Part shown: piece after piece, positions 1 through 64,000 of the stretch | Numbering within the stretch: position 1 is the first letter of the stretch | How the letters are laid out: each line of letters begins with the position of its first letter | From: a virus | Reading direction: 5' to 3' (one strand) | Length of the DNA stretch: 64,000 bases | Virus record (IMG/VR): IMGVR_UViG_3300027509_000013 | Location: 1-64,000 of that record | Notes under the pieces: model-generated | Seen by the model: only the letters and a program-made list of their open reading frames with translations | The model's database searches: none | Told to the model about the DNA's origin: nothing | Made by a program: the position numbers and the translations under genes

Positions 1-855
1 GATTTAATCGGTAAAGTTTACGATAATAAAACAATCGAGAATGTAAATATTGACGGTCAAGGAAGAATTGTTTTACAATTTGAAGATGATAGTTCTAGTT
101 TATTCCGTCCAGAAGATAAAGGAAGTATTTCAACATTAACTGACATTGGTAATTCTGAGGCTAATAATGGTCCAGAAAAACCTGCTTCTAAGTCAGAAAA
201 AACAGCAGTCAAACCTGAGAAAGCTCCTGCGGAGCAGTCATTTGATCAATTGATAGATGGAGTTCCTAAATATAAGACTAAAGATTATAGTCCTCCAGAT
301 GTTAAGGATGAGGATCATTTGCAATATATCACTAATGGATACCAAGATTATGAAGCTAATCCATCAATGGCGATCAGGCATAATAATCCAGGAAATATAA
401 GTGATACTAATAGAGGAAATCCAGTAGCTATATCTGGTGTTGTTGACGACGGTATCGGTCGGAAGTCTCCAATATTTGCTACTCCAAGGGAAGGATTGGA
501 AGCAGTATTAGAGAAATGGACCAGAGCTAAAGATGGTAAAAGTGATGTGTACGAACTAGATAAGAACCTACATGAATGGATATCAAGTGGAAGTACTGGT
601 GCGGATGCTAAGATGACATTCCTTCAAAGTCTCAAAACGATTGCCCCTGATCAATTCAAGAAGCATATTGATGCTGAAATCAAAGGAAATGCAAAAAGAG
701 AGAAGTGGGATGAATTGGCAAAAAGCATTGATATGGAAGAATTCTTTAATAACTTTACATCAAAGCAATTTACAGAAGCTTGGGTGATGAAAGAAGACGC
801 TGATATGTATCGTTACTTGAAAAGTGATGGACATATTAAAGAGGTTTTGAGATAG
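1..855 (+). CDS. Virion-associated lysozyme-like protein, C-terminal part (5' end outside window)
   Basis: The frame is open from base 1 to the TAG at 853-855, so this is the C-terminal 284 residues of a gene that begins left of the window; a TTG at 250 is in the same frame but is not a credible start. The first ~80 residues form a charged P/A/K-rich linker. It then shows MAIRHNNPGNI, which matches the R-x-NNPGNI signature of phage structural lysins of the P5 / tail-associated muramidase type, followed by a helical domain. The role would be local peptidoglycan hydrolysis during DNA entry (family knowledge). It lies directly before the giant polyvalent gene, separated by a terminator, which fits a virion or injection locus. 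The catalytic residue cannot be assigned by eye. Confidence 0.6.
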   Translation, partial: DLIGKVYDNKTIENVNIDGQGRIVLQFEDDSSSLFRPEDKGSISTLTDIGNSEANNGPEKPASKSEKTAVKPEKAPAEQSFDQLIDGVPKYKTKDYSPPDVKDEDHLQYITNGYQDYEANPSMAIRHNNPGNISDTNRGNPVAISGVVDDGIGRKSPIFATPREGLEAVLEKWTRAKDGKSDVYELDKNLHEWISSGSTGADAKMTFLQSLKTIAPDQFKKHIDAEIKGNAKREKWDELAKSIDMEEFFNNFTSKQFTEAWVMKEDADMYRYLKSDGHIKEVLR

Positions 856-881
856 ACTATATTAGATAAAATTTATTATAG

Positions 882-920
882 GCCATCTTAGTTTTATAAC
901 TTGGATGGCTTATTATTTTT
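882..920 (+). terminator. Rho-independent terminator after the lysozyme-like gene
   Basis: GCCATC at 882-887 pairs with GATGGC at 904-909 around a 16-nt loop and is followed by TTATTATTTTT. It separates the lysozyme-like gene from the giant gene that begins at 927. Confidence 0.6.
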
Positions 921-926
921 AGAATT

Positions 927-3900
927 ATGGAAGACAACACGAATTTAAAAGATCAGAATCAAACAGAAGAGAATCTGCAAGATGAATCTACGCAGACTGC
1001 AGTAACAGATCCACCTGTTACCGACCCACCTGTAGAGGAAACTCCGAAGCCAAAGATAGATCCTTTTGTTTCATTCATAAGGCAGCAAGCAGCGGCTACA
1101 GGTAAGGATATCTCTAATAAAGATGTATTAGCTCTGTATAAGCAGAATGTAAACAACAAAGCTGATTACATCGCGAAGTCTTATGCGGATGCAGGGAAAA
1201 CTCTTAGTATTACTCAGGCAAGAGAAATGGGTAGAAGGCTAGGTATCCCGCAGGAAGATTTTGATGGTATTGACAATGTGAGATATGATGATACTATTGA
1301 TTCTAAGATAGTTGATCACGTTAAAAAGAGAGGTGAAGAAAAAGGAGCATTGAATTTTAAGGGTGGAACAACCGAAGACTTAGAAAATGCTGTTGCTGCT
1401 CAGAGAAAAAAGATAACGGGAGCAAGTGGAGGATTTGGGTCGCTTTATGGAGGTCAAGTTAGAGTAGGAGAGAATGAAGAAGAAGAGATATCTGATAGAT
1501 TAGTAAAGGAATGGGAAGAAGACCAAGTAAAAGATCAGCAGTATAAAAAAGTACTTGAAGAAAAAAACCTACCAATTGTTAGGTATGATGATTTATTCAA
1601 GAAGTACTCTCAGGATGAAAATAATCCTACTACAGTAAGAAATAATGCTAATAGTCATATGAACAGGTATATTACTGCCATGTCTGATAGGACTAAAGTG
1701 TTGGCTGATAAAGTGACTGATAGGCAAGAAAAGGAATTGATGGGACTTTTAATTGCTAGGGAAGAAATTGATGGATTTGATGTAAATAAGCAAAGTCCTG
1801 AATTTCAGAGATGGTTTGATTCTTCTGGTAAGACTGCTAGTCAAATTTATGAATTTAAACAATTTAATAGTAGTCTAGTAGAAGATGATGATGGTAATAT
1901 AACTTCTTATCAAGATGACTTAAATGAATTTGTTAGGAAAAACCAAAAGGAAGTAGACAAACGAGGATTGGGTGCATATTTATTTGCTGATCAGAAAGGG
2001 CAATCTTCAATGGCGAGTTTAGTAGTCGGTGCAGCTATCAATTCATTTAATAGTACTTTTACTATAGCCGATCGAGATTTCAATGACGATCTTGAAGAAT
2101 TGCAAAACAAGAAGTATTCTAGAGATGAGGTTCAGGGATTAATGAAAAAGATTGGGGAAAGAAATTACAAAAGAGACCTGAGATCAGCATTGATGTCAGC
2201 TTCTCCTAGTAATTTCACTGGTCCAAGTGCATATGATTTTATACCGGTACCAGTAGCTAGTGGTGGTACTGTTAATGTGAGGTTTGACAGTAAGGATAAA
2301 GCTGTTGATATCTTTACAGATAATAAAAAGATAATTCCTAAAGAAGATTGGACGAAAGAACAGCAAGAAGCATTTAACAAAGCTCAAACAGACCCTAGTT
2401 TGCGAAAGCAAAGAGGTTACAATTTAAGACCTATAGGGAAAGGAGTTGTTGAAGCCTCAGCAGGAATGGTACCACTAATAGCTGCTACCTATATGACTGG
2501 TGGATTAGCAACAGCAGCGGGAGCAACAACACTTGGAGTGCAGGCTGTTTCAGGTAGTACAGCAGCACTTGTGACGTATGCTCAAACATATGGAGATAAT
2601 TACAAATCTCACTTAGCTCAAGGATTTGGAGATAAAGAAGCAAGGGCTTATGCAAGAAGAATAAGTGGAGTAGAAGCCTTTATTGGGGCAGCAGTTGGAC
2701 CAATAGAGAGAAAGTTTGGAACGATAAGAGCTAATCAAACTAGAAGAGCATTAGGTGAAGCAGCGCAAGAGGCTCATAGTGTTGCAGCTAGAGCAGCTGT
2801 AGGTCAGGCAACAGCTAACGTTGCTGAGTCAACATATCAAAAAGCATTTTGGAGCAGTGCTAAGAAAAAATTAGGACAATATGCAAAAGATGGAGCAGGA
2901 GAAGTTCTTGAAGAATTATTTGTGTTAAATGACACAGCTGCTCACAATGCATCTTTAGGTAGAACAGATTCTGATGTAACTGCTGACGATATATTTACAA
3001 CAGCAGCGGTATCTTTTCTTACTGGTGCAAGCTTTTCAACAATGTCAAACCCAGGAGTAAGTATAGAAGATCTTGATAATAGTATTCTTCATATTGGAAG
3101 ACATTACAATCAATTTGAAAAGAACAAGTCAATAACAGGAATCCAGTTAGGTGAAACTGAAGCTGAAAATACAGCTAAAGAAGAAATGTTAGTTAGGTCT
3201 AGAGAGGGATATGTAATTTCAGATAAGCATGCTAAAAGAACAGGAATTTTACTTAGTGGAGAAAACATGCAAGAGGTTAATGATTTAATCCTTGAAAGTG
3301 CTAAGACACCTGATGCTGATACTGACTATGATGCAGAGATAGGAGCAATTTACGACAGAGCACTCGAAGAGTCAGCAGATGCTGAGCCTGTAACAGATAC
3401 TGACGATGATGGTCCAGGTGGAGATGATGGCGGTAGTGACGATGACGATACAGGTGGTCCAGACGATCCAGATGCAGCTCCAACACCAGACACGTTGGTA
3501 GATGATCTATTTGACGACCCTGCGGCAGTAACAGTGGATAACCCAGATGATTTAGTGGAAGTAGGTGGCGAAGCCGACACAGACGTTGAAATCGACCCAG
3601 AAGCGGATGCAGAAGTAGAGCCGGTATCTACAAGACCTCAAACAATAGCTGACATTGAAACAGTATCAGACATACTAGCAGAAGAAGGTAGAGGGAGTAA
3701 TAGTTTTTCTTTCCAAGATGAGAATGGAAATACTAAAACATTTGCTAGAGATGAAGATGGAGATTTTATCAATCTTGAAAATGGAGAGACAGCAAGTGAT
3801 ACTGACTTAGAGAATCTGAGAGATTCAATGCTTGCCGATAATGATGTAGAGATAGATTATGATTTAGAAGGTAATGTGTCTTCAAATGAAGGTGCTTATG

Positions 3901-6900
3901 TGCGATATGGTAATAACAGTGGATACATAGTTGAGCATGATGGAAATCATTATGTAGAAACACTTGATGGAGATCTACAGTTAATAGAGTCAGGTTCGAG
4001 CGAAACTTCTGCATCAGAGCTTGGTATAACAGGTATTCAGGGAGCATCTACAAGGACAGCAGACATAGGTAGAGCAAAGAGTAAGGTTAAGAATACAGTA
4101 AATGGAGTAGTAGGAGTATTTGAGGGAGATGGAAGTAAGGGAACTGTAGAGATTGGTGGACAGAACTATGATTTTGTTAAAGGAAAGTATGATCCAACAA
4201 CTAAGTCAGCGGTTGTAACTGTAACTCGTAATGGTAAGAAAACAAATGTGAAAGGTGAAGATGCTTTAAGTATTCTTCAAGATCAAGCAGCACATAAATT
4301 AGGTAAATCACGTAAAAATATAACAGCAGATGACGTCAAGAGAACAGCGAGTGAAATCAATAAAGAGCCGGGGATTAGCGAGCCTAAACCCAGAGGTAAG
4401 GTTGGAACTCGGAAAGTACAGCAAAGCGGATCAGATAGAGATAATGCAGGCAATGATGGAACCGAATCAGGAGCCGAACCCGGAAGAGACGGAGATACTG
4501 GGGCAACCGACACAGACAACGAGCCTGGAGCAGACGGAGAAGGAACTGGCACAACAAATGCAGCCGACGTCAACAGCGGAGCCGCAGACGGTAGTGCCAA
4601 GCAGTCAGGAGATACCAGACCCGCAGGTGAAGGAAGCACAAGCGAGCCTACACGACCAAGCAGCAGCAGAAAGGGACATGGCTTCACAAAATCAGAACCT
4701 TACAGAGCCATCAACGGAAAGTCCTATTACTATGAAGGAGGAAAGTGGAGAGGCGCAACCTCTGGAAGAGCCCTCAGCGACGCCAAATCAGCCGAGTTAA
4801 CAGCAGAGATTGGTAAAAGGATAATCTCACAAGCTACTTTGCATCTTAATAGTCAAAATATCTTTGCAGGAAGTCAGATAATTACAGACTTTTTGAACAG
4901 TGAAATAACTGTAGGAGAAGATATTATTGAGCAATTCATTAAGGAGCAAAACCCTGAGTTGTATAAGATGCTTTTGGGATACCGTGATCATATTAGGGAG
5001 TCAGGAGTAAAGATAGTTGGATATGATAATACAGCTGACTTTCAGGCAGCTACTGGTCAAGCTAATCCTAATCCAGATATTACAGCAAATACGAATGTAA
5101 ATTCTGATACTTCAACAGATGTAAATATAATTAGTACTCCAAGTGCAGAGATTATTTCTGAGCTACAGAAACTAGGGACTGTAGAAGAGAAGTTAAACTG
5201 GTTAAAAGATAAAGGGTTATTAGAGCCAATGGTCGTTAATGGCCAAGAGTTTAATGGAGCTGAATGGGAGAGCAGGAAGATAGTAATGATGAAGATAGGA
5301 AATGTTAGCATTCCATTTTACATCAGTACAGGAAAGGGAGGAAAGAAGGATGTTGCGAAACATAAGTGGTATCCAGTATTTGGAATCGGGCAAGAAGGTT
5401 GGTTAAATAAAGGTTCTACTGCTGAAATAAACGAATATTACAAGAGTCCAGTATTTGCTAAATTTGCCAAGATATTAAATGAAGGAGTAGGCAATGCTGA
5501 TTTTAGAGGTGATAATGATACAGGTAGAATTAAGGATGGAATAGCTTTTATAGAAGATACTAATTTTGCTCCTGTTAATGATGCAATGAATATTGAGAGC
5601 ACTCCTGCTAAAAGTAATAAAGATGTTCAGGGCTTTTATGATCATGCATCGAATGTACTTAATGCTGTTACTGACGAATTAAAAGCAATTGAATTAAGTC
5701 AATCTCAAAAGGCACAGACAGCTAATAACATAGCTTCAAGAACAGAAGGAGACCGGGATGCAGGATTATCTTTAGGATTTACAGATGCTAATAATCCAAA
5801 TGCTGAGGGAGATGTTTTTGAATCTAAAGTAGAAGATAGTGACCCAAGTAATCCTGCCAATCAGTTAAGTTTCTTTGATGAGAATGGCGACCCGATAGTA
5901 TTTGCAGCTGAGAGCAAAGGAGAACCATATGTAGACCCAGACCTAGTACCTGATGAACAAAGAGTACAGACACAATGGAATGAGAGTAAGAACATACAAT
6001 TCACAGGAACAACTAAGGTTAAAGATGCTTCTGATGTGGCACACATCTTCAGACTGCTCGAAAACAAGGCAGTAGAGCAAGCCTATGTAGTTCACGTTGA
6101 TAGTGAAGGTAATTCTCATATTCAGCATATGTCTATGGGTGGAGTTGCAGGAACTGTAGTCGACCCTAAATTGATAGTGGCAGGAGTATCTAAATTCAAG
6201 TCAGAGAAAGTCTATTTAATTCATAATCATCCATCAGGTAATTTAGAGCCAAGTCAAGCAGATTTCAACATAACAGCTAAGGTTAGAAATGGTCTAAGGC
6301 CATTAGGTATTCCTGTGGAGCATGTCATAATGGACACCTATAAGCAGGAGTATACTGTTATCGATCAAAACAATGAAGCTAGTTTTGAAAAAAGGTCAAA
6401 GAAGGATTATAGTGATGTTCCGTTGCAGACCTTTACTATGGACGAGCAAAGTGTAGATCCGACAGTGCTTGGTCAGAAAATATCTGCATCAAACGATGTA
6501 GCAAAGTTCTTTCAAAACAATAGATTTACGGCAAGACCAAAAGGTGGTGTGTTGATATTAGATCGTAAAAACACTATTGTAGGTCATTTTGCTCATCCGG
6601 ATGGGATTAGTGACTTAAAGCCATTATTAGATCAAATGGCTGCTGTTAATGGGAGTGGTATCATTACTTATGGTAACACTAGAAGGTACCAGAGGATTAC
6701 AGCTCCGAATATGCAGAAGACATTCGATGATTTAGATTATAAGTATTTAGATGATGTTACTTTCAAGTCAGAAGGCTCTGATATTGAAGGATATCTTAGT
6801 GCAGCTGAGGAGGGACTGTCTCTTAATGAGCAGCACGAAAAGTATGGCACTGATCCGATATCTAATTCTGAGGTAAATGAACCAAGTGATAGTCCACAAC

Positions 6901-9900
6901 AGAAAGATGTAAGGGCACAGATTGATGAGAAGAGAAAAGAGTTAGAATCGGCTAAGAAAGCCTACTCTAAGAAAGCAAGAGAAATCCATGAGCATTTAAT
7001 AGCTGATCAGAAAGACTTGTTTGGGCAACGAGATTCAGTTTTGAAGGCGCAGACAGGTTTGTTTGAAGTTCAGAGAATTGATGCGGACCCACAAGATATA
7101 CTTGCTCCATTAAAGGCTAATATAGAGAGGATAAGGAAAGAGATTAATAGTCTTAGTCGGTCTTTAGAAGCTCCGCAGACTGGTTCATTGTTTGAGAGTA
7201 AGGTGCCAGAGGACAATAATTTAGATGTCCCTTTTTCAAGACCTCTTATAAATTCCCTATTGGCAAATCTTAGATCTAAAAATGAAGATGTAGCTGCAGA
7301 AATATTTGAAGCAATAAGAGATAAAAGAGCGTCTGACACAGGAGAATTTGCAATGGATGAGTATGTAGACTCTATTGAAGATCTTACGTTTAAAAATGTA
7401 GTTGACATATTAAGAGCAACGACCGAACAGGATATTTTTAACACTCGTGACGCTATTAATTATTTAAATAAAATAGGTGATCCTAACATAGGTAGAATAT
7501 TAAAAGAAACAGTGAAGTTATCCGGTGATTCTATCTTTGAAAGTAAGCCACAACCAGAAATAACACCGATTGAAGTATTAGATGATTCACACATCGATGC
7601 TTTCAATGAAACTGGCTTAGTGCCAAACAATATAATTTCTACAATTGCTAATAAGATAAAGAATAAGCAGCAGTTGTCTAATAATGAGATGGAGATTTAC
7701 AATGCGGCACCTTTATTGGTAGAAGCTGAGCTCTATGATCCATTAGGTCAATCAGAGTCTCCTAAGTCAGCTGTTTATAAAGATGGTAAGATTCACATTG
7801 ACTTTAGTAACTTCAGTAATTCTGATGTTTCTCAGGCAATGATAGATTCTTTCATGGATAAGAATCGAGGGAACATTGAAGAAGCATTGGAGTCTAGACT
7901 TAAAAAGAGTCCATTATTCAAAGATTACTTTGATGTAGCTACAGGAGAAAGAGTAGACACAACCGAAGCTGATTCCGAAGCAGACTTCTATAGCCCAGAT
8001 GCAGAAGATGGAGAGAATGGAGAAGTAGGCACTAATATCTCAGAGAGATATGATCAAGCTGAGAAGATATATGGAAATGAAGAAGCAGTAAAGCTAGTCA
8101 ATGGCCAGAGAGTAAAAGGACGTTTCGTTCTCGCTCCATTTGATTCGATAACCCCATCTCATAATCCAAATACATTTGAAAAGTCAGAAGGATTCCCAAC
8201 AGAGAATGGAGTTACTGTAAATGATAGAGATTACGAAAGTGATAAGAATGCTCAAAAGGCAGTAAAGGAATTTTCGAAGGATTATACTGATGCAGCTTTT
8301 ACTGGTGGTAATATTATTGTTAGTAAGGATGGGATAGTAATGTCTGGTAATAACAGAACGATGTCTGGACAGTTAGCTGATTCTGATGCAATGTCAGATT
8401 ACTACAAGATACTTCCTATCAAGCTTAAACAAGCAGGAATAGAGGTTCCAGATGGAGTTGATTTACAAGATGGTAAATATGGTCTTTGGATAGAGTGGGA
8501 TGCTCCTAATCCAGTTTATAGTGTAAATGAGTTTGCTAAATTCAATGAAGACCCAACTAAAGCAAAGTCAACAGTAGATACATTTAGAACTACAAAGAGT
8601 AAGCTTACTACTGATTCAGTAAATGGATTACTATCTGTTGTTCCTGATAATAGATTCCCTGAAACATATTATGCTAAAGGTGAAAAGGCTAAGCAGTTTG
8701 CTGATTGGGTAGTATCTAATGGTATTTACCCTAAATTAAGAGTATCTGAAATTTATGATGCGAAGAACAAGGAATTGACTTTTAGAGGTTCAATGCTTGC
8801 TCAGTTAGTCTCAGTTGGTTTACTGATCGATGATTCAACGACTCAGTTGTTTGATAAGAAGAGAATGTCACCTTATTTAGACCGATTGAGTCAAATGGGT
8901 AAAGTATTCAATTCATTACTGGGAACTGACTTAGACATGTCAGACAACATAAATGGAGCACTTAAATTATTAAATGATTACGGTCAGAATAATGGAGGTG
9001 AAAAATCATTCCTAAGATGGGCTAGAGGTTTAGGTATCGGAACTGATGGTGGAGGTATTCAGAATAATCCTATGGATGTAGCAATAGCGTACATGCTCTC
9101 AGGAGAGTCTAAGTCTTCTAATATGAGGAAAGACTTTGGAAAGAGAATAAGTGTAGCTAAGGACGCTGACAGTCAAGCGGGAATTGGATTAGAAGGAACT
9201 GATAGTAGATCTAAGTTTGACTTGGTTCAAAAGTCTTTAGAAGTATTGTCAAGAGATAATAGTTTACAGCCATCAGTAAGACAGGAATTAGCTTTTCTTG
9301 CATCTCAGGATTTCTCTGAGGATTCTAAATTTAGAGCTACAGAAAAGGGAGGAATATTCGAAAGCAAAGTCAATTTAACTCCGATTCAAAGGATTTATCA
9401 GGATGTGTTGGCCGGAGGTCAGCCTAAGATAATTGAAGCATTAGAGACAGGAGTTGAGAAAGCAATAAAGAGTATTAGTCCTGGTGTTTACCAAAGTATG
9501 ATCGATGCAGGTCTTACTAACGCTGATATCCTAAAAGCGGTAGCAAGTGGAGATCAGTTGGTAGTTAATAAGAAGTCTAAGATATTGGATAAGATTAGTC
9601 AAATGTCTGCGGATGGATTGATGAAGGTAAGTGCAGCTGATTTATTCCAAGCAAAACAAGCTGATTTCACTGATAATGGAATTACATTAAGTGATGTCAA
9701 GGGAGCGATCGGAGAAGTTGAATCAGGTAATGAAATCCCTGCAAGTTTAATGACAGAAGCAGGAATAGACGTATTGCCATTTGATGATAATGTAAAGTCA
9801 GTATCTTCTTATTTGGAGAATAGAGGATTTCCAAAACCAATAGCCAAGTTAGCAGAAGAGATTTATAGAACATATCCATCTGGTACTGGTGATATTAAGA

Positions 9901-12900
9901 CAGCAGCAAAGTCAGCCATGGCCATTGTAAACCCGATGAGGTCTGCGATGAATCTTTCTACTTATTATCCATTTACTGATTTACAGAAAGGATATATCAA
10001 GCAAGAGTTTGAGATAGAATCAGATAATGATTTTAATGATGTAGTAAGAGCATTGTTTGACGATTACATGGATGGTAAGAGTCATCCAGTAATGGATATG
10101 GTAGGAACCTGGGTCAAGGCAGCTTATCAGAATGCTATTGACATTGGTGTACCTATGAAAGGGAGAAATGCTGATATCATTCAAGCATTGAATCTGAAAG
10201 AAGGAAATGTATTTACTACTGGTGATAGTATTGTTTTGGATAATAAAGGTTACTTTATTGAAGGAGTAGATAAAGTCAATGGTCAAAGATTTTATAACTT
10301 AATTGATGTAGCATCTAAGAGAAGTTTAAGGTTATCGGAAGCTGAGGTAGAAGAAAGGGGAGTAAAAGAGAAATACAAATTAGATCCTAAGAGGCAGAAG
10401 GTGATTGACTTGGTTACTGATGTGCTTAAAGACATAGTTCCTAATCTATCTATTACCTACTTCACTTCTGATCAATACAGAGCTCACAGAGGTTATAATG
10501 CAAATGCCTTTATGAATACGGCAAAGGGATGGTTAGCTCTAAATATGGAGTTAGCTACTACTCAATCTATAAGACACGAGGCAGGACATTTTGTTATTCA
10601 GGACCACTTTAAGACGAATCCAGAAGCTTTAATTGACATGCATAAGGTTGTCGTTGGGGTTTTGGAGAATGGAACAGCTAGAGAGAAAGCATTAGCTAGA
10701 CAAGTTCAGGCGCATGTTGATCAGTATGGAGCTACACAGGCCAAGTTGGCAGGAACATCAATTGAAAGAGTAAAAGCAGAAGAGTACCTTGTAGAATTAG
10801 CAGCACTTTTAGCTGATAATAAAGAGCAGATATCTAAAAAGAACTGGGCAGAAATAATTGATAACATAGTTGACTATGTAAAGAAGTTATTCAAAACAGA
10901 TTTCGATTTTGATATAGCTGATGCTGATGAAGCGATCGATTTCATTAATGGAGTGGCAACAAGACTTGGAGGATCGCCGCCAGTAAATGTAGCGACGCCA
11001 GTATCACAGAATCCTGTGCAAGGATTGTTTGAGTCAAAGTTTGATGAGTTGTTTACCAAAGGTGAAAAAGTTACAGTTTACTATCCGGCAGTAGACAGAG
11101 CAGGACTCGAGACGACTTCTGGAAGAGTTTACATGGAAGCTGAGGTTGGAGGTATATTTGATGACAGTAAAACAGGACAGAGGTTAGTTAAAATAGGTAA
11201 GAACTATTATCCAAGAACTGCATTTTCTAGGGATGCTCAGGGAAGAGTAGTGATTAATACTTATGATGCTGAAATAACAGGGCCTTCTACATTAAATGCT
11301 GATGATACAGCTAAGGTAGATGAGATTATTAAAATCTACTTGAATCACAATCCAGATATGACTGGAAAAGAGATTTATGATGCTCAGAGAAGTAAGGCAT
11401 TCAAGAGACTTGGAGTTAAGAAAGGTTATGTCCAAGAGAGATTTGATTTGATTACGAAAGATGAAGCAGGAAGGAAAGCCGAGTTAGGATTCCAGAAAAG
11501 TGAGCAAGACAGATTGAAGAATAAGAACATCAATAATACTTTGAAGAGAGCTATTCAGCTTTTATCAGCTGACTTTAGAGCATTAGCTGAAGCAGAAGGA
11601 GTGATACTCGAGAATGACAATGCTGAGACTGATTATGTAAACCAAAAGATTGCAGACTTATTAGATGAACATGCTAATACTCCTGAGAGTATTGAAGCAT
11701 TTTATAGAGAGTTTAGAAAACATCAGCCTACTATTCTTGGAAGCAATGAGGTGTTTGATGGTAAAGATGGAGTTAAAGATCAAATGGACCCTAGAATTTT
11801 TGTTGGTACAATGTATCGATTGATTGCAGCTTACGGATCATTTAAAGATACTCTTATGACAGGTCTCTTAGATGATATTCATGTAGCTATGGTTGCTGAT
11901 TTAACGAAACTAAGTAGTAACTCAGGATTAATGTTATTGGGTCATACAGAGAAGTACTCTGGATTACCTAGTAATGTGAAAATGGATGAAATACTAAGAG
12001 ATATTGATTACGCTATAACTAAGGAGCTCAATAATAAAAAAATAGGAAATAGTAAGAGTGCTCAGAAAGAGATAGATGCTTTAACTAATAAGCTGAAAGT
12101 AACAGATAAGGATATCAGTGATGTAGTAGATGCACTTGATAAGACTGGTTTCTTTAAAGACTTATCAGATGCAGTTACTCCAGATGATTTAGGATTGTCT
12201 GATTTGATTGCAAAAGCAGATAGAGAGATCAATGATGATGGTACAAATAATTCTGATTTAGACAATGATGCTGAGAACGAATTTATATTTGAATCTAAGG
12301 CAGTTGATCCGAGTAAGAAGCTGCGTAGAATTGTAAATATCGCATTTAATGATGCATATTTCAATAAGAGAAAGAAAGCAGGGAATAGTGACTTTTTAAG
12401 AGGTAAAGACCCAATGGTTCGAATAAAAAAAGCACTAGAGACTTATTTTATACAAAAGATGCAAGGGGGATTGTTTGGTAGTGCAAATAATAACAACAAA
12501 GCAGATATTAAAGAGTTTTATCGTCAATACCCGAGTGTAGCCAAGCAGATAGAAAAGCAGTATTTAAAAATGCAGAAGCAGATTGCAACTGACATTATCA
12601 ATACTAAAGGAAATGCTGATCTAAAATCAATTTTACAGAGAAGTTATAAGAGTGTCAATAAGACATCTAAAGTTGTGCCGATCGATAAGTTGTTGGCTGA
12701 CAGTAAGAATACTGGAAGAGTTGTTCGTGATGCCTTAGATAGATTGAGATTAAAAATGTCTTACGCTAAAGACCCAGTTGTTAGAGCAAGAATATTAGAT
12801 GCGATCCAGAAATTAGAGCAGGTAAAGGCAAACTTAGTTTATGATGAATCTAAGATTGATATAAACAATCCTAAATTCTCTAGGTCTATAAACAAATCAC

Positions 12901-15900
12901 TTAGGTCTCTTACAAAACAAGACTTAGCTGAATTGGGAATAAAGGTAGGTCAAGACATTGATCCGCAGAAGTATCCTCAGATTATCATGAGAGCAATCAT
13001 GAATCAATCTAAGAGGGATAGTAATTTATCTATCACTTCACTAACTCAAAAGTTAGTTGGTTCATTCGACATGGACCCAAGACTGGCAGTTGAGTTGGCC
13101 AAGGCTATCAATGATGCTTATAAAGCAAAAGTAATCAAGAGGAAGAGAGCACAGCTCGACAGACATCTCTCTAAGCTGAAGAAAGGAGACAAGAAGAACA
13201 AGAGTTTACATGATAGGTTAGTCGCATACATTGAGGAAGGATATTTGAATGAAGAAGCAACAAGAAAAGCAGTAGCTGCGAAGTTTGGATTTAAAGGGAT
13301 TGATAATAAGACTAGAGAGAGATTAGGAACATTATTAGACCTAATGGAGAGTCCTGATCCAAGAGTGGTTTCTAGAGCAAACAGAGAGTTTAGAGCACTA
13401 ATCAACAACTTGAAGTCAAACAGAGTAAACAGAATACTCAAAGCATTGACGAAGTATAGATATATTTCTCTATTGAGTGGATTCGGTACAGCGTTAGTGA
13501 GTTTGATCTCTTCTGGTAATTTAGTTATAGGAAGGAGAATTAGTGACAATATTAAAATAGCAAAAAGAGGTAAGGAAGCAATAAAAGCTTTTAGGCGTGC
13601 AAAATCTAAAGATGCACAACTTTACGGTAGTATATTGAATAGATCTGGTGCCGCTGTACAACTTGCGAGACAGGCATTAAAGGAAGGTAGTTTGATTATT
13701 AATCATGAGGATAATCCTACAGATGCTATTTCTAATATCGATAAGAGAGTAAATGAAATACTCCTAAGAGGTATGGCTAGAATAGGTACAGCTGAGTCAA
13801 AAGCAAGAGCAGAGCAATTACTAGCTGAATCGGGATCGACTCGAGGTGAAGGTGCAGTAGAGTTTGGAAGAGATGTATTTTCTACGGCAATGTTAGTTAT
13901 TCCAACAATGATGACTAGAACACTTCAGGCAATGGATGTATTGTTCAATACAAGAGCAATTGAAAGAAGTGCCTTTTTACTTGCTTGGGATAAGACTTTA
14001 GGTGTTAATCCTGATACTGGTTCAGAAGCATTTTTCCATGAGTTATCTACGAACATGGGAACAGGAGTTGTCTTAGATGAAAATAACTTTGAGACAACAT
14101 TTGATGAGCAATTAAATTCTAAGGTTGCAGAGATTGAAGCAGCGAATGGAGGAATAAAGATGCGTCCAGGAGAGAAGTCAATATTAGCTAAGGAATTAGT
14201 ACTTCAGAACAGAAAGAGGATTGAATTACTTACAAGAGATCAAAGAGTAGAACTTGCTACAGATGAAGATGGTGTATTCAATAAAGATTTGTTTGATGTA
14301 CTCGAGAGGAATAAGAAGACAGTCAATAATATCTCATCACAAAGAGCCTTAGATGCTTCTTTATTGAATACAGATATTCGAGGATTAATGACTGGAATGT
14401 TAGGTTATGGATTAACAATGCCAAGTAGAAGCCTGAATCAAGCAGCAAATGAAGATTCTACTAAATCTATAAGTAGAGCATTGTTGCAAATACCTATGTC
14501 AATGATATTCCCAATTGTAAAGGTAGTTGTGAATAACTATTACAATTCATATGCTCACAATCCAATGAGTATTGTTCCAAGATTAGCATTGAAAGCGATA
14601 CTTGGAGTTGATGATGTTAGAAGAAGTACTAGAACAGGTGACTTGACCATAAATGGTATTGCGTTTAAAGATCTCAAAGCATTAGCCGATACTGAAGGTG
14701 GAGATGTACTTAGATTACTTAGAAACAAAGACTCTCAGGTTAGAAAGGCAGTAGAGATAATGCAGGAAGATAAAGTAAGTAAAGAAGATTACTTTATAGG
14801 TCTAGGGATGAGTACAATTGGAGGTGTGTTAGCTATTTTAGCTGCATTCGAATGGGAAGAAGATGAAGAGGGAAATACTAAGATTAAGAAGCGAGAGTCA
14901 TTCTGGAATAAACTACAGATAACAGCCGGAGGTACTGGTGATTATTGGGAGAATAAAGACATCTTTGGCAAAGAAAGAAAAGACAACACGATCTCTGTTG
15001 GTGGATTCCATACAAGGTGGACAGAAATGCCGTCTAGTGCAACCTGGGGGATGTTAGGAGTGATTGGAGATAAGTTGGACCTAAACCACCTTGAAGACGA
15101 TGGAACGCCTTATGGTACGTCAGGATTAATAAAAGATGCTCTGTATGGAACATATGCAGAGTTCCTAGGAGAAGGATTTGGTATTAGTACCAATTTGATT
15201 GGCCAAGTAGTAAACAGTGGATTTAAAATCAGTGAGTACGAAGGTAATATTAAAGATGCAAGATTGGAGTACTCTAAAGTCCTTCAAGACGGTAAAGCAA
15301 CTGACAGAGAAAAAAGGACAGCTGAAGTAAAGCTTAATCGAGCAGTAGAAACTAATGAGAAGTTGATAGATAGAGAGAGATCTAAGCAAGGTGTCTTTAT
15401 TGGTAGAACAGTTTCATCTCAGTTTTTCCCTCCAAATGTTTATAGGCAGTCATACAAGATGATCAAAGGTGGCCAGGAAGCACCTAAAAAGAATTTAAGA
15501 ACTGGTAGTAATTTGAATGATGTACTTGGAGAAGGTAGAACAGCATCGATATTTAATTCGATTGTAAATAACATACCATTGGTAGATGCTACTTTAGAGA
15601 ATAGAGTAGATATGTATGGTAATCCAATTCCAGAAAATTTTGATCTAATTCTTGCACCTGATAGATGGGAAGACCATATAGGTAGTTACATTAAGAATGT
15701 AGAAAGAGATCCAGATATGGACTTTATGATTAATGAATTGCCAATTGATTACAATGACATAAAGATGTCTAAAAGTGCTGCTCGTAGGACTAAAAACTTT
15801 GAGTATTATCCAAGGGAAGCACAAAAAGAATTAGATGATATCTGGCATGAGCAATTTGGAATTGAAGTCAAAAAACAAATTCCACAACTTAGACAAATGA

Positions 15901-16010
15901 GTGAGGATCAGCAACTTGCATGGGTCAAGTCAATTGCTAAGAGAGTCAAGGTTACAGAAGAATATAGGGCTGCGAAAGAAAGATTGAAAAAAGAAATTCC
16001 AGAAAAGTAA
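927..16010 (+). CDS. Giant polyvalent virion protein (5,027 aa; JAB/RadC-like, ParB-like and zincin domains)
   Basis: The start ATG at 927 follows a terminator and an A/T-rich leader. Visible order: acidic P-rich N terminus; hydrophobic stretch ~505-558; acidic D/G/P-rich linker ~811-904; second low-complexity D/G/E/T linker ~1158-1258; RadC-like JAB domain with H1766-N-H1768-P-S-G and D1779; coiled-coil segment ~1990-2060; DdrB-like ParB domain from ~2388 with GNNRTMSG near 2475; zinc metallopeptidase motif H3217-E-A-G-H3221; hydrophobic segments ~4176-4201 and ~4622-4643 in a long helical C-terminal part. This is the architecture of phage polyvalent proteins, which are thought to be packaged and injected with the DNA to counter host defences (established for the class). 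F-E-S-K occurs six times, at 1631, 2089, 2204, 2811, 3368 and 3788, and the copies bracket the domains. No RNA polymerase catalytic motif was convincing. Exact boundaries are by eye. Confidence 0.8.
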   Translation: MEDNTNLKDQNQTEENLQDESTQTAVTDPPVTDPPVEETPKPKIDPFVSFIRQQAAATGKDISNKDVLALYKQNVNNKADYIAKSYADAGKTLSITQAREMGRRLGIPQEDFDGIDNVRYDDTIDSKIVDHVKKRGEEKGALNFKGGTTEDLENAVAAQRKKITGASGGFGSLYGGQVRVGENEEEEISDRLVKEWEEDQVKDQQYKKVLEEKNLPIVRYDDLFKKYSQDENNPTTVRNNANSHMNRYITAMSDRTKVLADKVTDRQEKELMGLLIAREEIDGFDVNKQSPEFQRWFDSSGKTASQIYEFKQFNSSLVEDDDGNITSYQDDLNEFVRKNQKEVDKRGLGAYLFADQKGQSSMASLVVGAAINSFNSTFTIADRDFNDDLEELQNKKYSRDEVQGLMKKIGERNYKRDLRSALMSASPSNFTGPSAYDFIPVPVASGGTVNVRFDSKDKAVDIFTDNKKIIPKEDWTKEQQEAFNKAQTDPSLRKQRGYNLRPIGKGVVEASAGMVPLIAATYMTGGLATAAGATTLGVQAVSGSTAALVTYAQTYGDNYKSHLAQGFGDKEARAYARRISGVEAFIGAAVGPIERKFGTIRANQTRRALGEAAQEAHSVAARAAVGQATANVAESTYQKAFWSSAKKKLGQYAKDGAGEVLEELFVLNDTAAHNASLGRTDSDVTADDIFTTAAVSFLTGASFSTMSNPGVSIEDLDNSILHIGRHYNQFEKNKSITGIQLGETEAENTAKEEMLVRSREGYVISDKHAKRTGILLSGENMQEVNDLILESAKTPDADTDYDAEIGAIYDRALEESADAEPVTDTDDDGPGGDDGGSDDDDTGGPDDPDAAPTPDTLVDDLFDDPAAVTVDNPDDLVEVGGEADTDVEIDPEADAEVEPVSTRPQTIADIETVSDILAEEGRGSNSFSFQDENGNTKTFARDEDGDFINLENGETASDTDLENLRDSMLADNDVEIDYDLEGNVSSNEGAYVRYGNNSGYIVEHDGNHYVETLDGDLQLIESGSSETSASELGITGIQGASTRTADIGRAKSKVKNTVNGVVGVFEGDGSKGTVEIGGQNYDFVKGKYDPTTKSAVVTVTRNGKKTNVKGEDALSILQDQAAHKLGKSRKNITADDVKRTASEINKEPGISEPKPRGKVGTRKVQQSGSDRDNAGNDGTESGAEPGRDGDTGATDTDNEPGADGEGTGTTNAADVNSGAADGSAKQSGDTRPAGEGSTSEPTRPSSSRKGHGFTKSEPYRAINGKSYYYEGGKWRGATSGRALSDAKSAELTAEIGKRIISQATLHLNSQNIFAGSQIITDFLNSEITVGEDIIEQFIKEQNPELYKMLLGYRDHIRESGVKIVGYDNTADFQAATGQANPNPDITANTNVNSDTSTDVNIISTPSAEIISELQKLGTVEEKLNWLKDKGLLEPMVVNGQEFNGAEWESRKIVMMKIGNVSIPFYISTGKGGKKDVAKHKWYPVFGIGQEGWLNKGSTAEINEYYKSPVFAKFAKILNEGVGNADFRGDNDTGRIKDGIAFIEDTNFAPVNDAMNIESTPAKSNKDVQGFYDHASNVLNAVTDELKAIELSQSQKAQTANNIASRTEGDRDAGLSLGFTDANNPNAEGDVFESKVEDSDPSNPANQLSFFDENGDPIVFAAESKGEPYVDPDLVPDEQRVQTQWNESKNIQFTGTTKVKDASDVAHIFRLLENKAVEQAYVVHVDSEGNSHIQHMSMGGVAGTVVDPKLIVAGVSKFKSEKVYLIHNHPSGNLEPSQADFNITAKVRNGLRPLGIPVEHVIMDTYKQEYTVIDQNNEASFEKRSKKDYSDVPLQTFTMDEQSVDPTVLGQKISASNDVAKFFQNNRFTARPKGGVLILDRKNTIVGHFAHPDGISDLKPLLDQMAAVNGSGIITYGNTRRYQRITAPNMQKTFDDLDYKYLDDVTFKSEGSDIEGYLSAAEEGLSLNEQHEKYGTDPISNSEVNEPSDSPQQKDVRAQIDEKRKELESAKKAYSKKAREIHEHLIADQKDLFGQRDSVLKAQTGLFEVQRIDADPQDILAPLKANIERIRKEINSLSRSLEAPQTGSLFESKVPEDNNLDVPFSRPLINSLLANLRSKNEDVAAEIFEAIRDKRASDTGEFAMDEYVDSIEDLTFKNVVDILRATTEQDIFNTRDAINYLNKIGDPNIGRILKETVKLSGDSIFESKPQPEITPIEVLDDSHIDAFNETGLVPNNIISTIANKIKNKQQLSNNEMEIYNAAPLLVEAELYDPLGQSESPKSAVYKDGKIHIDFSNFSNSDVSQAMIDSFMDKNRGNIEEALESRLKKSPLFKDYFDVATGERVDTTEADSEADFYSPDAEDGENGEVGTNISERYDQAEKIYGNEEAVKLVNGQRVKGRFVLAPFDSITPSHNPNTFEKSEGFPTENGVTVNDRDYESDKNAQKAVKEFSKDYTDAAFTGGNIIVSKDGIVMSGNNRTMSGQLADSDAMSDYYKILPIKLKQAGIEVPDGVDLQDGKYGLWIEWDAPNPVYSVNEFAKFNEDPTKAKSTVDTFRTTKSKLTTDSVNGLLSVVPDNRFPETYYAKGEKAKQFADWVVSNGIYPKLRVSEIYDAKNKELTFRGSMLAQLVSVGLLIDDSTTQLFDKKRMSPYLDRLSQMGKVFNSLLGTDLDMSDNINGALKLLNDYGQNNGGEKSFLRWARGLGIGTDGGGIQNNPMDVAIAYMLSGESKSSNMRKDFGKRISVAKDADSQAGIGLEGTDSRSKFDLVQKSLEVLSRDNSLQPSVRQELAFLASQDFSEDSKFRATEKGGIFESKVNLTPIQRIYQDVLAGGQPKIIEALETGVEKAIKSISPGVYQSMIDAGLTNADILKAVASGDQLVVNKKSKILDKISQMSADGLMKVSAADLFQAKQADFTDNGITLSDVKGAIGEVESGNEIPASLMTEAGIDVLPFDDNVKSVSSYLENRGFPKPIAKLAEEIYRTYPSGTGDIKTAAKSAMAIVNPMRSAMNLSTYYPFTDLQKGYIKQEFEIESDNDFNDVVRALFDDYMDGKSHPVMDMVGTWVKAAYQNAIDIGVPMKGRNADIIQALNLKEGNVFTTGDSIVLDNKGYFIEGVDKVNGQRFYNLIDVASKRSLRLSEAEVEERGVKEKYKLDPKRQKVIDLVTDVLKDIVPNLSITYFTSDQYRAHRGYNANAFMNTAKGWLALNMELATTQSIRHEAGHFVIQDHFKTNPEALIDMHKVVVGVLENGTAREKALARQVQAHVDQYGATQAKLAGTSIERVKAEEYLVELAALLADNKEQISKKNWAEIIDNIVDYVKKLFKTDFDFDIADADEAIDFINGVATRLGGSPPVNVATPVSQNPVQGLFESKFDELFTKGEKVTVYYPAVDRAGLETTSGRVYMEAEVGGIFDDSKTGQRLVKIGKNYYPRTAFSRDAQGRVVINTYDAEITGPSTLNADDTAKVDEIIKIYLNHNPDMTGKEIYDAQRSKAFKRLGVKKGYVQERFDLITKDEAGRKAELGFQKSEQDRLKNKNINNTLKRAIQLLSADFRALAEAEGVILENDNAETDYVNQKIADLLDEHANTPESIEAFYREFRKHQPTILGSNEVFDGKDGVKDQMDPRIFVGTMYRLIAAYGSFKDTLMTGLLDDIHVAMVADLTKLSSNSGLMLLGHTEKYSGLPSNVKMDEILRDIDYAITKELNNKKIGNSKSAQKEIDALTNKLKVTDKDISDVVDALDKTGFFKDLSDAVTPDDLGLSDLIAKADREINDDGTNNSDLDNDAENEFIFESKAVDPSKKLRRIVNIAFNDAYFNKRKKAGNSDFLRGKDPMVRIKKALETYFIQKMQGGLFGSANNNNKADIKEFYRQYPSVAKQIEKQYLKMQKQIATDIINTKGNADLKSILQRSYKSVNKTSKVVPIDKLLADSKNTGRVVRDALDRLRLKMSYAKDPVVRARILDAIQKLEQVKANLVYDESKIDINNPKFSRSINKSLRSLTKQDLAELGIKVGQDIDPQKYPQIIMRAIMNQSKRDSNLSITSLTQKLVGSFDMDPRLAVELAKAINDAYKAKVIKRKRAQLDRHLSKLKKGDKKNKSLHDRLVAYIEEGYLNEEATRKAVAAKFGFKGIDNKTRERLGTLLDLMESPDPRVVSRANREFRALINNLKSNRVNRILKALTKYRYISLLSGFGTALVSLISSGNLVIGRRISDNIKIAKRGKEAIKAFRRAKSKDAQLYGSILNRSGAAVQLARQALKEGSLIINHEDNPTDAISNIDKRVNEILLRGMARIGTAESKARAEQLLAESGSTRGEGAVEFGRDVFSTAMLVIPTMMTRTLQAMDVLFNTRAIERSAFLLAWDKTLGVNPDTGSEAFFHELSTNMGTGVVLDENNFETTFDEQLNSKVAEIEAANGGIKMRPGEKSILAKELVLQNRKRIELLTRDQRVELATDEDGVFNKDLFDVLERNKKTVNNISSQRALDASLLNTDIRGLMTGMLGYGLTMPSRSLNQAANEDSTKSISRALLQIPMSMIFPIVKVVVNNYYNSYAHNPMSIVPRLALKAILGVDDVRRSTRTGDLTINGIAFKDLKALADTEGGDVLRLLRNKDSQVRKAVEIMQEDKVSKEDYFIGLGMSTIGGVLAILAAFEWEEDEEGNTKIKKRESFWNKLQITAGGTGDYWENKDIFGKERKDNTISVGGFHTRWTEMPSSATWGMLGVIGDKLDLNHLEDDGTPYGTSGLIKDALYGTYAEFLGEGFGISTNLIGQVVNSGFKISEYEGNIKDARLEYSKVLQDGKATDREKRTAEVKLNRAVETNEKLIDRERSKQGVFIGRTVSSQFFPPNVYRQSYKMIKGGQEAPKKNLRTGSNLNDVLGEGRTASIFNSIVNNIPLVDATLENRVDMYGNPIPENFDLILAPDRWEDHIGSYIKNVERDPDMDFMINELPIDYNDIKMSKSAARRTKNFEYYPREAQKELDDIWHEQFGIEVKKQIPQLRQMSEDQQLAWVKSIAKRVKVTEEYRAAKERLKKEIPEK

Positions 16011-16039
16011 ATAATAAATAAATAATTTATTTATATTTG
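16010..16039 (+). promoter_or_regulatory. Bacteroidetes-type promoter for the replication block
   Basis: TATATTTG at 16032-16039 is a perfect Bacteroidetes -7 box (TAnnTTTG). It is preceded by an AATAAATAA...TTTATT tract shared with the other promoters in this window. It lies upstream of the gene at 16073. Confidence 0.6.
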
Positions 16040-16058
16040 TGATGTTGTATAATAATTA

Positions 16059-16072
16059 AACCATTTAGAATC
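16059..16072 (+). promoter_or_regulatory. Leader motif AACCATTTAGAATC directly before ATG
   Basis: One of about ten copies of the AACCATTTARAATCA leader that ends at or just before a start codon. It probably acts in translation initiation, since no Shine-Dalgarno sequence is present and Bacteroidetes starts prefer A-rich leaders. Confidence 0.5.
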
Positions 16073-16666
16073 ATGGATGACATCATATCAATAGAGTCCT
16101 GCGACTTCAGGACTGGGGTAATCGCAAGTGTGGGCCCAATTCGTAACAGTAGTGCAGGCGATGAATACAGATATTCTCGTAGCATTTATTTTAATAATGG
16201 AGATAAAGGAGTCTACTGGCATAATGACCGATTAGAGTTAGCAATGCTTGTCAAGGATGACGTATGCCATTATCAAAAAGAGATAATCACAAAGATTAAT
16301 CACGAAGACCAAAATAATCCTCATGTTTATGATAGGATTGTGAAAATCTATACAAGTGTATCACCTCATGTATTGAAGTCTCAGGAAGCATTTGTTCGGT
16401 ACAATGAATTCATGCGTGAGTCTAGAGAAATCGCAATGCAGATGATGACTTTTAAGTATGGCTCTTTGAGTGCTGCGGATAAGAAGAAGTTGAAAAACGA
16501 AACACTTATTAGTGATTTGAAGAATTTGAGTGCTGAGGCTTTCTCAGTGATGAAGTCGAATTACATCTCAGAGGATTATGGAGTTGAGGAAAAGAAGCCA
16601 TTAGAAGAGGTAGATCCGGAACTTGCAAAAGAAGTAAGTAAGAAAGAACAAGAATTAGATAGTTAA
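16073..16666 (+). CDS. Conserved-looking phage protein of unknown function (197 aa)
   Basis: I do not recognise the family. The N-terminal half looks like a small beta domain (RSIYFNNGDKGVYWH). The C-terminal half is helical and ends in a charged acidic/lysine tail. It is the first gene after a promoter and leader motif and is followed 18 nt later by the SSB-like gene, so a replication-linked role is possible but only inferred. Confidence 0.6.
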   Translation: MDDIISIESCDFRTGVIASVGPIRNSSAGDEYRYSRSIYFNNGDKGVYWHNDRLELAMLVKDDVCHYQKEIITKINHEDQNNPHVYDRIVKIYTSVSPHVLKSQEAFVRYNEFMRESREIAMQMMTFKYGSLSAADKKKLKNETLISDLKNLSAEAFSVMKSNYISEDYGVEEKKPLEEVDPELAKEVSKKEQELDS

Positions 16667-16684
16667 CATTTTCAATTAAAAATA

Positions 16685-17725
16685 ATGATTGCAGAAGAAT
16701 TAAAAAGTAATGACCTGACATGGTTGAGAATTTACAATGGTGTCATAGTCCAGACCCTAGCTAAGGGGTATGAGCCGCCACAAGGATTAGCGGAGGATCA
16801 GTACATGTCAAGGAAAATAACCAAAGGGAAGTATCAGGATCAGAATGAGTATTATAAAGAATATAAAACTCTTACTGGTCTAATGAAGCCACCTCAAGTC
16901 AAAAGAGGTCAATTTGGTCTTGAAATAATGGTTTTCCTAGATTCTGGAGGTACAGACGTTTGTTTGACTTTAAGCACGAAGGATAATGCAGGTCAAGCAT
17001 TTATGAGAGCATTTAGGAACATTAGACTTAACGAACAAATTAAGTTTAATGGTCGAAGATATAATCGTAAAAGTGATGGCAAAGAGACTACTGGATTCTG
17101 GATGTATCAGAGAGGGAATGATGGAACATTTGAAGCAGGAAACTCTCAGGTAAATGATTTTCATTTGTGGGATGATTTACCAAAACCAATAAAAAGATAT
17201 GATGCTGATAAAGGTAGAGAAGTAGACGATTATGGACCTGCACAAAAGTTCTTGTTTGATTCATTGGTTGCTACGCTGACACAAGTTTATCCTGGTTGGT
17301 ATTATGATGCTCAAAGTGGTAAAGGAAAGGTTGTTAACACAAATAACAATCAGCAACAGAATTATAATCAGAATCAACAGCAACAGCAGAATCAGCAACA
17401 GAATTATAATCAGCAGAATCAGCAACAGCAGAATCAGCAGCAGAATTATAATCAGCAACAGAATCAGCAGCAGAATTATAATCAGCAGAATCAGCAACAG
17501 AATCAGCAACAGCAGAATCAGCAACAGAATTATAATCAGCAACAGAATCAGCAACAGCAGAATACTCAGCAAAATCAGCAGCATAGTTCGCAGATTAGTC
17601 AAAATCAGCCCCTGATGGGTGATCCTAATAAGCAGCAACAATATCAGCAAAATCCACCACCGCCAAGTCAGGAGCAATATGGTGAGCAGTTTAATCAAGG
17701 AGTACCTGACGACCTTCCATTTTAA
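16685..17725 (+). CDS. SSB-like protein with Q/N-rich (prion-like) linker and acidic tip
   Basis: Residues 1-~215 form a folded domain rich in beta segments (GLEIMVFLDSGG, TGFWMYQRG). Residues ~218-305 are almost only Q and N with periodic Y (NQQQNYNQ units). The C terminus is GVPDDLPF, closely matching the D-D-x-I/L-P-F tip by which bacterial SSBs bind partner proteins. The lengths exceed a normal SSB (~160-180 aa) because of the linker. The next gene is Gp157-like, a family often found beside SSB and recombinases in phages, which supports the call. The OB fold itself is inferred, not shown. Alternative: another ssDNA-binding replication protein that has converged on the same tip. Confidence 0.55.
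   Translation: MIAEELKSNDLTWLRIYNGVIVQTLAKGYEPPQGLAEDQYMSRKITKGKYQDQNEYYKEYKTLTGLMKPPQVKRGQFGLEIMVFLDSGGTDVCLTLSTKDNAGQAFMRAFRNIRLNEQIKFNGRRYNRKSDGKETTGFWMYQRGNDGTFEAGNSQVNDFHLWDDLPKPIKRYDADKGREVDDYGPAQKFLFDSLVATLTQVYPGWYYDAQSGKGKVVNTNNNQQQNYNQNQQQQQNQQQNYNQQNQQQQNQQQNYNQQQNQQQNYNQQNQQQNQQQQNQQQNYNQQQNQQQQNTQQNQQHSSQISQNQPLMGDPNKQQQYQQNPPPPSQEQYGEQFNQGVPDDLPF
17338..17610 (+). repeat. Tandem CAGCAACAG / AATTATAATCAG repeats encoding the Q/N linker
   Basis: Imperfect short tandem units (CAG CAA CAG and AAT TAT AAT CAG) run through this stretch of the SSB-like gene. The Gln codons CAG and CAA are mixed, so the tract is partly maintained at protein level, but its length is likely to vary between relatives by slippage. 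Confidence 0.85.
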
Positions 17726-17744
17726 AAATCAAAATTAAAATCTA

Positions 17745-18419
17745 ATGCAAAAGAAACTATACGAATTAACAGAAGAGCAAGTCAATCTCCAATTCAAAAT
17801 CGAAAGAATTGGAGAGATACTTGCCACAGAAGAGCTTACTCCTGAATTGGAGTATGAACTTAAAGAGCTTGAAGCAGAGATGGCGTTCTCTCAAGTGAAT
17901 GCAAACTCTAAGATCATGAGTATCTGGAAAGTCATTCAGAACATGAAGCAAGACATCGATATGATCAATGGTGAGTTGAAGCCATTCAAGGATGAGGCAG
18001 CGAGACTTGGATCACGTATTAAAAAGAAGAAGAATGATATAGCTAGACTGGAAAGGTATGTTGATTCTTACTATACTGCCATAAAGCATGATAAGTCGAA
18101 GAATGTTGATCATGGATTATTTACTATCGGTTTTACACGAAAGCAGCTGTATGAGATTCCTCAGAAATTAGTTATGGGTTTAAAGAAATTGCTCAATTTC
18201 AGCACATCGATTAAGAGAGATGCCTTTAATGAATTTTGTGATGAGAATGATATCTCTGATACTGATAAGAAGTTATTGAAGAAGTTACTCAATGATGCAG
18301 TGGACAGAACATTTGATCCATCGTTGGCTAAGTCTGAGTACAATAAGATTATCAAGCCAGTTGCTACTACAAGTGATTTATGTGATTATAGTGATACACG
18401 AGTCCTTAAATTTAAGTAA
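17745..18419 (+). CDS. Gp157-like coiled-coil protein
   Basis: It begins MQKKLYELTEEQ and has long N-terminal helices ~1-115 with regular charged heptads, followed by HGLFTIGFTRKQ. This is the layout of the siphovirus Gp157 family, in which a coiled coil precedes a short strand segment; family members sit with SSB and recombination genes. The C-terminal ~90 residues are helical and not part of the usual family length. The gene lies 19 nt after the SSB-like gene and overlaps the next gene by one base. Role in recombination or ssDNA handling is inferred from context. Confidence 0.5.
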   Translation: MQKKLYELTEEQVNLQFKIERIGEILATEELTPELEYELKELEAEMAFSQVNANSKIMSIWKVIQNMKQDIDMINGELKPFKDEAARLGSRIKKKKNDIARLERYVDSYYTAIKHDKSKNVDHGLFTIGFTRKQLYEIPQKLVMGLKKLLNFSTSIKRDAFNEFCDENDISDTDKKLLKKLLNDAVDRTFDPSLAKSEYNKIIKPVATTSDLCDYSDTRVLKFK

Positions 18420-18733
18420 TGAAGCACGTAAAGATCATAGAAGAGGTAACTATTGATTTCGACAATGGAGTTGTAGGAAAGTATGGTCCTGGAGTTTGCA
18501 TTAAAGTAGTAGGATATTTAGCAACTCAGTTAGTTGGTCAGGGATATGCTCGATACACGTCAAAGTCTAGGTTTAAGTCTTATTGGAATGAAACGGAGAG
18601 AATGGCTAAGAATAAAAAAGCTATGGGTAAGGTTCAGGCAATGAATATGGCCAATAAGAAAATCTTAGGTGATGGCTCAGAGTATTATAAGATCAATGGA
18701 AACCTAGTTAGAACGACGAGTAAAACTTTATAG
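18419..18733 (+). CDS. Unknown small basic protein (104 aa)
   Basis: It overlaps the previous stop by one base (TAATG) and ends directly before the primase ATG, so the three genes are translationally coupled. It is rich in K, Y and G, with a possible nucleic-acid-binding character. I do not recognise a family. Confidence 0.6.
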   Translation: MKHVKIIEEVTIDFDNGVVGKYGPGVCIKVVGYLATQLVGQGYARYTSKSRFKSYWNETERMAKNKKAMGKVQAMNMANKKILGDGSEYYKINGNLVRTTSKTL

Positions 18734-19708
18734 ATGTGGGAAATAGATGTCGTATCATATTACCTTGGAACACCATATCGGCTTAACGAATTAGTTCGAA
18801 GTCCGATCGGGGTTAATAGAAGCGGCAAGCAGTTTCAAACACAGCTTTACGACGGCAAGTTTTACTGGAAAGATTACGGATATCAAAGTCCACATGGTCA
18901 TGATATCTATGCTCTGATAGTTGAGTTAGAACCAGGAATAACTTCTCGAGATGATGCCTACGAATTCGCAAAAGCAAAGGGTTGGGCAAAAGGGAATAGT
19001 TACAAGCCAAAGACAGTAAGTATATTCGACATGATAGGCAGCGTAAAGACGCCAACTGTTTATGAGTATGATGATCTGAGTTATGAACACTTCGGGTACT
19101 ATGAGTCCTTAATGGTGCCCGAAGATGTTCTTCATAGGTTTGCAATGAAGAAGCTGTTGAAGATATACAAGAATGATGTAGTAATCTTCGAGCATGATAT
19201 TGAGAATTATGGATTCTATTGGGAATTCTTTAAATCTAAGAAAGGATATATGCCATTCAATTACCCTTGGAAGGGAGATAAGAGAATAGCATTTAGTCAT
19301 ACAGCAATTACTGGTCTTGAAGGCTTAATGCAGATAGACTGGACGGCAAGAGACTTATGGATAACAAAGGCGATGAAAGACATCCTATGCCTTGTATCAT
19401 GTGGGTTTAATACGATAGGAGTAAGTGGAGAAGCCATGTTGAAGTATTTGAAGATATGGATGGGTTACTTTCTTTTGAAATTCGAGCGAGTAATCTTCTG
19501 GATGGACCCAGACCCCGCAGGATATAGATTAGTACATGAGATGAATAGACATTATAGAGGATTTTATGTCTGTGAGGGTAATCCGTTGATTGGTAAAGAC
19601 CCAAGTGATATCCTCCTGAGAACCGGTAATAGATTTTGGATAAACCATTTAGCAAGTAAAGTAATAGATAGTTCACAAATTCGTCTGTATGATGGCAAAA
19701 AACGATAA
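18734..19708 (+). CDS. Toprim-domain DNA primase-like protein
   Basis: The N-terminal ~110 residues resemble the primase N-terminal domain of phages that have lost the CHC2 zinc ligands (YDGKFYWKDYGYQSPHGHD). The Toprim core is at ~215-270: LWITKAMKDILCL replaces the usual E-containing first motif, a variant seen in phage primases of the TKSxKD type, and FWMDPDPAGY supplies the D-x-D-x-A-G motif. It would make RNA primers for the phage polymerase. At 324 aa it has no helicase domain. The start ATG directly follows the preceding stop. The next small gene overlaps its 3' end by 20 bp. Confidence 0.75.
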   Translation: MWEIDVVSYYLGTPYRLNELVRSPIGVNRSGKQFQTQLYDGKFYWKDYGYQSPHGHDIYALIVELEPGITSRDDAYEFAKAKGWAKGNSYKPKTVSIFDMIGSVKTPTVYEYDDLSYEHFGYYESLMVPEDVLHRFAMKKLLKIYKNDVVIFEHDIENYGFYWEFFKSKKGYMPFNYPWKGDKRIAFSHTAITGLEGLMQIDWTARDLWITKAMKDILCLVSCGFNTIGVSGEAMLKYLKIWMGYFLLKFERVIFWMDPDPAGYRLVHEMNRHYRGFYVCEGNPLIGKDPSDILLRTGNRFWINHLASKVIDSSQIRLYDGKKR

Positions 19709-19946
19709 ACTAACAGAAGTGCAAATAGCAAGTAGTGTTGCTAATAAGTCTAAGTGGTGTGTCCAAGGATGTCAAGAACCTAACAAAGAACCCGAACAAG
19801 TATTTTGCATGAAATGTGGAATATCAAATGAAGAAGATAGACAAGCTATTGTGATGACTGGCTATTGTAGTGAGGCGTGTTACAATTCTCAATTCATAGG
19901 CGGTGGAAAGTATATACCAAAAGAAGACAATTCAAATGAAAAATAA
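19689..19946 (+). CDS. Small Cys-rich protein (85 aa), paralogue of the 20701-20874 product
   Basis: It has CVQGC, then EPEQVFCMKCG and GYCSEACY, which looks like a small treble-clef or zinc-binding fold. The core, EPEQ-x-FC-x2-CG ... GYC-x3-CY, recurs in the 57-residue product at 20701. It overlaps the primase 3' end. Function is unknown; zinc binding is inferred from Cys spacing. Confidence 0.65.
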   Translation: MMAKNDKLTEVQIASSVANKSKWCVQGCQEPNKEPEQVFCMKCGISNEEDRQAIVMTGYCSEACYNSQFIGGGKYIPKEDNSNEK

Positions 19947-20361
19947 ACTAACAATACACCACTTAGCAAGAAGACTGCCTTATGGGTTGAAGTTTCAATC
20001 GTCTTTACATCAATTCAAGTATGGAGAAACAGAGGACTTGACAATGACGGGTGTTAGCAATGAGGACGATGAAATGGACTTAACGTTTCTTCGTGATGGC
20101 GACTTAACTTTTATGAGTTCTCTGAAACCTATCAAACCTTACCTAAGACCACTATCACAACTAACAGAAGAGGAATGGAATGAATTAGAGATTTGTGTCA
20201 ATATGTGGAAGTTTGATATAATGGCAGAAATTCAAGTTGCTAACGATAGTGACATTCTACCTCACAAGTTCTTTCTATACTGCTATGAAAATCACATAGC
20301 CTTAGACGAACCCGAAGGAACATACATACCCGTCACCCCTGACAATAACCCTTATAAATAA
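19936..20361 (+). CDS. Unknown phage protein (141 aa)
   Basis: I place the start at the ATG at 19936, which overlaps the end of the previous gene, rather than at the in-frame ATG at 19903. It begins MKNKLTIHHLARRLPYGLKF, resembling a small protein widely seen in Bacteroidetes phages and prophages (LTIEHLAPYLPYGLK type). Function is unknown. Confidence 0.65.
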   Translation: MKNKLTIHHLARRLPYGLKFQSSLHQFKYGETEDLTMTGVSNEDDEMDLTFLRDGDLTFMSSLKPIKPYLRPLSQLTEEEWNELEICVNMWKFDIMAEIQVANDSDILPHKFFLYCYENHIALDEPEGTYIPVTPDNNPYK

Positions 20362-20368
20362 AAAGATA

Positions 20369-20695
20369 ATGAGTAGTATAACTAGTAAGTCATTACAGAA
20401 TGCAATAGACAACAAAGGGTTTAATGCAACTAAGAGAAGAGCTCTTTGGCAATCGAAGTCATGTGATTGGAATTGGATAGGGATAAGTTGGGGATTAAGA
20501 AGAAGTAAGAAGAGACAGATTTTGCCAATATGGAATACATCAAACAACACCACAAGAAGTTTATTGTTTGGGTTTAACTTTTGGTACTTCGAGTTTAGTT
20601 ACAGTAAAAAAGGAAAGTCTTTTCAACATAAGAAAATAGCTAAGTATCTACCTAGATTCAATAGGTCTTGGAACCTTTATAATTTGATATTTTAG
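20369..20695 (+). CDS. Unknown basic protein rich in W, R and K (108 aa)
   Basis: It follows the previous gene by 7 nt. It is strongly basic with many Trp and Phe residues and no recognisable motif. Confidence 0.45.
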   Translation: MSSITSKSLQNAIDNKGFNATKRRALWQSKSCDWNWIGISWGLRRSKKRQILPIWNTSNNTTRSLLFGFNFWYFEFSYSKKGKSFQHKKIAKYLPRFNRSWNLYNLIF

Positions 20696-20700
20696 TAAAT

Positions 20701-20874
20701 ATGAGTTTCGATACAGAACCAGAACAATCATTCTGTTTAACTTGCGGATCTACTGAAGCAGAGGAAATGAAAGCCATAGTTGAATCTGGATATTGCACCG
20801 AATCATGTTACGAATCAAGTTTGCTTAAATGGAGCGATAGAGCTGAGTCAGTAAAACAAAATAAGCAAAGTTAA
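20701..20874 (+). CDS. Small Cys-rich protein (57 aa), paralogue of the 19689-19946 product
   Basis: ATG at 20701, TAA at 20872-20874. The protein has EPEQSFCLTCG and SGYCTESCYESS, aligning residue by residue with the Cys core of the 85-residue product encoded 1 kb upstream. The pair suggests an old gene duplication within the replication block. It would bind one zinc ion through four Cys (inferred). Confidence 0.7.
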   Translation: MSFDTEPEQSFCLTCGSTEAEEMKAIVESGYCTESCYESSLLKWSDRAESVKQNKQS

Positions 20875-20906
20875 ATTGAAATTAAAAACCTAGAATCAAA
20901 ATCACA

Positions 20907-22475
20907 ATGAAATCCCTACAGTTAGTATTTGATATGCCTACCCACATCTTGTTTACGCAGGACGGTAAGTGGCTGCATTATAACACTCAAACTAAGGAAC
21001 TTCATACCGAAATCAAAATTGATATACAGAATTCAATTGTGGTAACATTTGATGAGAAGCTACCTTACCGAGATCATTACTATGATTTAAAGGTAGGATT
21101 CAAGCTTCTGGACTTTAATTCATGCTCTACTTTGAATTTCATGTGTATGAAGTACTTACACAAGAGATTGGATAAGCTAAACTTCAATAATTGCAGTCCA
21201 GAGGCGTATAGAGCCGAAGCGATATGGAGAATATGGGAGAAAGTATCAAGACAGATATTAAAGCTCTCTATGCTGCCTAGATTTGAATTAGAGATGTATT
21301 TTATCTCATATGCTTACAAGCTAGAGAATAGAAAGTTTAAGGTCAATAAGGACGCTATTAATGATGAGATAATTGGACTAAGGAATAAATTTAAGGGTAA
21401 GAATATTTTATCTTTGTCTGAACAGAAGGCAATACTCGATGAATTGCAAATTAATTGGAAAGACTTATATTCAGGGAAAACCAATTTTAGTCACAAATTT
21501 CTAAAAGCAAGTGGAGATCAGAGATTGATAGATCATGTAGAAGTATCAAGAGCTAAGTCGTTTAAAGACCACTTGATGGGATATGATACAGATCCTAGCA
21601 ATCCTATTTTCAGTGCTGATGAAGTAAGTTATACGATGAATACTCACCATTATATAACTGGTAGAGTCTTTTATGTCAATAAAAATATCCAAGGTCTTGC
21701 AGATAGATTTTGGGGAGAGCCTGGGTTTAAGACGTTTGACTACATTAGTCAGGAGATGTACATTTATTTAGCTGTATTTAATCCAGAGATGAGAACTATA
21801 TTTTACAGAAGTGGATATAAAGACTTCTATGCTTTTATGTATTGTCATATGAAAGGTTTGAAGGTTTCTGAGGCAGAGTACTACGAAGATCCTGCGCGAG
21901 TGAATGGAAGGAAGATGATGAAGGGCATGCTCATACCATTAATGAATGGAATGAAAGCAGATAGTATTTGTTGGAGATTAGGATTGCAGTATGAAAGTAT
22001 GATACCATTTTTCAATCGATTAGAGAAAGTAATGGAGTTCAATAAGAATCGAAATTCTATGTTGGACACATTAGCTAATGAGAAAGTTGTACTTATCTCG
22101 AGAAACCTAGGGTTTTTGAAAAGCAATAAGTTTGATCACTTTATTAAGTTGCATTCTGAAATGTTGAGAATCACTAAAAATAGAGACTTTGCCCAATATG
22201 GTGCTAGTACATTTGATCAGAATATATTAGATGAGTATGCTGAATTAAGAGAGAACATTGGAAGGAGAATTGTGGCTTTAAGAATACAATCATTAGGAGC
22301 AGCAATAATAAAAAAAGCAGTTGTAATGCTGATGGATAAAGGCTATGATGTTGTACTTTGCAAACACGATGATGTAACTGTAGCGAATAAAGGAGATTAT
22401 TCTTTGTGTCCTAAAATAATGGAGCAGGCATCAACGCAAATAATTGGTAGAGCAATACCAGTAAAAGTATCATAG
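20907..22475 (+). CDS. Divergent family A DNA polymerase (522 aa, no exonuclease domain seen)
   Basis: Palm motifs are in the right order: motif A as FDYISQEMYIYLAVF (usual D-Y-S-Q-I-E-L-R), motif B helix as NGRKMMKGMLIPLMNGM (R-x3-K-x7 then NG in place of YG), and motif C as CKHDDV (usual H-D-E). The N-terminal ~200 residues show no clear 3'-5' exonuclease motifs, so proofreading may lie in another protein. Phage PolA enzymes are usually ~550-750 aa with exonuclease. The start is preceded by the A-rich leader AAAATCACA. It directly precedes the helicase (stop then ATG without gap). Confidence 0.75.
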   Translation: MKSLQLVFDMPTHILFTQDGKWLHYNTQTKELHTEIKIDIQNSIVVTFDEKLPYRDHYYDLKVGFKLLDFNSCSTLNFMCMKYLHKRLDKLNFNNCSPEAYRAEAIWRIWEKVSRQILKLSMLPRFELEMYFISYAYKLENRKFKVNKDAINDEIIGLRNKFKGKNILSLSEQKAILDELQINWKDLYSGKTNFSHKFLKASGDQRLIDHVEVSRAKSFKDHLMGYDTDPSNPIFSADEVSYTMNTHHYITGRVFYVNKNIQGLADRFWGEPGFKTFDYISQEMYIYLAVFNPEMRTIFYRSGYKDFYAFMYCHMKGLKVSEAEYYEDPARVNGRKMMKGMLIPLMNGMKADSICWRLGLQYESMIPFFNRLEKVMEFNKNRNSMLDTLANEKVVLISRNLGFLKSNKFDHFIKLHSEMLRITKNRDFAQYGASTFDQNILDEYAELRENIGRRIVALRIQSLGAAIIKKAVVMLMDKGYDVVLCKHDDVTVANKGDYSLCPKIMEQASTQIIGRAIPVKVS

Positions 22476-23978
22476 ATGTTGAGACCAGACTTATTTAGGA
22501 ATAATGTAGTTGAAAAGTTAATCCCAAGGGATTACCAGGAAGTGTCTGTTCGTAGTATAATTGACTATATAAAGTCTGCTACTACTTTTGATAAGAAAAG
22601 AGGCGTATATGTAGGTCCGGTAGCGTGTGGAAAAAGTTTCATAATAGCATTAGCGGCATTAGAGTTGGGAGAGCCAATATTGGTATTGCAGCCGAGTAAG
22701 GAATTGCTTGGTCAGAATTACGAGAAGTATACTGATGCAGGAGGTGTAGCGACTATATTCAGTGCTAGTATGAAAATGAAAGTATTGAGCTCTAATACCT
22801 ATGCAACTCTAGGGTCAATTAAAAATCAAGCCGCTAAACTTAAAAAATTAGGAGTAAGATATGTATTCATAGATGAATGTCATAAAGGTTATAGTCCTGA
22901 AGAGAAAGGAGTAGCTAGAATATTTTTGGAAGCATTAGATCCAACTTGTGTCGTTGGATTCACTGCGACACCAGTGAGATTAGAGTATGAAAAGAAAAAT
23001 GGTTTGCAGAAAAGCGGTATGCAGATTAAATTCATTACAAGTACTAATCCTACTTTATTTAATGATGTCATTCATATTGTTCAGATATCTGAAATCAAAC
23101 AATACTGGCCAGATATCTCTCTTTATGAATTTGACTTTGACGAATCAGCCCTAGTAACGACTAAAGATGGTACAGACTTCACAGATAAGAGTGCGTCGGA
23201 AGCAGTTGAGAAGAATAAAGTAAATCGAAATATTTGCATGCATTTGAAGTCAATTTCTAAAGAGAGGAAATCAACTTTAGTTTTTGTAGATAGTGTAGCT
23301 TCTGCTCATAAGTTTAGTAAATGGTGTAACGAATCATTAGGACTTAACACAGCAGTTGTTTATGGTGGAATGAATCTTGATCTAAGGAGTGATATTGTTG
23401 AAGAATTTAAGAACTTAGAAATTGATGTTATTTTCAATTTCGGTACATTAACTACTGGTTTCGATCACCCTGAATTGGATTGTGTTGTATTAGGTCGGCC
23501 AATGAATTCTTATAGTGACTTTTATCAAATGATAGGTAGAGGATTAAGAATTCATATAGAAAAAGAGAATTGCATGGTACTTGATTTCTGTAATAACTTT
23601 AGAAGAATGGGAGATGTAAGAAAAATGGAGATACTACATGTGCCTTACTGGGGATGGGCTATATTTGTTGGAGGAAAGCTATTGACTGATATTCCAATTA
23701 AAGGACCAAAACTTACTTTAGAACAAACTATAGTTTTAGGAAAGACTAGAGAATATAATTTGAAGAAACCTCGAATTGGATTTGGGCAGTATACAGAATG
23801 TGGATATGAAAAACTTGTAGAAGATCCGGGTTACTTGAGGTACTTACTGCCAAAAATAGAAGCTAAAATTGCAGAGGAAGGAAAGAAGATACCAAAGAAA
23901 TACATAAGATTTGTAGAAATGGGAAAATTTATTTTAAATATAGAAAAAGAATTAAAAAATGTTCGAAAAGCAGCCTAA
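22476..23978 (+). CDS. SF2 DNA/RNA helicase (DECH box)
   Basis: Motif I is GPVACGKS, motif II is IDECHKG, motif III region is FTATP, and the second RecA domain has STLVFVD, TLTTGFDHP and QMIGRGLR (motif VI). This is a complete SF2 helicase of the UvsW/SSL2-like type (500 aa). It would remodel forks or recombination intermediates. The ATG follows the polymerase stop with no gap, and its 3' end overlaps the chaperonin start by 20 bp. Confidence 0.85.
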   Translation: MLRPDLFRNNVVEKLIPRDYQEVSVRSIIDYIKSATTFDKKRGVYVGPVACGKSFIIALAALELGEPILVLQPSKELLGQNYEKYTDAGGVATIFSASMKMKVLSSNTYATLGSIKNQAAKLKKLGVRYVFIDECHKGYSPEEKGVARIFLEALDPTCVVGFTATPVRLEYEKKNGLQKSGMQIKFITSTNPTLFNDVIHIVQISEIKQYWPDISLYEFDFDESALVTTKDGTDFTDKSASEAVEKNKVNRNICMHLKSISKERKSTLVFVDSVASAHKFSKWCNESLGLNTAVVYGGMNLDLRSDIVEEFKNLEIDVIFNFGTLTTGFDHPELDCVVLGRPMNSYSDFYQMIGRGLRIHIEKENCMVLDFCNNFRRMGDVRKMEILHVPYWGWAIFVGGKLLTDIPIKGPKLTLEQTIVLGKTREYNLKKPRIGFGQYTECGYEKLVEDPGYLRYLLPKIEAKIAEEGKKIPKKYIRFVEMGKFILNIEKELKNVRKAA

Positions 23979-25560
23979 CAAACAGCAAGAGAAAGTACCA
24001 CCACAACCTAGAGGTGGTGCTAAAATTCCACCTACAGAGACTGAGAGTATAATTAGTCAGGCTATAGAAGTGGTTGAAAAAGTATTTGACACACTTGGTC
24101 CAAATGGAAAGAGAGTAGTTTATCAGAGTGCCGAAGGGATCGGCGCGAGTAAGGATGGTGTGACCATTTTAAAACATCTCTGGCATTACGATGAGAATGT
24201 AGACAATGCAATTGAATTGATCCGTCAAGGAAGTGAAAAGACTCTCCAAGAGGAAGGTGATGGAACAACAACAACAGCAATGTTAGCTTGTATCCTTTAT
24301 GGAATAATCACAGACAAAGCATTCGCGGAAATTCCACATCACCAGAAAGTGAAAATTGTAGAGGATTCTGAAAAAGCGATTCTGGAAGAACTTGAAGTAA
24401 TGATGCTTCCATGTGATACTGAAGAAGCATTAATCAAGATTGCTACCATCTCAGCAAATAATGATGCTGAAATAGGACAGCACATAGGATCTCTAGTCTC
24501 TAAGTACAGAGAGAATTCATTTATGATGATCAATAAGGGACGAAATCCAAAGACCATTGTAGAAGAAATGAAGGGAGTCTATTTAGATTGTTCTATTCAC
24601 AGTGATTACTTTTTAGATGATGGGCCTGCAATTAATAGGCCTCAGTCAGTATTATTGATGCTGAATGAAGCTGTTGGGTCAAGTAAAGGAATCATTGAAG
24701 ATTGTGCCGAGTATTGTATAGATAGAGGGATTAAGAGTATGATACTAATGTGTGAGTCAGTAGAGCCGACAATCTTAGAAGTATTTAAGGAATATGCTCA
24801 AACTGGATTTGACATAGTTCCAATCGGGCTACCTGATCATGGTGAGTTAAGACACCAAAAAATGGAGGATCTAGCTAGTGTAACTGGTGGAACCTACTTT
24901 CGAAGTGGAAAAGGAAAAAGCACTGATCCTGCGGATTGCTTAGGTGAAATAGCATATGCTAAGATATTGAAGTACGAAGTAGTATTGTCATTACTCGATT
25001 CAGCAGTTCCTAAAGTAAAATCAAGGACAAAGTATCTCAATGAGAAACTTGCAGAAATAGAAAAGTCAGATATTGTAAATAGAGATTTTGCAATAGATAA
25101 CATGAAGGAAAGAATCTCTTTAATCAATTCTAGTACTTGTACAATCATCGTAGGAGGACGAACTCCTGCGGAAGTAAGCGAGAAGTACGATCGGTATGAT
25201 GATGCCAAGAGAGCGACTATTAGTGCGCTGCAAAACGGTTTAGTGGTAACTTCATCTCAGGCATTGCATCAAGTGTCAGATGAATTAATCCTAAGAAAAG
25301 GGAATTCTGATTTGGAAGATGCTATTTATAATGCTCTAATAAAGCCATTTGAGTATGTCACAAAGGATTTATATGTAGAGTTTAGACCATTGAAAGGAGA
25401 AGCTTTGAATATTATTACAGATACATTAGGAGAACCACTAGAGGTAGGTGCAATCGATCCGTATGCTGTTGTGAGAAGTTGTGTTAAAAATGGATTTAGT
25501 GTAGCAAAAATGTTGATGAGTATTTCATCATTTGTGAAATTAAAGCCACATAGGAGGTAA
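23959..25560 (+). CDS. GroEL-like group I chaperonin (phage encoded)
   Basis: The equatorial domain is recognisable: DTLGPNGKRVV, SKDGVTI and EEGDGTTTTAMLA near residue 100 match the ATP-binding signatures of Hsp60/GroEL (TLGPKG, KDGV, GDGTTT). Near the C terminus, YDDAKRATISALQNGL keeps the Asp that corresponds to the ATP-hydrolysis residue D398 of GroEL, and GAIDPYAVVRS matches the GVIDPxKVxR segment. The usual GGG segment after it is replaced by VTSSQAL. The length (533 aa) is normal, with a proline-rich N-terminal extension of ~25 residues. No GroES partner is seen here. It ends at a strong terminator. Confidence 0.85.
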   Translation: MFEKQPNKQQEKVPPQPRGGAKIPPTETESIISQAIEVVEKVFDTLGPNGKRVVYQSAEGIGASKDGVTILKHLWHYDENVDNAIELIRQGSEKTLQEEGDGTTTTAMLACILYGIITDKAFAEIPHHQKVKIVEDSEKAILEELEVMMLPCDTEEALIKIATISANNDAEIGQHIGSLVSKYRENSFMMINKGRNPKTIVEEMKGVYLDCSIHSDYFLDDGPAINRPQSVLLMLNEAVGSSKGIIEDCAEYCIDRGIKSMILMCESVEPTILEVFKEYAQTGFDIVPIGLPDHGELRHQKMEDLASVTGGTYFRSGKGKSTDPADCLGEIAYAKILKYEVVLSLLDSAVPKVKSRTKYLNEKLAEIEKSDIVNRDFAIDNMKERISLINSSTCTIIVGGRTPAEVSEKYDRYDDAKRATISALQNGLVVTSSQALHQVSDELILRKGNSDLEDAIYNALIKPFEYVTKDLYVEFRPLKGEALNIITDTLGEPLEVGAIDPYAVVRSCVKNGFSVAKMLMSISSFVKLKPHRR

Positions 25561-25571
25561 TTCGTTTTGGA

Positions 25572-25617
25572 GTGTCGTGCTCGAGTTTTAGGGAGTAAGG
25601 GTGCGGCACATTTTTTA
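25572..25617 (+). terminator. Terminator after the chaperonin gene
   Basis: GTGTCGTGC at 25572-25580 pairs (with G-U pairs) to GTGCGGCAC at 25601-25609, followed by ATTTTTTATC. Confidence 0.7.
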
Positions 25618-25642
25618 TCATTTAAAATCAAAAAATAATATT

Positions 25643-25981
25643 ATGGATTCAGTAATTTTAGAAGTAAAAAAAGAAAGAATGGCTCAAAATGACAAATGGG
25701 GTGTTCAAGATCATGGCCCAGTAGAATGGATGGCAATACTTATGGAAGAATTAGGCGAAGTATCGAAGGAAGCTGTAGATTTTCACTTTAAAAATCCAGT
25801 TAAGTATACAGATAAAAAAGGAGAAGGAAAGATTATGCCAAGTGATGATGATGTTCAGCATTCAAGATTATTGGCATATCGTAAAGAATTGATTCAAACT
25901 GCAGCAGTTGCTATTCAAGCTGTTGAATGCATTGATAGAAATTACTTTGACAAAACAAATGACGAAGTTATTTCTAAATAA
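25643..25981 (+). CDS. MazG-like nucleotide pyrophosphohydrolase
   Basis: The start is taken at ATG 25643, after an AAAATCAAAAAATAATATT leader; an upstream in-frame start would lie inside the terminator. The protein has ERMAQNDKWGVQD, then EELGEVSKEAVDF (the E-E-x2-E metal-binding helix of the all-alpha NTP-PPase fold) and YRKELIQTAAVAIQAVECID, the second helix pair. It would hydrolyse NTPs or dNTPs to monophosphates, for nucleotide pool control or alarmone reduction (family knowledge). 112 aa, typical for single-domain phage MazG-like proteins. Confidence 0.75.
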   Translation: MDSVILEVKKERMAQNDKWGVQDHGPVEWMAILMEELGEVSKEAVDFHFKNPVKYTDKKGEGKIMPSDDDVQHSRLLAYRKELIQTAAVAIQAVECIDRNYFDKTNDEVISK

Positions 25982-25998
25982 TCAACACTAATAGGACA

Positions 25999-26871
25999 AT
26001 GGCATATTACGATTTTAATTCAGAAGATACAAGAGCGATACAAGAGCTTAATGAGGATCTTAATCTTGCAGAGAGTTTAAGGTTAAAAGGTCCAATGGGT
26101 GAGTTCCAGAGAGAACCATTCATGTATGAGGTAAGAAAGAATCTTGAAGGAGAGTATACTGGATTGATTTGCGAAGGAGGGGTTCTTAAAATTGATGGAA
26201 AAGAGAAGTCTGGAAAGAGTAGAGTATTAGGGGCAGCTGCATCTGCTTCATTACACACCCATGGTGGTTATTGGGATTTGCCAGATCAATATCCATTATT
26301 TAAGTATAATAAAGATCTTAATGAAGAAAAGGGATTTGGTTTATACATTGATACTGAAAATGGAGGTATTGAATTTGAAACTATTCAAAGATCAATATTA
26401 AAGTCGGCAGGATATGATGAGGCTCCTGATTTTTACAAATGCTATCCATTTAGACGGTTTACTGATTACATTGGAAAGACTAGAATGCTAGTAAAGTACA
26501 TTGAGGAATTGGCCAACAGCAGAATAGGACTTGATAATTTATTCTTAGATGTATCTACAGATTTTGTCAACAAAGTAAACGATGAAGATACAGCAAAGGA
26601 ATTCTGGGATTTGATAAGTAAATTAAGCGAGAAGTATAAGTTTTGCTGTTTAAATACAATGCATCAGAATAAAGGGAATGATAGTAGTACAGGTATTTTT
26701 GGTGGATTTGCAGATAAAAAAGCGAGTTACAATTCAAGTATCTTTTCTTCATCTATGGATGAAAGATTAAAGATTTGGACAACTAAAAATACTAGGCTAT
26801 CGGAGTCATTTAGATCAATGACATTTATTTTTGATGAAATTACTGGATTACCAGTACAACACTTTGGATAA
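25999..26871 (+). CDS. RecA/RepA-like P-loop ATPase
   Basis: Walker A is DGKEKSGKS at ~70, and Walker B is NLFLDVSTD at ~180, with an intervening FGLYIDTENGG strand and a later CCLNTMHQNKG sensor-like segment. This is the order of the AAA_25/RepA-like RecA superfamily, which in phages serves as a helicase loader, replicative helicase core or recombinase. The oligomeric role cannot be decided. It overlaps the next gene by one base. Confidence 0.65.
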   Translation: MAYYDFNSEDTRAIQELNEDLNLAESLRLKGPMGEFQREPFMYEVRKNLEGEYTGLICEGGVLKIDGKEKSGKSRVLGAAASASLHTHGGYWDLPDQYPLFKYNKDLNEEKGFGLYIDTENGGIEFETIQRSILKSAGYDEAPDFYKCYPFRRFTDYIGKTRMLVKYIEELANSRIGLDNLFLDVSTDFVNKVNDEDTAKEFWDLISKLSEKYKFCCLNTMHQNKGNDSSTGIFGGFADKKASYNSSIFSSSMDERLKIWTTKNTRLSESFRSMTFIFDEITGLPVQHFG

Positions 26872-27389
26872 TGGGAATACCTGCCAGAAAAAAAGAATGT
26901 AAAGGATATGGTAGAGAGTCACATCATGCTTATCTGTTTAGTCATGGTTTGTGTAAGAACTGTAACAATGCTAGGATACTAGATGAAAGAAAAGAATTGC
27001 CAATTGAGCAACAAGCACCATTCCGAAAGACATATATTAAAACCACTCCGAGTAAAAAGCAGGTCAGTAGGAAAAAAGATGAGATGGAATCCGGACGTAA
27101 GTACTGGGAATCGATGGCGAATGAGAAGGGCGAGGTACATTGCGAAGAGTCGGGAGTATACCTTGGTCGTTCAGATGAATACAACCACGCCTGCCTTGCT
27201 CACATACTGGGCAATAAAGGACACCAGAGATTCAGAACCGACCCTAGGTGTTTTATCCTTTTGACGTTTGTATTGCATAATGTATTGGATACAGTAGGCG
27301 ACGCGGAGTATAAGGAGAAGATGCTGCCTAATACTTGGGAAAGAATAGAAGAAATGAGAATGCTATTAAATAGAGAAAGTCACACTTAA
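26871..27389 (+). CDS. NinG/Rap-like protein with HNH-like fold
   Basis: N-terminal Cys residues (KECKGYG ... GLCKNCNN) suggest a zinc site. The C-terminal half has CEESGVYLG, ACLAHILGNKGHQRFRTDP and FVLHNVLD, which follows the H...N/D...H order of phage NinG/HNH recombination proteins. It would act on branched DNA or cut DNA; catalytic residues are only suggested. It overlaps the RecA-like gene by one base. Confidence 0.55.
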   Translation: MGIPARKKECKGYGRESHHAYLFSHGLCKNCNNARILDERKELPIEQQAPFRKTYIKTTPSKKQVSRKKDEMESGRKYWESMANEKGEVHCEESGVYLGRSDEYNHACLAHILGNKGHQRFRTDPRCFILLTFVLHNVLDTVGDAEYKEKMLPNTWERIEEMRMLLNRESHT

Positions 27390-27400
27390 AATTTAGAATT

Positions 27401-27586
27401 ATGATAATTATGTATTTTGCCTTATTCCTAATGTTAATTACAGCTTTGGAATGGCTTTATTTAGTAGGTAAACAGATTCATGCTTATGTCACAAAAGTAC
27501 AAAGTGATGCTATGAATATTATTGCAAATAGAAGGTATCGAGTTACTATGATTCTTGCTTTATTGTTAATCGTTTATTATGCGTAG
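27401..27586 (+). CDS. Small membrane protein (61 aa)
   Basis: Two hydrophobic segments (~3-22 and ~48-60) flank a short basic loop. Leader AAAATTTAGAATT precedes the ATG. Function unknown. Confidence 0.5.
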   Translation: MIIMYFALFLMLITALEWLYLVGKQIHAYVTKVQSDAMNIIANRRYRVTMILALLLIVYYA

Positions 27587-27590
27587 AGAG

Positions 27591-28088
27591 ATGAAAACAT
27601 TTGATCAGAATATAGCAGAAGCTAAGGAAAAGCTGAAGCATTATCTAACAGAGAGAACACAGAGGATACAGGAATGTGAAAATATGGGTGGAAATAATAC
27701 CGCTTACAAAGTTGCAATTTACGTTTATGGTCATCGATCAAAAAGACCAAGTGATGCTGAATATGACGTAACTAAGTATGGTCGTAAAGAACCTATAAAA
27801 TGGACGAATTACTTCTCTTTTCATAATTCTCTTATAACTGGTATTGGTAGAGGTGGAATACCTGCAATATTTGTATTGGAAAGAAAGCATTTTAATATGG
27901 ATTATCATGTTGATTCAAGTCATTGGAAAGCATCAGATAGTCTAGACTCGTATGAGGATTGGAAGAAGCAATTATCTGGACATCACCCTACTAATCAAAT
28001 GCAAATATTAGGATTGGATGTAATATCGGTAGATATTCCTGAGTTGAAAATTAAGGATTGGATAATCATACAACCAGAAGAAAATTAA
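27591..28088 (+). CDS. Unknown protein (165 aa)
   Basis: The ATG at 27591 lies 4 nt after the previous stop; an in-frame ATG at 27579 inside the previous gene is also possible. An N-terminal helix is followed by a mixed domain with many aromatic residues. No family recognised. Confidence 0.6.
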   Translation: MKTFDQNIAEAKEKLKHYLTERTQRIQECENMGGNNTAYKVAIYVYGHRSKRPSDAEYDVTKYGRKEPIKWTNYFSFHNSLITGIGRGGIPAIFVLERKHFNMDYHVDSSHWKASDSLDSYEDWKKQLSGHHPTNQMQILGLDVISVDIPELKIKDWIIIQPEEN

Positions 28089-28090
28089 TT

Positions 28091-28486
28091 ATGGAGCCAT
28101 TTGCAGTATTTGAAAAAATAATAGACCAAGTAGAGAAGCTTCAAGACCAAGGTATAGATGTTACAGTCTCTAAGTTTGATAAAGACTATGATCCAAATGA
28201 AACTAGGTGTTTACCTAGAGCATTATGGAGAAAGATAGAGTTTAGGTGTGCTAATAAGGCTGAATGCGCTGCCGTTTATGCTGCTTTGAGAGCCTTGGGG
28301 ATGCTTTGTATCTATTTTTACGTAGGAGGCAACTCAGACGGCGTAAGAGCCTGGAGTGTGGATTGGAGCACCTACACTACAAAAGAAGAAGATGCAGAAC
28401 GAATGCTAGGATTAGAACAATTTGAGAGAATAACAATGGGTGAAGAAACTATTGATTTGAGTAATGATCTAGAAGAAGAGCTATGA
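28091..28486 (+). CDS. Unknown protein (131 aa)
   Basis: The start at ATG 28091 follows the previous stop by 2 nt. Acidic C terminus (LSNDLEEEL). The central segment AECAAVYAALRALGM is helical. No known motif. Confidence 0.6.
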   Translation: MEPFAVFEKIIDQVEKLQDQGIDVTVSKFDKDYDPNETRCLPRALWRKIEFRCANKAECAAVYAALRALGMLCIYFYVGGNSDGVRAWSVDWSTYTTKEEDAERMLGLEQFERITMGEETIDLSNDLEEEL

Positions 28487-28758
28487 TAAAGATAGATCCA
28501 GATAAATACTATACTGTTGATGGTAAAGGTAAAATTCGAATTAAGAATGTAGGGAATAGAGGGAATCAGATACTAATTAAGTTTTTAGAAAAAGGGAAAC
28601 TTAGAACATCAACTTATGATAAAGAAGATATTGCTTTTGTAAACCCTGATTCATTACAAGAATGGGTAGAGCCTGAGAAGAAAAATGAAGATAAGAAAGT
28701 AAGAAATACGAAAGGATTATCTACTAATGATTTATACGAAATAATTAATGATGACTGA
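28483..28758 (+). CDS. Unknown small protein (91 aa)
   Basis: It overlaps the gene before by 4 nt (ATGA) and the one after by 11 nt. The first ~65 residues look like a small beta-barrel; the tail is K/E-rich. Confidence 0.55.
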   Translation: MIKIDPDKYYTVDGKGKIRIKNVGNRGNQILIKFLEKGKLRTSTYDKEDIAFVNPDSLQEWVEPEKKNEDKKVRNTKGLSTNDLYEIINDD

Positions 28759-29038
28759 TAATCAATATATCAATGCGTGTATTAAGAAGTTAAGATCAAT
28801 ACGATTTTCACTTAAAACACATAGCTTAACTATTGAGCAATTTAAGGAGCTGATAGAAGCTTTTGAGAACTCTAATAATAAGGGAGTATCTAAAGCGATG
28901 AAAGAGAATGATGCGAACATAGAGTTTCTTAATTCATTTGAAGAGAACGCAGTAAAAATAAGAGCGTTTTGGACCGATAGAATAGATCAAATTGTAGACC
29001 ATTTAAAAGAAAAGAAAAATGAATTCTGTGAAAGTTAG
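28748..29038 (+). CDS. Unknown small helical protein (96 aa)
   Basis: Predominantly helical and charged. It overlaps both neighbours. A variant of the leader motif (ACCATTTAAAA at 28999-29009) lies inside its 3' end, upstream of the next ATG. Confidence 0.55.
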   Translation: MMTDNQYINACIKKLRSIRFSLKTHSLTIEQFKELIEAFENSNNKGVSKAMKENDANIEFLNSFEENAVKIRAFWTDRIDQIVDHLKEKKNEFCES

Positions 29039-29294
29039 TAAAGAACAAAAAACGAAAATCAATAACCTATTAAAAGAAGTCGCTACAGACTTTACCTTTA
29101 GAGTTGAAGATAACTGTATTAAAATAAAATGCCGTAAAGTATCAAAGAGATGGATGGACATAGTAATTGATGTTAGTAACATCTTAGATGGAGTGTTTCC
29201 TAATATCGCTAAGATTATCAATACGGAGGGGAACTACTACGTAAAGAAAGTGCCTTTGAATTCACCTAAGAAAAAAGAAAAGCAAACCATTTAA
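29019..29294 (+). CDS. Unknown small basic protein (91 aa)
   Basis: Lysine-rich; the start is ten bases after a leader-motif variant. It ends with AACCATTT, so the stop region doubles as the leader of the next gene. Confidence 0.55.
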   Translation: MNSVKVSKEQKTKINNLLKEVATDFTFRVEDNCIKIKCRKVSKRWMDIVIDVSNILDGVFPNIAKIINTEGNYYVKKVPLNSPKKKEKQTI

Positions 29295-29305
29295 AATTAA
29301 TATTT

Positions 29306-29764
29306 ATGTACTTTAAGGTAAAACCAAATTCAGATACTCACCGTAAGATTGATGAGTACTTTGAGAAAGAAAAAGATGCTCGAGAGAGGTTGAAAGTAAT
29401 CTTAGATGAAATCGGCGCAAAAAGATATGCTGTAGCAGACAACTGGGGATTCAGAACATTTGCTTTTGAATTTAAGGAAAAGCCAAAAGGATTTAAAATC
29501 TATAATAAGCATCGAAACTTATATACTCCTAGAAAGAATAATCCATTAAATTTAAGATTAGAATCATTAGGTTATCCAAGGAGAGATGATCTCAATAAGA
29601 TATTAGGATTCATTGAAGGGCAGGTAGGCAGGGCTATTACTATGAATGCCGGGATATTTAAGGCAGATGAAGTGTACTATGTTACTACTGGTAATGGTAG
29701 CACTGATAATTCTGACTTAATTGAAATACTTACATCAGAATATTTAAAGGCAAAAGGAGAGTAA
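29306..29764 (+). CDS. Unknown protein (152 aa)
   Basis: Preceded by the leader AAACCATTTAAAATTA at 29284-29299. N-terminal helix (KIDEYFEKEKDARERLK), then a mixed domain. No family recognised. Confidence 0.6.
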   Translation: MYFKVKPNSDTHRKIDEYFEKEKDARERLKVILDEIGAKRYAVADNWGFRTFAFEFKEKPKGFKIYNKHRNLYTPRKNNPLNLRLESLGYPRRDDLNKILGFIEGQVGRAITMNAGIFKADEVYYVTTGNGSTDNSDLIEILTSEYLKAKGE

Positions 29765-29766
29765 AT

Positions 29767-30072
29767 ATGAGGAATTATTATAAATGTGGTATATGCGGAA
29801 CATATCATTGGACTGATGGAAATTGTCCTCCTGTGTACGAAGTTAATTATCCTGAATATATGGGAGAGGATGAATGGCATGAAGTCCGAGCGAGTAGTTT
29901 TGAGTCTGCTGCTGAAAAGTATGGGAGATACTATAACCAAGATTTTGAATTAATGAATGAGACTATAGAAGTCCAAGTTAGGTATAAAGATGAGATTCAA
30001 TACTTTAAGGTTTCAGCTGAGCCAGATATTCATTACGCAACACAATCAATTGAAAAATTTACAGAAGAATAA
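29767..30072 (+). CDS. Small protein with N-terminal Cys cluster (101 aa)
   Basis: YKCGICG at the N terminus and a further Cys at GNCPP suggest a small zinc ribbon. The rest is acidic with alternating strands. It starts 2 nt after the preceding stop. Function unknown. Confidence 0.55.
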   Translation: MRNYYKCGICGTYHWTDGNCPPVYEVNYPEYMGEDEWHEVRASSFESAAEKYGRYYNQDFELMNETIEVQVRYKDEIQYFKVSAEPDIHYATQSIEKFTEE

Positions 30073-30074
30073 TC

Positions 30075-30308
30075 ATGGACTCTAAACTAGAAGAAGCAGT
30101 AGATCTCATTTTAGAAATGGGTTACTGCAGTGTATCAGCTATTCAAAGGAATTTAATGCTTGGTTATAATCGAGCATGTGGGATTATTGCTGAAATGGAA
30201 AAGCTAAAAATAGTTGGTCCGGCCAGAGGAACAAGACCTAGGGATGTGCTGATAGTAAGTAAAGACGAATTAGGTGAACTACCCACCCACGCCAGAGGCG
30301 ATGGGTGA
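30075..30308 (+). CDS. Free-standing FtsK-gamma-like winged-helix protein
   Basis: The whole protein (77 aa) matches the gamma domain of FtsK: EEAVDLILEMGYCSVSAIQ, LGYNRACGIIAEMEKLKIVG and TRPRDVLI follow the S-x-S-x2-Q-R ... IGYNRAA-x2-I-E-x-ME ... G-x-REVL pattern. In FtsK this domain reads the KOPS sequences and activates XerD. Here it is separate from any motor. The last ~17 residues are encoded by the end of the TnpB element (ELPTHARGDG), so the native C terminus was replaced on insertion, outside the winged helix. Confidence 0.75.
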   Translation: MDSKLEEAVDLILEMGYCSVSAIQRNLMLGYNRACGIIAEMEKLKIVGPARGTRPRDVLIVSKDELGELPTHARGDG

Positions 30309-30420
30309 GGCTTCAGGAGTCATCACTCCAACTAACGTCGGCAGTTCGTCCTGATTTTCAGTATCTATCCCAGACACCGTTTTATTTAAAGCAAAAGATT
30401 TAATATTTATGGCAGCATTA
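30279..30420 (-). ncRNA. Candidate omega RNA scaffold at the TnpB 3' end
   Basis: By analogy with studied IS200/IS605 elements, the RNA covers the end of tnpB and the right-end hairpin, and its guide is the flanking sequence beyond the element, here inside the FtsK-gamma-like gene. The 5' boundary is a guess. Confidence 0.4.
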
Positions 30421-31451
30421 ACATCACGATCAAGAACAGTAGAGCAACTGTTACAAGTCCACTCTCTATCCGAAAGTTGGAGGTCGTTGTTTATGCTACC
30501 ACAATTTGAGCACGTTTTACTTGAAGGAGCAAATCGACCTATGCGAAGAATATTATTCCCATACCATTCGGCTTTATATTCAAGCATATTCACAAAAGTA
30601 GACCAACTGGCGTCGGTTATCGCTTGTGCTAAGTTGTGGTTCTTAACCATATTTTTTACTGCAAGAGTTTCTAAAGCTATCGTTTGGTTCTCACGAATTA
30701 ACTTAGTCGAAACTTTGTGTAAAAAATCTTTTCTTTTATTTACTACATCTTCATGGAGTTTGGCAAGGCGTAGCCTTGACCTCTTTCCTTTATGTTTTGA
30801 ATACCTACGTTGTGCAAATCTTAATCTAGATTGCGCTTTACGTAAATACGTAGGGTTTTCAAATACTTGGCCATCTGAAGTGATAGCAAAATCTTTAATT
30901 CCAAGATCAATACCTATTGTAGATTCAGATTTTACTTTAGATTTGGCAGGAATCGATTCACCAGTATCGCAGAGGATAGAAGCAAAATACTTACCAGTAG
31001 GAGTTACACTAATAACAGCACTTTTAATTAATCCTTTGGTTGGTCTATGTAGAATTATCTTAATACCTTTCTTTCCAAACTTAGGTATAATCAATCGGTC
31101 TTTTTTTATTTTTAGATACTGCGGTACAGCAAATGATCCTCGATTGGACTTCTTTTTGAATTTAGGAAATCCTTCACCTTTAAAGAACCTTTTAAAAGCA
31201 ATATCCATATTTTGGATTGATTGTCCTAAAGATTGCGAGTTTACTTCTTTTAGAAATTCAAATTCTTTCTTTAAATCTGGGAACTGCTTAATTAAATCGA
31301 ATGCAGATAAATTCACTTTATTTCCTAAGTATGCAGAATTCTTAGTCTCTAAAGCTAGATTATACACTAATCTACAACATCCAATATGTTTATGGATGAG
31401 AACCTTTTGAGATTCAGTAGGATATATTCTGTATTTGAAAGATTTATACAT
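30279..31451 (-). CDS. tnpB: TnpB RNA-guided nuclease (IS200/IS605 family)
   Basis: Full length (390 aa). The RuvC residues are present: D in GIDLGIKDFA, E in IALETLAVKNM, and D in LDRDVNAAIN. The four-Cys zinc ribbon (CSNCG ... CNSCS) lies between the last two. TnpB is a DNA nuclease programmed by an RNA made from the 3' end of its own gene (established for the family). The last ~30 codons, after the zinc ribbon, run through the predicted RNA scaffold. No TnpA is present. It is opposite in direction to the surrounding genes and sits between the FtsK-gamma-like gene and the tmRNA. Confidence 0.9.
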   Translation of the reverse strand: MYKSFKYRIYPTESQKVLIHKHIGCCRLVYNLALETKNSAYLGNKVNLSAFDLIKQFPDLKKEFEFLKEVNSQSLGQSIQNMDIAFKRFFKGEGFPKFKKKSNRGSFAVPQYLKIKKDRLIIPKFGKKGIKIILHRPTKGLIKSAVISVTPTGKYFASILCDTGESIPAKSKVKSESTIGIDLGIKDFAITSDGQVFENPTYLRKAQSRLRFAQRRYSKHKGKRSRLRLAKLHEDVVNKRKDFLHKVSTKLIRENQTIALETLAVKNMVKNHNLAQAITDASWSTFVNMLEYKAEWYGNNILRIGRFAPSSKTCSNCGSINNDLQLSDREWTCNSCSTVLDRDVNAAINIKSFALNKTVSGIDTENQDELPTLVGVMTPEASPIASGVGG

Positions 31452-31518
31452 TAAATATTATAACTATAATGTTTTGAGAAAAGTTTCAGTATCTCAAAAT
31501 TATTTTAAATATAAGATT

Positions 31519-31555
31519 AAAAGGAGTCGTGTAATAAATAAAAAGTTTATATTTG
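31519..31555 (+). promoter_or_regulatory. Promoter of the tmRNA gene
   Basis: TATATTTG at 31548-31555 with an upstream AATAAATAAA tract; the tmRNA 5' end lies 9 nt downstream, a good fit to a -7 box. Confidence 0.75.
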
Positions 31556-31563
31556 TAATATAT

Positions 31564-31937
31564 GGGGGCGAATTGAATCGACTGGAAGCAGTTGGGTGTT
31601 GGTCGTAGCAAGATGGAAACTATCTGTAAAAGTTTCAAACCTTAATTGGAAACGATTATACAAACTCAAGCAAGGATCTCCAGGAGGTTGTTGCAAGTGA
31701 GGCAGATTTCGCGATAGCTGATCTGTTAGAAGGTACTGGCGTTGCCTCTTCATTCGTGAAGGAAAATGCACAGTTGGAGTTAGTCTAACCAAACATCCTG
31801 CATCGGGAGAAATAATAGATGATGGTGGAGCTGCCATTGGCAGCCTTTAGAGGAAAGCTTTATACAAACCTATGCTACTAAAAAGACTGATATTAAACGC
31901 TTAGCAGGACCTCGGGTCGTACCGAGCGCTTCCACGA
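31564..31937 (+). ncRNA. ssrA: tmRNA (trans-translation RNA)
   Basis: The 5' end GGGGGCG (31564-31570) pairs with CGCTTCC (31927-31933) in a 7-bp acceptor stem that keeps the G3-U70 pair required for alanine charging. The 5' domain has GAATCGACTGG, matching the conserved tmRNA GGATTCGAC-GG. The 3' domain has GGAC, then a T arm CTCGG/CCGAG with an unusual 6-nt loop. CCA is not encoded after A73. Length ~371 nt is normal. A tag frame starts around GGA at 31648 (position +85, as expected) but runs 46 codons to TAA at 31786-31788 (begins GNDYTNSSKD, ends AQLELV) and lacks the usual short ...LAA ending. It has its own promoter and terminator. Confidence 0.9.
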
Positions 31938-31938
31938 A

Positions 31939-31967
31939 GCACTCTTTAGCAAATAGCTAGAGAGTGC
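31939..31967 (+). terminator. Terminator of the tmRNA gene
   Basis: GCACTCTTTAGC (31939-31950) pairs with GCTAGAGAGTGC (31956-31967) through 12 bp, closing on a 5-nt loop. The following sequence is only moderately T-rich. Confidence 0.6.
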
Positions 31968-31994
31968 CATTATTCTTAATTAAATCATATTATT

Positions 31995-32228
31995 ATGCCA
32001 AAAAAAATGGGTAAAAAAACATCTTATGGTAAAGATGTAAAAGGAGCTGAGAAGAGAGGAACAGGAGGTGGAGCGAGAAGAAAGATTGCATCTTTAATGA
32101 AGAAAGGATGGACACAATCTAAAATCGGTAAAAGAGTCGGTAGATCAGCTAGTACTATCTCTCAAATTCACACAGGAGCAATTCAGGATGTACCTGCAGG
32201 TCTCGCTGCTAAGCTAAGAAAGATTTAA
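31995..32228 (+). CDS. Small basic helix-turn-helix protein
   Basis: The first 30 residues are K/G/R-rich and disordered. Residues ~30-75 form an HTH (SLMKKGWTQSKIGKRVGRSASTISQI). It would bind DNA and may be a phage regulator. A 14-bp inverted repeat lies 20 nt after the stop and could be its operator (inference). Leader TTAATTAAATCATATTATT precedes the ATG. Confidence 0.7.
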   Translation: MPKKMGKKTSYGKDVKGAEKRGTGGGARRKIASLMKKGWTQSKIGKRVGRSASTISQIHTGAIQDVPAGLAAKLRKI

Positions 32229-32229
32229 A

Positions 32230-32328
32230 GTGACTTTAGATCAAAGATTAATGGAGTCTAAGCAAATATGGTTAGACTCCATTAAAAAATACAAACCATA
32301 TAAAGTGAGATCAGTAATAAGTAATTAA
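32230..32328 (+). CDS. Possible small ORF (32 aa from GTG, 25 aa from ATG 32251)
   Basis: Open frame beginning 1 nt after the HTH gene. It contains the inverted repeat TTAATGGAGTCTAA / TTAGACTCCATTAA (32248-32261 and 32272-32285), so it may be coding, an operator, or both. Weak evidence. Confidence 0.25.
   Translation: MTLDQRLMESKQIWLDSIKKYKPYKVRSVISN
32248..32285. promoter_or_regulatory. 14-bp perfect inverted repeat, possible operator or terminator
   Basis: Arms TTAATGGAGTCTAA and TTAGACTCCATTAA with a 10-nt spacer, just downstream of an HTH-protein gene. No T-tract follows on the plus strand, so an operator is at least as likely as a terminator. Confidence 0.5.
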
Positions 32329-32345
32329 TAACCATTTAAAATCAA
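32329..32345 (+). promoter_or_regulatory. Leader motif before the PAPS-reductase-like gene
   Basis: ATAACCATTTAAAATCA, the conserved leader, lies ~25 nt before the proposed AUA start; in-frame ATA/ATC codons also occur right after it. Confidence 0.45.
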
Positions 32346-32369
32346 ATAATAATCAAATCAACAACAACA

Positions 32370-33224
32370 ATATCTAATTTAAAAAAAGAGAATGTTTTTG
32401 TATCGTTTTCAGGAGGTAGAACATCAGCTTATATGTGCCAGTATTTGCTTAAAAATCATCCTGATAATAACTATCAATTTTTATTTGCTAATACAGGTAA
32501 AGAAAAGAAAGAGACTTTAGATTTTGTACATAATTGTGATGTGGAAATGGGGCTTAATTTATCTTGGATAGAGTATGATCCCCAAGACGAATATGGAAAG
32601 AAAAACTGGTTTAAATTAGTTGACTATGAAACTGCTTCAAGAAATGGAGAGCCATTTGCTAAATTCATAAAGAAGGAAAGAATACCTAATTCGGCATACC
32701 CTAATTGTAGTGGTAGACTTAAATCTTTACCAATGCATAATTATATAAAATATCACCTTAAATGGGAAGATTATTATACATGTATAGGTATCAGATATGA
32801 TGAAAGGAAAAGGGTTAGAAATTGGGTTAAAGCTAATGAGAAAAAATACTTATATCCTTTAATAACTGATCATCGAATTGATGAAATGTTTGTAAGGAAT
32901 TATTGGGCCAAACAAGATTATGATTTGAACTTGAAAGATTATCAAGGTAATTGTGATTTTTGTTACAAAAAATCATTTAGAAAACTACTTACTTTAGCAA
33001 GTGAAGATCCAGATGGTTTAGATTGGTGGTCAGAAATGGAGGAAAAACACGGTGACGGATATACTTTCTTTAGGGATAATATTAGTGCAAATGAAATAAG
33101 AGAGTTATCTAAAAATAAGAGATTTGAAAAAGTTAAGGACTTACATCAACAAAGAAATATCAGTAATTATTTGTTCGATATGGATGCAGAAGCCACTTGT
33201 TTCTGTAACTTAGATGAATATTAA
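32370..33224 (+). CDS. PAPS-reductase-like PP-loop protein without an AUG start
   Basis: The first ATG in frame (32433) falls after the PP-loop, whose motif FSFSGGRTSA-type sequence (SFSGGRTSAY) is encoded at 32403-32432. The frame is open back to a TAA at 32337 with no ATG, GTG or TTG. The ATA at 32370 (ATA TCT AAT TTA AAA AAA GAG AAT GTT) sits where homologues start, so an AUA start or an ATG-to-ATA mutation is the best reading. The family activates ATP-like nucleotides in sulphate reduction or base modification; in phages members (DndC/QueC-like) often act in DNA modification. C-terminal Cys pairs (NCDFCYKK, CFC) may hold a cluster or zinc. 284 aa from the ATA. Confidence 0.7.
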   Translation: MSNLKKENVFVSFSGGRTSAYMCQYLLKNHPDNNYQFLFANTGKEKKETLDFVHNCDVEMGLNLSWIEYDPQDEYGKKNWFKLVDYETASRNGEPFAKFIKKERIPNSAYPNCSGRLKSLPMHNYIKYHLKWEDYYTCIGIRYDERKRVRNWVKANEKKYLYPLITDHRIDEMFVRNYWAKQDYDLNLKDYQGNCDFCYKKSFRKLLTLASEDPDGLDWWSEMEEKHGDGYTFFRDNISANEIRELSKNKRFEKVKDLHQQRNISNYLFDMDAEATCFCNLDEY

Positions 33225-33247
33225 TAACCATTTAAAATCATAAATCA

Positions 33248-33607
33248 ATGGATTTATTTAATCAACAAATTGCAAGACAAAACGCAGAAGAAGGAATCGC
33301 TAGAGCCGTTGGCCATGCCAATAAGGTAAGCGAGAAATGGTCAGTTAGAGTAAAGAAACTCTTTCACCAGTATCTGATTCAAACACCAGGAGAATTCTTT
33401 ATGGAAGACTTTCGAGTGTTTGCAAAGGGAAGGATAGAAGATCCACCAAGCAATAGAGCCTTTGGAGGTGTGTCTAGGTCATTTTCTCATAAAGGGTATA
33501 TTACTAGAATTAGAATAGATAAAACAACTGGGATAACTGCTCATGGGGCAAATGCAACAGTTTGGCAGCGAACACCAAAATTCATTGAGGAATGCCGGAA
33601 TAAATGA
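33248..33607 (+). CDS. Small phage protein of winged-helix appearance (119 aa)
   Basis: It has GIARAVGHANKVSEKWSVRV, then PGEFFMEDFRVFAKG and AFGGVSRSFSHKGYITRI, the pattern of a family of small phage proteins annotated only as hypothetical, with a winged-helix-like middle part. Preceded by the leader AACCATTTAAAATCA (33226-33240). DNA binding is inferred. Confidence 0.55.
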   Translation: MDLFNQQIARQNAEEGIARAVGHANKVSEKWSVRVKKLFHQYLIQTPGEFFMEDFRVFAKGRIEDPPSNRAFGGVSRSFSHKGYITRIRIDKTTGITAHGANATVWQRTPKFIEECRNK

Positions 33608-33626
33608 CCGTAGGGAATTGAGTATT

Positions 33627-33734
33627 ATGAAACATGAACTGAGTCCTCTTTATGTCAAAGAAAACAAATTAGAAAGGCTAAAAATCAGATTAAAGAAACT
33701 GGAAATAGCGATTATCACTCGTCTCATTGCGTAG
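33627..33734 (+). CDS. Small ORF (35 aa)
   Basis: ATG at 33627, 19 nt after the preceding stop. Lysine/leucine-rich amphipathic helix. Its stop lies inside hairpin 33711-33763. Weak support. Confidence 0.35.
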   Translation: MKHELSPLYVKENKLERLKIRLKKLEIAIITRLIA

Positions 33735-33763
33735 GCTTTGAGATGGGCGATATGAGTGATAAT
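33711..33763 (+). repeat. Hairpin element 1 of the mini-ORF array
   Basis: ATTATCACTC (33711-33720) and GAGTGATAAT (33754-33763) are a perfect 10-bp stem. The loop carries GTCTCA...TGAGAT and GTAGGCTTTGAGA. Confidence 0.7.
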
Positions 33764-33833
33764 GGATTGAGTGCATACGTCTTCTTTTTCTTCCTGCGGG
33801 GAGGGCATTACTTAAACTAAAATATTTATTAAA

Positions 33834-34139
33834 ATGACAATACTATTAGAAGACAGAATCAATAAGATATTCGATGAATTATACGAGATCAGATATAGCG
33901 AAGTAGAAGCTGACAAATATTACATACAAATAGATGTGTGGGACAAAAAAAGCCAAAGTGTACACTCATCATTACTTACAAGGCAAAAAGAGAATCTTTA
34001 TCTATCTGAGGTCAAGGCTCAAGTAATAATACAGGCTTGTGGATTTGTAATAGATAAGTACGAAAGAATGAAACACGAGAAACAATCTTCTATAAACGCA
34101 ATAAAAAAAGCGTTGGCAAAAGAGGAAGAAAAAATATGA
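33834..34139 (+). CDS. Unknown helical protein (101 aa)
   Basis: Charged, helical, with a K/E-rich C terminus. Leader TAAAATATTTATTAAA before the ATG. One of the small genes separated by hairpins. Confidence 0.55.
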   Translation: MTILLEDRINKIFDELYEIRYSEVEADKYYIQIDVWDKKSQSVHSSLLTRQKENLYLSEVKAQVIIQACGFVIDKYERMKHEKQSSINAIKKALAKEEEKI

Positions 34140-34147
34140 CGTTATGC

Positions 34148-34188
34148 ACTCTATTATCAGTAAGCGAAGGGATTGAGTATAATGGAGT
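34148..34188 (+). repeat. Hairpin element 2 of the mini-ORF array
   Basis: ACTCTATTAT pairs with ATAATGGAGT (one T-G pair) around a 21-nt loop. Confidence 0.55.
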
Positions 34189-34230
34189 AGCCGATATGTG
34201 GAGTTTATTTTTTTTAATTGAGCAGAGCAA

Positions 34231-34464
34231 ATGACAGACAAATCATTCTTACAAAGCAAATGGAAGCCTTTCGAGATAGTTAGGTTTAAATGCAGTCACT
34301 TCAATAGAGAAATAGAAGCCATCATAGTGGGGATGGATTTTGAAGATAGAACATTCAATATTAGACCACTGGATGTAGAAATGTATGAAGATGAATTAGT
34401 GACAGTAAATATGAGCGAAATAAAACGTGGAGGCATACCAAAGCTGAGGGTGGTAAAAAAATAA
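34231..34464 (+). CDS. Unknown small protein (77 aa)
   Basis: Alternating strands suggest a small beta-barrel (FEIVRFKCSHFNREIEAIIV). Function unknown. Confidence 0.55.
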   Translation: MTDKSFLQSKWKPFEIVRFKCSHFNREIEAIIVGMDFEDRTFNIRPLDVEMYEDELVTVNMSEIKRGGIPKLRVVKK

Positions 34465-34481
34465 ATTCCATCATATCGGCT

Positions 34482-34540
34482 TATTATGTGGAGTCCGTAG
34501 GATTACACCATAATAGAAAATGATAACGATAGTCGCTATC
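34482..34540 (+). repeat. Hairpin element 3 of the mini-ORF array
   Basis: TATTATG (34482-34488) pairs with CATAATA (34509-34515), with inner GTG/CAC and TCC/GGA pairs; a second hairpin GATAG-TCG-CTATC follows at 34528-34540. Confidence 0.5.
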
Positions 34541-34583
34541 ATCAAATGGAAAACAAATCTTAAACAACAGTAAAATATAAAGA

Positions 34584-34850
34584 ATGAAATACTTAAAATC
34601 AATATCCACAAAAGCGATTATCTGTTATCTATTGTTATCTATAGTATCCTGCTCAAATGTTTGTTTAAACCCCGACTGCCGTTTTGAGCAATTGGAAGCC
34701 CCAATTACATTGACATCTAAAAGCTTCAATACAATAATCCTGACGGACAGCAATGGTAAAATATGGCAATCATCAACGGGCTGGAATATTGCTCAAAACA
34801 TTCTAACAGATGGATATCAAATCGGAGATACAATAGGATATTATAGATAA
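34584..34850 (+). CDS. Small predicted lipoprotein (88 aa)
   Basis: A signal peptide with K residues, a hydrophobic core and a lipobox (LLLSIVSC) ends at Cys 23. The mature part is ~65 aa with a further Cys pair. It would be anchored in a membrane of the infected cell, where superinfection exclusion is one possible role (inference). Confidence 0.65.
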   Translation: MKYLKSISTKAIICYLLLSIVSCSNVCLNPDCRFEQLEAPITLTSKSFNTIILTDSNGKIWQSSTGWNIAQNILTDGYQIGDTIGYYR

Positions 34851-34964
34851 TGGGCGTCGCGTATGCGACTGTTTGAATTGCGTCATACGCGTAATTATCC
34901 TCTGCGGTCACGCTGCGACGCCCATTATCCACCACAACAGGTCATCAGACCGTGGTGGATAATG
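34847..34964 (+). repeat. Structured direct repeat, copy 1 (118 nt)
   Basis: Nearly identical to 35651-35766. It folds as a 14-bp stem (ATAATGGGCGTCGC / GCGACGCCCATTAT) enclosing GCGTATGCGAC / GCGTCATACGC arms, followed by a second 12-bp stem ATTATCCACCAC / GTGGTGGATAAT. The middle ATTAT is shared by both stems. It starts in the last codons of the lipoprotein gene. Confidence 0.85.
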
Positions 34965-34970
34965 GAAAAT

Positions 34971-35006
34971 GATATACGATGCGACTGAAAGGAGTAGCGT
35001 TATATC
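34971..35006 (+). repeat. Hairpin element following repeat copy 1
   Basis: GATATACG (34971-34978) pairs with CGTTATATC (34998-35006) with one bulged base. Confidence 0.4.
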
Positions 35007-35059
35007 TATAATTATCTGATGGAACGAAGTGAAATGAACTGTTAAAATAAATCAAAATC

Positions 35060-35371
35060 ATGTACAATAAAGACTTAATCGAAGTACGACAAAAAGCAAT
35101 TCTTAACGAAGATACTTCATGTGTACGAAAGTTAGAAAATGTAGGTAGACTTAAAGGAGGTGCTACCATAGGAATCAAGTGGAAAGACTACGATCAGAGT
35201 GACATAGGTTACTTATTCCAAATGCCAGAAATGGAAGATGATGTATATGACTACTATATTCATGTACCACAACCACAGAATCCAATCGGAATGGACACTG
35301 CACCTCCTGTATGGACTCACTTAATAGAATTGCTTTCTAACGAGATGGTTGTTAAAATCACGGTGCTTTGA
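35060..35371 (+). CDS. Unknown protein (103 aa)
   Basis: Preceded by an AAATCAAAATC leader. Mixed acidic protein with aromatic-rich segment DDVYDYYIHVPQPQN. No family recognised. Confidence 0.55.
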   Translation: MYNKDLIEVRQKAILNEDTSCVRKLENVGRLKGGATIGIKWKDYDQSDIGYLFQMPEMEDDVYDYYIHVPQPQNPIGMDTAPPVWTHLIELLSNEMVVKITVL

Positions 35372-35449
35372 TTTATTTTAATTGCAGATAATGAAAAATG
35401 ATAACTCTCGTCTATCTCGTGTGGGTGGGCGAACTAACTATAAATAAAA

Positions 35450-35590
35450 ATGAAGATTACAATATCGATAATGTATATAATAAGCGGAACACTATTCTTT
35501 CTTGCAGACAATATAGGACTAAGCGTAGCCTGTTGTGGTATGTCAATATGGTATGGATACGAAGCTGAAAGAGGGATGAGAGATATATGA
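35450..35590 (+). CDS. Small membrane protein (46 aa)
   Basis: ATG 35450, TGA 35588-35590. One or two hydrophobic segments (ISIMYIISGTLFFLA, IGLSVACCGMSIWYG). A-rich leader TATAAATAAAA. It lies between hairpins. Confidence 0.5.
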   Translation: MKITISIMYIISGTLFFLADNIGLSVACCGMSIWYGYEAERGMRDI

Positions 35591-35603
35591 GATGTTATCT
35601 ATT

Positions 35604-35655
35604 ATTATACAGAGTCCTATGGGTGGGCTTTGTGTAGTGCTGGATTCTGTATAAT
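35604..35655 (+). repeat. Hairpin element abutting repeat copy 2
   Basis: ATTATACAGAGTCC (35604-35617) pairs with GGATTCTGTATAAT (35642-35655) with one G-T pair. Its 3' arm shares ATAAT with the 5' arm of repeat copy 2. Confidence 0.7.
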
Positions 35656-35766
35656 GGGCGTCGCGTATGCGACTGTTTGAATTGCGTCATACGCGTAATT
35701 ATCCTCTGCGGTCACGCTGCGACGCCCATTATCCACCACGCGGTCATCAGACCGTGGTGGATAATG
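35651..35766 (+). repeat. Structured direct repeat, copy 2 (116 nt)
   Basis: Identical to copy 1 except for a 2-nt length change in the loop of the second stem (ACAACAGG versus ACGCGG). Stem arms: 35651-35664 with 35719-35732, then 35728-35739 with 35754-35765. Confidence 0.85.
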
Positions 35767-35834
35767 TAGTTGTGATAAGATGAGTTAAATCCTACCTTGA
35801 GGGTAGGCAAATTAGTAAACAATAAATTAGAAAT

Positions 35835-36032
35835 ATGAAAGTATACAAAGCATTACAATACTCAATATTAAAACTTGGTCCAATACCAATAGAATTTCAA
35901 GAAGAAGCTATTTTTCACACAGCTACAGACTTATTAGAGGTAGAACTTAATTTAGACTTTTCAAGATTTGAGCAACTTATAGACGACGAATGGATATTAT
36001 TAGAGGACTTGAAAAAACGAAGAACTTTATAG
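35835..36032 (+). CDS. Unknown small acidic protein (65 aa)
   Basis: Helical, acidic; leader AATAAATTAGAAAT precedes the ATG. No motif. Confidence 0.5.
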   Translation: MKVYKALQYSILKLGPIPIEFQEEAIFHTATDLLEVELNLDFSRFEQLIDDEWILLEDLKKRRTL

Positions 36033-36069
36033 AAGCGTTGGCGTAGGATTTCATTCATTCTTATCACGT

Positions 36070-36125
36070 ATTATCATCTGTCCTTCGTGGGTGGATTTTG
36101 AGACGTGGTAAGGATGGATGATAAT
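36070..36125 (+). repeat. Hairpin element at the end of the mini-ORF array
   Basis: ATTATCATC (36070-36078) and GATGATAAT (36117-36125), extended inward by GTCCTT / AAGGAT. The loop holds GTGGGTGGATTTTGAGA, similar to the loops of elements 1 and 35604. Confidence 0.65.
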
Positions 36126-36178
36126 TACTTGATAAACATACCCAATGTAGAACCACCACTGACAACCAATAACTTAAC

Positions 36179-36400
36179 ATGGTTACAAAAGAAATAATAA
36201 GTAAATGGAAGTGCGAATCAATACTGATTACCTCAGATAACCAAGTATATAATCAAAGAGGTGTTAAATTAAAAATGCAGCTCAAAGGATCAAGTAAAGG
36301 GTATTACATTAATAGAAGATTTAGAACGCTTAAATGGATCAAAAATAATTGTATTTTAGCTTCTGTATTAATTAAGCAAGACATCTTATGTCCTTTTTAA
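36179..36400 (+). CDS. Unknown small basic protein (73 aa)
   Basis: Lys/Ile-rich, possibly a small beta fold. It resembles short host-like factors of no known role. No clear motif. Confidence 0.45.
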   Translation: MVTKEIISKWKCESILITSDNQVYNQRGVKLKMQLKGSSKGYYINRRFRTLKWIKNNCILASVLIKQDILCPF

Positions 36401-36412
36401 ATTAAAACAAAT

Positions 36413-36799
36413 ATGCAAGAATTTGACGGATTAAAAAATCCAATAGAAAAAACAGAGGTTCAAGAAAAGAAAAAGAACCAGAAGCATGTAGGTCGCATTA
36501 ATATGAGGCCAGGGATGAAGGTATTTAAGTGGTTTGATGGCGACGTCAAGGAGCTCAAAGATGACGACTATGAATACTTGCCAGTAGAGATAAGACAGAC
36601 TACATCTCTTATTCCGAGAAAGGAAGGTCGGATGCTTCGCTATGATCCTAAGACAAAGTTAGTTCCAAAAAGAAAGGTGAAGGTTACTCAGCATGAGTTG
36701 AATAATGGAGTCTTATTTATAGAAGCGCTGAACAGAAAGAATGCAGTAAAGAAATTTCAAAAAAAAGGCAAGTATATAAAGCCGAAGAACTTGGTTTAG
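36413..36799 (+). CDS. Unknown basic protein (128 aa)
   Basis: Strongly basic (KRKVKV, KKFQKKGKYIK) with an acidic central patch. Leader TTAAAACAAAT. It is the last rightward gene before the convergent terminator region. Confidence 0.55.
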   Translation: MQEFDGLKNPIEKTEVQEKKKNQKHVGRINMRPGMKVFKWFDGDVKELKDDDYEYLPVEIRQTTSLIPRKEGRMLRYDPKTKLVPKRKVKVTQHELNNGVLFIEALNRKNAVKKFQKKGKYIKPKNLV

Positions 36800-36801
36800 A
36801 C

Positions 36802-36910
36802 TATATTTGTGTCATCTTAAAGTTGATTCATCCCCTCTCCGGGGATATTTTGATTTTTGATTCTAAATGGTTGGGGTTAAGGCGTGATTTCCTTAGCCCC
36901 CATTTTATTC
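36802..36910 (+). ncRNA. Candidate small RNA with promoter and terminators between convergent genes
   Basis: TATATTTG at 36802-36809 is a -7 box, followed by hairpin ATCCCC/GGGGAT (36830-36846) with TATTTTGATTTTT, then a segment at 36851-36872 that is the exact reverse complement of the phage leader (AACCATTTAGAATCA), then GGGGTTAAGG/CCTTAGCCCC (36873-36900) with CATTTTATTC. No ORF is present. Alternatively it is only a bidirectional terminator plus an orphan minus-strand leader. Confidence 0.4.
36873..36910 (+). terminator. Strong terminator between convergent genes
   Basis: GGGGTTAAGG (36873-36882) pairs with CCTTAGCCCC (36891-36900), followed by CATTTTATTC. Confidence 0.7.
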
Positions 36911-37418
36911 ACAGTTGAGAAGCAATTACAATACTTGCAACAATAGCTGCTCCTGCAATACCAACAACTTTAGTAGTGATATCTTTTCTCTTTATTCTCT
37001 TCAGTTCTTTCTTATAATCTTCAATCTCTTTATTCTTACCTCTTAACTCCTTGTCCAGTTCTTTAGTGTGAACGGCTAATAGATTTAGTTTAGATCTCAT
37101 TCTCTCCATATCTAATGCACTCTGATCAACTACATCCTGATAGTCCTGTATAGTCTTCTGGTAAGTCACTATAATCGCGTCAGTTTGCTCTCTCTGTGTC
37201 TCATATTGCTTCATAGCATCTAACTTCAACTGATTGTGAGTTCTACTCAGATCATTCTCTATGACAAAGTTTACGATATTCTGCATCGCTTCATACTTCT
37301 CGTATGGAAGTACGTAGGAGTCAGTCATTGTAGTGAAGTTCTCTCCTGGTAAAAGCCTTTGAGCATTGAGAGAGAATCCAATTAAGCAAAGGAATAGGGT
37401 GATTTTTAGATTATTCAT
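36909..37418 (-). CDS. Exported coiled-coil protein with C-terminal membrane segment (possible spanin component)
   Basis: The N terminus is a signal peptide (ITLFLCLIGFSLNAQ) without a clear lipobox. A long coiled coil spans ~55-145. The C terminus is a hydrophobic segment (KVVGIAGAAIVASIVIASQL). Its start overlaps the end of the 118-aa gene by 8 nt. A protein with both ends near membranes and a coiled coil between resembles a spanin that fuses inner and outer membranes at lysis (inference). No holin or endolysin is adjacent. Confidence 0.5.
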   Translation of the reverse strand: MNNLKITLFLCLIGFSLNAQRLLPGENFTTMTDSYVLPYEKYEAMQNIVNFVIENDLSRTHNQLKLDAMKQYETQREQTDAIIVTYQKTIQDYQDVVDQSALDMERMRSKLNLLAVHTKELDKELRGKNKEIEDYKKELKRIKRKDITTKVVGIAGAAIVASIVIASQL

Positions 37419-37767
37419 ATTTTTGATATTCTTCGATTAGGTAATTTAATTGATCTGCTTCTTTGATAGCTTCGTCAAAAGATTGAGAGTTGAAAGAATT
37501 GACTAAGTTAGTTAGACTGTCAAGGTCTTTTTTGTTTCGATACATTAAGTTTGCAAGCTTTTTGTTAGATTCATCAATCTTTAGAGTTATAGCTTCAATA
37601 GCATCTATGTTAGACTCAGTAGAATCGATGTGCTCAACAAAGCCCTCATCCTCCGCGAGTCTGAAGTTGTTGTAGTTCCACTTAAAGAGTAAAAACGACT
37701 CAACAATTACAGCAATTACCGTTATAATAAGGAGTAAATTGAGAGTCTTATTATTTAATTTGATCAT
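37411..37767 (-). CDS. Inner-membrane-anchored coiled-coil protein (i-spanin-like)
   Basis: One N-terminal transmembrane helix (~8-28) is followed by ~85 residues of periplasmic helical heptads. This is the i-spanin (Rz) layout. It is transcribed divergently from the large tail gene at 37801, with only 33 nt between. Confidence 0.5.
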   Translation of the reverse strand: MIKLNNKTLNLLLIITVIAVIVESFLLFKWNYNNFRLAEDEGFVEHIDSTESNIDAIEAITLKIDESNKKLANLMYRNKKDLDSLTNLVNSFNSQSFDEAIKEADQLNYLIEEYQKYE

Positions 37768-37800
37768 GATTTACAGTATTTTAATCCAAAAATAAGCAAA

Positions 37801-40800
37801 ATGCCTCAGATAGAAGCGAGATTTGATCACATGTACACCGATGGTATTCCCCAAGAGTCACCATCAATGAAGTATAGAAACGCATACGGATGGTCTAAAT
37901 TGCAAGATGCAGTACGTACTGGATACATCTCAACAGAGACTGCAAATAACATCAAAGCAAGCCTACCGTCAGGCTCAGATATTAGAGGATGGTACTACAT
38001 AGAAGAAAGAGATTGGCACATATTTCTCAATCAAGTAGGTGGTACTGATGAAATAGGAGTCTACAAAGAATTAGAATGCAAGTACTATCGAGTTGTTAGA
38101 GATGGTGACCTAGATTGCCCATTAGAATTATCATCTTGTAGATGGTTCCAGATGGCAGTTAATGTCCATGGAAATTGCAATAGAATCAAAATCCATTATT
38201 CAGATAATAAGAATATGTATCGAGTGGTTGATATCACTGATCCATGTTGTGAGCTTAAAGAAGGCTCTCTGAACGATACAAAGCTACTGAAGTGCACTTG
38301 TATACCAACTTTAAAGAAAACAGTACTCAATGGCCATGGACGACTGCCAAATGGATCGTATAGAGCCGCGCTGATGTTGTTTGATGAAGATGGTAATGAT
38401 ACAAACTACTCTATCACTACTCATTCAATGGTTGTCAGTGATAATAGCCATAGAGTAGGTGAAGTAAGTGATTCAGCTATTTTGATAGAAGCATATGGAC
38501 TCCCAGAGGGATATACTTTCGGAAGATTAGTTATTGTCGAGGTAGTAAATGGAGCAGAGAGATATCGAGTGATAGATAGAATCGGTATCGGACAGGGGAG
38601 ATTAAAATTCACGTACACAGGAAACGAGGGGTACTATGAGGAAGGTATAGCTGAAGATATTCGATTAAGAAAGAGAAGATGGTTTAAGGGTGCAGGCATT
38701 CACAATCATAATGGAATTCCTATTTTCTATAACATTGAACCTGAGAGAAATTGGGATCTACAAAGATTAGTCAATACTTTCAAGGTTAGATACTATCGAT
38801 ATGCAGTTCCTGCTAATGAAGCTAAGTATTATGAAGGATTTAGACCAAATGAGATCCTTTCTTTTTCTATTAATTTCAATCTTAAAGGTGGTAGAAAAAC
38901 TAAAGCTTTTATTCTTTCAAATGACAATGTAGTAACTGGTGGTGAAGTTGTTACTACTTGTGATGGATGTAAGATTCCTTTCTGGTTTGCAAATGATACT
39001 TCTAAAAGAATAAATGGATACAGTACAGTAGAAGAAGCTATAGAGGCTCAAGAAAGAAAGAGTCAAGGAGTTAACCAAGATTTTAAAGTTAGTGCCTCTC
39101 CAACAATGAAAATCACTAAGACTGATGGGAAAGCATCATCTAGTGGATATGGTCCTACTATGAATTATTGTGAGTGTTTTGAATGCATTAATACGCTTCA
39201 GAAGTGCTACAAAGAGTTCATGCTTCAAATTATTATCTTCTTAAATTGTATTACTTCTGCTATTAATTTTGTTTTAGATTTTATATCAGGAGATGATGGC
39301 TCAGGTTGGAGCTGCCCAACATTGGCTTTGACTGATGCTACTGACGATTGCTCATGTGACAAAGTATCTAAATGTGCTAGTTTACGTGCTGAAGCAAATG
39401 CTAGAAGTACTGTTGATAGAATAGTTGACGAGACCTACCTTGACAATAATGAAGACATCATTGAGTTTAGAGAAGGCGAAAGAAACAATCCTGCTGCGTC
39501 TGGTGCTGATGAAAGTCAGTTTACTTACCTTAAATCTGAATGGAAATGTGGACCTGACTATAAAGATGGAGACTTCCTAGTCCACAATCAGATTACTTTT
39601 AAATGTATTGGTGGTTATTGGCATTACGTAAATGGTAGCCACATCTTCGAACCACATCCTGCCGTTAATTTTGACAATAAAAATATTCCTTTAGCTCTTA
39701 AAGAAAGAGCTCTTGGCCGTAATGGTAACTCCCATGTCGCAGGAGATGAAAACGATGAAGACTGTATCCCAATCAGAACAAAGCCTATTTACTTTAGTCA
39801 TGGTTGCTTTGGATATGCTGAATCAGAAGAATTGTATCCTGAAACGATCAGTCGATTAGATTGTGAGAAGATGTATGGAGATCTAGCAGGAAAGCCAGTT
39901 CGACACTTCAGAGTGCCATCTAGTACTAAAGAGGTTCATTTTGCTTCTACTGGATCAAATGTAGAAAGTCATCTAAACCCTGCAAATAATGTACTGGATA
40001 ATACATGGGTTATACTAACAGGTCTTAGTGTTGAAGGGATTGAAATTCCAGATGAATTACAACCTTACCTTTGTGAGAATCAACCATTTGATATCAATCA
40101 AGCGCCATTATTAGAAGCTGAAAAAACAGTACTTAATAGTGGAATACTTCATGGAACATTCGAAGGTCCAATATATGGAGAGACGCATTTACATCCTAAA
40201 CATGGAGTTAATAGTCCTGAGTTTTATGATCCTGCAATACAAAGGGCATTCAACAACTCATTCAGGCGAGGATCTGCAAGTACTGTTCCTGCATATATTT
40301 TGCAGTCACCTGATGTTATGCTCTATAGAAATAGAATGGATGCTCACTTCTGGATTACAGAATTGGAAGTTTATGGACAAGGAATCAGGTACGGACATTA
40401 TGCAAATGGATTAGAGCCAGAAAAATCAACTATTCCAAGATTTAATCAGGCAGGAGTAAGGCAAGGAGTCAATCTTAATAAGTCTACAACGGCAGCAATT
40501 GGCGAGACACCTATATTTAGATGTATCAAAGGAATGCAGTTTGTAGAAGCTGATGGTAGTGTTGGTACAACAGGTGAGTTTACATATAGATTTAACAATA
40601 AGTGGAGAGAGTCAGGAATGTATATTGAATTTGAAGGTGATAAAGATGGGTTTAGTGATCCTTTTGCCTTCGAATATGGAAGTACAAATGGAGGAGATGA
40701 TGAAAGTGATACAAGCTTCATTGGTGATGGGATTGATCATTTTGCTTTAATTCCAGATGCTAGAGCTTGGTATGGTTCATCATTGAGATTCTTACCAAGA

Positions 40801-43245
40801 CAATATGGTGCAGTGGCCAACAGAACTTATGTTCCGCTCGGTTTATCTGGTACTAAGTTAGATTATCATCAAAAAACAGGTATTGTAGTTCAAGGGATAG
40901 TTGGTTCTTCTAGTGTTGGTGATTATAGCTATAAGAGAACTTCTGTTTTGTCAGATAAAGTTCATGAAGAGATCAGTACTAATCCTTCATTTGGAATAGT
41001 TGCTAATTTCTTAGATAATCTAGGGATAGAGATACCAGACTTTATGAATCCTTTTATTGAAGCTTTAGATGCGTTCTTCAATAATCTACTTGGGAATATA
41101 GGATTTATAGATTGTGGTACCGTACCACACACAGGAGATGAAAATGATGTAAGGAATAGATTTAACCTAAGACCTGGAATGCGTGGTATTACGGATACTA
41201 CAGGCTATACTGTTACTGCTCCTGCTCAGGGCGAATGGGCTGATGTGTTCTTTCCTAGTGCTCTTTCTACATTCGTTAATATCTTCGTGCCATCAGATGC
41301 TAAGTTAGGATATCGAGGTACTGGAAGTATTCAACTTCGAGAATCAATAGAAGACCCTTCAAGTATAGCTGAAGTATTTTATCGTAAGCTTAAAACCCTA
41401 TTCCTTGACAGTAGCTTCCCTAATGGAGCGAATTGGAGACTATCTTGGATGAATCGATTCTTTAAGAAACTAATCGAACCACCTAGATGGAAAGTTTTAC
41501 TTAGAGTTCTTCTGAATATACTTTGGAAATTCGGCATAGGATTTTATTTAATAATTGAAGGTATTGATCATCTTAGTGAGAATTTAGCCAATACTGTATT
41601 AGGTCCTGGATCTACTTCAGTTACATCGGCTATTGGAATTGCAATAGGTGTATTCTTAATTTTACTCGGTCTTGCTTGGATTATTTTTTGGGCTGGTAAT
41701 GATCTAATGACCAAAGTGTTTGACAGACTCCTTCAGTTAGATGGTTGCTATCCAGATATTGAGAACGGTCAACACGTAACGGCTGCAGGTGGTAGTAAGT
41801 GGCAAATGAAGCTAGGAGAGCACCTCAGAGGACTCGAAGACAACTATTATTACTATAATATTGATTACAATGTAGTTAATTGGTTAGAAGTGATATTTGG
41901 CATACCTGTGAATTACGATACTGAATGGTGTCCAGAAGAATACAGTACTGATATCATTGCAGGACAGATGCAGAATCCAAAGAGTCATATTAATGCTTGG
42001 AGGAATGTAAGAACAGATGAAAATTTTAGTATTCCTAGAACTAGAGGCGCTATTACAAGAATGGTTACTCGAGGGGATAGATTATTTGCTCACACTACAG
42101 ATTCGTTGATTCAAATTAGAATTGATAAGAATGGTAGGTTTATTGATAACACTGATTTATTTGGAGGTGTAGAGACTGGTTATGCAGGGAACAAAGACCC
42201 GAATGCGTCCGCTAATTTGCCTGATGGTTATTGGTGGTGGGATAGAGATGCTAGAAGACCATACCGAATGTCTAATGGTATCCAAGAGCAACCATTCACA
42301 GGAATGGAGGATTACTTTGATTGTAACTGGGGGCTGAACATCTTGGAGCATTGGCCAGACTTCGACAAAGTTGATCAGAAATGTAAATCAGGAGTACACT
42401 ACGATATTGCATTCGATAAAAAGAATGACATACTCTACTTGTATAAGAAAGATTACAAGCTGAAAGAAGGTGTTCATAAAGATAACAATGGTAAGTGGGT
42501 TTATCAGAAACAGAATTGTGATATCAAGAATCTTGATTTCTGGGAAGAAGATAATTTGTTGATCTCATTTGACACTAAGAGAAATGAGCAGCAATACATA
42601 TCAAAGCATTGTTGGGATGCTGAGGTATTTATCTGGAATAGGTTTGATATGATGACAATTAAGAATGATAAGATTGCTAGTCATTGGACCAAAGGTAGAT
42701 TCAATAATTTCCATGGAACTCAGTATCATTCGTATATTGATGTAACAATACCGATTGCTTTAAAGAATAGATCTGTTTCTAAGATTAATTCTGTGAGAAT
42801 AGTTGGTGAATTGATTGAGCACTTACCAGGAGGAATCAAAAGAGAGCTTATCGATGAGAGATTGGTAGAGAGAATCATGCTTTACAATGGATATCAGTCT
42901 ACTGGATGGATGTCTGTGAGGTATAGTGATGAAGAAGACCAGTACAGTACATCAGCTGAGTCTAAGGATGGTGAGTGTGAGATTAAGGTAGAAAATAAGG
43001 TCAATGGATTTAAGATTACTAAAATCAAAAATGCAGTTCCTAAAGGAAGCCCAGTATTTGATCGATATAATCCTGAGATTAAGGATTATGATAACAACTA
43101 CAAGATTACAAGTGTTACAGAATCAGATACATTGACAGATGATTTTGTAGGTGTAAGGATGATTGTAAAGAAGGCTGCAAACAAGCAAGTCATACTTCGG
43201 GCTGCCATGGTTGACTATGATCCCTTAGAGACTGGAGTGGAATAA
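37801..43245 (+). CDS. Very large tail protein, crAss-like muzzle/stabilization type (1,814 aa)
   Basis: The N-terminal ~400 residues are beta-rich. The middle part has RHFRVPSSTKEVHF and IEIPDELQPYLC, and the C-terminal part has GDRLFAHTTDSLIQI, HYDIAFDKKNDILYLYKKDYKL and WTKGRFNNFHGTQYHSYID; this order recalls the huge muzzle or tail-stabilization proteins of crAss-like phages. Unusual features are many Cys (CECFECINTLQKC, CSCDKVSKC) and hydrophobic stretches at ~478-495 and two near ~1240-1300 that could span a membrane. It stands alone on the plus strand between minus-strand genes. Leader CCAAAAATAAGCAAA. The family call is from pattern memory only. Confidence 0.5.
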   Translation: MPQIEARFDHMYTDGIPQESPSMKYRNAYGWSKLQDAVRTGYISTETANNIKASLPSGSDIRGWYYIEERDWHIFLNQVGGTDEIGVYKELECKYYRVVRDGDLDCPLELSSCRWFQMAVNVHGNCNRIKIHYSDNKNMYRVVDITDPCCELKEGSLNDTKLLKCTCIPTLKKTVLNGHGRLPNGSYRAALMLFDEDGNDTNYSITTHSMVVSDNSHRVGEVSDSAILIEAYGLPEGYTFGRLVIVEVVNGAERYRVIDRIGIGQGRLKFTYTGNEGYYEEGIAEDIRLRKRRWFKGAGIHNHNGIPIFYNIEPERNWDLQRLVNTFKVRYYRYAVPANEAKYYEGFRPNEILSFSINFNLKGGRKTKAFILSNDNVVTGGEVVTTCDGCKIPFWFANDTSKRINGYSTVEEAIEAQERKSQGVNQDFKVSASPTMKITKTDGKASSSGYGPTMNYCECFECINTLQKCYKEFMLQIIIFLNCITSAINFVLDFISGDDGSGWSCPTLALTDATDDCSCDKVSKCASLRAEANARSTVDRIVDETYLDNNEDIIEFREGERNNPAASGADESQFTYLKSEWKCGPDYKDGDFLVHNQITFKCIGGYWHYVNGSHIFEPHPAVNFDNKNIPLALKERALGRNGNSHVAGDENDEDCIPIRTKPIYFSHGCFGYAESEELYPETISRLDCEKMYGDLAGKPVRHFRVPSSTKEVHFASTGSNVESHLNPANNVLDNTWVILTGLSVEGIEIPDELQPYLCENQPFDINQAPLLEAEKTVLNSGILHGTFEGPIYGETHLHPKHGVNSPEFYDPAIQRAFNNSFRRGSASTVPAYILQSPDVMLYRNRMDAHFWITELEVYGQGIRYGHYANGLEPEKSTIPRFNQAGVRQGVNLNKSTTAAIGETPIFRCIKGMQFVEADGSVGTTGEFTYRFNNKWRESGMYIEFEGDKDGFSDPFAFEYGSTNGGDDESDTSFIGDGIDHFALIPDARAWYGSSLRFLPRQYGAVANRTYVPLGLSGTKLDYHQKTGIVVQGIVGSSSVGDYSYKRTSVLSDKVHEEISTNPSFGIVANFLDNLGIEIPDFMNPFIEALDAFFNNLLGNIGFIDCGTVPHTGDENDVRNRFNLRPGMRGITDTTGYTVTAPAQGEWADVFFPSALSTFVNIFVPSDAKLGYRGTGSIQLRESIEDPSSIAEVFYRKLKTLFLDSSFPNGANWRLSWMNRFFKKLIEPPRWKVLLRVLLNILWKFGIGFYLIIEGIDHLSENLANTVLGPGSTSVTSAIGIAIGVFLILLGLAWIIFWAGNDLMTKVFDRLLQLDGCYPDIENGQHVTAAGGSKWQMKLGEHLRGLEDNYYYYNIDYNVVNWLEVIFGIPVNYDTEWCPEEYSTDIIAGQMQNPKSHINAWRNVRTDENFSIPRTRGAITRMVTRGDRLFAHTTDSLIQIRIDKNGRFIDNTDLFGGVETGYAGNKDPNASANLPDGYWWWDRDARRPYRMSNGIQEQPFTGMEDYFDCNWGLNILEHWPDFDKVDQKCKSGVHYDIAFDKKNDILYLYKKDYKLKEGVHKDNNGKWVYQKQNCDIKNLDFWEEDNLLISFDTKRNEQQYISKHCWDAEVFIWNRFDMMTIKNDKIASHWTKGRFNNFHGTQYHSYIDVTIPIALKNRSVSKINSVRIVGELIEHLPGGIKRELIDERLVERIMLYNGYQSTGWMSVRYSDEEDQYSTSAESKDGECEIKVENKVNGFKITKIKNAVPKGSPVFDRYNPEIKDYDNNYKITSVTESDTLTDDFVGVRMIVKKAANKQVILRAAMVDYDPLETGVE

Positions 43246-43249
43246 AAAA

Positions 43250-43277
43250 CCCCAACTGCCAATCAAGACAGTTGGGG
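43250..43277 (-). terminator. Terminator for the leftward operon
   Basis: CCCCAACTG (43250-43258) and CAGTTGGGG (43269-43277) are a perfect 9-bp stem. Read on the minus strand, TTTTTT follows. It probably also ends the plus-strand tail gene. Confidence 0.75.
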
Positions 43278-43300
43278 AAATTCAATGAAGAAAAGTATGG

Positions 43301-43588
43301 TTATTTATCACTCATACCTCGCATAAACCCTCTATTGTATCCATCTTTGTATGACTCTTCTCCAAAATTAGGAAAAGGACATAATGGAGGAAAAGGTGCA
43401 TTGCAAAACTGCTGACCGTAACAGTATCCCTCTTTGTATCCATGGTCCCAACCATCGCAGAATACTGAACTTGGGGCTTCTATTTCATAGCACTCTGTTT
43501 GAATTTCTTCAAATATTACAGGTGCAGTCTCAACGGTTGGAGTTGAGATCATAAAAAGGAAACTGATGAAAAATGTTTTGATAATCAT
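43301..43588 (-). CDS. Small secreted protein with Gly/Tyr/Cys repeats (95 aa)
   Basis: N-terminal signal peptide (KTFFISFLFMISTPT). The mature part has GWDHGYKEGYCYGQ and YKDGYNRGFMRG, two similar G-Y-rich units flanking a P/C-rich segment. Resembles small exported proteins of unknown role. Last gene of the leftward operon. Confidence 0.55.
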   Translation of the reverse strand: MIIKTFFISFLFMISTPTVETAPVIFEEIQTECYEIEAPSSVFCDGWDHGYKEGYCYGQQFCNAPFPPLCPFPNFGEESYKDGYNRGFMRGMSDK

Positions 43589-43622
43589 AATACTGATTTA
43601 ATAGTTAAAAATTTGTAACATA

Positions 43623-43748
43623 TTATTTTTTATTTTTATCAAATGTGTCTTTGAAAAATTGAAAAAACTTACTTCTGTATTCTTGTTGTACTCTCATTCT
43701 GGCCACTAAGCCTAAATTTTCTGCTAGTCCAGTCCAAAATTTGTCCAT
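43623..43748 (-). CDS. Small ORF (41 aa)
   Basis: ATG 43746-43748, TAA 43623-43625. Amphipathic, basic and aromatic (GLAENLGLVARMRVQQEYRS). It fits neatly in the gap between two genes with an A-rich leader (AAACAAATTAGA). Function unknown. Confidence 0.5.
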   Translation of the reverse strand: MDKFWTGLAENLGLVARMRVQQEYRSKFFQFFKDTFDKNKK

Positions 43749-43764
43749 TCTAATTTGTTTTAAT

Positions 43765-44181
43765 TTATGTATTAATTCCTTCTTCTATTATTGAAAAATG
43801 ATCAAATGCAAGATCTGGCAGGTCATTTACTTTAAACCATTTAACCTCTTTCGCATCATCTCCGGCCTTTATTGCAGTATTCTTAGGTATTTCTCCTATA
43901 AAGGGTACTGATATCACTTGCTCTCTTGGGTCTCTATTAGGATCACTTTTTATAGTAAGTTGTCTAAGCTTGAGATTATGGACACCCGTTTCTTCTTTTA
44001 ATTCTCTAAAAGCTGATTCAATAAGAGTCTCACGTACATCATGAAATCCGCCAGGCAGCGCCCATTTGTCTTTGAAGGGTTCATTCTTCCTCTTAATTAG
44101 CAATACGCGAAGAAAGTTAAGATCAAAAATTGCAAGATCTACAGCTATTGCTGCTCTTGGATGTTTGTAAGTGTAACTCAT
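43765..44181 (-). CDS. Nudix hydrolase
   Basis: A complete Nudix box is visible, G-F-H-D-V-R-E-T ... REL-K-E-E-TGV (G-x5-E-x7-REU-x-E-E-x-G-U). It begins with HPRAAIAVDLAIF and has LLIKRKNEPFKDKWALPGG, the form seen in ADP-ribose pyrophosphatases and the Nudix part of NrtR. It would hydrolyse ADP-ribose or another NDP-X. 138 aa, so there is no DNA-binding winged helix. A link to the nicotinamidase in the same strand block is possible. Confidence 0.85.
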   Translation of the reverse strand: MSYTYKHPRAAIAVDLAIFDLNFLRVLLIKRKNEPFKDKWALPGGFHDVRETLIESAFRELKEETGVHNLKLRQLTIKSDPNRDPREQVISVPFIGEIPKNTAIKAGDDAKEVKWFKVNDLPDLAFDHFSIIEEGINT

Positions 44182-44184
44182 AAT

Positions 44185-44472
44185 CTAAATAAATTTAATC
44201 ACTTTTTGTATTTGAATCCTATCTGAAATGTCAGGACTCTTTATTGTACCATCATCAGGAGATATCCAATCATGTACAAACTTGCCATCTACTAAAGGTT
44301 CTCTTCTGTTAATGTCTCCATTTTCAAAGCTCCAAGACCAAGACTCAGGGATAGAAGATATCCTACTTGGTTCTTCAGTAGTGTACGCAGAGTCAATGAA
44401 TGCTAGTCCATGGTTAGTCATTATGATGTCACCAGTTTCTAACTTCTGTCCTTTAAATTTTTTCCATCTCAT
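44185..44472 (-). CDS. Unknown protein (95 aa)
   Basis: Beta-rich beginning (KKFKGQKLETGDIIMTNHGLA). Overlaps the upstream gene by 4 nt (ATGA). No family recognised. Confidence 0.55.
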   Translation of the reverse strand: MRWKKFKGQKLETGDIIMTNHGLAFIDSAYTTEEPSRISSIPESWSWSFENGDINRREPLVDGKFVHDWISPDDGTIKSPDISDRIQIQKVIKFI

Positions 44473-44738
44473 ACTTGATATGTTTCTTCACAAAGTTTGA
44501 TAATATAATCTCTGAGCATTCTAGGCATAGTCGATTTACCTGCCTTGACAAGCTCTAATTCTTCCAGTACAGTCCTTTTACCGTCAATATGGTCTATTAG
44601 GCGGTTATATAGCCTTGCTTCCCTTCTCTGCGACGGATATGGCTCTGAAGACCACCGAGTAGGGTCGTTGGGATCTGTATAAGCCCCTCGTGCCACTCTA
44701 ATGTCTTCACCTTCTCTTGATGATCCAGTATAAATCAT
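44469..44738 (-). CDS. Unknown protein (89 aa)
   Basis: Charged, R/E-rich; overlaps both neighbours by 4 nt (ATGA), so it is translationally coupled to them. Confidence 0.55.
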   Translation of the reverse strand: MIYTGSSREGEDIRVARGAYTDPNDPTRWSSEPYPSQRREARLYNRLIDHIDGKRTVLEELELVKAGKSTMPRMLRDYIIKLCEETYQV

Positions 44739-45886
44739 GTTTTACAAATTTGATATGTATTACCTGATTGTACTGACCCTATATATTTTACTTCGTGAGA
44801 AAAGCTATTATGTGTATGGATTCGCCCTTCAGTTATTGTCTCCCAATCTCCAAATTTTGTTCCTACATCAACTTTGCAGTCTAATACAATATGAGTTTTT
44901 CTTGTTATAATATCAAATACCCTTACTTTACCAAGAGTATGCTCCACTTGTTCTCCTACTTTAATTTCAGACGGGTCTTGATGAACTTTTAGGTCGCATG
45001 ATACTGGGGCTATTTGACCTCTTTGTTGAGAATCTACATATTGAGTGCTAATGACTTCAGGTGTATAGTCATCGTCTGGCACTTTAAAATGTCTAACTGT
45101 TTGATTGGATAGGCCGCCATACATTCCAGATGGTGCATCTGGATATTTACCATCTTCGAGATCCTTTCTAGTTATTCGCTCTTTTACTTCTGCTGTTCTA
45201 ACATCTAATCCTGGTTTGCTCTTATATCCTGCTTTTAACCATTCTTCATCATTTACTTTGAAAGCCGGATCTACTTTACCTCTTTCTGTCCATTGTTCAG
45301 GAGTTGTTTTCGCCAAGTACTCATCTCTTGCTCTTAGACTGTCCTCGATTACTTCTTTCTCAACTTTATCAAAATCAATCTTTTGCCTTTGAGGGTTTCG
45401 GATACCTCTACCTATTGATTGAAAGTGAAGATTGTAAGGAAACATTTTTATTAATGCTTCTGGTGATAAACCTGCATGCTCTCTAATATCTTTTTCAGTC
45501 CATGGACCATTGCCGGGTCTTATCTTTTGTAATCTCTGAATAACTTCAACATATACTGCTCCTAAATTATCAGTCAAAAAATTTTTCAATAGATCGTAAA
45601 TGTCTTGACATGTATATCGTTTAACATTTTCAAATGGTTGTGTAGGTCCAAATACGCCACCAATTTTTGAATGAAACTTAATTTTGCCTGCAGTAGGATC
45701 ATCCATCTCTCCGATTAAATTAATTACTCCTTTTTGGGCAGTGTAATTTTTACCTTCATAAGTAACCTCAAATCCACTATCTCTCATGCAAATAGAGATA
45801 GTCTCTCCAGAGTTAGTTTCTAAGGTTAATCCACTATATACTTCTTTCAGTACGATGTGTCCTTTTTCTGTTGTTTCGATTTTCAT
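44735..45886 (-). CDS. Unknown protein (383 aa)
   Basis: The longest unknown of this operon. N-terminal beta-rich part (~1-85), a helical middle (QDIYDLLKNFLTDNLGAVYVEVIQRLQ), then a K/E-rich stretch and a beta-rich C-terminal part. No motif recognised. Tightly packed with neighbours (4-nt overlap downstream, 1-nt gap upstream). Confidence 0.6.
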   Translation of the reverse strand: MKIETTEKGHIVLKEVYSGLTLETNSGETISICMRDSGFEVTYEGKNYTAQKGVINLIGEMDDPTAGKIKFHSKIGGVFGPTQPFENVKRYTCQDIYDLLKNFLTDNLGAVYVEVIQRLQKIRPGNGPWTEKDIREHAGLSPEALIKMFPYNLHFQSIGRGIRNPQRQKIDFDKVEKEVIEDSLRARDEYLAKTTPEQWTERGKVDPAFKVNDEEWLKAGYKSKPGLDVRTAEVKERITRKDLEDGKYPDAPSGMYGGLSNQTVRHFKVPDDDYTPEVISTQYVDSQQRGQIAPVSCDLKVHQDPSEIKVGEQVEHTLGKVRVFDIITRKTHIVLDCKVDVGTKFGDWETITEGRIHTHNSFSHEVKYIGSVQSGNTYQICKT

Positions 45887-45887
45887 T

Positions 45888-46391
45888 CTAATATGTTCTT
45901 CTTATTAAATCTAATTTTTTTCGATGCTCTATTTCTCTTTTTTTATTTAAATCGTATTTTTTTTGAAATTGCGATAAAATTGATTTTTTAATTAAAAACT
46001 CTTCTCCATCGATGCAATTTGTTCCATATAATTTTTTTCTTGTTATGTATTTACATAACACATGGTCTTTGTCATATTCACCTACTACATAAACAACACC
46101 TTCTGAACTTATTCCACAATTATTAGAACCGCTTTCTGTTAATTCGCTGTGGACCCATATCCATTCTGGAATATTATAATAGCCTCCTATTTTTACATCT
46201 GAGGTGATTAATTTATCGTCAACTAAGCTATCTATTTTTACATTAGAGTGTTTTAATTCTGATGATTTTTTATGTAATTTTTTTTCAGTAAACTCTGTGT
46301 CATTTTTTTTGTTTTGACAGTAAATTCCTATTCTTGAAATAGAAATTAATAAAATTCCTAAAATCATTAATTTTACAGGTAAATTTTTCAT
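45888..46391 (-). CDS. Membrane-anchored or secreted protein (167 aa)
   Basis: N-terminal hydrophobic segment (VKLMILGILLISISRIGIYC); the Cys at its end is in a poor lipobox context. The rest is K/E/S-rich with three further Cys. Function unknown. Confidence 0.55.
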   Translation of the reverse strand: MKNLPVKLMILGILLISISRIGIYCQNKKNDTEFTEKKLHKKSSELKHSNVKIDSLVDDKLITSDVKIGGYYNIPEWIWVHSELTESGSNNCGISSEGVVYVVGEYDKDHVLCKYITRKKLYGTNCIDGEEFLIKKSILSQFQKKYDLNKKREIEHRKKLDLIRRTY

Positions 46392-46402
46392 TTTGATTAT
46401 TT

Positions 46403-46663
46403 TTATTTTGGAAATACGTTTTCAATTTCAATATTAAAATGCTCACAGATATCATTCATTTCGAAGACTGTATGTCCTCCGTGAGTCAATGTTACTTCGA
46501 GTCCACCATCATCAAAGAATCCATAACCTAGCATATTTTCACACCATTCGCCTAATGTACCTGGTGATATCCAAATAAAGACATCTTGGCCGTTATCAGT
46601 CTCTCTCCAATGCCACTCAATGTTATTCTCTTGGATGAATTTGTATAGTTGTAATTCTGTCAT
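46403..46663 (-). CDS. Unknown small acidic protein (86 aa)
   Basis: Compact, W-rich (NIEWHWRETDNGQDVFIWIS). Resembles small proteins found singly in many phages. Its ATG overlaps the TAA of the open stretch at 46663-46740. Confidence 0.55.
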   Translation of the reverse strand: MTELQLYKFIQENNIEWHWRETDNGQDVFIWISPGTLGEWCENMLGYGFFDDGGLEVTLTHGGHTVFEMNDICEHFNIEIENVFPK

Positions 46664-46740
46664 TATTCTTCTTCTGTTGATACTAATCTAAGTGGATTAA
46701 AATCCCTTCCTGATGGTGCTAGTGCATATCTATGTGCTTT
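46663..46740 (-). other. In-frame coding-like extension after the TAA of the 46741 gene
   Basis: Directly after the stop at 46741-46743 the same frame continues for 25 codons (ALAPSGRDFNPLRL near its middle) to a TAA that overlaps the next ATG. It has no start codon. It may be a remnant of a longer C terminus, or a readthrough tail. Confidence 0.3.
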
Positions 46741-47322
46741 TTAGACGCTCTGATGAAATGGATAGTAGCCTTCGGCTTCATCACTGTCTGGCGCGGATAA
46801 AGTCTCTTCAGGCACCTCATATGCACCTCCAGTCATGTATTTAAGGATATTTAAGTTCTTATCTCCATTAATATAAGCTATATCAACAAAATCAGAACTA
46901 TGACCAGTACCCTCATATGTTACTTCTTCTTCTTTAATTTCAAAAGTTAATCCTAATTTTAGAATAAGATCAATAGCATGCTGCCCTTTCGCTAAGTAAA
47001 AGTTACTATCCTCTTTACTGTATAATACAAGAGTATTGGTGAAATTAAGGTAACTAATTGATTGAAATGTTAATTCAACTGATGTGTGATGGATGCTCAG
47101 ATAAACTCCTATTTTTATCCAAATGTCATTATGAGGGAATCTGTTCCTTAAAGGTTTTGCGTAACCTCTAAAATATACAATATTGTTCTTCAGCATTTTC
47201 CTACCTAACTCTAATCCAAAGAACTCAGAACTAGCTGTTACTCTTTCTCCGTTCTCAACTCTCTTTAATCCAGATGGAGTTAAATGACTTTCGTTTAATA
47301 CTAATACTTTGATTTCTGACAT
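46741..47322 (-). CDS. Unknown protein (193 aa)
   Basis: I choose ATG 47322 (MSEIKVLVLNESH) because it follows the leader ACCAAACCATTTAAAATTACAATC and a terminator; the longer frame upstream runs through that terminator. Mixed fold, no family recognised. The frame stays open after its stop (see 46663-46740). Confidence 0.6.
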   Translation of the reverse strand: MSEIKVLVLNESHLTPSGLKRVENGERVTASSEFFGLELGRKMLKNNIVYFRGYAKPLRNRFPHNDIWIKIGVYLSIHHTSVELTFQSISYLNFTNTLVLYSKEDSNFYLAKGQHAIDLILKLGLTFEIKEEEVTYEGTGHSSDFVDIAYINGDKNLNILKYMTGGAYEVPEETLSAPDSDEAEGYYPFHQSV

Positions 47323-47381
47323 TGATTGTAATTTTAAATGGTTTGGTAAAAAGGGCAACGCAAGATCCCTCTGCGCTGCCC
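47323..47381 (-). terminator. Terminator hairpin joined to a gene leader
   Basis: On the minus strand a GGGCAGCGCA ... TGCGTTGCCC stem (plus positions 47353-47381) is followed by TTTTT, then ACCAAACCATTTAAAATT and the ATG at 47322. It ends the ClpX-like gene and is fused to the start of the next. Confidence 0.75.
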
Positions 47382-47400
47382 AAAGCATTAAATCGAAGTA

Positions 47401-48180
47401 CTAAACTTCTTCAACAAAGTATCTATGTACCAGTTGGTCTATCTCTCTTGCTCCAATAGAGCTTTCTTCGTAAACTTCTGCTAACTTCTCTTTTACCCAC
47501 TTTCTAACTGTCTTAGATTCAATACTGTAAAGTTCACAATACTGATCAAGTGTAGGTGAAACATCTACAATTTGATTTAATTCATCGAGTTTAAGCTTCT
47601 TCAATGTAAAGACAATAGGAACTCTACCAATAAATTCTGTTTTGACTCCAAGGCCTGCAAGTCTAGTTCTTGTAATTCCCTCTTCTCCATTAAATGCTCC
47701 TGCAAATACGAATAAACACTTGCTAATATTGATTTTAGCAAACTTACCGTAGTCGGCCATGATTGAAACTTCAGAACCTTCTAAAGCATTCAAAAACTCA
47801 TTCTGAACACCGGTAGTAGTTTCATGTGCTAATTCAGAATTTGAATTTCCTGCAATCAATAGTTTGTCGAACTCATCAACAAATATTACTGTAAGCTTAT
47901 TCTGAAAATTCTTGAGCTCTCCAAAAGCTTTAGAGAGTGAATTACCAGAAGTACCTTCTTTGGTTAATCCTGCACCATCTATTGATACAAAATTAATTCC
48001 CATTCGATTTGCTAACTCCTTAATGATAGAGGTCTTACCAGACCCACTTGGACCAATTGTAAATGAATGTGGCTTGATCTTACCATTAGACTCAGAGAAT
48101 ATCTCTAAGATTTTAGTGAACCCTTGGACAAATTTCTCCTGACCAATGATTTTCATTTTTTGAACTTCTACTTTCGACAT
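47401..48180 (-). CDS. ClpX-like AAA+ ATPase lacking the ClpP-docking loop
   Basis: Walker A GPSGSGKT, Walker B VIFVDEFDK, the segment NISKCLFVFAGAFNG, TEFIGRVPIVFTL and the sensor-2 GAR align with ClpX in order. Missing parts: the N-terminal zinc domain; the aromatic pore loop (GYVG becomes GTSG); and the whole insertion with the IGF loop that docks on ClpP, since only ~8 residues join GAFNG to the TEFIGR segment. At 259 aa it is a stripped core. It may act alone, or poison or redirect host ClpX (inference). Transcribed from promoter 48230-48237. Confidence 0.75.
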   Translation of the reverse strand: MSKVEVQKMKIIGQEKFVQGFTKILEIFSESNGKIKPHSFTIGPSGSGKTSIIKELANRMGINFVSIDGAGLTKEGTSGNSLSKAFGELKNFQNKLTVIFVDEFDKLLIAGNSNSELAHETTTGVQNEFLNALEGSEVSIMADYGKFAKINISKCLFVFAGAFNGEEGITRTRLAGLGVKTEFIGRVPIVFTLKKLKLDELNQIVDVSPTLDQYCELYSIESKTVRKWVKEKLAEVYEESSIGAREIDQLVHRYFVEEV

Positions 48181-48229
48181 AATACTTTGATTTTGATTTT
48201 GATTTAAAATGACATAATACTTTCGACTA

Positions 48230-48237
48230 CAAATATA
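48230..48237 (-). promoter_or_regulatory. Bacteroidetes-type promoter for the ClpX-like gene
   Basis: TATATTTG on the minus strand, preceded by the AATAAATAAAAAATTTATT tract shared with other promoters here. The ATG at 48180 is ~50 nt downstream, after AAATCAAAATCAAAATC. Confidence 0.65.
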
Positions 48238-48252
48238 AAATAAATTTTTTAT

Positions 48253-48978
48253 TTATTCTCTATTTTTTCTGTATGACATTGCATCTCCTACATTTGCTGC
48301 AAACTTATATCGATCCTTAGTTCGCCAGAACATACCATCCCAATCATTGAACTCTCTAGACAGTTCTACGTGTTCACTCTGGAGCTTGGCTAAGTCTATT
48401 CTAAGGTTAGCTTTCGTCTTTAATGCTTCTTGATATAACTCACTGGATTTAAATGTTTTACGTGCTTTGGAATCGGATATACTGGCACTCAATTTATACT
48501 CTCCTTCTTTATCGTAATACTCATCAAATAGTCTTTTATACTCAGTGCCTTCAGCTTTTAAAACCTCGATATCAGCTGCTTCAATCTTACCATACATAGC
48601 TTTTATTTCAGCGTCTTTCTGCTGCATATCAAACATAAATTTATTTTTGTTTCTTTCTAAAATAGGTAGATCTATCTCTAAACTTCGATAAGCTACGGTG
48701 CTAATATCTTCTCTTAGGGAGCATGCTTCATCATTGGTAATCATCCGTTTTGTTTCTTCATATTCGGATATCTTGTTACCTAACTTCTGAATGTGATAGT
48801 TTTCTTCTTTAGCTTCGGATATCTCCATACAGCTCCTGATCGTCTCCATCAGTAGTATCCTGGTCTTTTCATTTGGAAAGACTATTTGATCTATAGCTAC
48901 TGGAGCAGTTATAGAGTTAGTTTCGATATGATTCAAAGCTTGTGAAAGCTTGGCTAATAGTCCTTCTGACATTTCCAT
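48253..48978 (-). CDS. Coiled-coil protein of unknown function (241 aa)
   Basis: Start taken at ATG 48978, which overlaps the upstream TAA (TAATG), not at the earlier in-frame ATG 49005. Heptad-rich, charged helices over most of its length. No known domain. Confidence 0.6.
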   Translation of the reverse strand: MEMSEGLLAKLSQALNHIETNSITAPVAIDQIVFPNEKTRILLMETIRSCMEISEAKEENYHIQKLGNKISEYEETKRMITNDEACSLREDISTVAYRSLEIDLPILERNKNKFMFDMQQKDAEIKAMYGKIEAADIEVLKAEGTEYKRLFDEYYDKEGEYKLSASISDSKARKTFKSSELYQEALKTKANLRIDLAKLQSEHVELSREFNDWDGMFWRTKDRYKFAANVGDAMSYRKNRE

Positions 48979-49415
48979 TAGTGTTGATTTTGAGTATGAG
49001 TACAATTCTGGCAGACTAGCCAGTTTACTTTGCCTGCGACAAATTTATCACAGACTTCTTTTCTTTCACAGTAGTTATTATTTCCGCAATGCTTCTTACA
49101 TCGTCCATTTCTGCCCTGAGATTCCATGTAGCAAGTGTAAGGGATGTGTTCATTAGGCACTAGGTCTTCAATTACTCTCATTTTATGTAGAAAATGCCTG
49201 ATAACGTGTCTCTCAGAGCCATTTACGTACCATTCTTTGCCATAAGTGTGACAGGCCATTATTCTGCCGTTACCTTCTCTTTTCATGTCAAATAGTACAA
49301 TCTCAGTAGGTATAGGATCATATCCCTCTTCGTCTTCATCAGGTCCGGGAACAAATCGATAGATTGGCTCACCGTGTCTTTTGATTATTTCGTCTAGGTT
49401 ATCCCTGGCTGTCAT
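48978..49415 (-). CDS. Protein with Cys-rich C-terminal region (145 aa)
   Basis: The C-terminal 50 residues have CYMESQGRNGRCKKHCG, YCERKEVCDKF and LVCQNCTH: nine Cys in zinc-finger-like spacing. N-terminal part unremarkable. Overlaps both neighbours. Nucleic-acid or protein binding is inferred. Confidence 0.55.
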   Translation of the reverse strand: MTARDNLDEIIKRHGEPIYRFVPGPDEDEEGYDPIPTEIVLFDMKREGNGRIMACHTYGKEWYVNGSERHVIRHFLHKMRVIEDLVPNEHIPYTCYMESQGRNGRCKKHCGNNNYCERKEVCDKFVAGKVNWLVCQNCTHTQNQH

Positions 49416-49884
49416 CTTCTTCTTCGTATTGATTACTCCAATTTTTTTTGTATTTTTCTATTAATTCAATGTCCTCTTTTGTTACGAAATTCTCACCTCT
49501 TTCTAGTTTAGGTATTTGCAATAAAAACTCCATTAATATCTTGCCTTCAACCATTACTTTAATTATACCTGAAGACAATGGATATCCCTTATAGATAATT
49601 GGATTAATTAAAGAATCATTGTCAAGTTCTAGATTGTGTTTAAGCTTAAATGGAAATTCAGCAAAAAAGAAATCCAAACTATCCGCAGGAAAAGACATCG
49701 TTTTAAATACGAATGCAAATTCTTTTTCCCTCATAAATCTTTGGATATTCCTTATTCCAATTGATCCACAAATAAGTGAAGTCTCTACTTTTCGTCTTGA
49801 CTGTTTCACAAGATTTAATATCTCACTGAAAACAGTATTCATATCATCAGGATTGTACCTTCTAATTATTGTTTGGGTTTGCAT
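49399..49884 (-). CDS. Unknown protein (161 aa)
   Basis: Mixed fold with aromatic segment LDFFFAEFPFKLK. Overlaps the upstream small zinc-finger gene by 19 nt. No family recognised. Confidence 0.55.
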   Translation of the reverse strand: MQTQTIIRRYNPDDMNTVFSEILNLVKQSRRKVETSLICGSIGIRNIQRFMREKEFAFVFKTMSFPADSLDFFFAEFPFKLKHNLELDNDSLINPIIYKGYPLSSGIIKVMVEGKILMEFLLQIPKLERGENFVTKEDIELIEKYKKNWSNQYEEEDDSQG

Positions 49885-50039
49885 AATTCTATTTTTATAA
49901 AGTCAATAAGACTGTTAGATATTTTGTTTACACTACATTCCTGGTGTTCATGTATGTCCGTGTAAGGATTCCAGATATTCATTTGTTTTCTACAGATCCT
50001 ACACTTAGGTGGTTCTGTGTATTTGAATCGAATATTCAT
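49866..50039 (-). CDS. Small zinc-finger-like protein (57 aa)
   Basis: ATG 50037-50039, TAA 49866-49868. KCRICRK followed by H-x-H-x2-EC gives a C-x2-C...H-x4-C site. It overlaps the neighbours on both sides by short stretches, the normal packing of this operon. Confidence 0.6.
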   Translation of the reverse strand: MNIRFKYTEPPKCRICRKQMNIWNPYTDIHEHQECSVNKISNSLIDFIKIELCKPKQ

Positions 50040-50233
50040 GTTATATCTTTTTTGGATACAACAACAATTCTAGCTTCAGTGGTGTCTATATCAGCTGAAT
50101 TACATAAATTGCATTCTAAGCTAATATCTTTACTTTCTACTGTTAATCCCTTGGTAGTCGAAAGATATCTAGATATTGCATCTCTTATTTCGCTCTCATT
50201 GAGCCTGTATTCATTTGTTTGAATATGTTTCAT
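50036..50233 (-). CDS. Unknown small protein (65 aa)
   Basis: Contains one C-x2-C (ECNLCN). Overlaps neighbours by 4 nt each. Function unknown. Confidence 0.5.
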   Translation of the reverse strand: MKHIQTNEYRLNESEIRDAISRYLSTTKGLTVESKDISLECNLCNSADIDTTEARIVVVSKKDIT

Positions 50234-50604
50234 AGGCCTTCTCTTTTAATTATCAATCCTCTACTGTCTGAAACTCTTAAATACTTAGAAGCATCTAATC
50301 CTTTTCTTCTGTAGAGTTTAATTGTGTTGACTAGATGTCCGTTAGTCATCTCATTAATTAGCATATACTCTCCATTTCTTCTATTGTGGAGATACTGTTC
50401 GTTCCTTTGTCTTTGGTATTTAAGAATAATCTTCAGAAAGTAATTACCTCCTTCTAGTATCCATACAGATCCTATAACTCTTATGATTATAGGCTTTACG
50501 GTCTCGGGCGAGACAACAAGGTGGATGCCTGCTGCGATAGCAAAAAAGCAGTAGATGACTAGCTTTAAGTATGACTTGTTGAATTTTGATATTAGTTTTT
50601 TCAT
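50230..50604 (-). CDS. Membrane protein with two helices (124 aa)
   Basis: Hydrophobic segments ~13-32 and ~38-60, then a basic cytoplasmic C-terminal half (NRRNGEY, YRRKGLDASKYLRV). 4-nt overlaps with neighbours. Confidence 0.55.
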   Translation of the reverse strand: MKKLISKFNKSYLKLVIYCFFAIAAGIHLVVSPETVKPIIIRVIGSVWILEGGNYFLKIILKYQRQRNEQYLHNRRNGEYMLINEMTNGHLVNTIKLYRRKGLDASKYLRVSDSRGLIIKREGL

Positions 50605-50837
50605 TGCTCTAATGTATATGTATTTGTGATTGTAATAGGAATCAATACAGCATCCTTTAATTGTTCGAATTGGAAACTAGGTGCCATGTCTGTAGCTTTC
50701 TTACAAAACTCAGGATCAGAAACTTTAGCATTTTTCAGTGGACCAAAATCATAGTGTTTAGACCGACCATCATCATACTGTAATCCCCAGTACTTACCAT
50801 CTTTCATGGCTACTACACCTTTCTTAATTGTATTCAT
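50601..50837 (-). CDS. Unknown small protein (78 aa)
   Basis: Compact protein beginning NTIKKGVVAMKDGKYWGLQYDDG. It is the first gene downstream of the candidate RNA 50858-51015. Confidence 0.5.
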   Translation of the reverse strand: MNTIKKGVVAMKDGKYWGLQYDDGRSKHYDFGPLKNAKVSDPEFCKKATDMAPSFQFEQLKDAVLIPITITNTYTLEQ

Positions 50838-50857
50838 GGTTTATTAGTTGTTTAGTT

Positions 50858-51015
50858 AAAAAAAATAGAGAGCCAACAGTGTGGATGTAATTTGTGGGTT
50901 TCCAGAGCCATACAGGAGCTTATTCAAAGGCAGTTGTGCCTGCGGTAGTCCAGTCCTGACGTGTACACCTCACCTGCGTCGAATTCAGCTTCCTGCTCGC
51001 TTCCTCAAGGCTCTC
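50858..51015 (-). ncRNA. Candidate structured RNA after the vWA/PP2C/kinase operon
   Basis: No ORF. The ends pair: GAGAGCC (minus strand 51015-51009) with GGCTCTC (50874-50868), and a run of eight T follows on the minus strand. Inside are AGGCA-loop-TGCCT (50928-50941) and a GTGTACAC palindrome. It is clearly more GC-rich than its surroundings, a known sign of structured RNA in AT-rich genomes. It begins 3 nt after the stop of the P-loop/membrane gene, so it could be a processed 3' UTR. No known family recognised. Confidence 0.55.
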
Positions 51016-51018
51016 ATA

Positions 51019-51591
51019 TTATCTTAATCCTATTCTGTTTTCGACCACATCAATTAATAGTATTATCTGATGATTAACAAATAGAACTGCTGCCAATACA
51101 TATAAAAAAGGATCAGCTATAAAGCTATTATCAACTGCTCCTAATCTACAAATAAAACATACAAAAGCAAATATTAAAGATATTGCAAAGTATTCATCAA
51201 ACTTTTTTGCTACGTGTCTTATATTCAAAAGAGCTGTACGAATGAAAGGTAATTTCTCAGGAGCAACTGGGCTACTCTTAATTTCTTTAGACTCATCATA
51301 GAAAGAGCTGTCTGCTACGCCTCTTATCTGTACATTATAACATCTAGATATTCCATCTACAAGTTCATCAAATAGAAATTGGTTGTTATTTTCTATCCCA
51401 TATATCTTAGCTGATGTATCCTTGAAGAAATCTCTATAAGTGTATGGTTTGGGTATTTTCAATCCTATTTCTAGAGCCTGCATCTTAATTCTATCTGGGT
51501 CGCGGCATACAATTGGGATTTGCCCTTTCCATGAGAGAATTATTAATGATCTTGTCTTTCCTGATCTTGGTTTACCTATGAATGCTTTCAT
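51019..51591 (-). CDS. P-loop protein with C-terminal membrane segments
   Basis: The N terminus begins with a Walker A (GKPRSGKT); QFLFDE at ~70 could be Walker B. The C-terminal ~60 residues hold two hydrophobic segments (FAISLIFAFVCFICRLG, PFLYVLAAVLFVNHQIILL). The start overlaps the kinase stop by one base, so it belongs to the vWA/PP2C/kinase operon. It may be the membrane effector of that module (inference). Confidence 0.6.
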   Translation of the reverse strand: MKAFIGKPRSGKTRSLIILSWKGQIPIVCRDPDRIKMQALEIGLKIPKPYTYRDFFKDTSAKIYGIENNNQFLFDELVDGISRCYNVQIRGVADSSFYDESKEIKSSPVAPEKLPFIRTALLNIRHVAKKFDEYFAISLIFAFVCFICRLGAVDNSFIADPFLYVLAAVLFVNHQIILLIDVVENRIGLR

Positions 51592-53114
51592 TATTTTGTA
51601 TTTATTAAATAGATGCTATCGTGATTAACTAAAAGGATTCCTCCTGTGCTAAAATGCAAACTACTATGTGAGTTACATTTAGGGCACTCTATCTCTGAAA
51701 CTACTTGCATATCTTTGATTCTGTAAACTATTATTTTACCGTCTGCAGGCTCAAATACAAAATCTTTGTTCATACATGATGATTTAAATTCATCAATTTC
51801 TAACTTTTTCTTTCCACCTCCTTTAAGTTCGAAGTAGGCATATTTTATTTCGGTTCCTTCTTTGTATTTGAATACAGCCATTGATCCAAACGTCTTTGCG
51901 TCAAGTATTCTAAATCCATATTCAAAAGATGCTAGATTATCATTTACATTAGAAAACACAAAAGAAGTCTTAGATGTATTAAAAATCATACCTGATCCAA
52001 ATGTCAATGCTTTCCTAAAGATATCCCTAGATCTCCTATATAGTATTCTATTGCCGGATTTATTTAAGGTGTAAATGTTCATTTTGTCACCTATAACTTC
52101 TATAAGGTTCGATCCAGTTTTGTGTTGAAATATAGCTAAAGGCATTTCTTTATTTGTGAATATTTTCTTATCAGAAAAATATCTCCCCTTACCAATTTCT
52201 TCAACCCAACGAACTCCTTTTATTTCAAAAACATTGCCATTAACTTGAAATCTATTCCCGTTAAAATGAAAGTCTATAATGTCACCTGTATAAACTAATT
52301 TTTCATGTATTTTATCAGATGATAGATCAATCTTAACAACTGGGGCCATTACAACCTTAGATAATGAAGGAAAAACTCTTAATCCTTCTTCCATTATTTT
52401 AAAGTAAATATCTTTTTGGTGACCGGTAAATTCTCTGTATGATTTGTGTATTTTAAGACCTGCATTTTTTCTCATTACAGAGAATTTATCAATCATTCTG
52501 TTTTTCAGTTTATCAGCACCTTTATAATTAGGATGCTGACCCTTATATGGGTGAGTATGAGTCATTGCTTCAAACATAATAATTGACAATGCAAACCAAT
52601 CTGATTCTTTCGATACTTTAGCGTTGTAATACCAATCAGTGATTTCGGGCTGCAAAACTTGGTTATGTCTGCCTCCTGGTGTTTGATATGAGGCTGTATC
52701 AATGAATCTTATCTCTTTTCCGTTAGTAAGTATGTTCTCAGGATTTAAGTCGCCTATAACGAATCCTATGTTGTGAGCTTCTTGAACTAACGAACTTACT
52801 TTCTCGAGCAGTATTACTTTCTGTTTATCTGATATTTTCTTTTTAGTGCAGAAAGATTGGTATTTAAGTCCAGAAATAGGATAGTAGCTTTGATCTACAT
52901 AATCCATTGTATGACCAATTATAACTCCTGATTTGTCAATCGTATCAAGTGGCTTAATGAATTCAGAAGGTAGTTTCCTAAAATCATTGATAGTTGTTTT
53001 TAGATGAGCACATCTTTTAGGGTCGTGATATATCTTAGCTACTAAGCTAGGATTGTTTGCTACTTCATAGATTGTTCCTTCCCCACCTCCGTTGATTTCT
53101 TTGCCTAATTGCAT
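51591..53114 (-). CDS. Ser/Thr protein kinase with C-terminal beta-rich and Cys-pair region
   Basis: Kinase motifs: glycine loop GGGEGT at 9-14, K27 in LVAKIY, catalytic loop IGDLNPENIL (HRD replaced by IGD, with Asp and Asn kept), FIDTASY as the DFG equivalent, and a helix-F-like SDWFALSIIMFEAM. The C-terminal ~250 residues are beta-rich, possibly a propeller, with a CPKCNSH pair close to the end. With the vWA and PP2C genes upstream it makes the TerY-P triad (vWA, PP2C, kinase) known from stress and conflict systems. Overlaps PP2C by 10 nt. Confidence 0.8.
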   Translation of the reverse strand: MQLGKEINGGGEGTIYEVANNPSLVAKIYHDPKRCAHLKTTINDFRKLPSEFIKPLDTIDKSGVIIGHTMDYVDQSYYPISGLKYQSFCTKKKISDKQKVILLEKVSSLVQEAHNIGFVIGDLNPENILTNGKEIRFIDTASYQTPGGRHNQVLQPEITDWYYNAKVSKESDWFALSIIMFEAMTHTHPYKGQHPNYKGADKLKNRMIDKFSVMRKNAGLKIHKSYREFTGHQKDIYFKIMEEGLRVFPSLSKVVMAPVVKIDLSSDKIHEKLVYTGDIIDFHFNGNRFQVNGNVFEIKGVRWVEEIGKGRYFSDKKIFTNKEMPLAIFQHKTGSNLIEVIGDKMNIYTLNKSGNRILYRRSRDIFRKALTFGSGMIFNTSKTSFVFSNVNDNLASFEYGFRILDAKTFGSMAVFKYKEGTEIKYAYFELKGGGKKKLEIDEFKSSCMNKDFVFEPADGKIIVYRIKDMQVVSEIECPKCNSHSSLHFSTGGILLVNHDSIYLINTK

Positions 53115-53812
53115 TGGTAAATTATTAATGAAATATCGTCTTGATTAATTATCTTTTCGTAACCTGGGAATATTCCCTTGCTCAGCATTTTCAACTTGCG
53201 ACTAAGGCAGGTTTTGTTTTCATTCCTCCATCTGTCATTGATAAACAATTCAGATAGATTAAATTTCTCGGTATTACTTCTAAATGATTCTAGTCCATCC
53301 GTACTTAAAGCAACTTGATCTGTATACGCGAATAAATCAATGGTTAGAGATTCTTTAAAATCATTCCAGTCCTGATATTGAGAAATATACTTAGGTTGAT
53401 TGTTTTGATCAATTGATACTATATTGTGATCGATAGCATATATCCCATCTCCTGAGAAGACTACTATAGCATTCTTTGTATATTTATCTATTACGCATAT
53501 TCCAATTGTTGCTTCCAATTCATTTTTCTCTAGAGATAAATTTTTTCTGTATATTCTTAGATCTTCAAATAACTCTCTCATTATATAAAGAGCTTCTTCC
53601 TTTGGCTGTTTTAAAAAGATACCCATGTTCTTTTTGTCAATGAGTATCTTTTTGAACATCTTTTTGAATAGACCTGATGCGAATGCGCTGTCAAGTCCTC
53701 CGCTGCACCCATCTGAGACGAATAAATAAAGATAGCGTTCCGTATCAGATACGTACTGGCTATCTTCATTCGTCTTATGAGTGGAACCTATTTTACTGAG
53801 TTCCTTAATCAT
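53105..53812 (-). CDS. PP2C-family protein phosphatase
   Basis: Motifs in order: KTNEDSQ, LFVSDGCSGG (metal-binding D-G), ATIGICVID, GDGIYAI, LSTDGLESF and QDDISLIIY, the full metal-site set of a PP2C fold. 235 aa. It would reverse the neighbouring kinase. One-base overlap with the vWA gene (TAATG). Confidence 0.8.
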   Translation of the reverse strand: MIKELSKIGSTHKTNEDSQYVSDTERYLYLFVSDGCSGGLDSAFASGLFKKMFKKILIDKKNMGIFLKQPKEEALYIMRELFEDLRIYRKNLSLEKNELEATIGICVIDKYTKNAIVVFSGDGIYAIDHNIVSIDQNNQPKYISQYQDWNDFKESLTIDLFAYTDQVALSTDGLESFRSNTEKFNLSELFINDRWRNENKTCLSRKLKMLSKGIFPGYEKIINQDDISLIIYQCN

Positions 53813-54501
53813 TAGAATGTAACATTTGCGATGTTCGCGGTACTTCCAGACGATACTGACTGAGAAGCAACTGTAATCATTCCTCTGATCTTCTTTCCGA
53901 TTGGAGTTGGATCACTTGGGTCATCTACAGCCACTTTAGTGATTCCCATCTGTTGTGCTGCACCTTTGAAGTAAGATGGGTCATTAAGACCAAATAATAC
54001 TAAGTCAAAGTTTCCGAAATTCTCTTCATTTGAGTAAATCTCATCTAGCTTCTTTTTTACATCAGAAGGATTTTTAGATGAACTATTGTCATCTCCATCA
54101 GTGAAGACGAAAATCATTACTTTACAATCAGCACCAGAGCTTACGATACTTTCGTAGTAGCTTCTACTGTTTTCAAGAGCTGTGTAAACTCCATCATACA
54201 ATGCAGTCATTCCTCTTGGACTTACATCAATATGATCTACTGAAGCAATTGGAGTGAATCCATGAACTACTTCTACTGAAGAATCAAAATCAACTCTTGA
54301 ATACATTATTTTGTCTGAATGATGAGATCCTTTCCACTCTTTAAGAGTTTCAGACATTGCATCATTCATATCATTGACATAATTAGAGATAGAACCACTT
54401 CTATCTATGACGAATGTTACTAACATTACATCATCTACCTGAATGTCATCAGGGTTAAAATTAGGCTTCCCAAAGGATACGCCAAAATCTAAACTTTCCA
54501 T
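53812..54501 (-). CDS. vWA-domain protein (TerY-like)
   Basis: The MIDAS motif is complete: DRSGS near residue 32, MTALYD and FTDGDDN. The domain spans ~25-200 with a small S/G tail. TerY proteins of this kind sit with a PP2C phosphatase and kinase and are likely phosphorylation targets or scaffolds (family knowledge). First gene of the four-gene coupled operon. Confidence 0.8.
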   Translation of the reverse strand: MESLDFGVSFGKPNFNPDDIQVDDVMLVTFVIDRSGSISNYVNDMNDAMSETLKEWKGSHHSDKIMYSRVDFDSSVEVVHGFTPIASVDHIDVSPRGMTALYDGVYTALENSRSYYESIVSSGADCKVMIFVFTDGDDNSSSKNPSDVKKKLDEIYSNEENFGNFDLVLFGLNDPSYFKGAAQQMGITKVAVDDPSDPTPIGKKIRGMITVASQSVSSGSTANIANVTF

Positions 54502-54529
54502 TCTTTTTGGATTTTAGTTGTGATAAAAA

Positions 54530-55327
54530 TTATTTCAAAAATTGAGCTGTTGCTGTTGTACAAAGAACAACTCCTTTGCTTTCAGCTTCAGCAAAAATAG
54601 AGTCAGCCATACCTTCGAATCCTGCAACGTCACTCATAGCATCAGTAACCACATTCAACTTAGGTAATAAGTCTGGACAGTAATTAAGCATTTGCTTCAA
54701 TGTGTTTCCAACACAGTGACTTTTAGCTTGACCCATTAAAAATACTTTAGAGTACTTATTCAGCTTTGCATATAGTCCGTGATTGAACTCTGTTGACTCT
54801 TGACCAGGATAAGGTACATTTGCTCTTAATGCTCCAAAGTGTTCACTCAATGGGAATTCTCCTTTTTGCACTATTTCGTACAGAGACATTGTTTTTTCTT
54901 GCCAGTTAAGAACAGCATTCATAAGCTCAGGAACTATAGCTGCTCCCGACGAACCAATGATGCAGTGCTTTGGCCAGATACAATGCTTATACTCTCCATT
55001 CTTTTCAAGTTCTTCAATGTATGAAATTGATTCCCTTACATATAGTTGTGGAGTCCAAATTCCGTCTTTAATGTCTTGACTAGAAATCAAAGTGAATGGA
55101 GGTGGATTGCTTCCATCTTTGCCTTTCCACCATACTGGATGAGCGATGTGTAGAGATTGGTGACTGTCTTGTGTTAACGAGATGTAGTCAATGTGATCTG
55201 CATTGTCCTCTATTAGCTTAACAGTCCTCTGTGTGTCTTCCTCAGCTCCTTGGACAAACAAGGCTCCTTTAGGGTCACAGAAATCGACTTGACCATCGAT
55301 AATTAAAATAGCATTTCTTTTGTTCAT
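54530..55327 (-). CDS. Nicotinamidase / isochorismatase-family hydrolase
   Basis: The catalytic triad is visible: D11 in IIDGQVDF, K in WPKHCI, and C in AKSHCVGNT. The metal site D-x-H...H is present in LTQDSHQSLHIAHP. These match PncA, which turns nicotinamide into nicotinate for NAD salvage. 265 aa is slightly longer than E. coli PncA (213). The Nudix hydrolase on the same strand suggests a NAD/ADP-ribose theme. Confidence 0.8.
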   Translation of the reverse strand: MNKRNAILIIDGQVDFCDPKGALFVQGAEEDTQRTVKLIEDNADHIDYISLTQDSHQSLHIAHPVWWKGKDGSNPPPFTLISSQDIKDGIWTPQLYVRESISYIEELEKNGEYKHCIWPKHCIIGSSGAAIVPELMNAVLNWQEKTMSLYEIVQKGEFPLSEHFGALRANVPYPGQESTEFNHGLYAKLNKYSKVFLMGQAKSHCVGNTLKQMLNYCPDLLPKLNVVTDAMSDVAGFEGMADSIFAEAESKGVVLCTTATAQFLK

Positions 55328-55361
55328 TACGTGTAGATTTAAAAGTGAAAAATTATTGTTG

Positions 55362-56861
55362 TTAAATATTATGCAAGTTAGCTTTCCCCATACTGTTAGA
55401 GATTGCAGTGATTAATTGAGGTGGAATACTGTTTCCGATCCCCTTAGTTTGCTGTGCTTTAGTGCCAGTTAAAATGTAATCCTCTCCAAATCCCTGACAC
55501 ATAGCCAATTCCCTAGGATTTAGCCATCTCATTTTTACATCTAGCAAGTATGTACCGTCACCAATATAGCAAGATATCAGAGTATTATGATCTTTGGTTG
55601 TAATGGTGTGCAATGGCTTATCCAGACTGCTCGCGTGATTACCTCCAAAATGCTTAGAGATGAACTGAAGTAACTCTACTGATACCTCTTTCTCAAATGG
55701 TCCTCTTACGATATCACAAGTCACAAGATTAGACTTTGTATTCGTTGTAATCGTTCCTAACGGCTTATCTATCGATGAGACGTTGTACTCCCCAGAAAAG
55801 TATTTATCTATGAACTGTAGCTTCTCAACAGTCACCAGAGCCTTCTCATCCTTGGTTACAATAGTCTTTAGCGGCTCGTCAATGCTTCCGTAGTTGCTCG
55901 CCCCATGATAATGTTGGGTGTAGAAGGTTTCTGTAGTAATCAATGCGTGTCTATCCTTAGTTGTAATCGTATGTAGTGGATCATCAATTGAAGATACATT
56001 TTGCTCTGATCTATAAGACTTGGCTATGAAGGGTACACCCGGACCATATTTTTTGATTCCGTATGCGATTCTCTTTAGCGTGTTTTCCACTAATGGATTA
56101 GGGTCGCCATTTTTTCGAGTACGTCCAAAGATTGAATTACCATGATTATTTAGATCGATACATTCCCTACATGGAATCCAAGGCTCAAGACCAAACATAC
56201 CAGGCTTTTCAGTATGTGTTGGCTCTGGCCATTCAATCTCCCAACCTTCTTTAGTAAACAATAAGAATAATCTTTTCCTAGAAGTTGGAGCACCATAGTC
56301 AGCTGCATTGAGAACTCTCTTGCTGTAATTCTTAAAACCGTAATCATACTGCATTTTGTAGCACCACTTATGAAAGTATTGACCTTTCTTTTTAGGGTCA
56401 GGAATCATTACTGGCTTCCCTTGATTCTTACCTCGAGTAATTTTAATTATTTTGCCATCTGAATCTCTCTTAGGAATAAGAGGACCCCAATCTAAAAACT
56501 CAACTACATTTTCAATGATTACGATGTTAGCTCCTGTGTACTTGATGTATCTAAAAATCTCATTAGCCATTGCTCGACTGTCAGGATCTCGCGATGAACC
56601 TCCTTTGGCTTTAGAATGATTCGTACATTCAATCCCTGCAGCTAGTACATCGGCTTTCTTAATTACAGCTTCATTGGACTTGTAGAGGTCTGCTATTACA
56701 AATTCTACATCTTTATGATTTCTGGAATTAGTCTCTATTGCATGTTGGTCATGATTAAGACCTTGGATTACTGTAAAGTAATCGCTGCGATGCATCCCTT
56801 CTGTCATGCCGCCTGATCCGCAAAGTAAGTCTACTGCTTCGAATTGTTGATTTGATTTCAT
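55362..56861 (-). CDS. C5-cytosine DNA methyltransferase with four target-domain repeats
   Basis: Motif I is LLCGSGGMTEG, motif IV is AAGIECTNHSKAKG (catalytic Cys in ECTN instead of PCQ), motif VI is IENVVEF and motif VIII is RKRLF; motifs IX/X are LNPRELAMCQGF and IGNSIPPQL. Between VIII and IX there are four repeats of the form S-S-I/L-D-x-PL-x-TI-x-TK, ~40-60 residues apart, where the target-recognition domain should be. 499 aa. No restriction enzyme is nearby, so it is likely to protect phage DNA. It has its own promoter. Confidence 0.85.
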   Translation of the reverse strand: MKSNQQFEAVDLLCGSGGMTEGMHRSDYFTVIQGLNHDQHAIETNSRNHKDVEFVIADLYKSNEAVIKKADVLAAGIECTNHSKAKGGSSRDPDSRAMANEIFRYIKYTGANIVIIENVVEFLDWGPLIPKRDSDGKIIKITRGKNQGKPVMIPDPKKKGQYFHKWCYKMQYDYGFKNYSKRVLNAADYGAPTSRKRLFLLFTKEGWEIEWPEPTHTEKPGMFGLEPWIPCRECIDLNNHGNSIFGRTRKNGDPNPLVENTLKRIAYGIKKYGPGVPFIAKSYRSEQNVSSIDDPLHTITTKDRHALITTETFYTQHYHGASNYGSIDEPLKTIVTKDEKALVTVEKLQFIDKYFSGEYNVSSIDKPLGTITTNTKSNLVTCDIVRGPFEKEVSVELLQFISKHFGGNHASSLDKPLHTITTKDHNTLISCYIGDGTYLLDVKMRWLNPRELAMCQGFGEDYILTGTKAQQTKGIGNSIPPQLITAISNSMGKANLHNI

Positions 56862-56920
56862 TGATCTGATTTTAAATGGTATTGCAAATATACGTAAATA
56901 AATTATTTATTTTACAAATG
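56862..56920 (-). promoter_or_regulatory. Promoter and leader of the methyltransferase gene
   Basis: Minus strand: TATATTTG at plus 56885-56892, upstream tract TTTGTAAAATAAATAATTTA with a -33 TTTG, and then ACCATTTAAAATCA ending 5 nt before the ATG. It shows that the leader motif lies at the very 5' end of the transcript. Confidence 0.7.
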
Positions 56921-56954
56921 ACATGGATAAGTTGTGAGTCCACCCTGCTGTTAG

Positions 56955-57152
56955 TTAATTATAATTTAAAGTGATATCAATCCCATTAATGGTTTTTACT
57001 TTGGTTAGTGTGTTGATATGTACAAACTGAACTATATCATGTAGTCCAACAGTAAATATCATTCTAGTGCATCCGTCTGGATCATTGTAGATGAACAATT
57101 CTGCATCTTCAAGTCGATCTCGGTTTTTGGTTTGTAGTTTTCTTCTTTTCAT
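56955..57152 (-). CDS. Unknown small basic protein (65 aa)
   Basis: K/R-rich N terminus, then a short beta-rich segment. No motif. Confidence 0.5.
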   Translation of the reverse strand: MKRRKLQTKNRDRLEDAELFIYNDPDGCTRMIFTVGLHDIVQFVHINTLTKVKTINGIDITLNYN

Positions 57153-57171
57153 GATTTTGGAATTTGGTTAT

Positions 57172-57459
57172 CTATAAATTTAATTTATTAGCTAGGTACT
57201 TTCTATCTAATCCGTATTTGAATATACGTCTGGTTATTGGTCCATTTATTCTGCATTCCTTTAAGGTTTCGTCGTAATCTAATCTTAACCATGCAAAAAT
57301 ATCTTGATGTAAATAAATATCATCTATACATTCTCCGTCGATATCAATACTCAAATACCAAATCATTTCGTCACCATAGATACTAGGCTCTCCGTACTTC
57401 CAATCGTAGTCAACTGAGATTGTTACTTTGTAAAATAAAAATGCTATAATTCTTTTCAT
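57172..57459 (-). CDS. Unknown small protein (95 aa)
   Basis: Start taken at ATG 57459, overlapping the upstream TGA (ATGA), rather than at 57480. N terminus weakly hydrophobic (KRIIAFLFYKV). Acidic D/Y-rich middle. Confidence 0.55.
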   Translation of the reverse strand: MKRIIAFLFYKVTISVDYDWKYGEPSIYGDEMIWYLSIDIDGECIDDIYLHQDIFAWLRLDYDETLKECRINGPITRRIFKYGLDRKYLANKLNL

Positions 57460-57770
57460 GATTGTTTTCTTCTTTCGCATTGTTCGTTACACATTGGCTT
57501 TTCTTTAAATTGTTCCTTGGTCATTGAGATTACATCAGCATCCATTTCTGCAGCTCCTACCATAAATTCTTTTTTGTCTTCGGCATCCATCATCTCCCAG
57601 GCCGCGGCAGCAACCCATCCTTTGCATGAGGGACACACGGTTATCTTAACCTCTCTCTGTTCGTTATCAGCTTTAGACTTTTCTTTGTCTGCCTTCATTT
57701 TTGCTTTAATGTGATCAGGTAATGCATCTTGACCTGCTTTGTCGAATGTAAGTGATTTTGTGTTTTCCAT
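57456..57770 (-). CDS. Small protein with two Cys pairs (104 aa)
   Basis: CPSCKGW at ~46 and MCNEQC near the C terminus could form one zinc site around an acidic helical segment. K-rich N terminus. Function unknown. Confidence 0.55.
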   Translation of the reverse strand: MENTKSLTFDKAGQDALPDHIKAKMKADKEKSKADNEQREVKITVCPSCKGWVAAAAWEMMDAEDKKEFMVGAAEMDADVISMTKEQFKEKPMCNEQCERRKQS

Positions 57771-57772
57771 AA

Positions 57773-58300
57773 TTAATCTGAATAGTAATATTGAATAAAT
57801 TCTTTTGGTGTCTTCAGTTGGTATCCTCTCTCTTTGAAAAAGTCATTCATAATGATGTGTTCATTTCCGTAAAGTTCTTTTTCATCATCAGGAATACTCT
57901 CATCAAACAATATTTCGTAAAAGTTTCTTTCATCTTGGTACTTGTCGGTTACAAACCTCCAGGCTTGAAAGTTTACTTTTCCGTCTCTAACGGCTCGACG
58001 ATAGTCTCTAGGACTAATCTTATCACCGTACAGTAAATGATAATTATTAGTGACTGCAAGTCCTATATATCCATAATCTTCAATATGTACGTGAAATGTT
58101 ATCCAGTCGTAATGCACTCTAACTTCACAGTCATAATCTTCGTACTGGTTTTTAACTAATCCATCGATAGTTCTCACTTCTTTTCCTTTCATCCATTGCT
58201 CAGGCATTTTGGGATGATACAGTTTTAGTAGATCCTTTAAGGTTTGAGGGTCGTTTAGTAACTGGTTTTGAAATACTGATTTGATTTTGACTCTTTCCAT
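57773..58300 (-). CDS. Unknown protein (175 aa)
   Basis: Y/D-rich mixed fold; no known motif. Packed 2 nt from the next gene. Confidence 0.55.
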   Translation of the reverse strand: MERVKIKSVFQNQLLNDPQTLKDLLKLYHPKMPEQWMKGKEVRTIDGLVKNQYEDYDCEVRVHYDWITFHVHIEDYGYIGLAVTNNYHLLYGDKISPRDYRRAVRDGKVNFQAWRFVTDKYQDERNFYEILFDESIPDDEKELYGNEHIIMNDFFKERGYQLKTPKEFIQYYYSD

Positions 58301-58302
58301 TA

Positions 58303-59010
58303 TTAAGGCTTATTGAACATTGATTCTATATCTTTTTTAAGTTCTGGATTCAACTCCATTACCTCTTTTGAACCATCTTGATATTTGAATATAATATGAC
58401 TCACTTCTGTCTTTGGTTTTTTTATTTGACCATAATTAAACTCTTCATCTTCTGGTGGAATAAAAGTATTTTTCAAATTATAAAAGTAAGTACACATTTG
58501 TTCGTGAAATAGAATAAGATTTTCATACTCTCGAGTAAATTTCTCTCCGATCATATGCCACGGTTCTTCGAATGTAAGTACTTTCTTAATTTCAGATCTT
58601 TCTATACTGTCATCTATAAGATAGTAAGGTAAGTTGGTAAATAGATTCTGGAACGAAGCAACAAAAGAATCAGATGAGTTACAATTAGATTGGAATCGTT
58701 TTATTTCTTCTCTCATTTCTTTTTGAAACTCAGTATGCATATACCAAGGGAATCTATCCTTTATCTCTTTCCTTAAATTGGCAAATGTTTTCTTTCGATC
58801 AAACTGATAGCAGCTTACTGGACCAAGTAGCTTTTCTGCAAAGTAGCTACAGTCAGTTTGAGGTAGAAAGTCCTTTAGCGTGGACTCCTTACCCATTGCT
58901 CCCCAGAAGAAAGAGTATGTCTTGTCAAATGTTTCGACAATAATCTTGCCTTTTCCTACTTTAAAGTCTTCCAGATAAAGTATTCCTGATTTGAGTTTAA
59001 TATTTTCCAT
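58303..59010 (-). CDS. Unknown protein (235 aa)
   Basis: Beta-rich N terminus (FKVGKGKIIVETFDKTYSFF) and helical remainder. It overlaps its upstream neighbour by one base. Confidence 0.55.
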   Translation of the reverse strand: MENIKLKSGILYLEDFKVGKGKIIVETFDKTYSFFWGAMGKESTLKDFLPQTDCSYFAEKLLGPVSCYQFDRKKTFANLRKEIKDRFPWYMHTEFQKEMREEIKRFQSNCNSSDSFVASFQNLFTNLPYYLIDDSIERSEIKKVLTFEEPWHMIGEKFTREYENLILFHEQMCTYFYNLKNTFIPPEDEEFNYGQIKKPKTEVSHIIFKYQDGSKEVMELNPELKKDIESMFNKP

Positions 59011-59333
59011 TACAGCTTTATTTCTTCAAATTGTGATTTAAGGTTTGCCAATTGTTCAGCTGCATCAGTGGTTAGGATGTCCATGATCTTAGCCAGTTCT
59101 TTACCTGAGACTCTTAATGGTCTATCAGGCTTTCCTTTTTGACCTACAGTAACAAATACATCTTGCTCAATGTCTAATTCAATTATTGATTTTTGATGAT
59201 TTTGAATGTATCGTATTTCAGATAATATTTTTGCTGCCTTATCAACTTCTTCGTTTGTTGATTGCTCTGACTCTGGATTATTCTTCGCATGAAGGAATCT
59301 CATAAAGTCTTCTAAATTAGTGAATTGAAACAT
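59010..59333 (-). CDS. Unknown acidic protein (107 aa)
   Basis: Helical ends around a short strand region (VFVTVGQKGKPDRPLRVSG). No family recognised. Confidence 0.5.
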   Translation of the reverse strand: MFQFTNLEDFMRFLHAKNNPESEQSTNEEVDKAAKILSEIRYIQNHQKSIIELDIEQDVFVTVGQKGKPDRPLRVSGKELAKIMDILTTDAAEQLANLKSQFEEIKL

Positions 59334-59335
59334 AG

Positions 59336-59665
59336 TTATTGGATTTTATTTGGGTTTGCGTATTCTTTCCTTCCTTTGTGTTTGATCCACTCAGAGTCGT
59401 CTGGGTCGCCTTCAATGGTCTTTCCCTGCGCTGAGAGTTCTTCCCACTTTTTAAGTGCTCTCATAGCATCAGAATGACCTTGATAACAATATCTACCTTT
59501 ATATCCATCTAAGGATAGACCATAGACTAAGCCTACTGTAAAAGCCATTCTCCTGAGTCCTACATATCCTTTACCTAAGATGAATTTCACAAATAGATAT
59601 CCTTCATTTTCCAGGAGTAGTTCAAGTTCAATGTTTTTGGTTCTTTTTCTTGTTGTTGTTTGCAT
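59336..59665 (-). CDS. Unknown protein (109 aa)
   Basis: Basic N terminus, YCYQGHSDAMRALKKWEEL helix. One-base overlap with the upstream gene. Confidence 0.5.
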   Translation of the reverse strand: MQTTTRKRTKNIELELLLENEGYLFVKFILGKGYVGLRRMAFTVGLVYGLSLDGYKGRYCYQGHSDAMRALKKWEELSAQGKTIEGDPDDSEWIKHKGRKEYANPNKIQ

Positions 59666-60075
59666 TAGTTTTTAATTATTAATTTATTTGATTCTATTTT
59701 CTTTAAATGACTTCCAACTGAAATCCATCCTTTTGTACGTCTCTTAACTGGGGTAACATATCCTCCTTTAAGCCAATACAATCTAGTTCCATGCAGTCTT
59801 GCATGTACTGGTATCCTTTCCCCTCGTCCGTTGTAATCTGCCATTACTTCAATTTTTTCAACTAATACTATACCTGCTGACGAATAAACAATATCACCTT
59901 TTTTGAATTGGATTTTAGAGGCTAATTTTTGCTTTAATTTTCGAATCTTATGTTCCTTTATTCGGTTTAATGCCTCTAATGTCTTTTTGTAGTCATCGTC
60001 AAAATCTCTTAATGCTTTTTCTATTGGGACTACTCTCGAATCATTTTTTATTAATCTATTCATGAATTTTTGCAT
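59665..60075 (-). CDS. Unknown basic protein (136 aa)
   Basis: N-terminal helix (~10-55) then an SH3-like beta segment (IQFKKGDIVYSSAGIVLVEKI). Overlaps the RNase H gene by 20 nt. Nucleic-acid binding possible. Confidence 0.5.
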   Translation of the reverse strand: MQKFMNRLIKNDSRVVPIEKALRDFDDDYKKTLEALNRIKEHKIRKLKQKLASKIQFKKGDIVYSSAGIVLVEKIEVMADYNGRGERIPVHARLHGTRLYWLKGGYVTPVKRRTKGWISVGSHLKKIESNKLIIKN

Positions 60076-60562
60076 TAGTTTTTTGATTTATAATTTTTCT
60101 TTCTTGTCTCATTTTAATTTTAGCTTCTCTGTCACACCACTCGTTAGCGTATGATCTTTTGTTTTCTATTCCTGAATGTGCTTTGACGTGTCTAAATTCA
60201 AGCACCTGGCATTTGTTCCTTATTTTCTTGAGAATATTTATTGCTTTACCTAGATTTTTATTCTTATGCTTTTTCAATCCTTTATATGTCCAATTCATTC
60301 TACCTATCGATACTGTAGAGTCAGTATTGACAATGATATACTTTGCTTTTGCATTATTCTCTCTCATTGTTTTCAAGAGAGTGAACAGTGCATTTATTAT
60401 GCAGTATGTCTCTGCGTCGTCTGCGCTCCTTACTGTACGTTTAAAGTTTCCAGACCTATTGATATCAAACTTATTAGATTTGATTCTAAAAGCCCATCCA
60501 GATGCCTTGGTATGATGGCAAAATGAAGCATCAGTAGTAATAGTTATGCAAATTAGATACAT
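60056..60562 (-). CDS. RNase HI
   Basis: The four acidic residues are in place: D in TTDASF, E in DAETYCI, D in NTDSTVSI, and D in NEWCDREA, plus the flexible-loop His in HVKAHSGIENK. 168 aa, normal for RNase HI. It would remove RNA primers or RNA-DNA hybrids in phage replication. Confidence 0.8.
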   Translation of the reverse strand: MYLICITITTDASFCHHTKASGWAFRIKSNKFDINRSGNFKRTVRSADDAETYCIINALFTLLKTMRENNAKAKYIIVNTDSTVSIGRMNWTYKGLKKHKNKNLGKAINILKKIRNKCQVLEFRHVKAHSGIENKRSYANEWCDREAKIKMRQERKIINQKTNAKIHE

Positions 60563-60564
60563 GA

Positions 60565-60828
60565 CTACTTCTTTTTGATAAACTGGCTCAGATCGTCTAA
60601 TTTGGAGTCTTCTAGCATAATTGTACCTAACAAAGTGTCACCACTCATGATATCAAAGTAAGTGCCTATGTTTGACTTACCAATGATCCAGACTCCATTA
60701 TGTACAGCCATTTCATTACGAACTATTAATCGACATTGAAAACCTGCAAAGAATAGTTTTCCTTTGTGTAGATTTAATTCGTGATGGTACTGGACTCGAA
60801 TATCTTTAAAAATCGTTGTTTCTGACAT
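60565..60828 (-). CDS. Unknown small protein (87 aa)
   Basis: Beta-rich; its ATG is 5 nt after AACCATTTAAAATC. No motif. Confidence 0.55.
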   Translation of the reverse strand: MSETTIFKDIRVQYHHELNLHKGKLFFAGFQCRLIVRNEMAVHNGVWIIGKSNIGTYFDIMSGDTLLGTIMLEDSKLDDLSQFIKKK

Positions 60829-60875
60829 AATTGATTTTAAATGGTTAGGTAAGAGGGAGTCGACTAAACTCCCTC
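60829..60875 (-). terminator. Hairpin joined to a gene leader
   Basis: Minus strand: GAGGGAGT-loop-ACTCCCTC (plus 60853-60875), TTACCT, then AACCATTTAAAATCAATT and ATG 60828. The T-run is weak. Confidence 0.55.
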
Positions 60876-60962
60876 CTAAATGAAATTGCGACTCACCGTA
60901 TTGAAATCAAACGAATACGGTAAGCAAATATCTCCATCGTTATGGCAGATGTTACAGGACAT
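60876..60962 (-). CDS. Very small Cys-containing ORF (28 aa)
   Basis: ATG 60960-60962 lies 2 nt after the preceding stop, and the TAG at 60876-60878 is directly before the terminator stem. It begins MSCNICHNDGDIC, a knuckle-like Cys spacing. A hairpin (ACCGTATT/AATACGGT, 60895-60921) lies inside it. Confidence 0.4.
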   Translation of the reverse strand: MSCNICHNDGDICLPYSFDFNTVSRNFI

Positions 60963-60964
60963 CG

Positions 60965-61135
60965 TTATGCTCCTGCCATTATCTTTTTGTAGATTGACAA
61001 CGCAGATAGTGATCCAAACCATCCAAGGCCAAAATAGAATGAAGGAAGGTTTTCCGATGAGATAAATTGTTGACCAACTTCAAATAAAATTATAATTAAA
61101 ATTGACCAAAACAATCCAAATAATATTGTTTTCAT
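60965..61135 (-). CDS. Small membrane protein (56 aa)
   Basis: Start taken at ATG 61135 (MKTILFGLFWSI) after leader CAAATTACAACTA; an ATG at 61177 would add 14 residues. Two hydrophobic segments separated by a short polar loop. Confidence 0.5.
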   Translation of the reverse strand: MKTILFGLFWSILIIILFEVGQQFISSENLPSFYFGLGWFGSLSALSIYKKIMAGA

Positions 61136-61149
61136 TAGTTGTAATTTGA

Positions 61150-61194
61150 TTATCCAAAGATATTTTCGGGTAGCCATCCTCTTTGTAAAGGCAT
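61150..61194 (-). CDS. Possible 14-aa leader peptide
   Basis: The ATG at 61194 is the first start after the leader ACCAAACCATTTAAAATCAAA, at the same distance as in other genes; the frame (MPLQRGWLPENIFG) stops 14 nt before the membrane protein start. It may be a true microprotein or a regulatory upstream ORF. Confidence 0.35.
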   Translation of the reverse strand: MPLQRGWLPENIFG

Positions 61195-61258
61195 GATTTT
61201 GATTTTAAATGGTTTGGTAAAATCGGGGACAGTCTTACACTTTTGCAGACTGCCCCGA
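61195..61258 (-). terminator. Clamp-gene terminator joined to the next leader
   Basis: Minus strand: TCGGGG-CAGTCT ... AGACTG-T-CCCCGA (plus 61223-61258), then TTTT and ACCAAACCATTTAAAATCA. Confidence 0.75.
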
Positions 61259-61283
61259 CAATTCCTATTGACTTACATCTTTA

Positions 61284-62777
61284 TTAGCCATTGACATCCA
61301 TTACTGGCATAACAAGTCTAATTTCATCTTTGTCATCATTCTCAATAATGAGACATTTATTTGCTGATATGTACTGTATAGTAGATACACTATCAGTAGG
61401 ACTTAGAGTTGCAGCCATAAACTTAGCTGATACAGATAATTGGCGTACATCGTTTTTAAACTGGGATGAACAGTTAATCAGCTTAGTCGCGGACGTATTA
61501 TGGTCGATGTCGTGTGCTGTGATTCTAACTTCTGAGTCACTAATATTAAGTACTACTTGGTTAGTAGTCTTATTAGCAAAAAAGGCAGTTTGAGTTAATG
61601 CACTTTTAAAGCGGTCTGTAGCTACTTTAAAGGAATTACCCTCTTTAGCATAGTTTGTTGGTAATACTGCATCTACATTGGGAAACTTCTCATCTTTAAG
61701 TCTACATTGATAAGTTAATTGACCCTCTGTACAAAGTATGAACTTCTTACCTAATACCTTTAGAGTAAATCTTTCAGAGAAAGAAGACAGTACAGACATT
61801 AGAAGTTTCTTTGGTACAATGATATCAAAAGGATTACCAGTATAGTCTATTGTTTTTTTGATTAGAATTTGTGCATCTGTAGACTCTATCACTAATTTAC
61901 CTTTTTTAGCATATATATGGACTCCACACATAGCCGATCTCAATTCATCTTCGCTACAAAAACTAATTGACTCTGTTAGAATCTTTCTGAGTCTTGTATC
62001 AATTGTGAGTGCTGCTACTTGTTTATCTGTGCATAGATCGTGACAGTCTTCTTGTGGTTCATCCAATGGTATCTTACAGTTTACATCTTGACCACTGATT
62101 TTGAGCATTTCTCTTTGACCTTTAAGAATCTCAAACTTATGCGTACTATCACTAAATTTAGATATCTCTCTAATTCCTGCATCTACTGATACATCAAAGT
62201 CATCACAACCGATGTAAGTAGAAACGATTGCAGTTGAGTCAATATTGGTAGCCATTATTTCCAATGTACCGTTTGTGGCTTTAAATCTGAAGTCGTCTAG
62301 AGTTGATATAACTGAGTTAACAGATCTTGCAGTATTTACTTTATCGAGCATATCCGCTAAGACCTTCATTTCAAGCTTAAAACTTGCACCCTTGGTTGTA
62401 CTAGCTTTTTTCTTTTTGTTCTGTTGTACTGGCTTTACTGACTCCACAGAGTCAGTTTGAGAGTTGTCTTTTGTAGATTTCACCACATCCGCGGCAGCCC
62501 CTTTAGTTGTTGACTTCTGCTTAGATTTCTGCTTCTCTACTACTAACGATTCTACATAAGAAGAATAAGACTCTTCTGTTAGTAGTTCTTCTCCTACATT
62601 TACATAAAAAACTTTACCTCTCTCACTAAGCAAATAAGCATCTGGAAACATCTCCAATACTACTTCTTTACCAATACCTTTAGTAGATAACTTCACTCTA
62701 CCCTTAATCGGTTCTACTTTACTCTTCTGTAGTATCTTCTTACCCTCTACTACATTACTAATGTTAATTGAATTCAT
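61284..62777 (-). CDS. dnaN: DNA polymerase sliding clamp (beta subunit-like) with N-terminal extension
   Basis: From ~135 on, three clamp-like domains can be followed: LRSAMCGVHIYAKKGKLVIESTDAQI (the R-x-AL-x-GV ... TDG segment of DnaN), DEKFPNVDAVLP (the Y-x-FPDY-x2-V-P segment) and the C-terminal LVMPVMDV (like the MPM end). The first ~135 residues are an added lysine-rich domain with two STTKGA motifs. Length 497 versus ~366-380 for bacterial DnaN. It would hold the phage PolA on DNA. Leader AAACCATTTTAAATCA and terminator on either side. Confidence 0.8.
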   Translation of the reverse strand: MNSINISNVVEGKKILQKSKVEPIKGRVKLSTKGIGKEVVLEMFPDAYLLSERGKVFYVNVGEELLTEESYSSYVESLVVEKQKSKQKSTTKGAAADVVKSTKDNSQTDSVESVKPVQQNKKKKASTTKGASFKLEMKVLADMLDKVNTARSVNSVISTLDDFRFKATNGTLEIMATNIDSTAIVSTYIGCDDFDVSVDAGIREISKFSDSTHKFEILKGQREMLKISGQDVNCKIPLDEPQEDCHDLCTDKQVAALTIDTRLRKILTESISFCSEDELRSAMCGVHIYAKKGKLVIESTDAQILIKKTIDYTGNPFDIIVPKKLLMSVLSSFSERFTLKVLGKKFILCTEGQLTYQCRLKDEKFPNVDAVLPTNYAKEGNSFKVATDRFKSALTQTAFFANKTTNQVVLNISDSEVRITAHDIDHNTSATKLINCSSQFKNDVRQLSVSAKFMAATLSPTDSVSTIQYISANKCLIIENDDKDEIRLVMPVMDVNG

Positions 62778-62791
62778 AACTTAAAATTTGA

Positions 62792-62810
62792 TTTGATTTA
62801 AAATGGTTTA
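62792..62810 (-). promoter_or_regulatory. Leader motif of the clamp gene
   Basis: Minus strand TAAACCATTTTAAATCAAA, ~15 nt upstream of ATG 62777. A one-base variant of the common leader. Confidence 0.45.
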
Positions 62811-62832
62811 TAATTAAAATTCCTATTCTTTA

Positions 62833-63201
62833 CTATTCTATACTAAACAGTCTCCATCGACTATATTCAGTTTCATATATAAATACTCCTATCATCTCAT
62901 TCATCTTATAGAAGTACATTATCTCTTCTGAGTGTAAATCCCTCAACACCCAGTAACTTGTATAAATGATGCCCTCAGCATCATTTTCATCTTCATACAA
63001 TTGTATTTGATTCCTTTTATTTATGATCCCTAAAAAATCATAATTGTCATTCACCACATAATCTACACCAGTTAATGAATATACATATACCTCTCCGTTC
63101 ATCTGAGCATTACACCTAACACACCAAAAACCTATTAACATCATCACTAAAAAAAATGTCAATAATCTTATCTCTTCTACCTTCTTCTCTCTATTACTCA
63201 T
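62833..63201 (-). CDS. Membrane-anchored protein (122 aa)
   Basis: Short basic/acidic head, one hydrophobic segment (LLTFFLVMMLIGFWCV), then a polar domain ending RWRLFSIE. Function unknown. Confidence 0.55.
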   Translation of the reverse strand: MSNREKKVEEIRLLTFFLVMMLIGFWCVRCNAQMNGEVYVYSLTGVDYVVNDNYDFLGIINKRNQIQLYEDENDAEGIIYTSYWVLRDLHSEEIMYFYKMNEMIGVFIYETEYSRWRLFSIE

Positions 63202-63208
63202 ATCTATT

Positions 63209-63514
63209 CTATTTAATGGCTCTATCTACTAAACTTGTAAAATACATCAGCACTCCAACAATCATCGCAAATACATAACATTTCAAATACAATACATCCA
63301 CAATAACTATAATCGCATAAAACACCATCAATATCCAATTCACTCTCCTATCTCTCGGATATCTAAAATGCTTTATCCTATTCAACTCTTTCCACTCCAC
63401 ATGGTCCCTCATCTCGTCTCTCTCCTGAATACTCATCTCTCCCCTTCTCATCCCTCTCTCCGCTATCCACCTATTCTCCCAATCCCTTAAACTCTTTACT
63501 TTCTTTAATCTCAC
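63209..63514 (-). CDS. Membrane protein with charged head (101 aa)
   Basis: Start is GTG at 63514. R/E-rich first 60 residues, then two hydrophobic helices (WILMVFYAIIVIVDVLYL, CYVFAMIVGVLMYF). First gene after promoter 63540-63547. Confidence 0.55.
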   Translation of the reverse strand: MRLKKVKSLRDWENRWIAERGMRRGEMSIQERDEMRDHVEWKELNRIKHFRYPRDRRVNWILMVFYAIIVIVDVLYLKCYVFAMIVGVLMYFTSLVDRAIK

Positions 63515-63539
63515 TTCCTTTTCTTTAATTTAAACTCTA

Positions 63540-63547
63540 CAAATATA
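63540..63547 (-). promoter_or_regulatory. Bacteroidetes-type promoter at the head of the leftward block
   Basis: Minus-strand TATATTTG preceded by AAAATTTTATT; the GTG start at 63514 is ~26 nt downstream. Confidence 0.6.
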
Positions 63548-63712
63548 AATAAAATTTTTTTTGTAATACCTCCAATCTCTTATCAATCGCGGTTCTCTCA
63601 GCCGTTTTTAGCACTTTTTTAACTCTTTTAACATCAAATATTTTTGTCGACAAAGGTTGTTTTGCTCAATGTTTACGGGTGTTCAGCGATTTTTTGAGAT
63701 AAAAAATGAAGG
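63548..63712. other. AT-rich intergenic region
   Basis: No ORF. T-rich runs and the short palindrome GTCGAC are visible. It separates the end of the ArsR-like gene from the leftward promoter. Confidence 0.4.
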
Positions 63713-64000
63713 TTATAAAATGTTAGTAGTTAATTTAGAATTATTAATAACATTTCTTTCTTTTTTTGATCGTGCATAGAATGAATCTAGTGTAAGATTT
63801 TTGAATTTGGCTTTAAAAAGATTTTCTAAAAATTGAGTAGATTGATAGAGGACATATTGAGTTAGATCAAGATTGACTTCACTTATGGAGTAATAGATAT
63901 GTTTGTGTTGTCGTCGAGAGTTGACGATTCCAAGTAGTTTGAGTCTATTAAGTTTCTGCGAGACGTTAGATTGTGTATCTCTAATAGTGGTGTAGATGGT
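63713..64000 (-). CDS. ArsR-like winged-helix regulator, C-terminal part (5' end outside window)
   Basis: Open to the right edge; TAA at 63713-63715 (95 residues visible). It shows an HTH with SNVSQKLNRLKLLGIVNSRR and a wing ending HIYYSIS, the pattern of ArsR-type repressors (L-x-VSxHLxxLxxAGLVxxxR-x-G-x3-YxL). The C-terminal ~55 residues are helical and basic. It would repress transcription; the sensor site is not visible. Confidence 0.6.
   Translation of the reverse strand, partial: TIYTTIRDTQSNVSQKLNRLKLLGIVNSRRQHKHIYYSISEVNLDLTQYVLYQSTQFLENLFKAKFKNLTLDSFYARSKKERNVINNSKLTTNIL

Follow-up and report, generated by a model that had tools for sequence, protein, structure and literature searches.

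The stretch of DNA analysed here (the window) is the opening 64 kb of the virus record IMGVR_UViG_3300027509_000013, which is 131,999 bp long. An ORF scan located in it, at positions 927..16010 of the plus strand, the gene of a 5,027-aa protein, hereafter the giant, which has a colinear ortholog in a second phage genome (L096 in G006). Upstream, window positions 1-855 hold an open-ended frame of 284 aa, with which the last ORF of the record (genome 130164-131999, 612 aa, also open) is in frame. Because the ORF at the record's end continues into the first ORF of the window, the data suggest that the record is a circular, complete genome and that the joined ends encode a protein of about 896 aa upstream of the giant; an 885-aa counterpart is present in G006. 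Provided that the genome is circular, the giant gene is the last of a structural block, preceded by terminase, portal, scaffold-like, MCP and further genes. The G006 phage has the same block (TerL at 37%, portal, MCP and others). Compared with the TerL of Cellulophaga phage phi14:2, a member of the Crassvirales, that of our phage was 26% identical over 96%, and gene order was similar; the MCP was not detected by tblastn. We take the giant gene to belong to a ~132-kb phage that appears to be related to the Crassvirales.

Several other loci of this genome deserve mention. A GroEL-like chaperonin is encoded at window 23959-25560 (PHROG 5725, E 2e-77), and phi14:2 has one too. The 1,814-aa ORF at window 37801-43245 had no significant Pfam domain and showed the top conservation with G006 (1,110 bits). 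Just upstream of the terminase region lies a transposase gene (genome 88204-89361, L003:4204-5358; PHROG 506, E 2e-110), which is probably an inserted mobile element. Finally, a 35-kb contig (L006, IMGVR_UViG_3300005647_000014) encodes a TerL 100% identical to that of the phage and contains no match to the giant gene.

The giant combines several unrelated domains, all features given below being on the plus strand. A RadC/JAB domain at 6024..6338 matched Pfam PF04002 (E 7e-19) and was 62-64% identical to its counterparts in L015-L019. It is followed at 8100..8450 by a DdrB-like ParB domain, whose Pfam match (PF18763, E 2e-5) was below the cut-off and which was identified through homologues and fold: there were 69 related viral loci, and the ParB model matched DdrB-like proteins in a viral fold library (best E 1e-24), with nothing significant in a PDB fold search. 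Further downstream, 9909..10967 is a candidate zincin-like region with HEAGH at aa 3217 (10575-10589) and a conserved downstream glutamate. In the ortholog, HEAVH stands in place of HEAGH and the downstream E is kept; the region had no Pfam or PDB profile match. The C-terminal region (13269..15965) is the best conserved part of the giant, with 31% identity to the ortholog. Charge changes along the chain, from an acidic N-terminal part of 1,630 aa (-99) to a basic last 1,240 aa (+39) with hydrophobic segments.

With RadC, DdrB-like ParB and a HEAGH zincin-like region in one chain, the giant qualifies by architecture as a polyvalent protein as Iyer et al. 2017 (PMC5512222) use the term. Judging by its position after the structural block and the synteny with G006, it probably travels in the virion and is injected together with the DNA. 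As an expected virion cargo whose gene lies close to the structural genes of a phage related to the Crassvirales, it resembles the crassvirus cargo proteins gp45-gp50 of phi-crAss001 (PMC10172136); it differs from these in that tblastn against the phage collection matched its RadC part alone. Scanning for homologues with the whole protein or with single-sequence patterns gave nothing useful, and detection succeeded with RadC and ParB alignments. The sole trace of an RNA polymerase was a DEDGD at aa 942, which we did not take as catalytic, and PADLOC returned no match.

Dispersed along the giant, the tetrapeptide FESK occurs six times, at residues 1631 (5817..5828), 2089 (7191..7202), 2204 (7536..7547), 2811 (9357..9368), 3368 (11028..11039) and 3788 (12288..12299), exactly as listed in the initial annotation, and nowhere else in the protein. 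Also as described there, the preceding residue is always V, I or L (V, L, I, I, L and I in copy order) and the one before that usually G, D or S (D, S, S, G, G and F). The copies are encoded, in order, by TTTGAATCTAAA, TTTGAGAGTAAG, TTTGAAAGTAAG, TTCGAAAGCAAA, TTTGAGTCAAAG and TTTGAATCTAAG. Similarity among their 60-nt flanks was 0.27-0.28, versus 0.29 +/- 0.06 for random in-phase pairs from the same ORF, and the 20-aa flanks were likewise alike at random level. With neither kind of flank alike beyond chance, it is the protein sequence of the motif that is kept, as had been claimed, and we reject an origin of the copies by DNA duplication or gene conversion.

Composition predicts 0.07 copies of FESK where six were observed (nominal p 1.9e-10), and about 0.016 copies of [ILV]FESK. 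When 57 giant phage proteins were scanned for degenerate five-residue patterns, with shuffled giants as control, [ILV]FESK was the top dispersed repeat. Many patterns were viewed before this one was chosen, as a reading by chance or compositional bias would have it, but the nominal p of 2e-14 compares with about 1e-8 for the best pattern in the shuffled giants, and correction for ~1 million patterns per protein still leaves about 1e-8. Based on the shuffles we reject that reading, the probability of which we consider negligible. The motif is moreover all-or-none, every F-E-x-K in the giant being FESK, and the rest of the 132-kb genome contains just one FESK, in a dubious 62-aa ORF.

None of the six copies falls inside a recognised domain. 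Copy 1 (GDVFESKV) stands just before the RadC module, copy 2 (GSLFESKV) after RadC and a coiled stretch, copy 3 (DSIFESKP) before the ParB module, copy 4 (GGIFESKV) after it, copy 5 (QGLFESKF) after the zincin-like module and copy 6 (EFIFESKA) before the basic C-terminal part. Pfam, homologues, fold and HEAGH thus agree with the earlier placement of the copies between RadC-like, ParB-like and zincin parts. Similarity of other RadC giants to ours extends from aa 1620-1680 to 2042-2046, with a longer coil match in L015; in the RadC proteins of L017-L019 it begins at aa 1620-1659, beside copy 1. Where the corresponding coiled stretch of L015 ends (compare copy 2), the sequence is NSLFKDEK. ParB-containing giants have a stretch of about aa 2287-2785 in common, and the copies at 1631, 2089, 2204 and 2811 fall either on the borders of these RadC and ParB homologous blocks or beyond them. 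The order of the blocks is shuffled among the giants of other phages. Ahead of copy 1, aa 1395-1594 (window 5109-5708) match a 1,784-aa ORF of L016 (E 3.5e-57), a separate gene adjoining the RadC giant of that locus and another shuffled module.

An AlphaFold2 model of aa 2190-2840, based on 37 sequences (mean pLDDT 72), placed copies 3 and 4 in coils of pLDDT<50, predicted to be disordered, that flank the well-predicted ParB domain; such residues make up 19% of the model. Around all six copies, a composition-based disorder measure was weakly raised (p 0.05). A single-sequence model of aa 2792-3791 had a mean pLDDT of 40 and was too poor for use.

The single full-length colinear ortholog, a 4,290-aa protein from IMGVR_UViG_3300045684_000050, was 23% identical to the giant over aa 2127-5013 and lacks the RadC module. 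Alignments of the C-terminal part run against viral and bacterial genome contigs recovered this ortholog again and nothing else. FESK is absent from it. Near the places expected from interpolation between aligned blocks, we found IFYSL at 2164 (expected about 2184, ~20 residues off; NDIFYSL, near copy 4), PFFAR at 2753 (expected 2752, 1 residue off; QPFFARF, aligned with copy 5) and PFFSK at 3138 (expected about 3128, ~10 residues off; NPFFSKL, near copy 6). The pattern [FY][SA][KR] was over-represented near the expected sites (3/6 matches, p 8e-4), a partly post hoc result, as the pattern was prompted by unrelated giants and then loosened. Stricter, pre-set relaxations were not significant at these sites (p 0.10), and the motif returned by a de novo search of the ortholog was weak and not significant. 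Together, this is suggestive of three motif positions that the ortholog may keep with changed letters. Conservation in homologues, on which the initial annotation had made its proposal depend, was therefore found in part: the letters are changed, and three positions appear to be retained, the latter partly post hoc.

Repeated motifs were also present in other giants. In the unrelated giant L021, phi-[RK]-[FY]-S-[RK] occurs six times (nominal p 9e-11), with two copies directly ahead of ADP-ribosyltransferase-type domains (ART-PolyVal and DUF3990 matches), and the unrelated giant L023 has five copies (nominal p 1e-7). The giants L028/L037 repeat phi-R-F-R-Y/V. A lineage-specific repeated linker motif is thus not confined to the phage studied here; most of the 57 giants had no repeated motif at the sensitivity of the scan. 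The L115 giant contains [FYW]-T-x-T-P five times (aa 2312, 2566, 2875, 3239 and 3275; nominal p 3e-9), possibly a linker motif of its own.

Modules are shuffled between phages, as the RadC module missing from the ortholog illustrates, and a motif might accompany such joints without any partner, as a structural cap, a linker element or a relic of module joining. Relatedness of the flanks is lacking, however, at both DNA and protein level, and if nothing recognised the motif, it would be difficult to account for four invariant residues within linkers predicted to be disordered; we consider this reading unlikely. The motif is strict, sits at module junctions as the initial annotation had proposed, and seems to have changed in all its copies together from one lineage to another, which points to one shared recogniser. 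A dedicated recognising factor is thus the best reading, and we infer that FESK very probably marks the module junctions as a recognition tag specific to the lineage.

The factor originally proposed was a T4-type prohead protease that cleaves after E, giving pieces of about 1632, 458, 115, 607, 557, 420 and 1238 aa, sizes that are arithmetically correct. The enzymes of T4, phiKZ and SPN3US do cut after E (PMC5694885), at sites made up of an aliphatic or small residue, any residue and then E, and all six copies match by their letters, with an aliphatic residue, F and E before S. Unlike those sites, FESK is strict in F, S and K beyond what aliphatic-x-E enzymes need and is limited to one protein: the portal, scaffold-like protein and MCP contained neither FESK nor [LIV]FE. 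Pfam and PHROGs detected no prohead protease among the structural proteins scanned, a search that very diverged enzymes could escape. In addition, the glutamate is missing from the related motifs of the ortholog, and the crassvirus virion paper (PMC10172136) mentions neither protease nor cleavage. Cleavage by a T4-type enzyme is thus poorly supported, and we regard it as quite improbable.

That FESK serves as a cut site for some protease is, in our estimate, only slightly short of an even chance. Our first choice of enzyme, held tentatively, is the embedded zincin. We prefer cutting in view of the zincin-like region within the chain and of the earlier proposal by Iyer et al. 2017, who cite the processed DdrB of P1, that zincins process proteins of this type (PMC5512222). 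The embedded HExxH was, furthermore, the sole recognisable protease signature common to our phage and G006. A stand-alone metzincin of the M43 pappalysin type (genome 123128-124036, L004:19128 onward; HEAAHCFGLYH, Pfam E 7e-7) is encoded in the structural block; it was not detected in G006 and is therefore not a shared factor, and we rejected it as the processing enzyme.

Under zincin cutting, phi-F-E-S-K would be the version, specific to this phage lineage, of a short tag set into the linkers that join one module to the next in a polyvalent protein delivered by injection. One dedicated factor, the zincin in the same polypeptide, would read all six copies, and the chain would be cut, in the capsid or after ejection, into N-terminal, RadC, small helical, ParB, zincin, one further and basic C-terminal pieces. 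The invariant aliphatic residue ahead of F may represent the P1' residue of a thermolysin-like cut. Thermolysin-like enzymes usually prefer an aliphatic residue at P1'.

Several observations speak against zincin cutting. Zincin signatures are present also in giants that repeat no motif, which makes the association non-specific, and the vRNAP of N4, itself bearing a metallopeptidase domain, enters the virion in unprocessed form (PMC5512222). The injected antirestriction proteins DdrB and DarA of P1 are both reported to be processed, and DdrB has a zincin-type HExxH as the giant does; unlike the giant, DdrB, DarA and DarB contain neither FESK nor phi-[RK]-[FY]-S-[RK]. A single ortholog was found, with a weak motif, and the zincin-like region itself was recognised by HExxH, the downstream glutamate and that ortholog alone. 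A docking motif would give an identical outcome in every test made.

In the case of docking, each FESK linker would bind a putative phage partner (a portal or cargo protein, a chaperone or a scaffold), for packaging, holding or module-by-module threading of the giant through the tail. A strict linker motif that changes between lineages suits binding as well as cutting. The portal and the tail barrel are docking sites of the crassvirus cargo protein gp45, and during ejection cargo is in a partly unfolded state (PMC10172136). P1 DarB is targeted to the capsid by a sequence of <30 residues (PMC9024508), but this is single and N-terminal, in contrast to six mid-protein copies of FESK, and the partner of the giant is only putative. 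Overall, we consider docking nearly as likely as zincin cutting.

The initial annotation overstated its case in calling the processing of a polyvalent protein new, since zincin-driven processing was proposed in 2017 (PMC5512222). The giant resembles the proteins described there in its chain of unrelated domains (RadC, DdrB-like ParB, zincin-like), in modules shuffled between phages and in its suggested processing. It differs in the repeated motif that marks its junctions, which we did not find described in that paper (the word 'linker' is absent from it), and in the literature searched we found no repeated linker motif in polyvalent proteins. Thus, the repeated linker code seems to be undescribed, whereas the processing idea itself is not new.

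The question of how phages pass giant multi-enzyme proteins down a narrow tail, and of whether these are cleaved into pieces, dates back to 2017 or earlier. A strict and countable linker motif provides exact positions for mass spectrometry, it marks module borders in giant proteins that are otherwise unannotated, and it leads to the prediction that each phage lineage has a code of its own. In a bolder and rather doubtful extension of zincin cutting, polyvalent proteins would be self-processing polyproteins, in which an embedded zincin cuts a lineage-specific linker code to release several effectors, with code and protease changing together. The codes proposed for such a system are FESK here, phi-F-[FY]-[SA]-[KRL] in the relative and phi-[RK]-[FY]-S-[RK] elsewhere.

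Follow-up and report, generated by a model that had tools for sequence, protein, structure and literature searches.

tmRNA genes as such are already known in phages: mycobacteriophages and Bacillus phage G have been listed among the carriers, and the RNA of phage DS6A, which consists of a tRNA-like domain (TLD) only, is thought to titrate SmpB (PMC4131195). In phage Calle "20 tRNAs and one tmRNA" were recorded, with no discussion of the tag (PMC8776804). Tags that comprise 28-46 residues and show gene-like codon usage, found here across several phage groups including cultured phages, appear to be undescribed in the open-access literature that was searched.

The window studied here consists of bases 1-64000 of the 131,999-base IMG/VR virus record IMGVR_UViG_3300027509_000013. 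The terminase of this phage matches those of Crassvirales and of related Flavobacterium and Cellulophaga phages, and the best match, which is its closest TerL relative, is Cellulophaga phage phi14:2 (26% identity). As judged from the sequence, this is a Bacteroidota phage related to Crassvirales, and positions 31564-31937 (+) are its tmRNA gene. We propose, with a probability of about 0.72, that this one-piece tmRNA performs trans-translation with a selected tag of 46 residues, which is likely an extended degradation signal.

Identity and anatomy of the tmRNA gene

The tRNA-like domain alone was covered by a descriptor consisting of a 7-bp P1, TCGAC at a fixed offset, GGAC, a 5-bp T stem with a loop of 6-7 nt and a discriminator A, with the parts 230-480 nt apart. 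On both strands of the 131,999-base record it has exactly one match, at 31564-31934, which also carries the alanine identity pair G3.U70, and it has none in 200 dinucleotide-shuffled genomes. P1, P2 and the T arm all form in the unconstrained MFE fold of the bare sequence (z -2.56). The unique match, the fold and the terminator bear out the original prediction of a phage tmRNA; the tRNA-like part that it called sound has every element as described, and there is no anticodon arm. The features are as follows.

31548..31555, +: TATATTTG, putative Bacteroidota -7-type box, proposed from sequence only, 8 nt upstream of the RNA 5' end
31564..31937, +: phage tmRNA gene (ssrA)
31564..31570, +: acceptor stem P1, 5' strand GGGGGCG, pairing with CGCTTCC at 31927-31933 and including G3.U70
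31575..31582, +: D-loop-like motif GAATCGAC, common to the phage tmRNAs L050 and L052
31595..31609, +: P2 5' strand GGTGTTGGTC-GTAGC, pairing with 31885-31894 and 31874-31878
31611..31636, +: PK1-like pseudoknot, the best knot of the region and at the expected place
31640..31650, +: resume site CCTTAATT/GGA (the slash precedes the resume codon), matching bacterial tmRNAs L042 and L013
31648..31785, +: tag frame of 46 codons, GNDYTNSSKDLQEVVASEADFAIADLLEGTGVASSFVKENAQLELV, with gene-like codon usage
31786..31788, +: stop codon TAA of the tag, read from the sequence
31824..31846, +: GGTGGAGCTGCCATTGGCAGCCT, start of a putative PK4-like element, or hairpin
31874..31894, +: P2 3' strand GCTAC...GACTGATATT, in which CCTATGCT..TAAA is common to L052
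31907..31926, +: GGAC (31907-31910) and T arm CTCGG-GTCGTA-CCGAG with a 6-nt loop
31927..31937, +: acceptor 3' strand CGCTTCC, discriminator A73, then CGA; CCA is not encoded
31939..31967, +: terminator hairpin GCACTCTTTAGC-AAATA-GCTAGAGAGTGC with a U-rich tail

Upstream, TATATTTG is presumably a -7-type box (consensus TAnnTTTG), and no clear -33 box accompanies it. P2 comprises 15 pairs in two blocks, all standard and many of them G-U, and it is present in the MFE fold. The PK1-like knot combines S1 (AGAT 31611-31614 with ATCT 31622-31625) and S2 (GAAACT 31616-31621 with AGTTTC 31631-31636) with the linker GTAAA, and a knot as good is given by 13 of 60 shuffles. The GGTGGA motif of the PK4-like element is also present in the tmRNAs of L052, phi40:1, FpV4 and Bacillus phage G. 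The T loop GTCGTA is atypical and without the usual A58; its length of 6 nt had been noted correctly, but it is not unique, since the phage tmRNA L165/L177 (TCCGC TTCGAT GCGGA) has one as well. The terminator hairpin is 12 bp long (-19.8 kcal/mol, z -6.1). Between the stop codon and the RNA end there are 152 nt, compared with 234-249 nt in three bacterial tmRNAs. Since the standard total length of 374 nt is kept with only these 152 nt after the stop, the tag frame seems to sit where bacterial tmRNAs have helix 5, PK2 and PK3. In tmRNAs generally, PK2-PK4 tolerate replacement better than PK1 does.

The locus is situated between tnpB (30279-31451, -) and a small HTH gene (31995-32228, +). That the RNA is not a tmRNA at all, and either resembles one by chance or serves as guide RNA of the adjacent tnpB, is suggested by this neighbour and by the search tools: ARAGORN does not report the window tmRNA, and neither does the covariance model proposed as a check (Rfam RF00023), in which it stays below the gathering cut-off and is missing even at E<=10, whereas its relatives L052, phi40:1, FpV4, L219 and L220 do exceed the cut-off. 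However, chance resemblance is difficult to reconcile with the absence of the descriptor from the shuffled genomes and with the presence of the resume site and terminator, and the RNA lies upstream of the tnpB start on the opposite strand, while the omega RNAs described so far are at the tnpB 3' end. Both forms of this explanation are extremely improbable.

Two different IS605-type tnpB genes were observed, the one immediately upstream of the tmRNA and another at L008:4204-5361 (+), and no tnpA was seen in the ORF lists that were read. The phage has 18 tRNA genes according to ARAGORN and 19 matches according to Rfam, at 71-81 kb; in addition, an unusually long tRNA-family match of 118 bases at L007:14782-14899 (-), given by Rfam and not by ARAGORN, is possibly an intron-bearing or odd tRNA. 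The window also encodes a GroEL-like chaperonin, Cpn60 (23959-25560, +), about 26% identical to its counterparts in Flavobacterium and Maribacter phages. Adjoining protein kinase-like, PP2C phosphatase and VWA genes (51591-54501, -; Pfam) resemble a TerY-P-type triad, with the kinase match slightly below the Pfam cut-off. A REP-like element of 96 nt with inverted ends ATAATGGGCGTCGC...GCGACGCCCATTAT is present in two copies (97%) at 34840-34935 and 35644-35739 in this phage of 36% GC.

Close relatives were sought in viral contigs. DNA patterns of the 5' half, searched for exactly, had no match there. With the 1814-aa structural protein, the MCP and the TerL as queries, only one contig was obtained; it is 35 kb long, its MCP and TerL are identical to those of the window phage, and it does not carry this tmRNA. 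A DNA match to Flavobacterium FCL-2 was rejected as a relative; it covers only an AT-rich promoter-like stretch.

Resume site and tag frame

Bacteroidota tmRNAs were gathered with RF00023, which matched 145 of 148 genomes. The resume context is AGTTTAATT/GGC GAA AAT in Porphyromonas gulae (L013) and CTTTAATT/GGC GAA TAC GAT TAC GCT in the bacterial tmRNA L042, and in the window it is CCTTAATT/GGA AAC GAT TAT ACA, with the core CTTAATT/GGA. The window context is of the same Bacteroidota type, and therefore the resume codon is taken to be GGA at 31648, which is RNA position 85. The two bacterial contexts agree with the original prediction of resumption at +85, in the same frame, with 46 codons up to TAA.

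From GGA (31648-31650) the tag runs without an ATG to a stop at RNA position 223. By comparison, in each of the 28 bacterial Bacteroidota tmRNAs that were parsed the tag is about 9-10 aa long and ends in LAA or MAA, and their stops lie at RNA positions +117 to +132. In the other two frames the stop comes after 22 and after 16 codons, and, as had been predicted, none ends in ALAA; the window tag itself ends in LELV, a short frame with an ALAA-like end being a usual and not universal feature of tmRNAs. It is the codon usage that makes the 46-codon frame significant; the length of the opening gives P = 0.047 when judged alone. The codon-usage score of the frame is 12.8-13.1, the 50th percentile of the phage's own genes, compared with 12.5-12.9 in real gene segments and -13 in non-coding open frames, and 1.1-1.5% of the non-coding open frames of the same length reach it. 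The remaining five frames over the tag score from -5 to -28. The antisense ORF 31547-31837 was rejected, the antisense frames there scoring -11 to -28. On this sequence evidence a chance opening is unlikely.

Searches with the tag peptide among phages and in PHROGs, in Pfam (where the best E, 0.024, is below the cut-off) and in PDB gave no match. An AlphaFold model of the tag alone is mostly helical, with weak, low-confidence support (pLDDT 66).

The coding-like frame also bears on the proposal that the RNA is a decoy, in which the tRNA-like domain would titrate SmpB and block trans-translation in the host, as proposed for DS6A (PMC4131195). On the one hand, this domain is the best preserved part of the RNA, and no SmpB gene was found in the window phage or in the related phage records searched. 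On the other hand, both the resume site and the coding-like frame are kept, though a decoy needs neither, and we regard the proposal as very unlikely.

Long tags in other phage tmRNAs

If one groups those tmRNAs in which the frame starting at the resume codon has 28 codons or more and a gene-like codon usage, the window tmRNA belongs to this group together with six other phage tmRNAs with tags of 28-43 aa, three from isolates (phi40:1, phi14:2 and FpV4) and three metagenomic (L052, L219 and L220). The comparison with related phages that had been suggested thus shows that long coding-like tags recur. The length had been called abnormal, which holds for 46 codons against the bacterial 9-10 or so; however, at least six other phage tmRNAs also have long tags, so the window tmRNA is not a one-off abnormality.

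L052 (IMGVR_UViG_3300007633_000010; Rfam 81.8 bits) was found by a pattern scan of IMG/VR and has a tag of 43 codons ending in LAEAA; a scan with the 3' motif AACCTATGCTRYTAAA gave 103 matches, of which L052 alone passed as a tmRNA bearing the motif. BLAST with L052 led to the Cellulophaga Callevirus tmRNAs of phi40:1, phi38:1 and Calle_1. The phi40:1 tmRNA (Rfam 87.6 bits) has the 30 aa tag GNNTNAVNAQIEANMEAVNAILNLEVAVGV with the Callevirus end VAVGV; ARAGORN begins the Callevirus tag 8 codons after the resume motif in the same frame, the 30 aa being counted from the motif. The RF00023 search of isolated Bacteroidota phages yielded FpV4 (58.2 bits; 35 aa tag ending in VAVAA), whose tmRNA type is carried by 29 Flavobacterium phage records, and phi14:2 (46 bits against a cut-off of 47), the tag of which is 38 aa long, GNDTDNTQLKANMTVVHNILNGSDALIGSSVQKLAMVA, and ends in LAMVA. 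A survey of 48 further virus records added L219 (104 bits; 34 aa, ending in LLAA) and L220 (80 bits; 28 aa, ending in AMAA), the latter in a phage record of 416 kb. Genes of this kind are overlooked or wrongly framed by standard tools, and the tmRNAs of phi14:2 and of the FpV4 group are unannotated.

FpV4 (L198) 81947-82361, -: tmRNA, without such an annotation in public records
phi14:2 (L200) 4031-4502, +: tmRNA, not annotated as such; hypothetical proteins are annotated over it

The codon test was repeated for each phage against its own genes. The fraction of non-coding open frames that reach the tag score is 0.000 in L052, 0.008 in phi40:1, 0.016 in FpV4, 0.038 in phi14:2 and 0.051 in L220, so that it is at most 5.1% in five of the six, and it is weaker in L219 (0.136). 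Three tags, those of phi40:1, FpV4 and phi14:2, are homologous to one another (z 7.1, 5.1 and 3.3), and in 15 aligned codons of phi40:1 and FpV4 nine of the 14 nucleotide differences are at third positions. Jointly, the seven frame lengths exceed those of shuffles with a Fisher P of 7e-4, which is optimistic because the seven RNAs were partly chosen for length. The similarity between the window tag and the other long tags is only suggestive (best p 0.055).

These results have to be weighed against the possibility that a real tmRNA has lost its short-tag stop, the extension being neutral read-through into structural RNA of a molecule that may be decaying. The P of 0.047 for length alone, the lack of ALAA in any frame, the degenerate 6-nt T loop and the absence of a clear relative of the window tag are all consistent with such a loss. 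Nevertheless, the frame has the codon usage of the phage's own genes, and likewise in most other long-tag phage tmRNAs, three of the tags are homologous, and the acceptor stem and terminator are intact. We regard a lost stop as an unlikely explanation.

The ends LLAA, AMAA, VAVAA, LAMVA and LAEAA belong to five of the seven long tags, and V-ending tags are present only in the window (LELV, the most divergent end among them) and in Callevirus (VAVGV). Other phage tmRNAs have short tags, including GKTTLALAA (L050), GNRSLAMAA (L165), GTFNSAPALAA (L167/L173), AERTSAFALAA (L218) and that of Bacillus phage G, AKLNITNNELQVA. Permuted tmRNA genes of gut crAss-like phages (L214, L215, L216, L181, L184 and L185) encode GN...DYT tags of 13-14 aa. 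A mycobacteriophage Bxz1 tag considered for comparison gave no tblastn match and was left out of the analysis.

Possible function and comparison with known systems

What would such a tmRNA do for the phage? The G3.U70 acceptor stem would direct alanylation, and host SmpB would bind the RNA. It would then enter ribosomes stalled on broken mRNAs and accept the nascent chain on its alanine, after which the ribosome would resume at GGA (31648), append the 46-residue tag and stop at TAA. The mRNA-like frame has probably expanded into the space of helix 5, PK2 and PK3, so that PK1, a single PK4-like element and the tRNA-like domain remain. The tag would be a selected peptide, probably largely helical as modelled at low confidence; most likely it still serves as an extended degradation signal, with a hydrophobic C-terminus placed after a spacer or helix. 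Together with the tRNA genes elsewhere in the genome, which form a cluster of about 20, the tmRNA could make up one translation kit, and it would allow ribosomes to be recycled while mRNA is cut during infection.

The original prediction was that a tag without a ClpXP degron could mark proteins for another fate. As stated, this is not supported, as five of the seven long tags keep LAA/AMAA/MVA-like ends, and it is for this reason that an extended degradation tag is the likelier function; thus the interpretation is partly supported, while the observation on which it was based is confirmed. The LELV and VAVGV ends, which are unlike LAA, may still leave room for a fate other than degradation. A long tag acting as a degron-free functional peptide in targeting, inhibition or sequestration would also be in line with the long helix-prone middle, but hydrophobic C-termini fit proteolysis and there is no sequence match to known domains, so we consider it improbable. 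A broader idea, somewhat speculative and on balance doubtful, is that the Bacteroidota phage tmRNA appends to every rescued protein a dedicated functional peptide, and not merely a longer degron, which binds a phage or host receptor or adaptor and so redirects the products from ClpXP or switches the protease. With such long tags, proteomics of infected cells could directly address what a phage gains from a tmRNA of its own.

Compared with the bacterial tmRNAs of Bacteroidota (RF00023; L013 and L042), the window RNA has the same G3.U70 acceptor stem, TCGAC-type motif, P2, PK1 position, TTAATT/GG resume site, T arm and length of about 350-405 nt. It differs in having a tag of 46 codons instead of about 9-10, no LAA or MAA end, the frame in the PK2/PK3 space and a 6-nt T loop, and in being missed by Rfam.

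Among the phage tmRNAs, those of Callevirus (phi40:1, phi38:1 and Calle_1) share with the window the length class, the extended coding-like tag and the V-ending C-terminus, whereas their PK1 region (CAGAGAGATAACTG...) is different, their T loop has the canonical 7 nt and they are detected by Rfam. The tmRNAs of the FpV4 group and phi14:2 likewise have a long tag that starts with GN and has gene-like codon usage; however, their tags end in VAVAA and LAMVA, and their 5' region is nearer to Callevirus than to the window. L052 shares GAATCGAC, TTAATT/GG, the long tag (43 codons), GTGGTGGAG (GGTGGAG) and the 3' motif CCTATGCT..TAAA, and differs in its LAEAA tag end, its canonical T loop and its 81.8 bits in Rfam. 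The permuted crAss-like tmRNAs (cr114_1, cr125_1, cr60_1, cr10_1, cr124_1 and cr52_1) differ in their permuted gene and in tags of just 13-14 aa, but they too belong to Crassvirales, and their tags resemble that of the window in the GN start and in DYT (GNVNNIVDYTNVA compared with GNDYTN).
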